Position numbers and translations under genes: made by a program
Shown here: piece after piece, positions 1 to 64,000 of the stretch
Position numbering within the stretch: position 1 is the stretch's first letter
Layout: each line of letters starts with the position of its first letter
Notes under the pieces: model-generated
What the model was told of the DNA's origin: nothing
What the model saw: only the letters and a program-made list of their open reading frames with translations
Databases searched by the model: none
Assembly: GCA_026874595.1 (NCBI GenBank)
Contig: CM049321.1
Coordinates: 11,569,479-11,633,478 of the forward strand
Source: Sipunculus nudus
Lineage: Eukaryota; Annelida; Sipuncula; Golfingiida; Sipunculidae
Direction of reading: 5' to 3'
Length of the DNA: 64,000 bases

Positions 1-748
1 TTACATTTCTAATATTGATTGAACGATTGTGCCCTTTATTTTTAGATAAATGTTCACTAAGAGGCACCATTGTGTAGCCATGGAATTAGTCTGCGTCCCT
101 ACGGGACATATTTGTGTGTATTTGTTGAAAAATGCTTTATTTCTCTGGTGTTTTCTCAATAAGCAAAGCATAAGCAAAACGCAAGCAAATTGTAAGCCAA
201 GGAACATTGTCGTCTTAAAATCTTTTTGCGGCTATTTTCTGAGGACATAATGTATTATTAGGCTCCCAGGGAGTATATTCATGCCAGAAATAGATGAATA
301 TTGTAGATAAATTGGGAAAGAAATGAGAAAATGGGTCTCGAAATCGATATTATTCCTTTTAGAAAATAGCAATATTTTAAATTTCTACTTTTTTTGAAAG
401 GTTTTGCCATTTATATTTAGAATCCGGTTCACTAAGCGTCACTTTTTTGTCGCCAAGGAAATTGTCTGCGTACCTATGAGTCATATTCGGGTTTATTTGA
501 AGAAAAATGCTTCATTTGTGTGGTGTTTTCTCAATATGGAAAGCATAAGCAAAACGTAAGCAAATTGTAAGCAAAGGAACAATGTCTTCATCAATTTTTT
601 TTAAATATTTTCTAGAGACATAATGTATTATTTGGCTAACCGGGAGCCTTATTATATCGGAAACGTTGAAAACAGTAGATCAATTGAGAAAAAATAAACA
701 AAAGGGTCCCTATAATCCCTAACATCTCTTATTGAAAATAGCAGTCTT

Positions 749-1125
749 TTACATTTCTAATATTGATTGAACGATTGTTCCCTTTATTTTTAGATTAATG
801 TTTACCAGGAGGCACCATTGTGTAGCCGGGGAATATGTTTGCGTCCCTACGGGACATATTCGTGTGTATTTTTTGAAAAATGCTTCATTTCTGTGGTGTT
901 TTCTCAATAAGCAAAGCATAAACAAAACGAAAGCAAATTGTCAGCAAAGAAACAATATCTTCATAAATTCTTTTTGTGACTATTTTCTGAGGACTTAATG
1001 TATTATTAGGGTTTCAGGGAGTCTAATCATGTCGGAAATAGTGGAAAATTGTAGATAAATTGGGAAAGAAATAAGAAAATGGGTCTCGAAATCGATATTA
1101 TCCCTTTTAAAAAAATTGCAATATT
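749..1125 (+). repeat. Representative A monomer (377 bp)
   Basis: A monomers begin at ttacatttctaatattg, carry an AGATTAATGTTCAC motif about 50 bp in, then the dyad GTCCC-TAC-GGGAC, the conserved core around CATATTCGTG, the 11-bp subrepeat block and an ATCGAT site near the end. The end is set by alignment of the next monomer's ttatatttcgac with the A start. Typical A length elsewhere is 374-377 bp. The choice of start point is arbitrary because the array is circularly permutable. Confidence 0.9.
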
Positions 1126-1877
1126 TTATATTTCGACTTTTTATTGAAAGATTCTGCCATTTTTATTTTGAATCCGGTTCACTAAGCGTTACTATTTTGT
1201 CGCCAAGAAACTTGTCTGTGTACCCATGGGTAATATTCGTGTGTATTTGTAGAAAAATGCTTCATTTCTGTGGAGTTTTCTCAATAAGCAAAGCATAAGC
1301 AAAACGTAAGCAAATTGTAAGCAAAGAAACAATGTCTTCATAGATTCTTTTTGTAAATATTTTCTAGAGGCATAATATATTATTTGACTAACCCGGAGCC
1401 TAATTATATCGAAAACGGTGCAAAACAGTAGATCAAATGAGAAAAAATTTAAAATATGGGTCCCTATAATCCCTAACATCTCTTATTGGAAATAGCAATC
1501 TTTTACATTTCTAATATTGATTGAACGATTGTTCCCTTTACTTTTAGATTAATGTTCACCAGGAAGCACCATTGTGTAGGAAGGGAATTAGACTGCATCC
1601 CTACGGGACATATTCGTGTGTATTTTTTGAAAATGCTTCATTTCTGTGGTGTTTTCTCAATAAGCAAAGCATAAGCAAAACGCAAGCAAATTGTAAGCAA
1701 AGGAAAAATGTCTTCATAAATTCTTTTTGCGACTATTTTCTGAGGATATAATGTATTATTAGGGTTCCAGGGAGTCTAATCGTATCGGAAATAGTAGAAA
1801 ATTGTAGATAAATTGGGAAAGAAATAAGAAAATGGGTCTCGAATTTAATATTATCCCTTTCATAAAATAGTAATATT

Positions 1878-2250
1878 TTATATTTTTACATTTTATTGAA
1901 AGATTTTGTCTTTTATTTTTAAATTTCTGTTCACTTAGCGTCACTATTTTGTCGCCAAGGAACTTGTCTGCGTACCTATGGGTCATATTTGTTTGTATTT
2001 GTAGAAAAATGCTTCATTTCTGTGGTGTTTTCACCGTAGGCAAAGAATTAGCAAAGCGTAAGGAAAGTGTAAGCAAAGGAACTACATCTTCATAAATTCT
2101 TTTTGTGAATATTTTATCAAGACATAATGTATTAGTTGACTAACCAGGAGCCTAATTATATCGGAAACGGTGCAAAACAGATCAAATGAGAAAAAATTAA
2201 AAAATGGGTCCCTATAATCCATAATATCTCTTATTTGATATAGCAGTCTT
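1878..2250 (+). repeat. Representative B2 monomer (373 bp)
   Basis: B2 follows an A monomer whose tail reads CGAATTTAATATT instead of CGAAATCGATATT. It begins ttatatttttac or ttcatatttttac, and has a TTCCTGTTCACTTAGCGTC segment where B1 has TCCGGTTCACTAAGCG (this early copy reads tttctgttcacttagcgtc). Later parts resemble B1. The linked differences at both ends show a distinct subfamily. Another full copy is at 14174-14549. Many monomers further right carry a B2 beginning joined to an A or B1 end. Confidence 0.85.
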
Positions 2251-2344
2251 TTACATTTCTAATATTGGTTGAATGATTGTGCCCTTTATTTTTAGATTAA
2301 TGTTCACTAGGAGGCACCATTGTTTAGCCAGGGAATTAGTCTGC

Positions 2345-2357
2345 GTCCCTACGGGAC
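2345..2357 (+). other. Dyad in A monomer: GTCCC-TAC-GGGAC
   Basis: A perfect 5-bp stem with a 3-base loop sits directly before the conserved core in the standard A monomer. Many A copies keep it exactly; some lose one pair (for example 7560-7572, TACCGGAC). The aligned site in B is also self-complementary. Confidence 0.8.
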
Positions 2358-2410
2358 ATATAGGTGTGTATTTTTTGAAAAATGCTTCATTTCTGTGGTG
2401 TTTTCTTAAT

Positions 2411-2454
2411 AAGCAAAGTATAAGCAAAACGCAAGCAAATTGTAAGCAAAGGAA
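2411..2454 (+). repeat. 11-bp subrepeat block, AAGCAAANNNN x4 (type instance)
   Basis: Four direct repeats of 11 bp lie end to end: AAGCAAAGTAT, AAGCAAAACGC, AAGCAAATTGT and AAGCAAAGGAA. The first seven bases are nearly constant and the last four vary. Nearly every monomer has this block at the same place. B1 copies read AAGCAAAGAAT, AAGCAAAGCGT, AAGGAAAGTGT, AAGCAAAGGAA. Eleven base pairs is close to one helical turn, so the A-runs repeat in phase. Whether this bends DNA or binds a protein is inference. Confidence 0.92.
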
Positions 2455-2689
2455 AAATGTCTTCATGATTTCTTTTTGCGACTATTTTCTTAGGATATAA
2501 TGTATTATTAGGGTTCCAGGGAGTCTAATCGTATCGGAAATAGTGGAAAATTGTAGATAAATTGGGAAAGAAATGAGGGAATGGTTTTCAAATTTAATAT
2601 TATCCCTTTCATAAAATAGTATTATTTCATATTTTTACATTTTATCGAAAGATTTTGCCTTTTATTTTTAGATTCCTGTTCACTTAGCG

Positions 2690-2735
2690 TCGCTATTTTG
2701 TCGCCAAGGAACTTGTCTGCGTCCCTACGGGACAT
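2690..2735 (+). repeat. Hybrid junction B2 to A
   Basis: A monomer that starts as B2 near 2627 switches in the shared CTTGTCTGCGT segment to A sequence (GTCCCTACGGGACATATTCG) and ends as A. This adds one monomer, so the spacing between A starts 2251 and 3376 becomes 1,125 bp instead of about 750. It is an in-register exchange. Confidence 0.82.
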
Positions 2736-5700
2736 ATTCGTGTGTACTTTTTGAAATTGCTCAATTTCTGTGGTGTTTTCTCAATAAGCAAAGCATAAGG
2801 AAAACGCAAGCAAATTGTAGGCATAGGAAAAATGTCTTCATAAATTCTTTTTGCGACTATTTTCTGAGAATATAATGTATTATTAGGGTTCCAGGGGATC
2901 TAATCGTATCGGAAATAGTAGAAAATTGTAGATAAATTGGGAAAGAAATAAGAAAATGGGTCTCGAAATCGATATTCTCCCTTTTAGAAAATAGCAATAT
3001 TTTATATTTCGACTTTTTATTGAAAGATTTTGCCATTTTTATTTAGAATCCGGTTCACTAAGCGTCACTATTTTGTCGCCAAGAAACTTGTCTGTGTACT
3101 ATGGGTAATATTCGTGTGTATTTGTAGAAAAATGCTTCATTTCTGTGGTGTTTTCTCAATTAGCAAAGCATACGCAAAACGTAAGCAAATTGTAAGCAAA
3201 GGAACAATGTCTTCATAAATTCTTTTTGTAAATATTTTCTAGAGACATAATATTTTATTTGACTAACCCGGAGCCTAATTATATCGGAAACGGTGCAAAA
3301 CAGTAGATCAATTGATAAAAAATTAAAAAAGGGTCCCAATAATCCCTAACATCTCTTATTCGATATAGCAATCTTTTACATTTCTAATATTGATTGAACG
3401 ATTGTTCCCTTTACTTTTAGATTAATGTTCACTAGGAGGCACCATTTTGTAGAAAGGGAATTAGTCTGCGTACCTACGGGACATATTCGTGTGTACTTTT
3501 TGAAAATGCTTTATTTCTGTGGTGTTTTCTCAATAAGCAAAGCATAAGCAAAACGCAAGCAATTTGTAGGCAAAGAAACAGTATCTTCATAAATTCTTTT
3601 TGCGACTATTTTCTGAGGACATAATGTATTATTAGGGTTCCAGGGAGTCTAATCATGTCGGAAATAGTAGAAAATTGTAGATAAATTGGGAAAGAAATAA
3701 GAGAATGGGTCTCGAAATCGATATTATCCCTTTTAGAAAATTGCAATATTTTATATTTCGACTTTTTATTGAAAGATTTTGCCATTTTTATTTAGAATCC
3801 GGTTCACTAAGCGTCACTATTTTGTCGCAAAGAAATATGTCTGCGTACCCATGGATCATATTCGTGTGTATTTGTAGAAAAATGCTTCATTTCTGTTGTG
3901 TTTTCACCGTAAGCAAAGAATAAGCTAAGCGTTAAGAAAGTGTAAGCAAAGGAACTACATCTTCATAAATTCTTTTTGTGAATATTTTCTCAAGACATAA
4001 TGTATTAGTTGACTAAACAGGAGCCTAATTATATCGGAAACGGTGCAAAACAGTAGATCAATTGAGAAAAAGATTAAAAAAAGGGTCCCTATAATCCCTA
4101 ACATCTCTTATTAGAAATAGCAATCTTTTACATTTCTAATATTGATTGAACGATTGTTCCCTTTACTTTTAGATTAATGTTAAGTAGGAGGCACCATTGT
4201 GTAGCCAGGGAATTAGTCTGCGTCCCTACGGGACATATTCGTGTGTACTTTTTTAAAATGCTTAATTTCTGTGGTGTTTTCTCAATAAGCAAAGCATAAG
4301 CAAAACGCAAGCAAATTGTAAGCAAAGGAAAAATGTCTTCATCAATTCTTTTTGCGACTATTTTCTGAGGATATAATGTATTATTAGGGTTCCAGGGAGT
4401 CTAATCGTATCGGAAATAGTAGAAAATTGTAGATAAATTGGGAAAGAAATAAGAAAATGGGTCTCGAATTTAATATCAACCCTTTCATTAAATAGTAATA
4501 TTTTACATTTTTACATTCTATTGAAAGATTTTGTCTTTTATTTTTAAATTCCTGTTCACTTAGCGTCACTATTTTGTCGCGAAGTAACTTGTCTGCGTAC
4601 CTATGTGTCATATTCGTGTGTATTTGTAGAAAAATGCTTCATTTCTGTGGTGTTTTCTCAATAAGCAAAGCATAAGCAAAACGCAAGCAATTTTTAAGCA
4701 AAGAAACAATATCTTCATAAATTCTTTTTGCGACTATTTTCTGAGGACATAGTGAATTATTAGGGTTCCAGGGAGTCTAATCATGTCGGAAATAGTGGAA
4801 AATTGTAGATAAATTGGGAAAGAATTAAGAAAAATGGGTCTCGAAATCGATATTGTGCCTTTTAGAAAATAGCAATATTTTATATTTCGACTTTTTATTG
4901 AAAGATTTTGCCATTTTTATTTAGAATCCGGTTCACTAAGCGTCACAATTTTGTCGCCAAGAAACTTGTCTGCTTACCCATTTGTCATATTCGTGTGTAT
5001 TTGTAGAAAAATGCTTCATTTCTGTGGTGTTTTCACCGTAAGCAAAGAATAAGCAAAGCGTAAGGAAAGTGTAAGCAAAGGAACTACATCTTCATAAATT
5101 CTTTTTGTGAATATTGTCTCAAGACATAATGTATTAGTTGACTAACCAGGAGCCTAATTATATCGGAAACGTTGCAAAACAGTAGATCAAATGAGAAAAA
5201 ATTAAAAAAATGGTCCCTATAATCCATAATATCTCTTATTGGAAATAGCAGACTGTTACATTTCTAATATTGATTGAACGATTGTGCCCTTTATTTTTAG
5301 AATAATGTTCACTAGGACGGACCATTGTGTAGCCAGGGAATTAGTCTGCGTCCCAACGGGACATATTCGTGTGTATTTTTTGAAAAATGCTTCATTTCTG
5401 TGGTGTTTTCTCAATAAGCAAAGCATAAGCAAAACGCAAGCAAATTGTAAGCTAAGGAAAAATGTCTTCATAAATTCTTTTTGCGACTATTTTCTGAGAA
5501 TATAATGTATTATTAGGGTTCCAGGGAGTCTAATCATGTCGGAAATAGTGGAAAATTGTAGATAAATTGGGAAAGAAATAAGAAAATGGGTCTCGAATTT
5601 AATATTATCCCTTTGATAATATAATAATATTTTATATTTTTACATTTTATTGAAAGATTTTGCCTTTTATTTTTAGATTCCTGTTCACTTAGCGTCACTA

Positions 5701-5790
5701 TTTTGTCGCCAAGAACTTGTCTGCGTACCCATGGGTCATATTCGTGTGTATTTTCAGAAAAATGCTTCATTTCTGTGGTGTTTTCACCGT

Positions 5791-5812
5791 AAGCAAAGAA
5801 TAAGCGAAGGAA
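5791..5812 (+). repeat. Short subrepeat block: two 11-bp units missing
   Basis: Only two units (AAGCAAAGAAT and AAGCGAAGGAA) remain, so 22 bp are missing relative to B1. The same loss is seen at 6520-6541, 8000-8021, 8729-8750, 18084-18105, 27076-27097, 31182-31203, 44320-44341 and 53693-53714. The exact two-unit size indicates slippage or unequal exchange between subrepeats. Confidence 0.88.
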
Positions 5813-6540
5813 CTACATCTTCATCAATTCTTTTTGTGAATATTTTCTCAAGACATAATGTATAAGTTGACTAACCAGGAGCCTAATTATATCGAAAACG
5901 GTGCAAAACAGTAGATCAAATGAGAAAAAATTAAAAAATGGGTCCCTATAATCCATAATATCTCTTATTGGATATAGCAGTCTTTTACATTTCTAATATT
6001 GATTGAACGATTGTGCCCTTTATTTTTAGATTAATGTTCACTAGGAGGAACCATTGTGTAGCCAGGGAATTAGTCTGCGTCCCTACGGGACACATTCGTG
6101 TGTATTTTTTTAAAAATGCTTCATTTCTGTGGTGTTTTCTCAATAAGCAAGGCATAAGCAAAACACAAGCAATTTGTAGGCAAAGAAACAATATCTTCAT
6201 AAATTCTTTTTGCGACTATTTTCTAAGGACATAATGAATTATTAGGGTTCCAGGGAGTCTAATCATGTCGGAAATAGTGGAAAATTGTAGATAAATTGGG
6301 AAAGAATTAAGAAAATGGGTCTCGAAATCGATATTGTCCCTTTTAGAAAATAGCAATATTTTATATTTCGACTTTTTATTGAAAGATTTTGCCATTATTA
6401 TTTAGGATCCGGTTCACTAAGCGTCACTATTTTGTCGCCAAGAACTTGTCTGCGTACCCATGGGTCATATTCGTGTGTATTTTTAGAAAAATGCTTCATT
6501 TCTGTGGTGTTTTCACCGTAAGCAAAGAATAAGCGAAGGA

Positions 6541-6600
6541 ACTACATCTTCATCAATTCTTTTTGCGACTATTTTCTGAGGACATAATGTATAATAAGGG
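6541..6600 (+). repeat. Hybrid junction B1 to A
   Basis: A B1 monomer with the short subrepeat block runs into the TCTTCATCAATTCTTTTTG box and continues as A (GCGACTATTTTCTGAGGAC) instead of B (GTGAATATTTTCTCAAGAC). The following 6570-6909 is nearly the same as 9157-9497. The switch lies inside the box most alike in the two families. Confidence 0.82.
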
Positions 6601-8923
6601 TTCCAGGGAGTCTAATCATGTCGGAAATAGTGGAAAATTGTAGATAAATTGGGAAAGAAATAAGGGAATCGGTCTCGAATTTAATATTATCCCTTTCATA
6701 AAATAGTAATATTTCATATTTTTACATTTTATTGAAAGATTTTGCCTTTTATTTTTAGATTCCTGTTCACTTAGCGTCGCTATTTTGTCGCCAAGGAACT
6801 TGTCTGCGTACCCATGGGTCATATTCGTGTGTATTTGTATAAAATTCTTTATTTCTGTGGTGTTTTCTAAATAAGCAAAGCAAAAGTAAAACGCAAGCAA
6901 TTTTAAAGCAAAGAAACAATATCTTCATAAATTCTTTTTGCGACTATTTTCTGAGGACATAATGAATTATTAGGGTTCCAGGGAGTCTAATCATGTCGGA
7001 AATAGTGGAAAATTGTAGATAAATTGGGAAAGAATTAAGAAAAATGGGTCTCGAAATCGATATTGTGCCTTTTAGAAAATAGCAATATTTTATATTTCGA
7101 CTTTTTATTGAAAGATTTTGCCATTTTTATTTAGAATCCGGTTCACTAAGCGTCACTATTTTGTCGCCAAGAAACTTGTCTGCTTACCCATTTGTCATAT
7201 TCGTGTGTATTTGTAGAAAAATGCTTCATTTCTGTGGTGTTTTCACCGTAAGCAAAGAATAAGCAAAGCGTAAGGAAAGTGTAAGCAAAGGAACTACATC
7301 TTCATAAATTCTTTTTGTGAATATTGTCTCAAGACATAATGTATTAGTTGACTAACCAGGAGCCTAATTATATCGGAAACGTTGCAAAACAGTAGATCAA
7401 ATGAAAAAAAATTAAAAAAATGGTCCCTATAATCCATAATATCTCTTATTGGAAATAGCAGACTGTTACATTTCTAATATTGATTGAACGATTGTGCCCT
7501 TTATTTTTAGATTAATGTTCACTAGGAGGGACCATTGTGTAGCCAGGGAATTAGTCTGCGTCCCTACCGGACATATTCGTGTGTATTTTTTGAAAAATGC
7601 TTCATTTTCGTGGTGTTTTCTCAATAAGCAAAGCATAAGCAAAACGCAAGCAAATTGTAAGCTAAGGAAAAATGTCTTCATAAATTCTTTTTGCGACTAT
7701 TTTCTGAGAATATAATGTATTATTAGGGTTCCAGGGAGTCTAATCATGTCGGAAATAGTGGAAAATTGTAGATAAATTGGGAAAGAAATAAGAAAATGGG
7801 TCTCGTATTTAATATTATCCCTTTGATAATATAATAATATTTTATATTTTTACATTTATTGAAAGATTTTGCCTTTTATTTTTAGATTCCTGTTCACTTA
7901 GCGTCACTATTTTGTCGCCAAGAACTTGTCTGCGTACCCATGGGTCATATTCGTGTGTATTTGTAGAAAAATGCTTCATTTCTGTGGTGTTTTCACCGTA
8001 AGCAGAGAATAAGCAAAGGAACTACATCTTCATCAATTCTTTTTGTGAATATTTTCTCAAGACATAATGTATTAGTTGACTAACCAGGAGCCTAATTATA
8101 TCGAAAACGGTGCAAAACAGTAGATCAAATGAGAAAAAATTAAAAAATGGGTCCCTATAATCCATAATATCTCTTATTGGATATAGCAGTCTTTTACATT
8201 TCTAATATTGATTGAACGATTGTGCCCTTTATTTTTAGATTAATGTTCACTAGGAGGAACCATTGTGTAGCCAGGGAATTAGTCTGCGTCCCTACGGGAC
8301 ACATTCGTGTGTATTTTTTTAAAAATGCTTCATTTCTGTGGTGTTTTCTCAATAAGCAAGGCATAAGCAAAACACAAGCAATTTGTAGGCAAAGAAACAA
8401 TATCTTCATAAATTCTTTTTGCGACTATTTTCTAAGGATATAATGAATTATTAGGTTTCCAGCGAGTCTAATCATGTCGGAAATAGTGGAAAATTGTAGA
8501 TAAATTGGGAAAGAATTAAGAAAATGGGTCTCGAAATCGATATTGTCCCTTTTAGAAAATAGCAATATTTTATATTTCGACTTTTTATTGAAAGATTTTG
8601 CCATTATTATTTAGGATCCGGTTCACTAAGCGTCACTATTTTGTCGCCAAGAACTTGTCTGCGTACCCATGGGTCATATTCGTGTGTATTTGTAGAAAAA
8701 TGCTTCATTTCTGTGGTGTTTTCACCGTAAGCAAAGAATAAGCAAAGGAACTACATCTTCATAAATTCTTTTTGTGAATATTTTCTCAAGACATAATGTA
8801 TTAGTTGACTAACCAGGAGCCTAATTATATCGAAAACGGTGCAAAACAGTAGATCAAATGAGAAAAAAATTAAAAAATGGGTCCCTATAATTCATAATAT
8901 CTCTTATTGGAAATAGCAGTCTT

Positions 8924-9800
8924 TTACATTTCTAATATTGATTGAACGATTGTGCCCTTTATTTTTAGATTAATGTTCACTAGGAGGAACCATTGTGTAG
9001 CCAGGGAATTAGTCTGCGTCCCTACGGGACACATTCGTGTGTATTTTTAGAAAAATGCTTCATTTCTGTGGTGTATTCTCAATAAGCAAAGCATAAGCAA
9101 GACACAAGCAATTTGTAGGCAAAGAAACAATATCTTCATAAATTCTTTTTGCGACTATTTTCTGAGGACATAATGTATAATAAGGGTTCCAGGGAGTCTA
9201 ATCATGTCGGAAATAGTGGCAAATTGTAGATAAATTGGGAAAGAAATAAGGGAATGGGTCTCGAATTTAATATTATCCCTTTCATAAAATAGTAATATTT
9301 CATATTTTTACATTTTATTGAAAGATTTTGCCTTTTATTTTTAGATTCCTGTTCACTTAGCGTCGCTATTTTGTCGCCAAGGAACTTGTCTGCGTACCCA
9401 TGGGTCATACTCGTGTGTATTTGTATAAAATTCTTCATTTCTGTGGTGTTTTCTAAATAAGCAAAGCAAAAGTAAAACGCAAGCAATTTTAAAGCAAAGA
9501 AACAATATCTTCATAAATTCTTTTTGCGACTATTTTCTGAGGACATAATGAATTATTAGGGTTCCAGCGAGTCTAATCATGTCGGAAATAGTGGAAAATT
9601 GTAGATAAATTGGGAAAGAATTAAGAAAATGGGTCTCGAAATCGATATTGTCCCTTTTAGAAAATAGCAATATTTTATATTTCGACATTTTATTGAAAGA
9701 ATTTGCCATTTGTATTTAGAATCCGGTTCACTAAGCGTCACTATTTTGTCGCCAAGAACTTGTCTGCCTACCCATGGGTCATATTCGTGTGTATTTGTAG
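8924..9800. repeat. Linker monomers between the 2.2-kb block and alpha-1
   Basis: An A monomer from 8924 is followed by mosaic monomers. The segment 9157-9497 matches 6570-6909, and the sequence then passes through B1 into the alpha unit. Homology to the second alpha copy at an offset of 11,991 bp becomes clear from about 9800. No non-satellite sequence is present. Confidence 0.8.
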
Positions 9801-11176
9801 AAAAATGCTTCATTTCTGTGGTGTTTTCACCGTAAGCAAAGAATAAGCAAAGCGTAAGGAAAGTGTAAGCAAAGGAACTACATCTTCATAAATTCTTTTT
9901 GTGAATATTTTCTCAAGACATAATGTATAAGTTGACTAACCAGGAGCCTAATTATATCGGAAACGGTGCAAAACAGTAGATCAAATGAGAAAAAAATTGA
10001 AATATGGGTCCCTATAATCCATAATATCTCTTATTGGAAATAGCAGTCTTTTACATTTCTAATATTGATTGAACGATTGTGCCCTTTATTTTTAGATTAA
10101 TGTTCACTAGGAGAAACCGTTATGTAGGAAGGGAATTAGTCTGCGTCCCTACGGGACATATTCGTGTGTATTTTCTGAAAAATGCTTCATTTCTGTGGTG
10201 TTTTCTCAATAAGCAAAGCATAAGCAAAGCGCAAGCAATTTGTAGGCAAAGAAACAATATCTTCATAAATTCTTTTTGCGACTATTTTCTGAGGACATAA
10301 TGTATTATTAGGCTTCCAGGGAGTCTAATCATGTCGGAAATAGTGGAAAATTGTAGATAAATTGGGAAAGAAATCAGAGAATGGGTCTCGAAATCGATAT
10401 TATCCCTTTAAGAAAATAGCAATATTTTATATTTCGACTTTTTATTGAAAGATTTTGCCATTTTATTTAGAATCCGGTTCACTTAGCGTCACTATTTTGT
10501 CGCAAAGAAATTTGTCTGCGTACCCATGGATCATATTCGTGTGTATTTGTAAAAAATGCTTCATTTCTGTGGTGTTTTCACCGTAAGCAAAGAATAAGCA
10601 AAGCGTTAAGAAAGTGTAAGCAAAGGAACTACATCTTCATAAATTCTTTTTGTGAATATTTTCTCAAGACATAATGTATTAGTTGACTAACCAGGAGCCT
10701 AATTATATCGGACACGGTGCAAAACAGTAGATCAATTGAGAAAAAAATTAAAAAAAGGGTCCCTATAATCCCTAACATCTCTTATTGGAAATAGCAATCT
10801 TTTACATTTCTAATATTGATTGAACGATTGTTCCCTTTACTTTTAGATTAATGTTCACTAGGAGGCACCATTGTGTAGAAAGGGAATTAGTCTGCGTCCC
10901 TACGGGACATATTCGTGTGTACTTTTTGAAAATGCTTCATTTCTGTGGTGTTTTTTCAATAAGCAAAGCATAAGCAAAACGCAAGCAAATTGTAAGCAAA
11001 GGAAAAATATCTTCATAAATTCTTTTTGCGACTATTTTCTGAGGATATAATGTATTATTAGGGTTCCAGGGAGACTAATCGTATCGGAAATAGTAGAAAA
11101 TTGTAGATAAATTGGGAAAGAAATAAGAAAATGGGTCTCGAAATCGATATTATCCCTTTTAGAACATAGGAATATT

Positions 11177-11550
11177 TTATTTTTCGACTTTTTATTGAAA
11201 GATTTTGCCATTTTTATTTAGAATCCGGTTCACTAAGCGTCACTATTTTGTCGCCAAGAAACTTGTCTGTGTACCATGGGAAATATTCGTGTGTATTTGT
11301 AGAAAAATGCTTCATTTCTGTGGTGTTTTCTCAATAAGCAAATCATAAGCAAAACGTAAGCAAATTGTAAGCAAAGGAACAATGTCTTCATAAATTCTTT
11401 TTGTAAATATTTTCTAGAGACATAATATATAATTTGACTAACCCGGAGCCTAATTATATCGGAAACGGTGCAAAACAGTAGATCAATTGATAAAAAATTA
11501 AAAAAGGGTCCCTATAATCCCTAACATCTCTTATTGTAAATAGCAATCTT
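11177..11550 (+). repeat. Representative B3 monomer (374 bp)
   Basis: B3 is marked by TGTGTACCATGGG with -AATATTCG after it, TTTTCTCAATAAGC ahead of the subrepeats (an A-like feature), GTAAATATTTTCTAGAGAC, AACCCGGAGCC and CAATTGATAAAAAATT. Copies occur at 1126-1502, about 3005-3375, 11177-11550, 12677-13050, about 15677-16050, twice in 23.1-25.1 kb, about 40.02-40.38 kb and about 62.53-62.89 kb. Its A-like middle suggests an ancient exchange between A and B. Confidence 0.82.
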
Positions 11551-14549
11551 TTACATTTCTAATATTGATAGAACGATTGTTCCCTTTACTTTTAGATTAA
11601 TGTTCACTAGGAGGCACCATTGTGTTGAAAGGGAATTAGTCTGCGTCCCTACGGGACATATTCGTGTGTACTTTTTGAAAATGCTTCATTTCTGTGGTGT
11701 TTTCTCAATAAGCAAAGCATAAGCAAAACGCAAGCAATTTGTAGGCAAAGAAACAATATCTTCATAAATTCTTTTTGCGACTATTTTCTGAGGACATAAT
11801 GTATTAATAGGGTTCCAGGGAGTCTAATCATGTCGGAAATAGTAGAAAATTGTAGATAAATTGGGAAAGAAATCAGAGAATGGGTCTCGAAATCGATATT
11901 ATCCCTTTAAGAAAATAGCAATATTTTATATTTCGACTTTTTATTGAAAGATTTTGCCATTTTTATTTAAAATCCGGTTCACTAAGCGTCACTATTTTGT
12001 CGCAAAGAAATTTGTCTGCGTACCCATGGATCATATTCGTGTGTATTTGTAAAAAATGCTTCATTTCTGTGGTGTTTTCACCGTAAGCAAAGAATAAGCA
12101 AAGCGTTAAGAAAGTGTAAGCAAAGGAACTACATCTTCATAAATTCTTTTTGTGAATATTTTCTCAAGACATAATGTATTAGTTGACTAACCAGGAGCCT
12201 AATTATATCGGACACGGTGCAAAACAGTAGATCAATTGAGAAAAAAATTAAAAAAAGGGTCCCTATAATCCCTAACATCTCTTATTGGAAATAGCAATCT
12301 TTTACATTTCTAATATTGATTGAACGATTGTTCCCTTTACTTTTAGATTAATGTTCACTAGGAGGCACCATTGTGTAGAAAGGGAATTATTCTGCGTCCC
12401 TACGGAACATATTCGTGTGTACTTTTTGAAAATGCTTCATTTCTGTGGTGTTTTCTCAATAAGCAAAGCATAAGCAAAACGCAAGCAAATTGTAAGCAAA
12501 GGAAAAATATCTTCATAAATTCTTTTTGCGACTATTTTCTGAGGATATAATGTATTATTAGGGTTCCAGGGAGACTAATCGTATCGGAAATAGTAGAAAA
12601 TTGTAGATAAATTGGGAAAGAAATAAGAAAATGGGTCTCGAAATCGATATTATCCCTTTTAGAAAATAGGAATATTTTATTTTTCGACTTTTTATTGAAA
12701 GATTTTGCCATTTTTATTTAGAATCCGGTTCACTAAGCGTCACTATTTTGTCGCCAAGAAACTTGTCTGTGTACAATGGGTAATATTCGTGTGTATTTGT
12801 AGAAAAATGCTTCATTTCTGTGGTGTTTTCTCAATAAGCAAATCATAAGCAAAACGTAAGCAAATTGTAAGCAAAGGAACAATGTCTTCATAAATTCTTT
12901 TTGTAAATATTTTCTAGAGACATAATATATAATTTGACTAACCCGGAGCCTAATTATATCGGAAACGGTGCAAAACAGTAGATCAATTGATAAAAAATTA
13001 AAAAAGGGTCCCTATAATCCCTAACATCTCTTATTGTAAATAGCAATCTTTTACATTTCTAATATTGATAGAACGATTGTTCCCTTTACTTTTAGATTAA
13101 TGTTCACTAGGAGGCACCAATGTGTTGAAAGGGAATTAGTCTGCGTCCCTACGGGACATATTCGTGTGTACTTTTTGAAAATGCTTCATTTCTGTGGTGT
13201 TTTCTCAATAAGCAAAGCATAAGCAAAACGCAAGCAATTTGTAGGCAAAGAAACAATATCTTCATAAATTCTTTTTGCGACTATTTTCTGAGGACATAAT
13301 GTATTATTAGGGTTCCAGGGAGTCTAATCATGCCGGAAATAGTAGAAAATTGTAGATAAATTGGGAAAGAAATAAGAGAATGGGTCTCGAAATCGATATT
13401 ATCCCTTTTAGAAAATAGCAATATTTTATATTTCTTTTTATTGAAAGATTTTGCCATTTTTATTTAGAATCCGGTTCACTAAGCGTCACTATTTTGTCGC
13501 AAAGAAATTTGTCTGCGTACCCATGGATCATATTCGTGTGTATTTGTAGAAAAATGGTTCATTTCTGTGGTGTTTTCACCGTAAGCAAAGAATAAGCAAA
13601 GCGTTAAGAAAGTGTAAGCAAAGGAACTACATCTTCATAAATTCTTTTTGTGAATATTTTCTCAAGACATAATGTATTAGTTGACTAACCAGGAGCCTAA
13701 TTATGTCGGAAACGGTGCAAAACAGTAGATCAATTGAGAAAAAAATTAAAAAAAGGGTCCCTATAATCCCTAACATCTCTTATTGGAAATAGCAATCTTT
13801 TACATTTCTAATATTGATTGAACGATTGTTCCCTTTACTTTTAGATTAATGTTCACTAGGAGGCACCATTGTGTAGAAAGGGAATTAGTCTGCGTCCCTA
13901 CGGGACATATTCGTGTGTACTTTTTGAAAATGCTTCATTTCTGTGGTGTTTTCTCAATAAGCAAAGCATAAGCAAAACGCAAGCAAATTGTAAGCAAAGG
14001 AAAAATATCTTCATAAATTCTTTTTGCGACTATTTTCTGAGGATATAATGTATTATTAGGGTTCCAGGGAGACTAATCGTATCGGAAATAGTAGAAAATT
14101 GTAGATAAATTGGGAAAGAAATAAGAAAATGGGTCTCGAATTTAATATTATCCCTTTCATACTATAGTAATATTTCATATTTTTACATTTTATTGAAAGA
14201 TTTTGCCTTTTATTTTTAGATTCCTGTTCACTTAGCGTCACTATTGTGTCGCCAAGGAACTTGTCTGCGTACCTATGGGTCATATTCGTGTGTATTTTGA
14301 GAAAAATGCTTCATTTCTGTGGTGTTTTCACCGTAAGCAAAGAATAAGCAAAGCGTAAGGAAAGTGTAAGCAAAGGAACTAAATTTTCATAAATAGTTTT
14401 GTGAGTATTTTCTCAAGACATAATGTATTAGTTGACTAACCAGGAGCCTAATTATATCGGAAACGATGCAAAACAGTAGATCAAAGAGACAAAAATAAAA
14501 AAATGGGTCCCTATAATCCATAATATCTCTTATTGGATAAAGCAGTCTT
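11551..14549. repeat. 2,999-bp eight-monomer repeat, copy 1
   Basis: Eight monomers in fixed order: A 11551-11925, B1 11926-12301, A 12302-12676, B3 12677-13050, A 13051-13425, B1 13426-13799, A 13800-14173 and B2 14174-14549. Markers are GATAGAACGATTG in the first and third A, GTGTAGAAAGGG in the second and fourth, CATGCCGGAAATAG after 13331, and CATACTATAG at 14158. The third-A tag CACCAATGTGTTG recurs exactly 3 kb later. Confidence 0.93.
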
Positions 14550-17548
14550 TTACATTTCTCATATTGATTGAACGATTTTGCCCTTTATTTTTAGATTAAT
14601 GTTCACTAGGAGGCACCATTGTGTTGAAAGGGAATTAGTCTGCGTCCCTACGGGACATATTCGTGTGTACTTTTTGAAAATGCTTCATTTCTGTGGTGTT
14701 TTCTCAATAAGCAAAGCATAAGCAAAACGCAAGCAATTTGTAGGCAAAGAAACAATATCTTCATAAATTCTTTTTGCGACTATTTTCTGAGGACATAATG
14801 TATTATTAGGGTTCCAGGGAGTCTAATCATGTCGGAAATAGTAGAAAATTGTAGATAAATTGGGAAAGAAATCAGAGAATGGGTCTCGAAATCGATATTA
14901 TCCCTTTAAGAAAATAGCAATATTTTATATTTCGACTTTTTATTGAAAGATTTTGCCATTTTTATTTAAAATCCGGTTCACTAAGCGTCACTATTTTGTC
15001 GCAAAGAAATTTGTCTGCGTACCCATGGATCATATTCGTGTGTATTTGTAGAAAAATGCTTCATTTCTGTGGTGTTTTCACCGTAAGCAAAGAATAAGCA
15101 AAGAGTTAAGAAAGTGTAAGCAAAGGAACTACATCTTCATAAATTCTTTTTGTGAATATTTTCTCAAGACATAATGTATTAGTTGACTAACCAGGAGCCT
15201 AATTATATCGGACACGGTGCAAAACAGTAGATCAATTGAGAAAAAAATTAAAAAAAGGGTCCCTATAATCCCTAACATCTCTTATTGGAAATAGCAATCT
15301 TTTACATTTCTAATATTGATTGAACGATTGTTCCCTTTACTTTTAGATTAATGTTCACTAGGAGGCACCATTGTGTAGAAAGGGAATTAGTCTGCGTCCC
15401 TACGGGACATATTCGTGTGTACTTTTTGAAAATGCTTCATTTCTGTGGTGTTTTCTCAATAAGCAAAGCATAAGCAAAACGCATGCAAATTGTAAGCAAA
15501 GGAAAAATATCTCCATAAATTCTTTTTGCGACTATTTTCTGAGGATATAATGTATTATTAGGGTTCCAGGGAGACTAATCGTATCGGAAATAGTAGAAAA
15601 TTGTAGATAAATTGGGAAAGAAATAAGAAAATGGGTCTCGAAATCGATATTATCCCTTTTAGAAAATAGGAATATTTTATTTTTCGACTTTTTATTGAAA
15701 GATTTTGCCATTTTTATTTAGAATCCGGTTCACTAAGCGTCACTATTTTGTCGCCAAGAAACTTGTCTGTGTACCATGGGTAATATTCGTGTGTATTTGT
15801 ATAAAAATGCTTCATTTCTGTGGTGTTTTCTCAATAAGCAAATCATAAGCAAAACGTAAGCAAATTGTAAGCAAAGGAACAATGTCTTCATAAATTCTTT
15901 TTGTAAATATTTTCTAGAGACATAATATATAATTTGACTAACCCGGAGCCTAATTATATCGGAAACGGTGCAAAACAGTAGATCAATTGATAAAAAATTA
16001 AAAAAGGGTCCCTATAATCCCTAACATCTCTTATTGTAAATAGCAATCTTTTACATTTCTAATATTGATAGAACGATTGTTCCCTTTACTTTTAGATTAA
16101 TGTTCACTAGGAGGCACCAATGTGTTGAAAGGGAATTAGTCTGCGTCCCTACGGGACATATTCGTGTGTACTTTTTGAAAATGCTTCATTTCTGTGGTGT
16201 TTTCTCAATAAGCAAAGCATAAGCAAAACGCAAGCAATTTGTAGGCAAAGAAACAATATCTTCATAAATTCTTTTTGCGACTATTTTCTGAGGACATAAT
16301 GTATTATTAGGGTTCCAGGGAGTCTAATCATGCCGGAAATAGTAGAAAATTGTAGATAAATTGGGAAAGAAATAAGAGAATGGGTCTCGAAATCGATATT
16401 ATCCCTTTTAGAAAATAGCAATATTTTATATTTCTTTTTATTGAAAGATTTTGCCATTTTTATTTAGAATCCGGTTCACTAAGCGTCACTATTTTGTCGC
16501 AAAGAAATTTGTCTGCGTACCCATGGATCATATTCGTGTGTATTTGTAGAAAAATGCTTCATTTCTGTGGTGTTTTCACCGTAAGCAAAGAATAAGCAAA
16601 GCGTTAAGAAAGTGTAAGCAAAGGAACTACATCTTCATAAATTCTTTTTGTGAATATTTTCTCAAGACATAATGTATTAGTTGACTAACCAGGAGCCTAA
16701 TTATGTCGGAAACGGTGCAAAACAGTAGATCAATTGAGAAAAAAATTAAAAAAAGGGTCCCTATAATCCCTAACATCTCTTATTGGAAATAGCAATCTTT
16801 TACATTTCTAATATTGATTGAACGATTGTTCCCTTTACTTTTAGATTAATGTTCACTAGGAGGCACCATTGTGTAGAAAGGGAATTAGTCTGCGTCCCTA
16901 CGGGACATATTCGTGTGTACTTTTTGAAAATGCTTCATTTCTGTGGTGTTTTCTCAATAAGCAAAGCATAAGCAAAACGCAAGCAAATTGTAAGCAAAGG
17001 AAAAATATCTTCATAAATTCTTTTTGCGACTATTTTCTGAGGATATAATGTATTATTAGGGTTCCAGGGAGACTAATCGTATCGGAAATAGTAGAAAATT
17101 GTAGATAAATTGGGAAAGAAATAAGAAAATGGGTCTCGAATTTAATATTATCCCTTTCATGCTATAGTAATATTTCATATTTTTACATTTTATTGAAAGA
17201 TTTTGCCTTTTATTTTTAGATTCCTGTTCACTTAGTGACTATTGTGTCGCCAAGGAACTTGTCTGCGTACCTATGGGTCATATTCGTGTGTATTTTTAGA
17301 AAAATGCTTCATTTCTGTGGTGTTTTCACCGTAAGCAAAGAATAAGCAAAGCGTAAGGAAAGTGTAAGCAAAGGAACTAAATTTTCATAAATTGTTTTTG
17401 TGAGTATTTTCTCAAGACATAATGTATTAGTTGACTAACCAGGAGCCTAATTATATCGGAAACGATGCAAAACAGTAGATCAAAGAGACAAAAATAAAAA
17501 AATGGGTCCCTATAATCCATAATATCTCTTATTGGATAAAGCAGTCTT
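14550..17548. repeat. 2,999-bp eight-monomer repeat, copy 2
   Basis: Repeats copy 1 marker for marker (CACCAATGTGTTG at about 16116, CATGCCGG at about 16330, CATGCTATAG at about 17158). Its first A begins like the A at 17549 (TTTCTCATATTG, GATTTTGCC) but becomes copy-1-like after about 14600 (GTGTTGAAAGGG), which places the exchange that made the tandem copy at about 14583-14620. Confidence 0.93.
14583..14620 (+). repeat. Exchange point of the 3-kb tandem duplication
   Basis: The A monomer at 14550 changes from the TTTCTCATATTG type (as at 17549 and 26541) to the GTGTTGAAAGGG type (as at 11600). The intervening CCTTTATTTTTAGATTAATG is shared by both, so the crossover lies within it or just after. 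Confidence 0.78.
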
Positions 17549-18019
17549 TTACATTTCTCATATTGATTGAACGATTTTGCCCTTTATTTTTAGATTAATG
17601 TTCACTAGGAGGCACCATTGTGTAGCAAGGGAATTAGTCTGTGTTCCTACGGGACATATTTGTTTGTTTTTGTAGAAAAATGCTTCATTTCTGTGGTGTT
17701 TTCTCAATAAGCAAAGCATAAGCAAAACGCAAGCAATTTTTAAGCAAAGAAACAAGATCTTCATAAATTCTTTTTGCGACTATTTTCTGAAGACATAATG
17801 AATTATTAGGGTTCCAGGGAGTCTAATCATGTCGGAAATAGTGGAAAATTGTAGATAAACTGGGAAAGAATTAAGAAAATGGGTCTCGAAATCGATATTG
17901 TCCCTTTTAGAAAATAGCAATATTTTATATTTCGACTATTTATTGAAAGATTTTGCCATTTTTATTTAGAATCCGGTTCACTAAGCGTCACTATTTTGTC
18001 GCCAAGAACTTGTCTGCGT

Positions 18020-18029
18020 ACCCATGGGT
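18020..18029 (+). other. Palindrome in B monomer: ACCCATGGGT
   Basis: A perfect 10-bp palindrome occupies the same aligned position in B as the GTCCC/GGGAC dyad in A. Variant B monomers have CCATGGATC (partly broken), ACCTATGGGT (one T-G mismatch) or TACC-ATG-GGTA (a 4-bp stem, for example 15772-15782). Confidence 0.8.
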
Positions 18030-18540
18030 CATATTCGTGTGTATTTGTAGAAAAATGCTTCATTTCTGTGGTGTTTTCACCGTAAGCAAAGAATAAGCAA
18101 AGGAACTACATCTTCATCAATTCTTTTTGTGAATATTTTCTCAAGACATAATGTATTAGTTGACTAACCAGGAGCCTAATTATATCGAAAACGGTGCAAA
18201 ACAGTAGATCCAATGAGAAAAAATTAAAAAATGGGTCCCTATAATCCATAATATCTCTTATTGGAAATAGCAGTCTTTTACATTTCTAATATTGATTGAA
18301 CGATTGTGCCCTTTATTTTTAGATTAATGTTGACTAGGAGGAACCATTGTGTAGCCAGGGAATTAGTCTGCGTCCCTACGGGACACATTCGTGTGTATTT
18401 TCTTAAAAAAAGCTACATTTCTGTGATGTTTTCTCAATAAGCAAGGCATAAGCAAAACACAAGCAATTTGTAGGCAAAGAAACAATATCTTCATAAATTC
18501 TTTTTGCGACTATTTTCTGAGGACATAATGTATAATTAGG

Positions 18541-21161
18541 GTTCCAGGGAGTCTAATCATGTCGGAAATAGTGGAAAATTGTAGATAAATTGGGAAAGAA
18601 TTAAGAAAATGGGTCTCGAATTTAATATTATCCCTTTCATAAAATAGTAATATTTCATATTTTTACATTTTATTGAAAGGTTTTGGCCTTTTATATTTAG
18701 AATCCGGTTCACTAAGCGTCACTATTTTGTCGCCAAGAAACTTGTCTGTGTACCCATGGGTCATATTCGTGTGTATTTGTAGAAAAATGCTTCATTTCTG
18801 TGGTGTTTTCACCGTAATCAAAGAAAAAGCAAAGCGTAAGGAAAGTGTAAGCAAAGGAACTACATCTTCATAAATTCTTTTTGTGAATATTTTCTCAAGA
18901 CATAATGTATAAGTTGACTAACCAGGAGCCTAATTATATCGGAAACGGTGCAAAACAGTAGATCAAATGAGAAAAAAATTAAAATATGGGTCCCTATAAT
19001 CCATAATATCTCTTATTGGAAATAGCAGTCTTTTCCTTTTCTAATATTGATTGAACGATTGTGCCCTTTATTTTTAGGTTAATGTTCACTAGGACAAACC
19101 ATTGTGTAGGAAGGGAATTAGTCTGCGTCACTTCGGGACATATTCGTGTGTATTTTCTGAAAAATGCTTCATTTCTGTGGTGTTTTCTTAATAAGCAAAG
19201 CATAAGCAAAGCGCAAGCAAATTGTAAGCAAAGGAACAATGTCTTCTTAAATTCTTTTTGCGACTATTTTCTGAGGACATAATGTATTATTAGGCTTCCA
19301 GGGAGTCTAATCATGTCGGAAATAGTGGAAAATTGTAGATAAATTGGGAAAGAAATAAGAGAATGGGTCTCGAAATCGATATTATCCCTTTAAGAAAATA
19401 GCAATATTTTAAATTTCGACTTTTTATTGAAAGATTTTGCCATTTTTATTTAGAATCCGGTTCACTAAGCGTCACTATTTTGTCGCCAAGAAACTTGTCT
19501 GCGTACCCATGGATCATATTCGTGTGTATTTGTAGAAAAATGCTTCATTTCTGTGGTGTTTTCACCGTAAGCAAAGAATAAGCAAAGCGTAAGGAAAGTG
19601 TAAGCAAAGGAACTACATCTTCATAAATTCTTTTTGTGAATATTGTTTTAAGACACAATGTATTAGTTGACTAACCAGGAGCCTAATTTTATCGGAAACG
19701 GTACAAAACAGTAGATCAAATGAGAAAAAATTAAAAAAAATGGGTCACTATGATCCATAATATCTCTTATTGGTAATAGCAGTCTTTTACATTTCCAATA
19801 TTGATTGAACGATTGTGCCCTTTATTTTTAGATTAATGTTCACTAGGAGGCACCATTGTGTAGCCAGGGAATTAGTCTGCGTCCCTACGGGACATATACG
19901 TGTGTATTTTTTGAAAAATGCTTCATTTCTGTGGTGTTTTCTCAATAAGCAAAGCATAAGCAAAACGCAAGCAAATTGTAAGCAAAGGAAAAATGTCTTC
20001 ATGAATTCTTTTTGCGACTATTTTCTGAGGATATAATGTATTATTAGGGTTCTAGGGAGTCTAATCGTATCGGAAATAGTGGGAAATTGTAGATAAATTG
20101 GGAAAGAAATAAGGGAATGGGTCTCGAATTTAATATTATCCCTTTCATAAAATAGTAATATTTCATATTTTTACATTTTATTGAAAGATTTTGCCTTTCA
20201 TTTTTAAATTCCTGTTCACTTAGCGTCGCTATTTTGTCGCCAAGGAACTTGTCTGCGTACCCATGGGTCATATTCGTGTGTATTTGTATAAAATTCTTCA
20301 TTTCTGTGGTGTTTTCTCAATAAGCAAAGCAAAAGTAAAACGCAAGCAATTTTAAAGCAAAGAAACAATATATTCATAAATTCTTTTTCGACTATTTTCT
20401 GAGGACATAATGAATTATTAGGGTTCCAGCGAGTCTAATCATGTCGGAAATAGTGGAAAATTGTAGATAAATTGGGAAAGAATTAAGAAAATGGGTCTCG
20501 AATTTAATATTATCCCTTTCATAAAATAGTAATATTTCATATTTTTACATTTTATTGAAAGATTTTGCCTTTTATATTTAGAATCCGGTTCACTAAGCGT
20601 CACTATTTTGTCGCCAAGAAACTTGTCTGTGTACCCATGGGTCATATTCGTGTGTATTTGTAGAAAAATGCTTCATTTCTGTGGTGTTTTCACCGTAATC
20701 AAAGAATAAGCAAAGCGTAAGGAAAGTGTAAGCAAAGGAACTACATCTTCATAAATTCTTTTTGTGAATATTTTCTCAAGACATAATGTATAAGTTGACT
20801 AACCAGGAGCCTAATTATATCGGAAACGGTGCAAAACAGTAGATCAAATGAGAAAAAAATTAAAATATGGGTCCCTATAATCCATAATATCTCTTATTGG
20901 AAATAGCAGTCTTTTACATTTCTAATATTGATTGAACGATTGTGCCCTTTATTTTTAGGTTAATGTTCACTAGGACAAACCATTGTGTAGGAAGGGAATT
21001 AGTCTGCGTCACTTCGGGACATATTCGTGTGTATTTTCTGAAAAATGCTTCATTTCTGTGGTGTTTTCTCAATAAGCAAAGCATAAGCAAAGCGCAAGCA
21101 AATTGTAAGCAAAGGAACAATGTCTTCTTAAATTCTTTTTGCGACTATTTTCTGAGGACAT
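18541..21161. repeat. Five-monomer (1,881-bp) repeat with A3 dimers
   Basis: The dimer made of a B2/B1 hybrid plus A3 at 18541-19280 recurs at 20422-21161, exactly 1,881 bp later. Both carry the hybrid marker TTTTATATTTAGAATCCGG after a B2 start, CACCGTAATCAAAGAA, and CTTCGGG in A3. The intervening 19281-20421 holds another B1, a standard A and two mosaic monomers. The whole arrangement is repeated in alpha-2. Confidence 0.87.
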
Positions 21162-23541
21162 AATGTATTATTAGGGTTCCAGGGAGTCTAATCATGTCGG
21201 AAATAGTAGAAAATTGTAGATAAATTGGGAAAGAATTAAGAAAATGGGTCTCGAAATCGATATTGTCCCTTTTAGAAAATAGCAATATTTTATATTTCGA
21301 CTTTTTATTGAAAGATTTTGCCATTATTATTTAGAATCCGGTTCACTAAGCGTCACTATTTTGTCGCAAAGAAATTTGTCTGCGTACCCATGGATCATAT
21401 TCGTGTGTATTTGTAGAAAAATTCTTCATTTCTGTGGAGTTTTCTTAATAAGCAAAGCATAAGCAAAGCGCAAGCAAATTGTAAGCAAAGAAACAATATC
21501 TTCATAAATTCTTTTTCGACTATTTTCTGAGGACATAATGAATTATTAGGGTTCCAGCGAGTCTAATCATGTCGGAAATAGTGGAAAATTGTAGATAAAT
21601 TTGGAAAGAATTAAGAAAATGGGTCTCGAATTTAATATTATCCCTTTCATAAAATAGTAATATTTCATATTTTTACATTTTATTGAAAGATTTTGCCTTT
21701 TATATTTAGAATCCGGTTCACTAAGCGTCACTATTTTGTCGCCAAGAAACTTGTCTGTGTACCCATGGGTCATATTCGTGTGTATTTGTAGAAAAATACT
21801 TCATTTCTGTGGTGTTTTCACCGTAAGCAAAGAATAAGCAAAGCGTAAGGAAAGTGTAAGCAAAGGAACTACATCTTCATAAATTCTTTTTGTGAATATT
21901 TTCTCAAGACATAATGTATAAGTTGACTAACCAGGAGCCTAATTATATCGGAAACGGTGCAAAACAGTAGATCAAATGAGAAAAAAATTGAAATATGGGT
22001 CCCTATAATCCATAATATCTCTTATTGGAAATAGCAGTCTTTTACATTTCTAATATTGATTGAACGATTGTGCCCTTTATTTTTAGATTAATGTTCACTA
22101 GGAGAAACCATTATGTAGGAAGGGAATTAGTCTGCGTCCCTACGGGACATATTCGTGTGTATTTTCTGAAAAATGCTTCATTTCTGTGGTGTTTTCTCAA
22201 TAAGCAAAGCATAAGCAAAGCGCAAGCAATTTGTAGGCAAAGAAACAATATCTTCATAAATTCTTTTTGCGACTATTTTCTGAGGACATAATGTATTATT
22301 AGGCTTCCAGGGAGTCTAATCATGTCGGAAATAGTGGAAAATTGTAGATAAATTGGGAAAGAAATCAGAGAATGGGTCTCGAAATCGATATTATCCCTTT
22401 AAGAAAATAGCAATATTTTATATTTCGACTTTTTATTGAAAGATTTTGCCATTTTATTTAGAATCCGGTTCACTTAGCGTCACTATTTTGTCGCAAAGAA
22501 ATTTGTCTGCGTACCCATGGATCATATTCGTGTGTATTTGTAAAAAATGCTTCATTTCTGTGGTGTTTTCACCGTAAGCAAAGAATAAGCAAAGCGTTAA
22601 GAAAGTGTAAGCAAAGGAACTACATCTTCATAAATTCTTTTTGTGAATATTTTCTCAAGACATAATGTATTAGTTGACTAACCAGGAGCCTAATTATATC
22701 GGACACGGTGCAAAACAGTAGATCAATTGAGAAAAAAATTAAAAAAAGGGTCCCTATAATCCCTAACATCTCTTATTGGAAATAGCAATCTTTTACATTT
22801 CTAATATTGATTGAACGATTGTTCCCTTTACTTTTAGATTAATGTTCACTAGGAGGCACCATTGTGTAGAAAGGGAATTAGTCTGCGTCCCTACGGGACA
22901 TATTCGTGTGTACTTTTTGAAAATGCTTCATTTCTGTGGTGTTTTCTCAATAAGCAAAGCATAAGCAAAACGCAAGCAAATTGTAAGCAAAGGAAAAATA
23001 TCTTCATAAATTCTTTTTGCGACTATTTTCTGAGGATATAATGTATTATTAGGGTTCCAGGGAGACTAATCGTATCGGAAATAGTAGAAAATTGTAGATA
23101 AATTGGGAAAGAAATAAGAAAATGGGTCTCGAAATCGATATTATCCCTTTTAGAACATAGGAATATTTTATTTTTCGACTTTTTATTGAAAGATTTTGCC
23201 ATTTTTATTTAGAATCCGGTTCACTAAGCGTCACTATTTTGTCGCCAAGAAACTTGTCTGTGTACCATGGGAAATATTCGTGTGTATTTGTAGAAAAATG
23301 CTTCATTTCTGTGGTGTTTTCTCAATAAGCAAATCATAAGCAAAACGTAAGCAAATTGTAAGCAAAGGAACAATGTCTTCATAAATTCTTTTTGTAAATA
23401 TTTTCTAGAGACATAATATATAATTTGACTAACCCGGAGCCTAATTATATCGGAAACGGTGCAAAACAGTAGATCAATTGATAAAAAATTAAAAAAGGGT
23501 CCCTATAATCCCTAACATCTCTTATTGTAAATAGCAATCTT

Positions 23542-26540
23542 TTACATTTCTAATATTGATAGAACGATTGTTCCCTTTACTTTTAGATTAATGTTCACTA
23601 GGAGGCACCATTGTGTTAAAAGGGAATTAGTCTGCGTCCCTACGGGACATATTCGTGTGTACTTTTTGAAAATGCTTCATTTCTGTGGTGTTTTCTCAAT
23701 AAGCAAAGCATAAGCAAAACGCAAGCAATTTGTAGGCAAAGAAACAATATCTTCATAAATTCTTTTTGCGACTATTTTCTGAGGACATAATGTATTATTA
23801 GGGTTCCAGGGAGTCTAATCATGTCGGAAATAGTAGAAAATTGTAGATAAATTGGGAAAGAAATCAGAGAATGGGTCTCGAAATCGATATTATCCCTTTA
23901 AGAAAATAGCAATATTTTATATTTCGACTTTTTATTGAAAGATTTTGCCATTTTTATTTAAAATCCGGTTCACTAAGCGTCACTATTTTGTCGCAAAGAA
24001 ATTTGTCTGCGTACCCATGGATCATATTCGTGTGTATTTGTAGAAAAATGCTTCATTTCTGTGGTGTTTTCACCGTAAGCAAAGAATAAGCAAAGCGTTA
24101 AGAAAGTGTAAGCAAAGGAACTACATCTTCATAAATTCTTTTTGTGAATATTTTCTCAAGACATAATGTATTAGTTGACTAACCAGGAGCCTAATTATAT
24201 CGGACACGGTGCAAAACAGTAGATCAATTGAGAAAAAAATTAAAAAAAGGGTCCCTATAATCCCTAACATCTCTTATTGGAAATAGAAATCTTTTACATT
24301 TCTAATATTGATTGAACGATTGTTCCCTTTACTTTTAGATTAATGTTCACTAGGAGGCACCATTGTGTAGAAAGGGAATTAGTCTGCGTCCCTACGGGAC
24401 ATATTCGTGTGTACTTTTTGAAAATGCTTCATTTCTGTGGTGTTTTCTCAATAAGCAAAGCATAAGCAAAACGCAAGCAAATTGTAAGCAAAGGAAAAAT
24501 ATCTTCATAAATTCTTTTTGCGACTATTTTCTGAGGATATAATGTATTATTAGGGTTCCAGGGAGACTAATCGTATCGGAAATAGTAGAAAATTGTAGAT
24601 AAATTGGGAAAGAAATAAGAAAATGGGTCTCGAAATCGATATTATCCCTTTTAGAAAATAGGAATATTTTATTTTTCGACTTTTTATTGAAAGATTTTGC
24701 CATTTTTATTTAGAATCCGGTTCACTAAGCGTCACTATTTTGTCGCCAAGAAACTTGTCTGTGTACAATGGGTAATATTCGTGTGTATTTGTAGAAAAAT
24801 GCTTCATTTCTGTGGTGTTTTCTCAATAAGCAAATCATAAGCAAAACGTAAGCAAATTGTAAGCAAAGGAACAATGTCTTCATAAATTCTTTTTGTAAAT
24901 ATTTTCTAGAGACATAATATATAATTTGACTAACCCGGAGCCTAATTATATCGGAAACGGTGCAAAACAGTAGATCAATTGATAAAAAATTAAAAAAGGG
25001 TCCCTATAATCCCTAACATCTCTTATTGTAAATAGCAATCTTTTACATTTCTAATATTGATAGAACGATTGTTCCCTTTACTTTTAGATTAATGTTCACT
25101 AGGAGGCACCAATGTGTTGAAAGGGAATTAGTCTGCGTCCCTACGGGACATATTCGTGTGTACTTTTTGAAAATGCTTCATTTCTGTGGTGTTTTCTCAA
25201 TAAGCAAAGCATAAGCAAAACGCAAGCAATTTGTAGGCAAAGAAACAATATCTTCATAAATTCTTTTTGCGACTATTTTCTGAGGACATAATGTATTATT
25301 AGGGTTCCAGGGAGTCTAATCATGCCGGAAATAGTAGAAAATTGTAGATAAATTGGGAAAGAAATAAGAGAATGGGTCTCGAAATCGATATTATCCCTTT
25401 TAGAAAATAGCAATATTTTATATTTCTTTTTATTGAAAGATTTTGCCATTTTTATTTAGAATCCGGTTCACTAAGCGTCACTATTTTGTCGCAAAGAAAT
25501 TTGTCTGCGTACCCATGGATCATATTCGTGTGTATTTGTAGAAAAATGGTTCATTTCTGTGGTGTTTTCACCGTAAGCAAAGAATAAGCAAAGCGTTAAG
25601 AAAGTGTAAGCAAAGGAACTACATCTTCATAAATTCTTTTTGTGAATATTTTCTCAAGACATAATGTATTAGTTGACTAACCAGGAGCCTAATTATGTCG
25701 GAAACGGTGCAAAACAGTAGATCAATTGAGAAAAAAATTAAAAAAAGGGTCCCTATAATCCCTAACATCTCTTATTGGAAATAGCAATCTTTTACATTTC
25801 TAATATTGATTGAACGATTGTTCCCTTTACTTTTAGATTAATGTTCACTAGGAGGCACCATTGTGTAGAAAGGGAATAAGTCTGCGTCCCTACGGGACAT
25901 ATTCGTGTGTACTTTTTGAAAATGCTTCATTTCTGTGGTGTTTTCTCAATAAGCAAAGCATAAGCAAAACGCAAGCAAATTGTAAGCAAAGGAAAAATAT
26001 CTTCATAAATTCTTTTTGCGACTATTTTCTGAGGATATAATGTATTATTAGGGTTCCAGGGAGACTAATCGTATCGGAAATAGTAGAAAATTGTAGATAA
26101 ATTGGGAAAGAAATAAGAAAATGGGTCTCGAATTTAATATTATCCCTTTCATACTATAGTAATATTTCATATTTTTACATTTTATTGAAAGATTTTGCCT
26201 TTTATTTTTAGATTCCTGTTCACTTAGTGACTATTGTGTCGCCAAGGAACTTGTCTGCGTACCTATGGGTCATATTCGTGTGTATTTTTAGAAAAATGCT
26301 TCATTTCTGTGGTGTTTTCACCGTAAGCAAAGAATAAGCAAAGCGTAAGGAAAGTGTAAGCAAAGGAACTAAATTTTCATAAATTGTTTTTGTGAGTATT
26401 TTCTCAAGACATAATGTATTAGTTGACTAACCAGGAGCCTAATTATATCGGAAACGATGCAAAACAGTAGATCAAAGAGACAAAAATAAAAAAATGGGTC
26501 CCTATAATCCATAATATCTCTTATTGGATAAAGCAGTCTT
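23542..26540. repeat. 2,999-bp eight-monomer repeat, copy 3
   Basis: Single copy inside alpha-2, 11,991 bp after copy 1. It begins like copy 1 (GTGTTAAAAGGG at about 23613) and ends with CATACTATAG at about 26150, then the TTTCTCATATTG A monomer at 26541. It lacks GCG in CACTTAGTGAC at about 26221, as does copy 2 at about 17230 but not copy 1, so its right part is closer to copy 2. Confidence 0.92.
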
Positions 26541-28023
26541 TTACATTTCTCATATTGATTGAACGATTTTGCCCTTTATTTTTAGATTAATGTTCACTAG
26601 GAGGCACCATTGTGTAGCAAGGGAATTAGTCTGTGTCCCTACGGGACATATTTGTTTGTTTTTGTAGAAAAATGCTTCATTTCTGTGGTGTTTTCTCAAT
26701 AAGCAAAGCATAAGCAAAACGCAAGCAATTTTTAAGCAAAGAAACAAGATCTTCATAAATTCTTTTTGCGACTATTTTCTGAAGACATAATGAATTATTA
26801 GGGTTCCAGGGAGTCTAATCATGTCGGAAATAGTGGAAAATTGTAGATAAACTGGGAAAGAATTAAGAAAATGGGTCTCGAAATCGATATTGTCCCTTTT
26901 AGAAAATAGCAATATTTTATATTTCGACTATTTATTGAAAGATTTTGCCATTTTTATTTAGAATCCAGTTCACTAAGCGTCACTATTTTGTCGCCAAGAA
27001 CTTGTCTGCGTACCCATGGGTCATATTCGTGTGTATTTGTAGAAAAATGCTTCATTTCTGTGGTGTTTTCACCGTAAGCAAAGAATAAGCAAAGGAACTA
27101 CATCTTCATCAATTCTTTTTGTGAATATTTTCTCAAGACATAATGTATTAGTTGACTAACCAGGAGCCTAATTATATCGAAAACGGTGCAAAACAGTAGA
27201 TCAAATGAGAAAAAATTAAAAAATGGGTCCCTATAATCCATAATATCTCTTATTGGAAATAGCAGTCTTTTACATTTCTAATATTGATTGAACGATTGTG
27301 CCCTTTATTTTTAGATTAATGTTGACTAGGAGGAACCATTGTGTAGCCAGGGAATTAGTCTGCGTCCCTACGGGACACATTCGTGTGTATTTTCTTAAAA
27401 AAAGCTTCATTTCTGTGATGTTTTCTCAATAAGCAAGGCATAAGCAAAACACAAGCAATTTGTAGGCAAAGAAACAATATCTTCATAAATTCTTTTTGCG
27501 ACTATTTTCTGAGGACATAATGTATAATTAGGGTTCCAGGGAGTCTAATCATGTCGGAAATAGTGGAAAATTGTAGATAAATTGGGAAAGAATTAAGAAA
27601 ATGGGTCTCGAATTTAATATTATCCCTTTCATAAAATAGTAATATTTCATATTTTTACATTTTATTGAAAGATTTTGCCTTTTATATTTAGAATCCGGTT
27701 CACTAAGCGTCACTATTTTGTCGCCAAGAAACTTGTCTGTGTACCCATGGGTCATATTCGTGTGTATTTGTAGAAAAATGCTTCATTTCTGTGGTGTTTT
27801 CACCGTAATCAAAGAATAAGCAAAGCGTAAGGAAAGTGTAAGCAAAGGAACTACATCTTCATAAATTCTTTTTGTGAATATTTTCTCAAGACATAATGTA
27901 TAAGTTGACTAACCAGGAGCCTAATTATATCGGAAACGGTGCAAAACAGTAGATCAAATGAGAAAAAAATTAAAATATGGGTCCCTATAATCCATAATAT
28001 CTCTTATTGGAAATAGCAGTCTT

Positions 28024-28399
28024 TTACATTTCTAATATTGATTGAACGATTGTGCCCTTTATTTTTAGGTTAATGTTCACTAGGACAAACCATTGTGTAG
28101 GAAGGGAATTAGTCTGCGTCACTTCGGGACATATTCGTGTGTATTTTCTGAAAAATGCTTCATTTCTGTGGTGTTTTCTTAATAAGCAAAGCATAAGCAA
28201 AGCGCAAGCAAATTGTAAGCAAAGGAACAATGTCTTCTTAAATTCTTTTTGCGACTATTTTCTGAGGACATAATGTATTATTAGGCTTCCAGGGAGTCTA
28301 ATCATGTCGGAAATAGTGGAAAATTGTAGATAAATTGGGAAAGAAATAAGAGAATGGGTCTCGAAATCGATATTATCCCTTTAAGAAAATAGCAATATT
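28024..28399 (+). repeat. Representative A3 monomer (CTTCGGG variant, 376 bp)
   Basis: An A monomer with linked private changes: AGGTTAATGTTC instead of AGATTAATGTTC, GGACAAACC instead of GGAGGCACC, GTGTAGGAAGGG, and GTCACTTCGGGAC instead of GTCCCTACGGGAC. The CTTCGGG tag occurs at 19131, 21012, 28122, 30003, 31131, 32602, 42380, 45740 and 55113. It is usually preceded by a B2/B1 hybrid monomer. It marks one dimer that has been copied repeatedly through the array. Confidence 0.87.
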
Positions 28400-28777
28400 T
28401 TAAATTTCGACTTTTTATTGAAAGATTTTGCCATTTTTATTTAGAATCCGGTTCACTAAGCGTCACTATTTTGTCGCCAAGAAACTTGTCTGCGTACCCA
28501 TGGATCATATTCGTGTGTATTTGTAGAAAAATGCTTCATTTCTGTGGTGTTTTCACCGTAAGCAAAGAATAAGCAAAGCGTAAGGAAAGTGTAAGCAAAG
28601 GAACTACATCTTCATAAATTCTTTTTGTGAATATTGTTTTAAGACACAATGTATTAGTTGACTAACCAGGAGCCTAATTTTATCGGAAACGGTACAAAAC
28701 AGTAGATCAAATGAGAAAAAATTAAAAAAAATGGGTCACTATGATCCATAATATCTCTTATTGGAAATAGCAGTCTT
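28400..28777 (+). repeat. Representative B1 monomer (378 bp)
   Basis: B1 is the commonest B subtype. It begins near ttaaatttcgac or ttatatttcgac, has GAATCCGGTTCACTAAGCG where A has AGATTAATGTTCAC, and carries CACCGTAAGCAAAGAATAAG in its subrepeat block. It ends with GGGTCCCTATAATCC or GGGTCACTATGATCC, followed by ATATCTCTTATTGG. It aligns with A along its full length, and the closest agreement lies in the core and the TCTTCATAAATTC box. Other typical copies lie at 11926-12301 and 13426-13799. Confidence 0.88.
28506..28554 (+). other. Conserved core shared by A and B (type instance)
   Basis: From CATATTCGTGTGTATTT through AAAAATGCTTCATTTC to TGTGGTGTTTTC the A and B families are almost identical, although they differ strongly on both sides. 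The A counterpart upstream is 28130-28178. The stretch sits between the dyad and the 11-bp subrepeats. Such a locally conserved box in an otherwise diverging satellite can reflect a protein-binding site or preferred nucleosome positioning. It does not contain the CENP-B box core TTCGNNNNANNCGGG on either strand by eye. Confidence 0.75.
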
Positions 28778-30782
28778 TTACATTTCCAATATTGATTGAA
28801 CGATTGTGCCCTTTATTTTTAGATTAATGTTCACTAGGAGGCACCATTGTGTAGCCAGGGAATTAGTCTGCGTCCCTACGGGACATATACGTGTGTATTT
28901 TTTGAAAAATGCTTCATTTCTGTGGTGTTTTCTCAATAAGCAAAGCATAAGCAAAACGCAAGCAAATTGTAAGCAAAGGAAAAATGTCTTCATGAATTCT
29001 TTTTGCGACTATTTTCTGAGGATATAATGTATTATTAGGGTTCTAGGGAGTCTAATCGTATCGGAAATAGTGGGAAATTGTAGATAAATTGGGAAAGAAA
29101 TAAGGGAATGGGTCTCGAATTTAATATTATCCCTTTCATAAAATAGTAATATTTCATATTTTTACATTTTATTGAAAGATTTTGCCTTTTATTTTTAGAT
29201 TCCTGTTCACTTAGCGTCGCTATTTTGTCGCCAAGGAACTTGTCTGCGTACCCATGGGTCATATTCGTGTGTATTTGTATAAAATTCTTCATTTCTGTGG
29301 TGTTTTCTCAATAAGCAAAGCAAAAGTAAAACGCAAGCAATTTTAAAGCAAAGAAACAATATCTTCATAAATTCTTTTTCGACTATTTTCTGAGGACATA
29401 ATGAATTATTAGGGTTCCAGCGAGTCTAATCATGTCGGAAATAGTGGAAAATTGTAGATAAATTGGGAAAGAATTAAGAAAATGGGTCTCGAATTTAATA
29501 TTATCCCTTTCATAAAATAGTAATATTTCATATTTTTACATTTTATTGAAAGATTTTGCCTTTTATATTTAGAATCCGGTTCACTAAGCGTCACTATTTT
29601 GTCGCCAAGAAACATGTCTGTGTACCCATGGGTCATATTCGTGTGTATTTGTAGAAAAATGCTTCATTTCTGTGGTGTTTTCACCGTAATCAAAGAATAA
29701 GCAAAGCGTAAGGAAAGTGTAAGCAAAGGAACTACATCTTCATAAATTCTTTTTGTGAATATTTTCTCAAGACATAATGTATAAGTTGACTAACCAGGAG
29801 CCTAATTATATCGGAAACGGTGCAAAACAGTAGATCAAATGAGAAAAAAATTAAAATATGGGTCCCTATAATCCATAATATCTCTTATTGGAAATAGCAG
29901 TCTTTTACATTTCTAATATTGATTGAACGATTGTGCTCTTTATTTTTAGGTTAATGTTCACTAGGACAAACCATTGTGTAGGAAGGGAATTAGTCTGCGT
30001 CACTTCGGGACATATTCGTGTGTATTTTCTGAAAAATGCTTCATTTCTGTGGTGTTTTCTCAATAAGCAAAGCATAAGCAAAGCGCAAGCAAATTGTAAG
30101 CAAAGGAACAATGTCTTCTTAAATTCTTTTTGCGACTATTTTCTGAGGACATAATGTATTATTAGGGTTCCAGGGAGTCTAATCATGTCGGAAATAGTAG
30201 AAAATTGTAGATAAATTGGGAAAGAATTAAGAAAATGGGTCTCGAAATCGATATTGTCCCTTTTAGAAAATAGCAATATTTCATATTTCGACTTTTTATT
30301 GAAAGATTTTGCCATTATTTTTTAGAATCCGGTTCACTAAGCGTCACTATTTTGTCGCAAAGAAATTTGTCTGCGTACCCATGGATCATATTCGTGTGTA
30401 TTTGTAGAAAAATTCTTCATTTCTGTGGTGTTTTCTTAATAAGCAAAGCATAAGCAAAGCGCAAGCAAATTGTAAGCAAAGAAACAATATCTTCATAAAT
30501 TCTTTTTCGACTATTTTCTGAGGACATAATGAATTATTAGGGTTCCAGCGAGTCTAATCATGTCGGAAAAAGTGGAAAATTGTAGATAAATTGGGAAAGA
30601 ATTAAGAAAATGGGTCTCGAATTTAATATTATCGCTTTCATAAAATAGTAATATTTCATATTTTTACATTTTATTGAAAGATTTTGCCTTTTATATTTAG
30701 AATCCGGTTCACTAAGCGTCACTATTTTGTCGCCAAGAAACTTGTCTGTGTACCCATGGGTCATATTCGTGTGTATTTGTAG

Positions 30783-31181
30783 AAAAATGCTTCATTTCTG
30801 TGGTGTTTTCACCGTAATCAAAGAATAAGCAAAGCGTAAGGAAAGTGTAAGCAAAGGAACTACATCTTCATAAATTCTTTTTGTGAATATTTTCTCAAGA
30901 CATAATGTATAAGTTGACTAACCAGGAGCCTAATTATATCGGAAACGGTGCAAAACAGTAGATCAAATGAGAAAAAAATTAAAATATGGGTCCCTATAAT
31001 CCATAATATCTCTTATTGGAAATAGCAGTCTTTTACATTTCTAATATTGATTGAACGATTGTTCCCTTTATTTTTAGGTTAATGTTCACTAGGAAAAACC
31101 ATTGTGTAGGAAGGGAATTAGTCTGCGTCACTTCGGGACATATTCGTGTGTATTTTCTGAAAAATGCTTCATAATATGCTT
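30783..31181. repeat. Truncated tail of the A3 dimer before beta-0
   Basis: Continues the A3 dimer (CACCGTAATCAAAG, then A3 from 31033 with GGAAAAACC and CTTCGGG at 31131). The A3 monomer stops being A after AAAATGCTTC at 31170. The monomer spanning the break is only 343 bp long (31033-31375). Confidence 0.82.
31171..31181 (+). other. Anomalous junction A3 to short-block B1
   Basis: Between AAAATGCTTC (A) and AAGCAAAGAATAAGC (B) stand about 11 bases, ATAATATGCTT. All other monomers have about 20 bases of the conserved core here (ATTTCTGTGGTGTTTTC plus CACCGT in B). The two sides are in register, but the filler is not explained by A or B. ATGCTT occurs on both sides and may be microhomology. 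Homology to beta-1 and beta-2 begins at 31182. Confidence 0.8.
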
Positions 31182-33350
31182 AAGCAAAGAATAAGCAAAG
31201 GAACTACATCTTCATCAATTCTTTTTGTGAATTTTTTCTCAAGACATAATGTATTAGTTGACTAACCAGGAGCCTAATTATATCGAAAACGGTGCAAAAC
31301 AGTAGATCAAATGAGAAAAAATTAAAAAATGGGTCCCTATAATCCATAATATCTCTTATTGGAAATAGCAGTCTTTTACATTTCTAATATTGATTGAACG
31401 ATTGTGCCCTTTATTTTTAGATTAATGTTGACTAGGAGGAACCATTGTGTAGCCAGGGAATTAGTCTGCGTCCCTACGGGACACATTCGTGTGTATTTTT
31501 TTAAAAAAAGCTTCATTTCTGTGATGTTTTCTCAATAAGCAAGGCATAAGCAAAACACAAGCAATTTGTAGGCAAAGAAACAATATCTTCATAAATTCTT
31601 TTTGCGACTATTTTCTGAGGACATAATGTATAATTAGGGTTCCAGGGAGTCTAATCATGTCGGAAATAGTGGAAAATTGTAGATAAATTGGGAAAGAATT
31701 AAGAAAATGGGTCTCGAATTTAATATTATCCCTTTCATAAAATAGTAATATTTCATATTTTTACATTTTATTGAAAGATTTTGCCTTTTATTTTTAGATT
31801 CCTGTTCACTTAGCGTCGCTATTTTGTCGCCAAGGAACTTGTCTGCGTACCCATGGGTCATATTCGTGTGTATTTGTATAAAATTCTTCATTTCTGTGGT
31901 GTTTTCTCAATAAGCAAAGCAAAAGTAAAACGCAAGCAATTTTAAAGCAAAAAAACAATATCTTCATAAATTCTTTTTCGACTATTTTCTGAGGACATAA
32001 TGAATTATTAGGGTTCCAGCGAGTCTAATCATGTCGGAAATAGTGGAAAATTGTAGATAAATTGGGAAAGAATTAAGAAAATGGGTCTCGAATTTAATAT
32101 TATCCCTTTCATAAAATAGTAATTATTCATATTTTTACATTTTATTGAAAGATTTTGCCTTTTATATTTAGAATCCGGTTCACTAAGCGTCACTATTTTG
32201 TCGCCAAGAAACTTGTCTGTGTACCCATGGGTCATATTCGTGTGTATTTGTAGAAAAATGCTTCATTTCTATGGTGTTTTCTCAATAAGCAAAGAATAAG
32301 CAAAGCGTAAGCAAATTGTAAGCAAAGGAACTACATCTTCATAAATTCTTTTTGTAAATATTTTCTAGAGACATAATGTATAAGTTGACTAACCAGGAGC
32401 CTAATTATATCGGAAACGGTGCAAAACAGTAGATCAAATGAGAAAAAAATTAAAATATGGGTCCCTATAATCCATAATATCTCTTATTGGAAATATCAGT
32501 CTTTTACATTTCTAATATTGATTGAACGATTGTGCCCTTTATTTTTAGGTTAATGTTCACTAGGACAAACCATTGTGTAGGAAGGGAATTAGTCTGCGTC
32601 ACTTCGGGACATATTCGTGTGTATTTTCTGAAAAATGCTTCATTTCTGTGGTGTTTTCTCAATAAGCAAAGCATAAGCAAAGCGCAAGCAAATTGTAAGC
32701 AAAGGAACAATGTCTTCTTAAATTCTTTTTGCGACTATTTTCTGAGGACATAATGTATTATTAGGGTTCCAGGGAGTCTAATCATGTCGGAAATAGTAGA
32801 AAATTGTAGATAAATTGGGAAAGAATTAAGAAAATGGGTCTCGAAATCGATATTGTCCCTTTTAGAAAATAGCAATATTTTATATTTCGACTTTTTATTG
32901 AAAGATTTTGCCATTATTATTTAGAATCCGGTTCACTAAGCGTCACTATTTTGTCGCCAAGAAACTTGTCTGCGTACCCATGGGTCATATTCGTGTGTAT
33001 TTGCAGAAAAATGCTTCATTTCTGTGGTGTTTCCACCGTAAGCAAAGAATAAGCAAAACGTAAGCAAATTGTAAGCAAAGGAACAATGTCTTCATAAATT
33101 CTTTTTGTAAATATTTTCTCAAGACATAATGTATTAGTTGACTAACCAGGAGCCTAATTATATCGGAAACGTTGCAAAACAGTAGATCAAATGAGAAAAA
33201 ATAAAAAATGGGTCCCTATAATCCATAATATCTCTTATTGAAAATAGCAGACTGTTACATTTCTAATATTGATTGAACGATTGTGCCCTTTATTTTTAGA
33301 TTAATGTTCACTAGGAGGCACCATTGTGTAGCCAGGGAATTAGTCTGCGT

Positions 33351-33385
33351 CCCTAGGGGTCATATTCGTGTGTATTTGTAGAAAA
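33351..33385 (+). repeat. B-like patch inside an A monomer
   Basis: An A monomer reads CGTCCCTAGGGGTCATATTC and then TATTTGTAGAAAAATG (B-like), before returning to A with TTTTCTCAATAAGC. Length is unchanged and CCCTAGGG keeps a palindrome. This looks like short-tract gene conversion. The same patch is present at about 46490 and 55863. Confidence 0.75.
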
Positions 33386-34596
33386 ATGTTTCATTTCTGT
33401 GGTGTTTTCTCAATAAGCACAGCATAAGCAAAACGCAAGCAATTTTTAAGCAAAGAAACAATATCTTCATAAATTCTTTTTGCGACTATTTTCTGAGGAC
33501 ATAATGAATTATAAGGGCTCCAGGGAGTCTAATCATGTCGGAAATAGTGGAAAATTGTAGATAAATTGGGAAAGAATTAAGAAAATGGGTCTCGAAATCG
33601 ATATTGTCCCTTTTAGAAAATAGCAATATTTTATATTTCGACATTTTATTGAAAGAATTTGCCATTTATATTTAGAATCCGGTTCACTAAGCGTCACTAT
33701 TTTGTCGCCAAGAAACTTGTCTGCGTACCCATGGGTCATATTCGTGTTTATTTGTAGAAAAATGCTTCATTTCTGTGGTGTTTTCACCGTAAGCAAAGAA
33801 TAAGTAAAACGTAAGGAAATTGTAAGCAAAGGAACTACATCTTCATAAATTCTTTTTGTGAATATTTTCTCGAGACATAATGTATAAGTTGACTAGCCAG
33901 GAGCCTAATTATATCGGAAACGGTGCAAAACAGTAGATCAAATGAGAAAAAATTAAAAAATGGCTCCCTATAATCCCTAACCTCTCTTATTGGAAATAGC
34001 AGTCTTTTACATTTCTAATATTGATTGAACGATTGTTCTCTTTACTTTTAGATTAATGTTCACTAGGAGGCACCAATGTGTAGAAAGAGAATTAATCTGC
34101 ATCCCTACGGGACATATTCGTGTGTATTTTTTGAAAATGCTTCATTTCTGTGGTGTTTTCCCAATAAGCAAAGCATAAGCAAAACGCAAGCAAATTGTAA
34201 GCAAAAGAAAAATGTCTTCATAAATTCTTTTTGCGACTTTTTTCTGAGGACATAATGAATTATTAGGGTTCCAGGGTGTCTAATCATGTCGGAAATAGTG
34301 GAAAATTGTAGATAAATTGGGAAAGATATAAGAAAATGGGTCTCGAATTTAATATTATCCCTTTCAGAAAATAGTAATATTTCATATTTTTACATTTTAT
34401 TGAAAGATTTTGCCTTTTATTTTTAGATTCCTGTTCACTTAGCGTCGCTATTTTGTCGCCAAGGAACTTGTCTGCGTACCCATGGGTCATATTCGTGTGC
34501 ATTTGTAGAAAAATGCTTCATTTCTGTGGTGTTTTCTCAATAAGCCAAGCATAAGCAAAACGCAAGCAATTTTTAAGCAAAAGAAAAATGTCTTCA

Positions 34597-35348
34597 TAAA
34601 TTCTTTTTGCGACTATTTTCTGAGGACATAATGAATTATGAGGGCTCCAGGGAGTCTAATCATGTCGGAAATAGTGGAAAATTGTAGATAAATTTGGAAA
34701 GAATTAAGAAAATGGGTCTCGAAATCGATATTGTCCCTTTTAGAAAATAGCAATATTTTATATTTCGAATTTTTATTGAAAGATTTTGCCATTTTTATTT
34801 ATAATCCGGTTCACTGTGCGTCACTATTTTGAAACCAAGAAACTTGTCTGCGTACCCATGGGTCATATTCGTGTGTATTTGTAGAAAAATGCTTCATTTC
34901 TGTGGTGTTTTCACCGTAAGCAAAGAATAAGCAAAGCGTAAGGAAAGTGTAAGCAAAGGAACTACATCTTCATAAATTCTTTTTGCGACTATTTTCTGAG
35001 GACATAATGAATTATGAGGGCTCCAGGGAGTCTAATCATGTGGGAAATAGTGGAAAATTGTAGATAAATTTGGAAAGAATTAAGAAAATGGGTCTCGAAA
35101 TCGATATTGTCCCTTTTAGAAAATAGCAATATTTTATATTTCGAATTTTTATTGAAAGATTTTGCCATTTTTATTTATAATCCGGTTCACTGTGCGTCAC
35201 TATTTTGAAACCAAGAAACTTGTCTGCGTACCCATGGGTCATATTCGTGTGTATTTGTAGAAAAATGCTTCATTTCTGTGGTGTTTTCACCGTAAGCAAA
35301 GAATAAGCAAAGCGTAAGGAAAGTGTAAGCAAAGGAACTACATCTTCA
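34597..35348. repeat. Tandemly doubled hybrid monomer (376 bp x2)
   Basis: The monomer 34597-34972 (A tail with GAATTATGAGGGCTCC, then a B1 with CACTGTGCGTC and TTTTGAAACC) is followed at once by a near-identical copy at 34973-35348. The junction lies in the TCTTCATAAATTCTTTTTG box. The copies differ at about 35042 (GTGGG against GTCGG). The pair recurs in beta-1 near 47735-48486 and beta-2 near 57108-57859. Confidence 0.86.
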
Positions 35349-37812
35349 TAAATTCTTTTTGTGAATATTTTCTCAAGACATAATGTATAAGTTGACTAAC
35401 CAGGAGCATAATTATATCGGAAACGGTGCAAAACAGTAGTTCAAATGAGAAAAAATAAAAAAAAATGGCTCCCTATAATCCCTAACCTCTCTTATTGGAA
35501 ATAGCAGTCTTTTACATTTCTAATATTGATTGAACGATTGTTCTCTTTACTTTTAGATTAATGTTCACTAGGAGGCACCATTGTGTAGGAAGAGAATTAG
35601 TCTGCATCCCGACGGGATATATTTGTGTGTATTTTTTGAAAATGCTTCATTTCTGTGGTGTTTTCTCAATAAGCAAAGCATAAGCAAAACGCAAGCAAAT
35701 TGTAAGCAAAAGAAAAATGTCTTCATAAATTCTTTTTGCGACTATTTTCTGAGGATATAATGTATTATTAGGGTTCCAGGGAGTCTAATCGTATCGGAAA
35801 TAGTAGAAAATTGTAGATAAATTGGGAAAGAAATAAGAAAATGGGTCTCGAATTTAATATTAACCCTTTCATAAAATAGTAATATTTCATATTTTTACAT
35901 TTTATTGAAAGATTTTGCCTTTTACTTTTAAATTCTTGTTCACTTAGCGTCGCTATTTTGTCGCCAAGGAACTTGTCTGCGTACCTATGGGTCATATTCG
36001 TGTGTTTTTGTAGAAAAATGCTTCATTTCTGTGGTGTTTTCACCGTAAGCAAAGAATAAGCAAAGCGTAAGGAAAGTGTAAGCAAAGGAACTACATCTTC
36101 ATAAATTCTTTTTGTGAATATTTTCTCAAGACATAATGTAATAGATGACTAACCAGGAGCCTAATTATATCGGAAAGGTGCAAAACAGTAGATCAATTGA
36201 GAAAAAATTAAAAAATGGGTCCCTATAATCCATAATATCTCTTATTGGATATAGCAGTCTTTTACATTTCTCATATTGATTGAACGATTGTGCCCTTTAT
36301 TTTTAGATTAATGTTCACTAGGAGGCACCATTGTGTAGCAAGGGAAATAGTCTGCGTCCCTACGGAACATATTTGTTTGTTTTTGTTGAAAAATGCTTCA
36401 TTTCTGTGGTGTTTTCTCAATAAGCAAAGCAAAAGTAAAACGCAAGCAATTTTTAAGCAAAGAAACAATGTCTTCATAAATTCTTTTTGCAACTATTTTC
36501 TGAGGACATTATGAATTATTAGGGTTCCAGGGAGTCTAATCATGTCGGAAACAGTGGAAAATTGTAGATAAATTTGGAAAGAATTAAGAAAATGGGTCTC
36601 GAAATCGATATTGTATCTTTTAGAAAATAGTAATATTTTATATTTCGACATTTTATTGAAAGATTTTGCCATTTTTATTTATAATCCGGTTCACTGTGCG
36701 TCACTATTTTGTCACCAAGAAACTTGTCTGCGTACCCATGGGTCATATTCGTGTGTATTTGTAGAAAAATGCTTCATTTCTGTGGTGTTTTCACCGTAAG
36801 CAAAGAATAAGCAAAGCGTAAGGAAAGTGTAAGCAAAGGAACTACATCTTCATAAATTCTTTTTGTGAAAATTTTCTCAAGACATAATGTATAAGTTGAC
36901 TAACCAGGAGCCTAATTATATCGGAAACGGTGCAAAACAGTAGATCAAATGAGAAAAAATAAAAAAATGGCTCCCTATAATCCCTAACCTCTCTTATTGG
37001 AAATAGCAGTCTTTTACATTTCTAATATTGATTGAACGATTGTTCTCTTTACTTTTAGATTAATGTTCACTAGGAGGCACCATTGTGTAGGAAGAGAATT
37101 AGTCTGCATCCCTACGGGCTATATTTGTGTGTATTTTTTGAAAATGCTTCATTTCTGTGGTGTTTTCTCAATAAGCAAAGCATAAGCAAAACGCAAGCAA
37201 ATTGTAAGCAAAAGAAAAATGTCTTCATAAATTCTTTTTGCGACTATTTTCTGAGGATATAATGTATTATTAGGGTTCCAGGGAGTCTAATCGTATCGGA
37301 AATAGTAGAAAATTGTAGATAAATTGGGAAAGAAATAAGAAAATGGGTCTCGAATTTAATATTAACCCTTTCATAAAATAGTAATATTTCATATTTTTAC
37401 ATTTTATTGAAAGATTTTGCCTTTTACTTTTAAATTCTTGTTCACTTAGGGTCGCTATTTTGTCGCCAAGGAACTTTTCTGCGTACCTATGGGTCATACT
37501 CGTGTGTTTTTGTAGAAAAATGCTTCATTTCTGTGGTGTTTTCACCGTAAGCAAAGAATAAGCAAAGCGTAAGGAAAGTGTAAGCAAAGGAACTACATCT
37601 TCATAAATTCTTTTTGTGAATATTTTCTCAAGACATAATGTAATAGATGACTAACCAGGAGCCTAATTATATCGGAAAGGTGCAAAACAGTAGATCAAAT
37701 GAGAAAAAATTAAAAAATGGGTCCCTATAATCCATAATATCTCTTATTGGATATAGCAGTCTTTTACATTTCTCATATTGATTGAACGATTGTGCCCTTT
37801 ATTTTTAGATTC
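35000..37812. repeat. Four-monomer (1,502-bp) tandem repeat
   Basis: 35000-36310 matches 36502-37812 at an offset of 1,502 bp. Shared markers include ATTAACCCTTTC (about 35860 and 37362), TTTTACTTTTAAATTCTTG, TAATAGATGACTAACC, and TATCGGAAAGGTGC (a 2-3 bp deletion relative to CGGAAACGGTGC). The match ends where the second copy switches to B2 near 37812. It recurs in beta-1 (48138-50950) and beta-2 (57511-60323). Confidence 0.88.
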
Positions 37813-37825
37813 CTGTTCACTTAGC
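37790..37825 (+). repeat. Hybrid junction A to B2
   Basis: An A monomer beginning at 37764 switches after CCTTTATTTTTAGATT to the B2 text CCTGTTCACTTAGCGTCGC and later returns to A. The switch lies in TTTATTTTTAGATT, which A and B2 share. Copies are at about 50940 and 60313. Confidence 0.82.
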
Positions 37826-38516
37826 GTCGCTATTTTGTCGCCAAGGAACTTGTCTGCGTACCCATGGGTCATATTCGTGTGCATTTGTAGAAAAATGCTT
37901 CATTTCTGTGGTGTTTTCTCAATAAGCAAAGCATAATCAAAACGCAAGCAATTTTTAAGCAAAGAAACAATATCTTCATAAATTCTTTTTGCAACTTTTT
38001 TCTGAGGACATAATGAATTATTAGAGTTCCAGGGAGTCTAATCATGTCGGAAATAGTGGAAAATTGTAGATAAATTGGGAAAGAATTAAGAAAATGGGTC
38101 TCGAAATCGATATTGTGCTTTTTAGAAAATAGCAATATTTTATATTTCGACTTTTCTTTGAAAGATTTTGCCATTTTTATTTAGAATCCGGTTCACTAAG
38201 CGTCACTATTTTGTCGCCAAGAAACTTGTCTGCGTACCCATGGGTCATATTCGTGTTTATTTGTAGAAAAATGCTTCATTTCTGTGGTGTTTTCACCGTA
38301 AGCAAAGAATAAGCAAAGCGTAAGGAAGGTGTAAGCAAAGGAACTACATCTTCATAAATTCTTTTTGTGAATATTGTTTCAAGACATAATGTATTAGTTG
38401 ACTAACTAGGAGCCTAATTATATCGGAAACGTTGCAAAACAGTAGATCAAATGAGAAAAAATTAAAAAAATGGGTCCCTATAATCCATAATATCTCTTAT
38501 TGGAAATAGCAGATTG

Positions 38517-41500
38517 TTACATTTCTAATATTGATTGAACGATTGTGCCCTTTATTTTTAGATTAATGTTCACTAGGAGGCACCATTGTGTAGCCAGGGA
38601 ATTGGTCTGCGTCCCTACGGGACATATTCGTGTGTATTTTTTGAAAAATGCTTCATTTTTGTGGTGTTTTCTCAATAAGCAAAGCATCAGCAAAACGCAA
38701 GAAAATTGTAAGCAAAGGAACAATGTCTTCTTAAATTCTTTTTGCGACTATTTTCTGAGGACATAATGTATTATTAGGCTTCCAGGGAGTCTAATCATGT
38801 CGGAAATAGTGGAAAATTGTAGATAAATTGGGAAAGAAATCAGAGAATGGGTCTCGAAATCGATATTATCCCTTTAAGAAAATAGCAATATTTTATGTTT
38901 CCACATTTTATTGAAAGATTTTGCTATTTTTATTTAGAATCCGGTTCACTAAGCGTCACTATTTTGTCGCCAAGAAACTTGTCTGCGTACCCATGGGTCA
39001 TATTCGTGTTTATTTGTAGAAAAATGCTTCATTTCTGTGGTGTTTTCACCGTAAGCAAAGAATAAGCAAAGCGAAGGGAAAGTATAAGCAGAGGAACTAC
39101 ATCTTCATAAATTCTTTTTGTGAATATTTTCTCAAGACATAATGTATTAGTTGACTAACCAGGAGCCTAATTTTATCGGAAACGGTGCAAAACAGTACAT
39201 CAAATGAGAAAAAATTTAAAAAATGGGTCACTATGATCCATAATATCTCTTATTGGAAATAGCAGTCTTTTACATTTCTAATATTGATTGAACGATTGTG
39301 CCCTTTATTTTTAGATTAATGTTCACTAGGAGGCACCATTGTGTAGCAAGGGAATTCGTCTGTATCCCTACGGGACATATACGTGTGTATTTTTTGAAAA
39401 ATGCTTCATTTCTGTGGTGTTTTCTCAATAAGCAAAGCATAAGCAAAACGCAAGCAAATTGTAAGCAAAGGAAAAATGTCTTCATGAATTCTTTTTGCGA
39501 CTATTTTCTGAGGATATAATTTATTATTAGGGTTCCAGGGAGTCTAATCGTATCGGAAATAGTAGAAAAATGGTAGATAAATTTGGAAAGAAATAAGGGA
39601 ATGGGTCTCGAATTTAATATTATCCCTTTCATAAAATAGTAATATTTCATAATTTTACATTTTATTGAAAGATTTTGCCTTTTATTTTTAGATTCCTGTT
39701 CACTTAGCGTCGCTATTTTGTCGCCAAGGAACTTGTCTGCGTATCCATGGGTCATATTCGTGTGTATTTGTAGAAAAATGCTTCATTTCTGTGGTGTTTT
39801 CTCAATAAGCAAAGCATAAGCAAAACGCAAGCAATTCTTAAGCAAAGAAACAATATCTTCATAAATTCTGTTTGCGACTAATTTCTGAGGACATAATGAA
39901 TTATTAGGGTTCCAGGGAGTCTAATCATGTCGGAAATAGTGGAAAATTGTAGATTAATTGGGAAACAATTAAGAAAATGGGTCTCGAAATCGATATTGTG
40001 CTTTTTAGAAAATAGCAATATTTTATATTTCGACTTTTTATTGAAAGATTTTGCCATTTTTATTTAGAATCCGGTTCACTAAGCGTCACTAATTTGTCGC
40101 CAAGAAACTTGTCAGCGTACCCATGGGTCATATTCGTGTGTATTTGTAGAAAAATGATTCATTTCTGTGGTGTTTTCACCGTAAGCAAAGAATAAGCAAA
40201 ACGTAAGCAAATTGTAAGCAAAGGAACAATGTCTTCATAAATTCTTTTTGTAAATATTTTCTAGAGACATAATATATTATTTGACTAACCCGGAGCCTAA
40301 TTATATCGGAAACGGTGCAAAACAGTAGATCAATTGATAAAAAATTTAAAAAATGGCTCCCTATAATCCCTAACATCTCTTATTGGAAATAGCAGTCTTT
40401 TACATTTCTAATATTGATTGAACGATTGTGCCCTTTATTTTTAGATTAATGTTCACTAGGAGGCACCATTGTGTAGCCAGGGAATTAGTCTGCGTCCCTA
40501 CGGGACATATTCGTGTGTATTTTTTGAAAAATGCTTCATTTTCGTGGTGTTTTCTCAATAAGCAAAGCATCAGCAAAACGCAAGAAAATTGTAAACAAAG
40601 GAACAATGTCTTCTTAAATTCTTTTTGCGACTATTTTCTGAGGACATAATGTATTATTAGGCTTCTAGGGAGTCTAATCATGTCGAAAATAGTGGAAAAT
40701 TGTAGATAAATTGGGAAAGAAATCAGAGAATGGGTCTCGAAATCGATATTATCCCTTTAAGAAAATAGCAATATTTTATATTTCGACATTTTATTGAAAG
40801 ATTTTGCCATTTTTATTTAGAATCCGGTTCACTAAGCGTCACTATTTTGTCGCCAAGAAACTTGTCTGCGTACCCATGGATCATATTCGTGTGTATTTGT
40901 AGAAAAATGCTTCATTTCTGTGGTGTTTTCACCGTAAGCAAAGAATAAGCAAAGGGTAGGGAAAGTGTAAGCAAAGGAACTACATCTTCATAAATTCTTT
41001 TTGTGAATATTTTCTCAGGACATAATGTATTAGTTGACTAACCAGGAGCCTAATTTTATCGGAAACGGTGCAAAACAGTAGATCAAATGAGAAAAAATTT
41101 AAAAAATGGGTCACTATGATCCATAATATCTCTTATTGGAAATAGCAGTCTTTTACATTTCTAATATTGATTGAACGATTGTGCCCTTTATTTTTAGATT
41201 AATGTTCACTAGGAGGCACCATTGTGTAGCAAGGGAATTAGTCTGCGTCCCTACGGGACATATACGTGTGTATTTTTTTTAAAAATGCTTCATTTCTGTG
41301 GTGTTTTCTCAATAAGCAAAGCATAAGCAAAACGCAAGCAAATTGTAAGCAAAGGAAAAATGTCTTCATGAATTCTTTTTGCGACTATTTTCTGAGGATA
41401 TAATGTATTATTAGGGTTCCAGGGAGTCTAATCGTATCGGAAATAGTGGAAAATTGTAGATAAATTTGGAAAGAAATAAGGGAATGGGTCTCGAATTTAA

Positions 41501-41830
41501 TATTATCCCTTTCATAAAATAGTAATATTTCATATTTTTACATTTTATTGAAAGATTTTACCTTTTATTTTTAGATTCCTGTTCACTTAGCGTCGCTATT
41601 TTGTCGCCAAGGAACTTGTCTGCGTACCCATGAGTCATATTCGTGTGTATTTGTAGAAAAATGCTTCATTTCTGTGGTGTTTTCTCAATAAGCAAATCAA
41701 AAGTAAAACGCAAGCAATTTTTAAGCAAAGAAACAATATCTTCATAAATTCTGTTTGCGACTAATTTCTGAGGACATAATGAATTATTAGGGTTCCAGGG
41801 AGTCTAATCATGTCGGAAATAGTGGAAAAT
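38517..41830. repeat. Five-monomer (1,883-bp) repeat across beta-0 and gamma
   Basis: A starts at 38517 and 39270 recur at 40400 and 41153, both 1,883 bp later. Shared markers include GCATCAGCAAAACGC with AAGAAAATTG, GGGTCACTATGATCC, and TTCTGTTTGCGACTAATTTC (about 39866 and 41750). The match fades near 41830. The same period is seen at 61028/62910 and 61781/63663 in the second beta-gamma. Confidence 0.86.
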
Positions 41831-43270
41831 TGTAGATAAATTGGGAAAGAATTAAGAAAATGGGTCTCGAATTTAATATTATCGCTTTCATAAAATAGTA
41901 ATATTTCATATTTTTACATTTTATTGAAAGATTTTGCCTTTTATATTTAGAATCCGGTTCACTAAGCGTCACTATTTTGTCGCCAAGAAACTTGTCTGTG
42001 TACCCATGGGTCATATTCGTGTGTATTTGTAGAAAAATGCTTCATTTCTGTGGTGTTTTCACCGTAATCAAAGAATAAGCAAAGCGTAAGGAAAGTGTAA
42101 GCAAAGGAACTACATCTTCATAAATTCTTTTTGTGAATATTTTCTCAAGACATAATGTATAAGTTGACTAACCAGGAGCCTAATTATATCGGAAACGGTG
42201 CAAAACAGTAGATCAAATGAGAAAAAATTAAAATATGGGTCCCTATAATCCATAATATCTCTTATTGGAAATAGCAGTCTTTTACATTTCTAATATTGAT
42301 TGAACGATTGTTCCCTTTATTTTTAGGTTAATGTTCACTAGGAAAAACCATTGTGTAGGAAGGGAATTAGTCTGCGTCACTTCGGGACATATTCGTGTGT
42401 ATTTTCTGAAAAATGCTTCATTTCTGTGGTGTTTTCTCAATAAGCAAAGCATAAGCAAAGCGCAAGCAAATTGTAAGCAAAGGAACAATGTCTTCTTAAA
42501 TTCTTTTTGCGACTATTTTCTGAGGACATAATGTATTATTAGGGTTCCAGGGAGTCTAATCGTGTCGGAAATAGTAGAAAATTGTAGATAAATTGGGAAA
42601 GAAATAAGAAAACGGGTCTCGAAATCGATATTGTCCCTTTTAGAAAATAGCAATATTTTATATTTCGACTTTTTATTGAAAGGTTTTGCCACTATTATTT
42701 AGAATCCGGTTCACTAAGCGTCACTATTTTGTCGCAAAGAAATTTGTCTGCGTACCCATGGATCATATTCGTGTGTATTTGTAGAAAAATTCTTCATTTC
42801 TGTGGTGTTTTCACCGTAAGCAAAGAATAAGCAAAGCGTTAAGAAAGTGTAAGCAAAGGAACTACATCTTCATAAATTCTTTTTGTGAATATTTTCTCAA
42901 GACATAATGTATTAGTTGACTAACCAGGAGCCTAATTATGTCGGAAACGGTGCAAAACAGTAGATCAATTGAGAAAAAAATTAAAAAAAGGGTCCCTATA
43001 ATCCCTAACATCTCTTATTGGAAATAGCAATCTTGTACATTTCTAATATTGATTGAACGATTGTGTCCTTTATTTTTAGATTAATGTTCACTAGGAGGCA
43101 CCATTGTGTAGCCAGGGAATTAGTCTGCGTCCCTACGGGACATATACGTGTGTACTTTTTGAAAAATGCTTCATTTCTGTGGTGTTTTCTCAATAAGCAA
43201 AGCATAAGTAAAACGCAAGCAAATTGTAAGCAAAGGAAAAATGTCTTCATGAATTCTTTTTGCGACTATT
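39507..43270. repeat. Unit gamma (about 3.8 kb)
   Basis: Follows beta-0 and matches 62017-64000 at an offset of 22,510 bp for as far as the window reaches. It starts at a marker TAATTTATTATTAGGG (about 39518), includes a B3 monomer (about 40.02-40.38 kb), and an A3 dimer at 41.79-42.53 kb whose marks ATCGCTTTC and GGAAAAACC match 30.54-31.17 kb. From about 42.78 kb it becomes B1 with GCGTTAAGAAAG, like the 3-kb repeats. It is therefore a patchwork of pieces seen elsewhere. Confidence 0.86.
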
Positions 43271-44319
43271 TTCTGAGGATATAATGTATTATTAGGGTTC
43301 TAGGGAGTCTAATCGTATCGGAAATAGTGGAAAATTGTAGATAAATTGGGAAAGAAATAAGGGAATGGGTCTCGAATTTAATATTATCCCTTTCATAAAA
43401 TAGTAATATTTCATATTTTTACATTTTATTGAAAGATTTTGCCTTTTATTTTTAGATTCGTGTTCACTTAGCGTCACTATTTTGTCGCCAAAGAACTTGT
43501 CTGCGTACCCATGGGTCATATTCGTGTGTATTTGTATAAAATTCTTCATTTCTGTGGTGTTTTCTCAATAAGCAAAGCAAAAGTAAAACGCAAGCAATTT
43601 TAAAGCAAAGAAACAATATCTTCATAAATTCTTTTTCGACTATTTTCTGAGGACATAATGAATTATTAGGGTTCCAGCGAGTCTAATCATGTCGGAAATA
43701 GTGGAAAATTGTAGATCAAAGAGACAAAAATAAAAAAATGGGTCCCTATAATCCATAATATCTCTTATTGGATATAGCAGTCTTTTACATTTCTCATATT
43801 GATTGAACGATTTTGCCCTTTATTTTTAGATAAATGTTCACTAGGAGGCACCATTGTGTAGCAAGGGAATTAGTCTGTGTCCCTACGGGACATATTTGTT
43901 TGTTTTTGTAGAAAAATGCTTCATTTCTGTGGTGTTTTCTCAATAAGCAAAGCATAAGCAAAACGCAAGCAATTTTTAAGCAAAGAAACAAGATCTTCAT
44001 AAATTCTTTTTGCGACTATTTTCTGAAGACTTAATGAATTATTAGGGTTCCAGGGAGTCTAATCATGTCGGAAATAGCGGAAAATTGTAGATAAACTGGG
44101 AAAGAATTAAGAAAATGGGTCTCGAAATCGATATTGTCCCTTTTAGAAAATAGCAATATTTTATATTTCGACTATTTATTGAAAGATTTTGCCATTTTTA
44201 TTTAGAATCCGGTTCACTAAGCGTCACTATTTTGTCGCCAAGAACTTGTCTGCGTGCCCATGGGTCATATTCGTGTGTATTTGTAGAAAAATGCTTCATT
44301 TCTGTGGTGTTTTCACCGT
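43271..44319. repeat. Unit Z, copy 1
   Basis: About 1.05 kb that precedes beta-1 and, 9,373 bp later, beta-2. It includes B2 with a GATTCGTGTTCAC variant, a mosaic monomer ending at 43784, and an A monomer from 43785 with TTGTTTGTTTTTG. From 43716 onward, and on into beta-1 to about 44925, it matches 26470-27680 in alpha-2 at an offset of about 17,244 bp, so beta and alpha share this ancestor. Confidence 0.85.
43705..43722 (+). repeat. Mosaic junction A to B inside unit Z
   Basis: GGAAAATTGTAGAT of an A tail passes directly into CAAAGAGACAAAAATAAAA of a B tail. The shared GTAGAT is the likely exchange point. The monomer started as B2 near 43410, so it is B2, A and B in turn, yet keeps normal length (about 375 bp). 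The same junction is at 53078-53095. Confidence 0.83.
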
Positions 44320-47300
44320 AAGCAAAGAATAAGCAAAGGAACTACATCTTCATCAATTCTTTTTGTGAATTTTTTCTCAAGACATAATGTATTAGTTGAC
44401 TAACCAGGAGCCTAATTATACCGAAAACGGTGCAAAACAGTAGATCAAATGAGAAAAAATTAAAAAATGGGTCCCTATAATCCATAATATCTCTTATTGG
44501 AAATAGCAGTCTTTTACATTTCTAATATTGATTGAACGATTGTGCCCTTTATTTTTAGATTAATGTTGACTAGGAGGAACCATTGTGTAGCCAGGGAATT
44601 AGTCTGCGTCCCTACGGGACACATTCGTGTGTATTTTTTTAAAAAAGCTTCATTTCTGTGATGTTTTCTCAATAAGCAAGGCATAAGCAAAACACAAGCA
44701 ATTTGTAGGCAAAGAAACAATATCTTCATAAATTCTTTTTGCGACTATTTTCTGAGGACATAATGTATAATTAGGGTTCCAGGGAGTCTAATCATGTCGG
44801 AAATAGTGGAAAATTGTAGATAAATTGGGAAAGAATTAAGAAAATGGGTCTCGAATTTAATATTATCCCTTTCATAAAATAGTAATATTTCATATTTTTA
44901 CATTTTATTGAAAGATTTTGCCTTTTATTTTTAGATTCCTGTTCACTTAGCGTCGCTATTTTGTCGCCAAGGAACTTGTCTGCGTACCCATGGGTCATAT
45001 TCGTGTGTATTTGTATAAAATTCTTCATTTCTGTGGTGTTTTCTCAATAAGCAAAGCAAAAGTAAAACGCAAGCAATTTTAAAGCAAAAAAACAATATCT
45101 TCATAAATTCTTTTTCGACTATTTTCTGAGGACATAATGAATTATTAGGGTTCCAGCGAGTCTAATCATGTCGGAAATAGTGGAAAATTGTAGATAAATT
45201 GGGAAAGAATTAAGAAAATGGGTCTCGAATTTAATATTATCCCTTTCATAAAATAGTAATTATTCATATTTTTACATTTTATTGAAAGATTTTGCCTTTT
45301 ATATTTAGAATCCGGTTCACTAAGCGTCACTATTTTGTCGCCAAGAAACTTGTCTGTGTACCCATGGGTCATATTCGTGTGTATTTGTAGAAAAATGCTT
45401 CATTTCTGTGGTGTTTTCTCAATAAGCAAAGAATAAGCAAAGCGTAAGCAAATTGTAAGCAAAGGAACTACATCTTCATAAATTCTTTTTGTAAATATTT
45501 TCTAGAGACATAATGTATAAGTTGACTAACCAGGAGCCTAATTATATCGGAAACGGTGCAAAACAGTAGATCAAATGAGAAAAAAAATTAAAATATGGGT
45601 CCCTATAATCCATAATATCTCTTATTGGAAATATCAGTCTTTTAGATTTCTAATATTGATTGAACGATTGTGCCCTTTATTTTTAGGTTAATGTTCACTA
45701 GGACAAACCATTGTGTAGGAAGGGAATTAGTCTGCGTCACTTCGGGACATATTCGTGTGTATTTTCTGAAAAATGCTTCATTTCTGTGGTGTTTTCTCAA
45801 TAAGCAAAGCATAAGCAAAGCGCAAGCAAATTGTAAGCAAAGGAACAATGTCTTCTTAAATTCTTTTTGCGACTATTTTCTGAGGACATAATGTATTATT
45901 AGGGTTCCAGGGAGTCTAATCATGTCGGAAATAGTAGAAAATTGTAGATAAATTGGGAAAGAATTAAGAAAATGGGTCTCGAAATCGATATTGTCCCTTT
46001 TAGAAAATAGCAATATTTTATATTTCGACTTTTTATTGAAAGATTTTGCCATTATTATTTAGAATCCGGTTCACTAAGCGTCACTATTTTGTCGCCAAGA
46101 AACTTGTCTGCGTACCCATGGGTCATATTCGTGTGTATTTGCAGAAAAATGCTTCATTTCTGTGGTGTTTCCACCGTAAGCAAAGAATAAGCAAAACGTA
46201 AGCAAATTGTAAGCAAAGGAACAATGTCTTCATAAATTCTTTTTGTAAATATTTTCTCAAGACATAATGTATTAGTTGACTAACCAGGAGCCTAATTATA
46301 TCGGAAACGTTGCAAAACAGTAGATCAAATGAGAAAAAATAAAAAATGGGTCCCTATAATCCATAATATCTCTTATTGAAAATAGCAGACTGTTACATTT
46401 CTAATATTGATTGAACGATTGTGCCCTTTATTTTTAGATTAATGTTCACTAGGAGGCACCATTGTGTAGCCAGGGAATTAGTCTGCGTCCCTAGGGGTCA
46501 TATTCGTGTGTATTTGTAGAAAAATGTTTCATTTCTGTGGTGTTTTCTCAATAAGCACAGCATAAGCAAAACGCAAGCAATTTTTAAGCAAAGAAACAAT
46601 ATCTTCATAAATTCTTTTTGCGACTATTTTCTGAGGACATAATGAATTATAAGGGCTCCAGGGAGTCTAATCATGTCGGAAATAGTGGAAAATTGTAGAT
46701 AAATTGGGAAAGAATTAAGAAAATGGGTCTCGAAATCGATATTGTCCCTTTTAGAAAATAGCAATATTTTATATTTCGACATTTTATTGAAAGAATTTGC
46801 CATTTATATTTAGAATCCGGTTCACTAAGCGTCACTATTTTGTCGCCAAGAAACTTGTCTGCGTACCCATGGGTCATATTCGTGTTTATTTGTAGAAAAA
46901 TGCTTCATTTCTGTGGTGTTTTCACCGTAAGCAAAGAATAAGTAAAACGTAAGGAAATTGTAAGCAAAGGAACTACATCTTCATAAATTCTTTTTGTGAA
47001 TATTTTCTCGAGACATAATGTATAAGTTGACTAGCCAGGAGCCTAATTATATCGGAAACGGTGCAAAACAGTAGATCAAATGAGAAAAAATTAAAAAATG
47101 GCTCCCTATAATCCCTAACCTCTCTTATTGGAAATAGCAGTCTTTTACATTTCTAATATTGATTGAACGATTGTTCTCTTTACTTTTAGATTAATGTTCA
47201 CTAGGAGGCACCAATGTGTAGAAAGAGAATTAATCTGCATCCCTACGGGACATATTCGTGTGTATTTTTTGAAAATGCTTCATTTCTGTGGTGTTTTCCC

Positions 47301-50300
47301 AATAAGCAAAGCATAAGCAAAACGCAAGCAAATTGTAAGCAAAAGAAAAATGTCTTCATAAATTCTTTTTGCGACTTTTTTCTGAGGACATAATGAATTA
47401 TTAGGGTTCCAGGGAGTCTAATCATGTCGGAAATAGTGGAAAATTGTAGATAAATTGGGAAAGATATAAGAAAATGGGTCTCGAATTTAATATTATCCCT
47501 TTCAGAAAATAGTAATATTTCATATTTTTACATTTTATTGAAAGATTTTGCCTTTTATTTTTAGATTCCTGTTCACTTAGCGTCGCTATTTTGTCGCCAA
47601 GGAACTTGTCTGCGTACCCATGGGTCATATTCGTGTGCATTTGTAGAAAAATGCTTCATTTCTGTGGTGTTTTCTCAATAAGCCAAGCATAAGCAAAACG
47701 CAAGCAATTTTTAAGCAAAGAAACAATATCTTCATAAATTCTTTTTGCGACTATTTTCTGAGGACATAATGAATTATGAGGGCTCCAGGGAGTCTAATCA
47801 TGTCGGAAATAGTGGAAAATTGTAGATAAATTTGGAAAGAATTAAGAAAATGGGTCTCGAAATCGATATTGTCCCTTTTAGAAAATAGCAATATTTTATA
47901 TTTCGAATTTTTATTGAAAGATTTTGCCATTTTTATTTATAATCCGGTTCACTGTGCGTCACTATTTTGAAACCAAGAAACTTGTCTGCGTACCCATGGG
48001 TCATATTCGTGTGTATTTGTAGAAAAATGCTTCATTTCTGTGGTGTTTTCACCGTAAGCAAAGAATAAGCAAAGCGTAAGGAAAGTGTAAGCAAAGGAAC
48101 TACATCTTCATAAATTCTTTTTGCGACTATTTTCTGAGGACATAATGAATTATGAGGGCTCCAGGGAGTCTAATCATGTCGGAAATAGTGGAAAATTGTA
48201 GATAAATTTGGAAAGAATTAAGAAAATGGGTCTCGAAATCGATATTGTTCCTTTTAGAAAATAGCAATATTTTATATTTCGAATTTTTATTGAAAGATTT
48301 TGCCATTTTTATTTATAATCCGGTTCACTCTGCGTCACTATTTTGAAACCAAGAAACTTGTCTGCGTACCCATGGGTCATATTCGTGTGTATTTGTAGAA
48401 AAATGCTTCATTTCTGTGGTGTTTTCACCGTAAGCAAAGAATAAGCAAAGCGTAAGGAAAGTGTAAGCAAAGGAACTACATCTTCATAAATTCTTTTTGT
48501 GAATATTTTCTCAAGACATAATGTATAAGTTGACTAACCAGGAGCATAATTATATCGGAAACGGTGCAAAACAGTAGTTCAAATGAGAAAAAATAAAAAA
48601 AAATGGCTCCCTATAATCCCTAACCTCTCTTATTGGAAATAGCAGTCTTTTACATTTCTAATATTGATTGAACGATTGTTCTCTTTACTTTTAGATTAAT
48701 GTTCACTAGGAGGCACCATTGTGTAGGAAGAGAATTAGTCTGCATCCCGACGGGATATATTTGTGTGTATTTTTTGAAAATGCTTCATTTCTGTGGTGTT
48801 TTCTCAATAAGCAAAGCATAAGCAAAACGCAAGCAAATTGTAAGCAAAAGAAAAATGTCTTCATAAATTCTTTTTGCGACTATTTTCTGAGGATATAATG
48901 TATTATTAGGGTTCCAGGGAGTCTAATCGTATCGGAAATAGTAGAAAATTGTAGATAAATTGGGAAAGAAATAAGAAAATGGGTCTCGAATTTAATATTA
49001 ACCCTTTCATAAAATAGTAATATTTCATATTTTTACATTTTATTGAAAGATTTTGCCTTTTACTTTTAAATTCTTGTTCACTTAGCGTCGCTATTTTGTC
49101 GCCAAGGAACTTGTCTGCGTACCTATGGGTCATATTCGTGTGTTTTTGTAGAAAAATGCTTCATTTCTGTGGTGTTTTCACCGTAAGCAAAGAATAAGCA
49201 AAGCGTAAGGAAAGTGTAAGCAAAGGAACTACATCTTCATAAATTCTTTTTGTGAATATTTTCTCAAGACATAATGTAATAGATGACTAACCAGGAGCCT
49301 TATTATATCGGAAAGGTGCAAAACAGTAGATCAATTGAGAAAAAATTAAAAAATGGGTCCCTATAATCCATAATATCTCTTATTGGATATAGCAGTCTTT
49401 TACATTTCTCATATTGATTGAACGATTGTGCCCTTTATTTTTAGATTAATGTTCACTAGGAGGCACCATTGTGTAGCAAGGGAAATAGTCTGCGTCCCTA
49501 CGGAACATATTTGTTTGTTTTTGTTGAAAAATGCTTCATTTCTGTGGTGTTTTCTCAATAAGCAAAGCAAAAGTAAAACGCAAGCAATTTTTAAGCAAAG
49601 AAACAATATCTTCATAAATTCTTTTTGCAACTATTTTCTGAGGACATTATGAATTATTAGGGTTCCAGGGAGTCTAATCATGTCGGAAACAGTGGAAAAT
49701 TGTAGATAAATTTGGAAAGAATTAAGAAAATGGGTCTCGAAATCGATATTGTATCTTTTAGAAAATAGTAATATTTTATATTTCGACATTTTATTGAAAG
49801 ATTTTGCCATTTTTATTTATAATCCGGTTCACTGTGCGTCACTATTTTGTCACCAAGAAACTTGTCGGCGTACCCATGGGTCATATTCGTGTGTATTTGT
49901 AGAAAAATGCTTCATTTCTGTGGTGTTTTCACCGTAAGCAAAGAATAAGCAAAGCGTAAGGAAAGTGTAAGCAAAGGAACTACATCTTCATAAATTCTTT
50001 TTGTGAAAATTTTCTCAAGACATAATGTATAAGTTGACTAACCAGGAGCCTAATTATATCGGAAACGGTGCAAAACAGTAGATCAAATGAGAAAAAATAA
50101 AAAAATGGCTCCCTATAATCCCTAACCTCTCTTATTGGAAATAGCAGTCTTTTACATTTCTAATATTGATTGAACGATTGTTCTCTTTACTTTTAGATTA
50201 ATGTTCACTAGGAGGCACCATTGTGTAGGAAGAGAATTAGTCTGCATCCCTACGGGCTATATTTGTGTGTATTTTTTGAAAATGCTTCATTTCTGTGGTG

Positions 50301-52643
50301 TTTTCTCAATAAGCAAAGCATAAGCAAAACGCAAGCAAATTGTAAGCAAAAGAAAAATGTCTTCATAAATTCTTTTTGCGACTATTTTCTGAGGATATAA
50401 TGTATTATTAGGGTTCCAGGGAGTCTAATCGTATCGGAAATAGTAGAAAATTGTAGATAAATTGGGAAAGAAATAAGAAAATGGGTCTCGAATTTAATAT
50501 TAACCCTTTCATAAAATAGTAATATTTCATATTTTTACATTTTATTGAAAGATTTTGCCTTTTACTTTTAAATTCTTGTTCACTTAGGGTCGCTATTTTG
50601 TCGCCAAGGAACTTTTCTGCGTACCTATGGGTCATATTCGTGTGTTTTTGTAGAAAAATGCTTCATTTCTGTGGTGTTTTCACCGTAAGCAAAGAATAAG
50701 GAAAGCGTAAGGAAAGTGTAAGCAAAGGAACTACATCTTCATAAATTCTTTTTGTGAATATTTTCTCAAGACATAATGTAATAGATGACTAACCAGGAGC
50801 CTAATTATATCGGAAAGGTGCAAAACAGTAGATCAAATGAGAAAAAATTAAAAAATGGGTCCCTATAATCCATAATATCTCTTATTGGATATAGCAGTCT
50901 TTTACATTTCTCATATTGATTGAACGATTGTGCCCTTTATTTTTAGATTCCTGTTCACTTAGCGTCGCTATTTTGTCGCCAAGGAACTTGTCTGCGTACC
51001 CATGGGTCATATTCGTGTGCATTTGTAGAAAAATGCTTCATTTCTGTGGTGTTTTCTCAATAAGCAAAGCATAATCAAAACGCAAGCAATTTTTAAGCAA
51101 AGAAACAATATCTTCATAAATTCTTTTTGCAACTTTTTTCTGAGGACATAATGAATTATTAGGGTTCCAGGGAGTCTAATCATGTCGGAAATAGTGGAAA
51201 ATTGTAGATAAATTGGGAAAGAATTAAGAAAATGGGTCTCGAAATCGATATTGTGCTTTTTAGAAAATAGCAATATTTTATATTTCGACTTTTCTTTGAA
51301 AGATTTTGCCATTTTTATTTAGAATCCGGTTCACTAAGCGTCACTATTTTGTCGCCAAGAAACTTGTCTGCGTACCCATGGGTCATATTCGTGTTTATTT
51401 GTAGAAAAATGCTTCATTTCTGTGGTGTTTTCACCGTAAGCAAAGAATAAGCAAAGCGTAAGGAAGGTGTAAGCAAAGGAACTACATCTTCATAAATTCT
51501 TTTTGTGAATATTGTTTCAAGACATAATGTATTAGTTGACTAACTAGGACCCTAATTATATCGGAAACGTTGCAAAACAGTAGATCAAATGAGAAAAAAT
51601 TAAAAAAATGGGTCCCTATAATCCATAATATCTCTTATTGGAAATAGCAGATTGTTACATTTCTAATATTGATTGAACGATTGTGCCCTTTATTTTTAGA
51701 TTAATGTTCACTAGGAGGCACCATTGTGTAGCCAGGGAATTGGTCTGCGTCCCTACGGGACATATTCGTGTGTATTTTTTGAAAAATGCTTCATTTTTGT
51801 GGTGTTTTCTCAATAAGCAAAGCATCAGCAAAACGCAAGAAAATTGTAAGCAAAGGAACAATGTCTTCTTAAATTCTTTTTGCGACTATTTTCTGAGGAC
51901 ATAATGTATTATTAGGCTTCCAGGGAGTCTAATCATGTCGGAAATAGTGGAAAATTGTAGATAAATTGGGAAAGAAATCAGAGAATGGGTCTCGAAATCG
52001 ATATTATCCCTTTAAGAAAATAGCAATATTTTATGTTTCGACATTTTATTGAAAGATTTTGCCATTTTTATTTAGAATCCGGTTCACTAAGCGTCACTAT
52101 TTTGTCGCCAAGAAACTTGTCTGCGTACCCATGGGTCATATTCGTGTTTATTTGTAGAAAAATGCTTCATTTCTGTGGTGTTTTCACCGTAAGCAAAGAA
52201 TAAGCAAAGCGAAGGGAAAGTATAAGCAGAGGAACTACATCTTCATAAATTCTTTTTGTGAATATTTTCTCAAGACATAATGTATTAGTTGACTAACCAG
52301 GAGCCTAATTTTATCGGAAACGGTGCAAAACAGTACATCAAATGAGAAAAAATTTAAAAAATGGGTCACTATGATCCATAATATCTCTTATTGGAAATAG
52401 CAGTCTTTTACATTTCTAATATTGATTGAACGATTGTGCCCTTTATTTTTAGATTAATGTTCACTAGGAGGCACCATTGTGTAGCCAGGGAATTAGTCTG
52501 CATCCCTACGGGACATATACGTGTGTATTTTTTGAAAAATGCTTCATTTCTGTGGTGTTTTCTCAATAAGCAAAGCATAAGCAAAACGCAAGCAAATTGT
52601 AAGCAAAGGAAAAATGTCTTCATGAATTCTTTTTGCGACTATT
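44320..52643. repeat. Unit beta-1
   Basis: Together with Z copy 1 this makes the first 9,373-bp tandem unit. It carries the beta landmarks: A3 tag at 45740, conversion patch near 46490, doubled monomer near 47735-48486, four-monomer repeat 48138-50950, A/B2 switch near 50940. Differences from beta-0 (for example CACTCTGCGTC at about 48329, GTCGGCG at about 49864 and GGACCC at about 51548) are shared with beta-2. Confidence 0.94.
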
Positions 52644-53692
52644 TTCTGAGGATATAATGTATTATTAGGGTTCTAGGGAGTCTAATCGTATCGGAAATAG
52701 TGGAAAATTGTAGATAAATTGGGAAAGAAATAAGGGAATGGGTCTCGAATTTAATATTATCCCTTTCATAAAATAGTAATATTTCATATTTTTACATTTT
52801 ATTGAAAGATTTTGCCTTTTATTTTTAGATTCGTGTTCACTTAGCGTCACTATTTTGTCGCCAAAGAACTTGTCTGCGTACCCATGGGTCATATTCGTGT
52901 GTATTTGTATAAAATTCTTCATTTCTGTGGTGTTTTCTCAATAAGCAAAGCAAAAGTAAAACGCAAGCAATTTTAAAGCAAAGAAACAATATCTTCATAA
53001 ATTCTTTTTCGACTATTTTCTGAGGACATAATGAATTATTAGGGTTCCAGCGAGTCTAATCATGTCGGAAATAGTGGAAAATTGTAGATCAAAGAGACAA
53101 AAATAAAAAAATGGGTCCCTATAATCCATAATATCTCTTATTGGATATAGCAGTCTTTTACATTTCTCATATTGATTGAACGATTTTGCCCTTTATTTTT
53201 AGATAAATGTTCACTAGGAGGCACCATTGTGTAGCAAGGGAATTAGTCTGTGTCCCTACGGGACATATTTGTTTGTTTTTGTAGAAAAATGCTTCATTTC
53301 TGTGGTGTTTTCTCAATAAGCAAAGCATAAGCAAAACGCAAGCAATTTTTAAGCAAAGAAACAAGATCTTCATAAATTCTTTTTGCGACTATTTTCTGAA
53401 GACTTAATGAATTATTAGGGTTCCAGGGAGTCTAATCATGTCGGAAATAGCGGAAAATTGTAGATAAACTGGGAAAGAATTAAGAAAATGGGTCTCGAAA
53501 TCGATATTGTCCCTTTTAGAAAATAGCAATATTTTATATTTCGACTATTTATTGAAAGATTTTGCCATTTTTATTTAGAATCCGGTTCACTAAGCGTCAC
53601 TATTTTGTCGCCAAGAACTTGTCTGCGTGCCCATGGGTCATATTCGTGTGTATTTGTAGAAAAATGCTTCATTTCTGTGGTGTTTTCACCGT
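52644..53692. repeat. Unit Z, copy 2
   Basis: Second copy of Z at an offset of 9,373 bp, with the same mosaic junction at about 53078-53095 and the same TTGTTTGTTTTTG A monomer from 53158. I saw no difference from Z copy 1 in the stretches compared. Confidence 0.92.
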
Positions 53693-56600
53693 AAGCAAAG
53701 AATAAGCAAAGGAACTACATCTTCATCAATTCTTTTTGTGAATTTTTTCTCAAGACATAATGTATTAGTTGACTAACCAGGAGCCTAATTATACCGAAAA
53801 CGGTGCAAAACAGTAGATCAAATGAGAAAAAATTAAAAAATGGGTCCCTATAATCCATAATATCTCTTATTGGAAATAGCAGTCTTTTACATTTCTAATA
53901 TTGATTGAACGATTGTGCCCTTTATTTTTAGATTAATGTTGACTAGGAGGAACCATTGTGTAGCCAGGGAATTAGTCTGCGTCCCTACGGGACACATTCG
54001 TGTGTATTTTTTTAAAAAAGCTTCATTTCTGTGATGTTTTCTCAATAAGCAAGGCATAAGCAAAACACAAGCAATTTGTAGGCAAAGAAACAATATCTTC
54101 ATAAATTCTTTTTGCGACTATTTTCTGAGGACATAATGTATAATTAGGGTTCCAGGGAGTCTAATCATGTCGGAAATAGTGGAAAATTGTAGATAAATTG
54201 GGAAAGAATTAAGAAAATGGGTCTCGAATTTAATATTATCCCTTTCATAAAATAGTAATATTTCATATTTTTACATTTTATTGAAAGATTTTGCCTTTTA
54301 TTTTTAGATTCCTGTTCACTTAGCGTCGCTATTTTGTCGCCAAGGAACTTGTCTGCGTACCCATGGGTCATATTCGTGTGTATTTGTATAAAATTCTTCA
54401 TTTCTGTGGTGTTTTCTCAATAAGCAAAGCAAAAGTAAAACGCAAGCAATTTTAAAGCAAAAAAACAATATCTTCATAAATTCTTTTTCGACTATTTTCT
54501 GAGGACATAATGAATTATTAGGGTTCCAGCGAGTCTAATCATGTCGGAAATAGTGGAAAATTGTAGATAAATTGGGAAAGAATTAAGAAAATGGGTCTCG
54601 AATTTAATATTATCCCTTTCATAAAATAGTAATTATTCATATTTTTACATTTTATTGAAAGATTTTGCCTTTTATATTTAGAATCCGGTTCACTAAGCGT
54701 CACTATTTTGTCGCCAAGAAACTTGTCTGTGTACCCATGGGTCATATTCGTGTGTATTTGTAGAAAAATGCTTCATTTCTGTGGTGTTTTCTCAATAAGC
54801 AAAGAATAAGCAAAGCGTAAGCAAATTGTAAGCAAAGGAACTACATCTTCATAAATTCTTTTTGTAAATATTTTCTAGAGACATAATGTATAAGTTGACT
54901 AACCAGGAGCCTAATTATATCGGAAACGGTGCAAAACAGTAGATCAAATGAGAAAAAAAATTAAAATATGGGTCCCTATAATCCATAATATCTCTTATTG
55001 GAAATATCAGTCTTTTAGATTTCTAATATTGATTGAACGATTGTGCCCTTTATTTTTAGGTTAATGTTCACTAGGACAAACCATTGTGTAGGAAGGGAAT
55101 TAGTCTGCGTCACTTCGGGACATATTCGTGTGTATTTTCTGAAAAATGCTTCATTTCTGTGGTGTTTTCTCAATAAGCAAAGCATAAGCAAAGCGCAAGC
55201 AAATTGTAAGCAAAGGAACAATGTCTTCTTAAATTCTTTTTGCGACTATTTTCTGAGGACATAATGTATTATTAGGGTTCCAGGGAGTCTAATCATGTCG
55301 GAAATAGTAGAAAATTGTAGATAAATTGGGAAAGAATTAAGAAAATGGGTCTCGAAATCGATATTGTCCCTTTTAGAAAATAGCAATATTTTATATTTCG
55401 ACTTTTTATTGAAAGATTTTGCCATTATTATTTAGAATCCGGTTCACTAAGCGTCACTATTTTGTCGCCAAGAAACTTGTCTGCGTACCCATGGGTCATA
55501 TTCGTGTGTATTTGCAGAAAAATGCTTCATTTCTGTGGTGTTTCCACCGTAAGCAAAGAATAAGCAAAACGTAAGCAAATTGTAAGCAAAGGAACAATGT
55601 CTTCATAAATTCTTTTTGTAAATATTTTCTCAAGACATAATGTATTAGTTGACTAACCAGGAGCCTAATTATATCGGAAACGTTGCAAAACAGTAGATCA
55701 AATGAGAAAAAATAAAAAATGGGTCCCTATAATCCATAATATCTCTTATTGAAAATAGCAGACTGTTACATTTCTAATATTGATTGAACGATTGTGCCCT
55801 TTATTTTTAGATTAATGTTCACTAGGAGGCACCATTGTGTAGCCAGGGAATTAGTCTGCGTCCCTAGGGGTCATATTCGTGTGTATTTGTAGAAAAATGT
55901 TTCATTTCTGTGGTGTTTTCTCAATAAGCACAGCATAAGCAAAACGCAAGCAATTTTTAAGCAAAGAAACAATATCTTCATAAATTCTTTTTGCGACTAT
56001 TTTCTGAGGACATAATGAATTATAAGGGCTCCAGGGAGTCTAATCATGTCGGAAATAGTGGAAAATTGTAGATAAATTGGGAAAGAATTAAGAAAATGGG
56101 TCTCGAAATCGATATTGTCCCTTTTAGAAAATAGCAATATTTTATATTTCGACATTTTATTGAAAGAATTTGCCATTTATATTTAGAATCCGGTTCACTA
56201 AGCGTCACTATTTTGTCGCCAAGAAACTTGTCTGCGTACCCATGGGTCATATTCGTGTTTATTTGTAGAAAAATGCTTCATTTCTGTGGTGTTTTCACCG
56301 TAAGCAAAGAATAAGTAAAACGTAAGGAAATTGTAAGCAAAGGAACTACATCTTCATAAATTCTTTTTGTGAATATTTTCTCGAGACATAATGTATAAGT
56401 TGACTAGCCAGGAGCCTAATTATATCGGAAACGGTGCAAAACAGTAGATCAAATGAGAAAAAATTAAAAAATGGCTCCCTATAATCCCTAACCTCTCTTA
56501 TTGGAAATAGCAGTCTTTTACATTTCTAATATTGATTGAACGATTGTTCTCTTTACTTTTAGATTAATGTTCACTAGGAGGCACCAATGTGTAGAAAGAG

Positions 56601-59600
56601 AATTAATCTGCATCCCTACGGGACATATTCGTGTGTATTTTTTGAAAATGCTTCATTTCTGTGGTGTTTTCCCAATAAGCAAAGCATAAGCAAAACGCAA
56701 GCAAATTGTAAGCAAAAGAAAAATGTCTTCATAAATTCTTTTTGCGACTTTTTTCTGAGGACATAATGAATTATTAGGGTTCCAGGGAGTCTAATCATGT
56801 CGGAAATAGTGGAAAATTGTAGATAAATTGGGAAAGATATAAGAAAATGGGTCTCGAATTTAATATTATCCCTTTCAGAAAATAGTAATATTTCATATTT
56901 TTACATTTTATTGAAAGATTTTGCCTTTTATTTTTAGATTCCTGTTCACTTAGCGTCGCTATTTTGTCGCCAAGGAACTTGTCTGCGTACCCATGGGTCA
57001 TATTCGTGTGCATTTGTAGAAAAATGCTTCATTTCTGTGGTGTTTTCTCAATAAGCCAAGCATAAGCAAAACGCAAGCAATTTTTAAGCAAAGAAACAAT
57101 ATCTTCATAAATTCTTTTTGCGACTATTTTCTGAGGACATAATGAATTATGAGGGCTCCAGGGAGTCTAATCATGTCGGAAATAGTGGAAAATTGTAGAT
57201 AAATTTGGAAAGAATTAAGAAAATGGGTCTCGAAATCGATATTGTCCCTTTTAGAAAATAGCAATATTTTATATTTCGAATTTTTATTGAAAGATTTTGC
57301 CATTTTTATTTATAATCCGGTTCACTGTGCGTCACTATTTTGAAACCAAGAAACTTGTCTGCGTACCCATGGGTCATATTCGTGTGTATTTGTAGAAAAA
57401 TGCTTCATTTCTGTGGTGTTTTCACCGTAAGCAAAGAATAAGCAAAGCGTAAGGAAAGTGTAAGCAAAGGAACTACATCTTCATAAATTCTTTTTGCGAC
57501 TATTTTCTGAGGACATAATGAATTATGAGGGCTCCAGGGAGTCTAATCATGTCGGAAATAGTGGAAAATTGTAGATAAATTTGGAAAGAATTAAGAAAAT
57601 GGGTCTCGAAATCGATATTGTTCCTTTTAGAAAATAGCAATATTTTATATTTCGAATTTTTATTGAAAGATTTTGCCATTTTTATTTATAATCCGGTTCA
57701 CTCTGCGTCACTATTTTGAAACCAAGAAACTTGTCTGCGTACCCATGGGTCATATTCGTGTGTATTTGTAGAAAAATGCTTCATTTCTGTGGTGTTTTCA
57801 CCGTAAGCAAAGAATAAGCAAAGCGTAAGGAAAGTGTAAGCAAAGGAACTACATCTTCATAAATTCTTTTTGTGAATATTTTCTCAAGACATAATGTATA
57901 AGTTGACTAACCAGGAGCATAATTATATCGGAAACGGTGCAAAACAGTAGTTCAAATGAGAAAAAATAAAAAAAAATGGCTCCCTATAATCCCTAACCTC
58001 TCTTATTGGAAATAGCAGTCTTTTACATTTCTAATATTGATTGAACGATTGTTCTCTTTACTTTTAGATTAATGTTCACTAGGAGGCACCATTGTGTAGG
58101 AAGAGAATTAGTCTGCATCCCGACGGGATATATTTGTGTGTATTTTTTGAAAATGCTTCATTTCTGTGGTGTTTTCTCAATAAGCAAAGCATAAGCAAAA
58201 CGCAAGCAAATTGTAAGCAAAAGAAAAATGTCTTCATAAATTCTTTTTGCGACTATTTTCTGAGGATATAATGTATTATTAGGGTTCCAGGGAGTCTAAT
58301 CGTATCGGAAATAGTAGAAAATTGTAGATAAATTGGGAAAGAAATAAGAAAATGGGTCTCGAATTTAATATTAACCCTTTCATAAAATAGTAATATTTCA
58401 TATTTTTACATTTTATTGAAAGATTTTGCCTTTTACTTTTAAATTCTTGTTCACTTAGCGTCGCTATTTTGTCGCCAAGGAACTTGTCTGCGTACCTATG
58501 GGTCATATTCGTGTGTTTTTGTAGAAAAATGCTTCATTTCTGTGGTGTTTTCACCGTAAGCAAAGAATAAGCAAAGCGTAAGGAAAGTGTAAGCAAAGGA
58601 ACTACATCTTCATAAATTCTTTTTGTGAATATTTTCTCAAGACATAATGTAATAGATGACTAACCAGGAGCCTTATTATATCGGAAAGGTGCAAAACAGT
58701 AGATCAATTGAGAAAAAATTAAAAAATGGGTCCCTATAATCCATAATATCTCTTATTGGATATAGCAGTCTTTTACATTTCTCATATTGATTGAACGATT
58801 GTGCCCTTTATTTTTAGATTAATGTTCACTAGGAGGCACCATTGTGTAGCAAGGGAAATAGTCTGCGTCCCTACGGAACATATTTGTTTGTTTTTGTTGA
58901 AAAATGCTTCATTTCTGTGGTGTTTTCTCAATAAGCAAAGCAAAAGTAAAACGCAAGCAATTTTTAAGCAAAGAAACAATATCTTCATAAATTCTTTTTG
59001 CAACTATTTTCTGAGGACATTATGAATTATTAGGGTTCCAGGGAGTCTAATCATGTCGGAAACAGTGGAAAATTGTAGATAAATTTGGAAAGAATTAAGA
59101 AAATGGGTCTCGAAATCGATATTGTATCTTTTAGAAAATAGTAATATTTTATATTTCGACATTTTATTGAAAGATTTTGCCATTTTTATTTATAATCCGG
59201 TTCACTGTGCGTCACTATTTTGTCACCAAGAAACTTGTCGGCGTACCCATGGGTCATATTCGTGTGTATTTGTAGAAAAATGCTTCATTTCTGTGGTGTT
59301 TTCACCGTAAGCAAAGAATAAGCAAAGCGTAAGGAAAGTGTAAGCAAAGGAACTACATCTTCATAAATTCTTTTTGTGAAAATTTTCTCAAGACATAATG
59401 TATAAGTTGACTAACCAGGAGCCTAATTATATCGGAAACGGTGCAAAACAGTAGATCAAATGAGAAAAAATAAAAAAATGGCTCCCTATAATCCCTAACC
59501 TCTCTTATTGGAAATAGCAGTCTTTTACATTTCTAATATTGATTGAACGATTGTTCTCTTTACTTTTAGATTAATGTTCACTAGGAGGCACCATTGTGTA

Positions 59601-62016
59601 GGAAGAGAATTAGTCTGCATCCCTACGGGCTATATTTGTGTGTATTTTTTGAAAATGCTTCATTTCTGTGGTGTTTTCTCAATAAGCAAAGCATAAGCAA
59701 AACGCAAGCAAATTGTAAGCAAAAGAAAAATGTCTTCATAAATTCTTTTTGCGACTATTTTCTGAGGATATAATGTATTATTAGGGTTCCAGGGAGTCTA
59801 ATCGTATCGGAAATAGTAGAAAATTGTAGATAAATTGGGAAAGAAATAAGAAAATGGGTCTCGAATTTAATATTAACCCTTTCATAAAATAGTAATATTT
59901 CATATTTTTACATTTTATTGAAAGATTTTGCCTTTTACTTTTAAATTCTTGTTCACTTAGGGTCGCTATTTTGTCGCCAAGGAACTTTTCTGCGTACCTA
60001 TGGGTCATATTCGTGTGTTTTTGTAGAAAAATGCTTCATTTCTGTGGTGTTTTCACCGTAAGCAAAGAATAAGGAAAGCGTAAGGAAAGTGTAAGCAAAG
60101 GAACTACATCTTCATAAATTCTTTTTGTGAATATTTTCTCAAGACATAATGTAATAGATGACTAACCAGGAGCCTAATTATATCGGAAAGGTGCAAAACA
60201 GTAGATCAAATGAGAAAAAATTAAAAAATGGGTCCCTATAATCCATAATATCTCTTATTGGATATAGCAGTCTTTTACATTTCTCATATTGATTGAACGA
60301 TTGTGCCCTTTATTTTTAGATTCCTGTTCACTTAGCGTCGCTATTTTGTCGCCAAGGAACTTGTCTGCGTACCCATGGGTCATATTCGTGTGCATTTGTA
60401 GAAAAATGCTTCATTTCTGTGGTGTTTTCTCAATAAGCAAAGCATAATCAAAACGCAAGCAATTTTTAAGCAAAGAAACAATATCTTCATAAATTCTTTT
60501 TGCAACTTTTTTCTGAGGACATAATGAATTATTAGGGTTCCAGGGAGTCTAATCATGTCGGAAATAGTGGAAAATTGTAGATAAATTGGGAAAGAATTAA
60601 GAAAATGGGTCTCGAAATCGATATTGTGCTTTTTAGAAAATAGCAATATTTTATATTTCGACTTTTCTTTGAAAGATTTTGCCATTTTTATTTAGAATCC
60701 GGTTCACTAAGCGTCACTATTTTGTCGCCAAGAAACTTGTCTGCGTACCCATGGGTCATATTCGTGTTTATTTGTAGAAAAATGCTTCATTTCTGTGGTG
60801 TTTTCACCGTAAGCAAAGAATAAGCAAAGCGTAAGGAAGGTGTAAGCAAAGGAACTACATCTTCATAAATTCTTTTTGTGAATATTGTTTCAAGACATAA
60901 TGTATTAGTTGACTAACTAGGACCCTAATTATATCGGAAACGTTGCAAAACAGTAGATCAAATGAGAAAAAATTAAAAAAATGGGTCCCTATAATCCATA
61001 ATATCTCTTATTGGAAATAGCAGATTGTTACATTTCTAATATTGATTGAACGATTGTGCCCTTTATTTTTAGATTAATGTTCACTAGGAGGCACCATTGT
61101 GTAGCCAGGGAATTGGTCTGCGTCCCTACGGGACATATTCGTGTGTATTTTTTGAAAAATGCTTCATTTTTGTGGTGTTTTCTCAATAAGCAAAGCATCA
61201 GCAAAACGCAAGAAAATTGTAAGCAAAGGAACAATGTCTTCTTAAATTCTTTTTGCGACTATTTTCTGAGGACATAATGTATTATTAGGCTTCCAGGGAG
61301 TCTAATCATGTCGGAAATAGTGGAAAATTGTAGATAAATTGGGAAAGAAATCAGAGAATGGGTCTCGAAATCGATATTATCCCTTTAAGAAAATAGCAAT
61401 ATTTTATGTTTCGACATTTTATTGAAAGATTTTGCCATTTTTATTTAGAATCCGGTTCACTAAGCGTCACTATTTTGTCGCCAAGAAACTTGTCTGCGTA
61501 CCCATGGGTCATATTCGTGTTTATTTGTAGAAAAATGCTTCATTTCTGTGGTGTTTTCACCGTAAGCAAAGAATAAGCAAAGCGAAGGGAAAGTATAAGC
61601 AGAGGAACTACATCTTCATAAATTCTTTTTGTGAATATTTTCTCAAGACATAATGTATTAGTTGACTAACCAGGAGCCTAATTTTATCGGAAACGGTGCA
61701 AAACAGTACATCAAATGAGAAAAAATTTAAAAAATGGGTCACTATGATCCATAATATCTCTTATTGGAAATAGCAGTCTTTTACATTTCTAATATTGATT
61801 GAACGATTGTGCCCTTTATTTTTAGATTAATGTTCACTAGGAGGCACCATTGTGTAGCCAGGGAATTAGTCTGCATCCCTACGGGACATATACGTGTGTA
61901 TTTTTTGAAAAATGCTTCATTTCTGTGGTGTTTTCTCAATAAGCAAAGCATAAGCAAAACGCAAGCAAATTGTAAGCAAAGGAAAAATGTCTTCATGAAT
62001 TCTTTTTGCGACTATT
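53693..62016. repeat. Unit beta-2
   Basis: Copy of beta-1 at an offset of 9,373 bp. All the beta-1-specific changes checked are present (GTTCC at about 57621, GTCGGCG at about 59237, GGACCC at about 60921, and the eight-base A-run near 54951). At its right end the sequence leaves the Z path and joins gamma-like sequence (TAATTTATTATTAGGG near 62029), as at the end of beta-0. Confidence 0.94.
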
Positions 62017-64000
62017 TTCTGAGGATATAATTTATTATTAGGGTTCCAGGGAGTCTAATCGTATCGGAAATAGTGGAAAATTGTAGATAAATTTGGAAAG
62101 AAATAAGGGAATGGGTCTCGAATTTAATATTATCGCTTTCATAAAATAGTAATATTTCATAATTTTACATTTTATTGAAAGATTTTGCCTTTTATTTTTA
62201 GATTCCTGTTCACTTAGCGTCGCTATTTTGTCGCCAAGGAACTTGTCTGCGTATCCATCGGTCATATTCGTGTGTATTTGTAGAAAAATGCTTCATTTCT
62301 GTGGTGTTTTCTCAATAAGCAAAGCATAAGCAAAACGCAAGCAATTCTTAAGCAAAGAAACAATATCTTCATAAATTCTGTTTGCGACTAATTTCTGAGG
62401 ACATAATGAATTATTAGGGTTCCAGGGAGTCTAATCATGTCGGAAATAGTGGAAAATTGTAGATAAATTGGGAAACAATTAAGAAAATGGGTCTCGAAAT
62501 CGATATTGTCCCTTTTAGAAAATAGCAATATTTTATATTTCGACTTTTTATTGAAAGATTTTGCCATTTTTATTTAGAATCCGGTTCACTAAGCGTCACT
62601 AATTTGTCGCCAAGAAACTTGTCAGCGTACCCATGGGTCATATTCGTGTGTATTTGTAGAAAAATGATTCATTTCTGTGGTGTTTTCACCGTAAGCAAAG
62701 AATAAGCAAAACGTAAGCAAATTGTAAGCAAAGGAACAATGTCTTCATAAATTCTTTTTGTAAATATTTTCTAGAGACATAATATATTATTTGACTAACC
62801 CGGAGCCTAATTATATCGGAAACAGTGCAAAACAGTAGATCAATTGATAAAAAATTTAAAAAATGGCTCCCTATAATCCCTAACATCTCTTATTGGAAAT
62901 AGCAGTCTTTTACATTTCTAATATTGATTGAACGATTGTGCCCTTTATTTTTAGATTAATGTTCACTAGGAGGCACCATTGTGTAGCCAGGGAATTAGTC
63001 TGCGTCCCTACGGGACATATTCGTGTGTATTTTTTGAAAAATGCTTCATTTTTGTGGTGTTTTCTCAATAAGCAAAGCATCAGCAAAACGCAAGAAAATT
63101 GTAAACAAAGGAACAATGTCTTCTTAAATTCTTTTTGCGACTATTTTCTGAGGACATAATGTATTATTAGGCTTCTAGGGAGTCTAATCATGTCGAAAAT
63201 AGTGGAAAATTGTAGATAAATTGGGAAAGAAATCAGAGAATGGGTCTCGAAATCGATATTATCCCTTTAAGAAAATAGCAATATTTTATATTTCGACATT
63301 TTATTGAAAGATTTTGCCATTTTTATTTAGAATCCGGTTCACTAAGCGTCACTATTTTGTCGCCAAGAAACTTGTCTGCGTACCCATGGATCATATTCGT
63401 GTGTATTTGTAGAAAAATGCTTCATTTCTGTGGTGTTTTCACCGTAAGCAAAGAATAAGCAAAGCGTAGGGAAAGTGTAAGCAAAGGAACTACATCTTCA
63501 TAAATTCTTTTTGTGAATATTTTCTCAGGACATAATGTATTAGTTGACTAACCAGGAGCCTAATTTTATCGGAAACGGTGCAAAACAGTAGATCAAATGA
63601 GAAAAAATTAAAAAAATGGGTCACTATGATCCATAATATCTCTTATTGGAAATAGCAGTCTTTTACATTTCTAATATTGATTGAACGATTGTGCCCTTTA
63701 TTTTTAGATTAATGTTCACTAGGAGGCACCATTGTGTAGCAAGGGAATTAGTCTGCGTCCCTACGGGACATATACGTGTGTATTTTTTTTAAAAATGCTT
63801 CATTTCTGTGGTGTTTTCTCAATAAGCAAAGCATAAGCAAAACGCAAGCAAATTGTAAGCAAAGGAAAAATGTCTTCATGAATTCTTTTTGCGACTATTT
63901 TCTGAGGATATAATGTATTATTAGGGTTCCAGGGAGTCTAATCGTATCGGAAATAGTGGAAAATTGTAGATAAATTTGGAAAGAAATAAGGGAATGGGTC
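62017..64000. repeat. Unit gamma, second copy, cut by the window end
   Basis: Matches 39507-41490 at an offset of 22,510 bp to the last base. Differences include ATCGCTTTC near 62133 (against ATCCCTTTC), GAAACAGTGC at about 62819 (against GAAACGGTGC), and CCATCGGTC near 62257. The rest of gamma presumably continues beyond the window. Confidence 0.92.

Follow-up and report, generated by a model that had tools for sequence, protein, structure and literature searches.

An exact 9,373-bp tandem duplication in a satellite array of Sipunculus nudus, probably produced by a single unequal homologous exchange

The stretch of Sipunculus nudus DNA analysed here (64,000 bp, hereafter the window) contains a block of 9,373 bp that stands twice in direct succession without a single difference. 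Judged from the arrangement of the sequence, this repeat probably arose through a single, very recent event of unequal homologous exchange within the satellite array in which it lies. Like several others in the array, the duplication looks like a recent copying accident, and accidents of this kind are how satellite DNA ordinarily grows. Positions without a contig name are those of the window (position 1 is its first letter); the same scale is continued beyond the window end where indicated.

The window was placed on contig C16 (63.5 Mb) at 11,569,479-11,633,478, in an assembly of 1.43 Gb and 153 contigs. It consisted throughout of one uninterrupted satellite array, for which TRF gave a period of 376 and 170.9 copies:

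1-64000, unstranded: ~376-bp satellite array with types A and B mostly alternating in one orientation (TRF, monomer cutting, nhmmer)

A total of 171 monomers were cut from the window, 98 of type A and 73 of type B, with a mean divergence of 0.10 and 0.07 within types and 0.25 between types. The GC content of the satellite was 32-34%, and no minus-strand monomer match was found by nhmmer in the 194-kb joined stretch. The array on C16 extends from ~C16:11,567,394 to ~11,906,185, or about 339 kb; 186 kb of it was read continuously, and C16:11,753,479-11,900,599 (~147 kb) was sampled at five places, all of which contained satellite. C16 thus carries what defines satellite DNA, monomers of a single family repeated head to tail over a long distance, with the ~147 kb covered by samples. 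Monomers were closer within than between arrays, as in locus-wise homogenisation: the best identity to the window was 93-98% in six of seven samples from inside the C16 array (87% in the seventh, at 11,780,000), 84-85% in two C13 pieces, and 78-79% in two C10 pieces. A search of the window for CENP-B box-like motifs gave no match at one mismatch or fewer, with 4.5 expected by chance. Three monomer stretches were sought as printed sequence in the literature searched and gave no match, and the satellite may be described elsewhere; a 75-mer taken from the type-A consensus matched nowhere in an exact pattern search, a result that carries no information on the spread of the satellite.

Two blocks at a fixed 9,373-bp offset, free of indel shifts and with no substitution at the positions compared, had been described in a first-pass annotation, which proposed that their differences be counted by self-alignment. 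When this comparison was performed on 43271-52643 against 52644-62016, there were 0 mismatches in 9,373 bp and no indel, and the exact match proved even longer than described. At offset 9,373, exact identity was unbroken for at most 9,449 bp (43210-52658 against 52583-62031), the nearest flanking mismatches being at 43209 and 52659. With the limits set at the ends of this exact match, the two copies are as follows:

43210-52582, unstranded: first copy (U1), within the 9,449-bp exact run at offset 9,373
52583-61955, unstranded: second copy (U2), identical to U1

The period corresponds to 24.97 monomers (9,373/375.3), in agreement with the annotated figure of about 25 per block. Chance can be ruled out as the cause of the identity, since the average divergence is ~7-10% among monomers of one type and 25% between A and B. 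With no difference between U1 and U2 in 9,373 bp, the 95% upper limit of their divergence is 3.2e-4, about one fifth of the divergence from a third copy described below, which supports a very recent origin, one of the alternatives named in the annotation.

The exact match exceeds the period by 9,449 - 9,373 = 76 bp, which is below one monomer. The surroundings of this excess were delimited by the mismatches at 43209 and 52659, by monomer phase, and by setting the edge sequences side by side:

52583-52658, unstranded: 76-bp exchange tract, monomer positions 176-251
42230-43209, unstranded: left parental flank, in register with the unit end (97.0% identity over 200 bp, 94.5% over 400 and 800 bp)
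62032-62431, unstranded: right parental flank, in register with the unit start (96.5% identity over 200 bp, 95.2% over 400 bp)

The 76 bp at 52583-52658 are the same, letter for letter, at both outer edges and at the U1/U2 junction. At the junction, the base immediately left of the tract is that of the right edge and the base immediately right of it is that of the left edge. Beyond the ends of the match, identity at offset 9,373 stayed at ~94-97% for ~1 kb leftward and ~330 bp rightward and then dropped to background (ungapped comparison); mismatch was 3-3.5% in the first 200 bp on either side and ~5% over 400 bp. The 9,373-bp duplication therefore combines the three marks of an unequal homologous exchange, namely a match equal to the period plus a short tract, a whole number of monomers, and homologous edges in register.

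Unequal exchange is established in general theory as the engine of satellite arrays. At this locus, recombination would have taken place between two sites that were separated by 25 monomers, shared ~94-97% identity, and matched in monomer phase; the exchange would have fallen within the 76-bp stretch of identity and inserted one extra 25-monomer copy between the sites. A single unequal exchange at spacing P would be expected to leave an exact repeat of P plus the exchange tract, with the markers of each parent on opposite sides of the junction, and the observed arrangement agrees with this. The same process acting at other spacings most likely made the neighbouring 14.3-, 7.9-, 4.9-, and 3.4-kb duplications, and unequal exchange would be the way in which the C16 array grows and homogenises. 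As agent we infer sister-chromatid exchange, which is more likely, or break-induced replication, both of which leave the same product; template switching would leave the same junction as unequal exchange.

Hybrid monomers were identified among 496 classified monomers, 87 of them with a B-like start and an A-like end and 10 with the reverse arrangement. The B-to-A hybrids switched at monomer positions 125-155 in 62 cases, 207-228 in 14, and 105-123 in 8 (84 of 87 within 105-228), and the remaining three switched elsewhere or across a wider interval. Within the switch intervals A and B are identical and marker sites are accordingly absent, so that the places of switching follow from homology alone. 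The position of the B-to-A switches, in the part of the monomer with the greatest likeness between the types, shows that misaligned monomers have exchanged sequence under the guidance of homology earlier in this array. The number of separate hybrid events is probably small, several hybrids being alike at the marker sites. In the central core of the monomer (~105-250), which carries AAGCAAA-like short repeats, A and B are 80-95% alike per 20 columns, compared with 55-80% in most of the rest; the 9,373-bp exchange tract and the hybrid switches both lie in this core. That the core is a preferred exchange site, a recombination hotspot of its own that may drive whole-block copying in several arrays, is an unlikely proposition. 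Seven of the ten A-to-B hybrids sit from window-scale position 166429 on (C16 ~11.736 Mb), though the array continues for ~170 kb further; from the same position, divergence from the monomer consensus was 0.082-0.084, versus 0.045-0.062 in the preceding bins (leaving out the first, which lies at the edge of the array).

Further copies of the unit were found on both sides. A third copy, non-adjacent and ~26 kb downstream, lies at window-scale 88226-97598 (C16:11,657,704-11,667,076) and is 99.85% identical to the 9,373-bp unit, with 14 mismatches (of 9,372 positions compared) and 2 gap letters. An older partial copy lies upstream, at offset -13,138:

31504-41490, unstranded: older partial copy of the unit region (offset 13,138; compared with 44642-52582, 7,941 bp, it has 22 mismatches and 2 gap letters)

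The count of two copies in the first-pass annotation thus holds for the adjacent pair and is incomplete for the array.

Block repeats were scanned at all offsets of at least 300 bp in 194 kb, comprising 10 kb upstream, the window, and 120 kb downstream. The scan gave 34 exact runs of at least 1 kb, the four longest measuring 9,449 bp (offset 9,373), 5,910 bp (7,864), 5,897 bp (4,886), and 5,310 bp (14,264). Among the longest 40 of 2,017 chains, eight were tandem, their length reaching at least 0.9 of the offset. The 186 kb read contained five near-perfect tandem block duplications, with periods of 3,357 bp (8.94 monomers), 4,886 bp (13.02), 7,864 bp (20.95), 9,373 bp (24.97), and 14,264 bp (38.01). 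The copies differ by 0 substitutions at period 9,373, by 1 at 7,864, and by 3 at 3,357. At period 4,886 there are 0 differences in one placing of the unit, the other placing giving 17 and 4 between successive copies. Counted at fixed offset, the two 14,264-bp copies differ by a 1-bp offset shift and by 6 mismatches, all but one of which fall within 24 bp. With regard to age, the 9,373-bp duplication does not stand out: on these counts it is not evidently younger than the 7,864-bp or the 4,886-bp duplication. The 14,264-bp duplication (C16:11,629,263 onward) starts inside the second 9,373-bp copy:

59785-64000, unstranded: in-window part of the 14,264-period tandem duplication (core 59785-74052 on the window scale, extending beyond the window end)

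When the 14,264-, 7,864-, and 3,357-bp duplications are delimited by the outermost positions of their long exact runs, they exceed their periods by 4, 157, and 313 bp, respectively; with the 76 bp at 9,373, four of the five thus have an excess of under one monomer. In the 4,886-bp duplication the excess is 1,011 bp and the flanks are also nearly identical. The exact tract of the 14,264-bp duplication is only 4 bp long, and a gapped comparison is needed to bring out the likeness of its edges (~94% over 200 bp). Two older tandem duplications, among seven examined closely, have periods of 4,879 (29 mismatches) and 8,992 (199 mismatches); no edge homology was found for either at the edges tried by ungapped comparison. 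The features of the 14,264-bp case and of these two older ones count against the reading by unequal exchange. Additional copies from the five near-perfect duplications make up 44,630 of 186,085 bp, or ~24%, with the 4,886-bp unit, which stands about three times, counted twice (~21% if counted once). Other arrays of the family also contain block repeats: at the C16 end there is an offset of 11,129 with exact runs of up to 2,147 bp, and on C13 there are offsets of 9,100, 7,692, and others with exact runs of up to 2,205 bp. No exact repeat equal to the 9.4-kb one was found in the 24 kb sampled from the C16-end array and the 17 kb from C13.

The first-pass annotation had regarded the block as a very large higher-order repeat. 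For such a repeat, a true 25-monomer unit that is fixed and spreads as a unit, one can point to three copies within ~55 kb and to large higher-order repeats elsewhere, such as the 59mer of orangutan (PMC11276891). The copies, however, overlap duplications at offsets 13,138, 14,264, 35,643, and others, and nowhere in the stretch read does the 9,373 period run on past two adjacent copies. A higher-order repeat presents the same multi-monomer unit many times in a row; the 186 kb read, with ~147 kb more represented by samples, held two adjacent exact copies and one non-adjacent copy of 99.85% identity, among duplications of many other sizes. The designation is accordingly doubtful, and we consider a fixed higher-order repeat very unlikely. 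Active homogenisation had also been offered, and ongoing gene conversion could in principle hold two old neighbouring copies identical. The 99.85% identity of the copy ~26 kb away indicates that block-scale similarity is general in the array, and the five clustered mismatches of the six in the 14,264-bp pair look like one small conversion tract, both of which are compatible with conversion. Under conversion, the ends of the match should bear no relation to the period, whereas the observed match stops 76 bp past one period, where the parental sites are homologous, and 0 differences across 9,449 bp give way to 3-3.5% mismatch in the first 200 bp outside (~5% over 400 bp). Because the exact match equals the period plus 76 bp and conversion would not tie match length to period, a single exchange is preferred over homogenisation, to which we assign only a slim chance.

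Exact tandem repeats of ~9.4 kb are near the limit of resolution of the usual long accurate reads, and the array may truly contain one copy, or more than two, where the assembler wrote two. An artefact of this kind is improbable given what surrounds the repeat. What stands at the junction is a specific recombinant whose parental edges share just ~94-97% identity, and a false join would, from what is expected of assemblers, need a spurious overlap; the 14,264-, 7,864-, and 3,357-bp copies carry 6, 1, and 3 substitutions, so that similar structures were resolved; and there is no N anywhere in the 194 kb read. We therefore infer that the assembly is correct here, as the explanation by one unequal exchange presupposes, although the true copy number could differ from two or the haplotypes could differ.

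Relatives of the satellite were also observed elsewhere in the assembly. Among the matches listed, they lie near the ends of three contigs (C10:78.90-79.23 Mb, C13:70.79-70.92 Mb, and C16:63.37-63.44 Mb), unlike the internal C16 array, with further matches at no fewer than one place on C7 and at least three at C16:8.46 Mb. An origin of the internal array by telomere fusion was considered and found unsupported: no run of at least three units of TTAGGG, TTAGG, or TTTAGGG was present in either of the pieces examined (10 kb on the left, 9.4 kb on the right), but the last 1 kb of C13 and of C16 were equally without any, so that this negative result carries little weight. Separately, open frames for cytochrome oxidase subunit I with near-equal scores were observed on eight contigs (C60, C61, C62, C66, C72, C74, C75, and C89; the first three are loci L018, L019, and L020). 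The translated frame is 577 aa long, three fetched pieces have 37-38% GC, and the best 80 GTDB relatives are 52-58% identical. The 112-kb contig C123 (L021) carries an oxidase, which we take to be cbb3-like, in a piece of 52% GC. These bacterial-looking contigs probably belong to symbionts or to other organisms that accompany the host.

Under the reading by unequal exchange, the 9,373-bp duplication is a clean and fresh example of a long-known process. Single unequal exchanges are usually deduced from old, blurred traces, whereas several here are recent enough for both parental edges and the exchange tract (4-313 bp for four of them) to be read; the ~24% of 186 kb made up of young extra copies gives a measure of the share that recent copying can reach in an array of this kind. 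Higher-order repeats and block duplications of alpha-satellite at human and ape centromeres are likewise tandem arrays of diverged monomers with recent, near-perfect multi-monomer copies, and recent block amplification in centromeric arrays is already established (PMC11062924). Variation in alpha-satellite arrays is attributed in that source to unequal crossing over and saltatory amplification, and new higher-order repeats intermixed with old ones are taken to implicate more than simple unequal crossover (PMC11062924). The C16 array differs in its 376-bp monomer and in having no repeating higher-order register in the part read, and the resemblance, being one of sequence, implies no centromere role. 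The orangutan 59mer is of similar size (~10 kb, by our own multiplication of 59 x ~171 bp), but it is a named higher-order repeat unit, whereas the 25-monomer block is a two-copy duplication with one separate 99.85% copy (PMC11276891). The C16 array is known only as an end product in an assembly, whereas in ALT-positive human cells the gain of array segments was measured by ddPCR in a cell line; there too, segments are gained by homologous recombination, in the form of break-induced replication and within ~20 cell divisions, so that this route of array growth has experimental support in human cells (PMC11034957).
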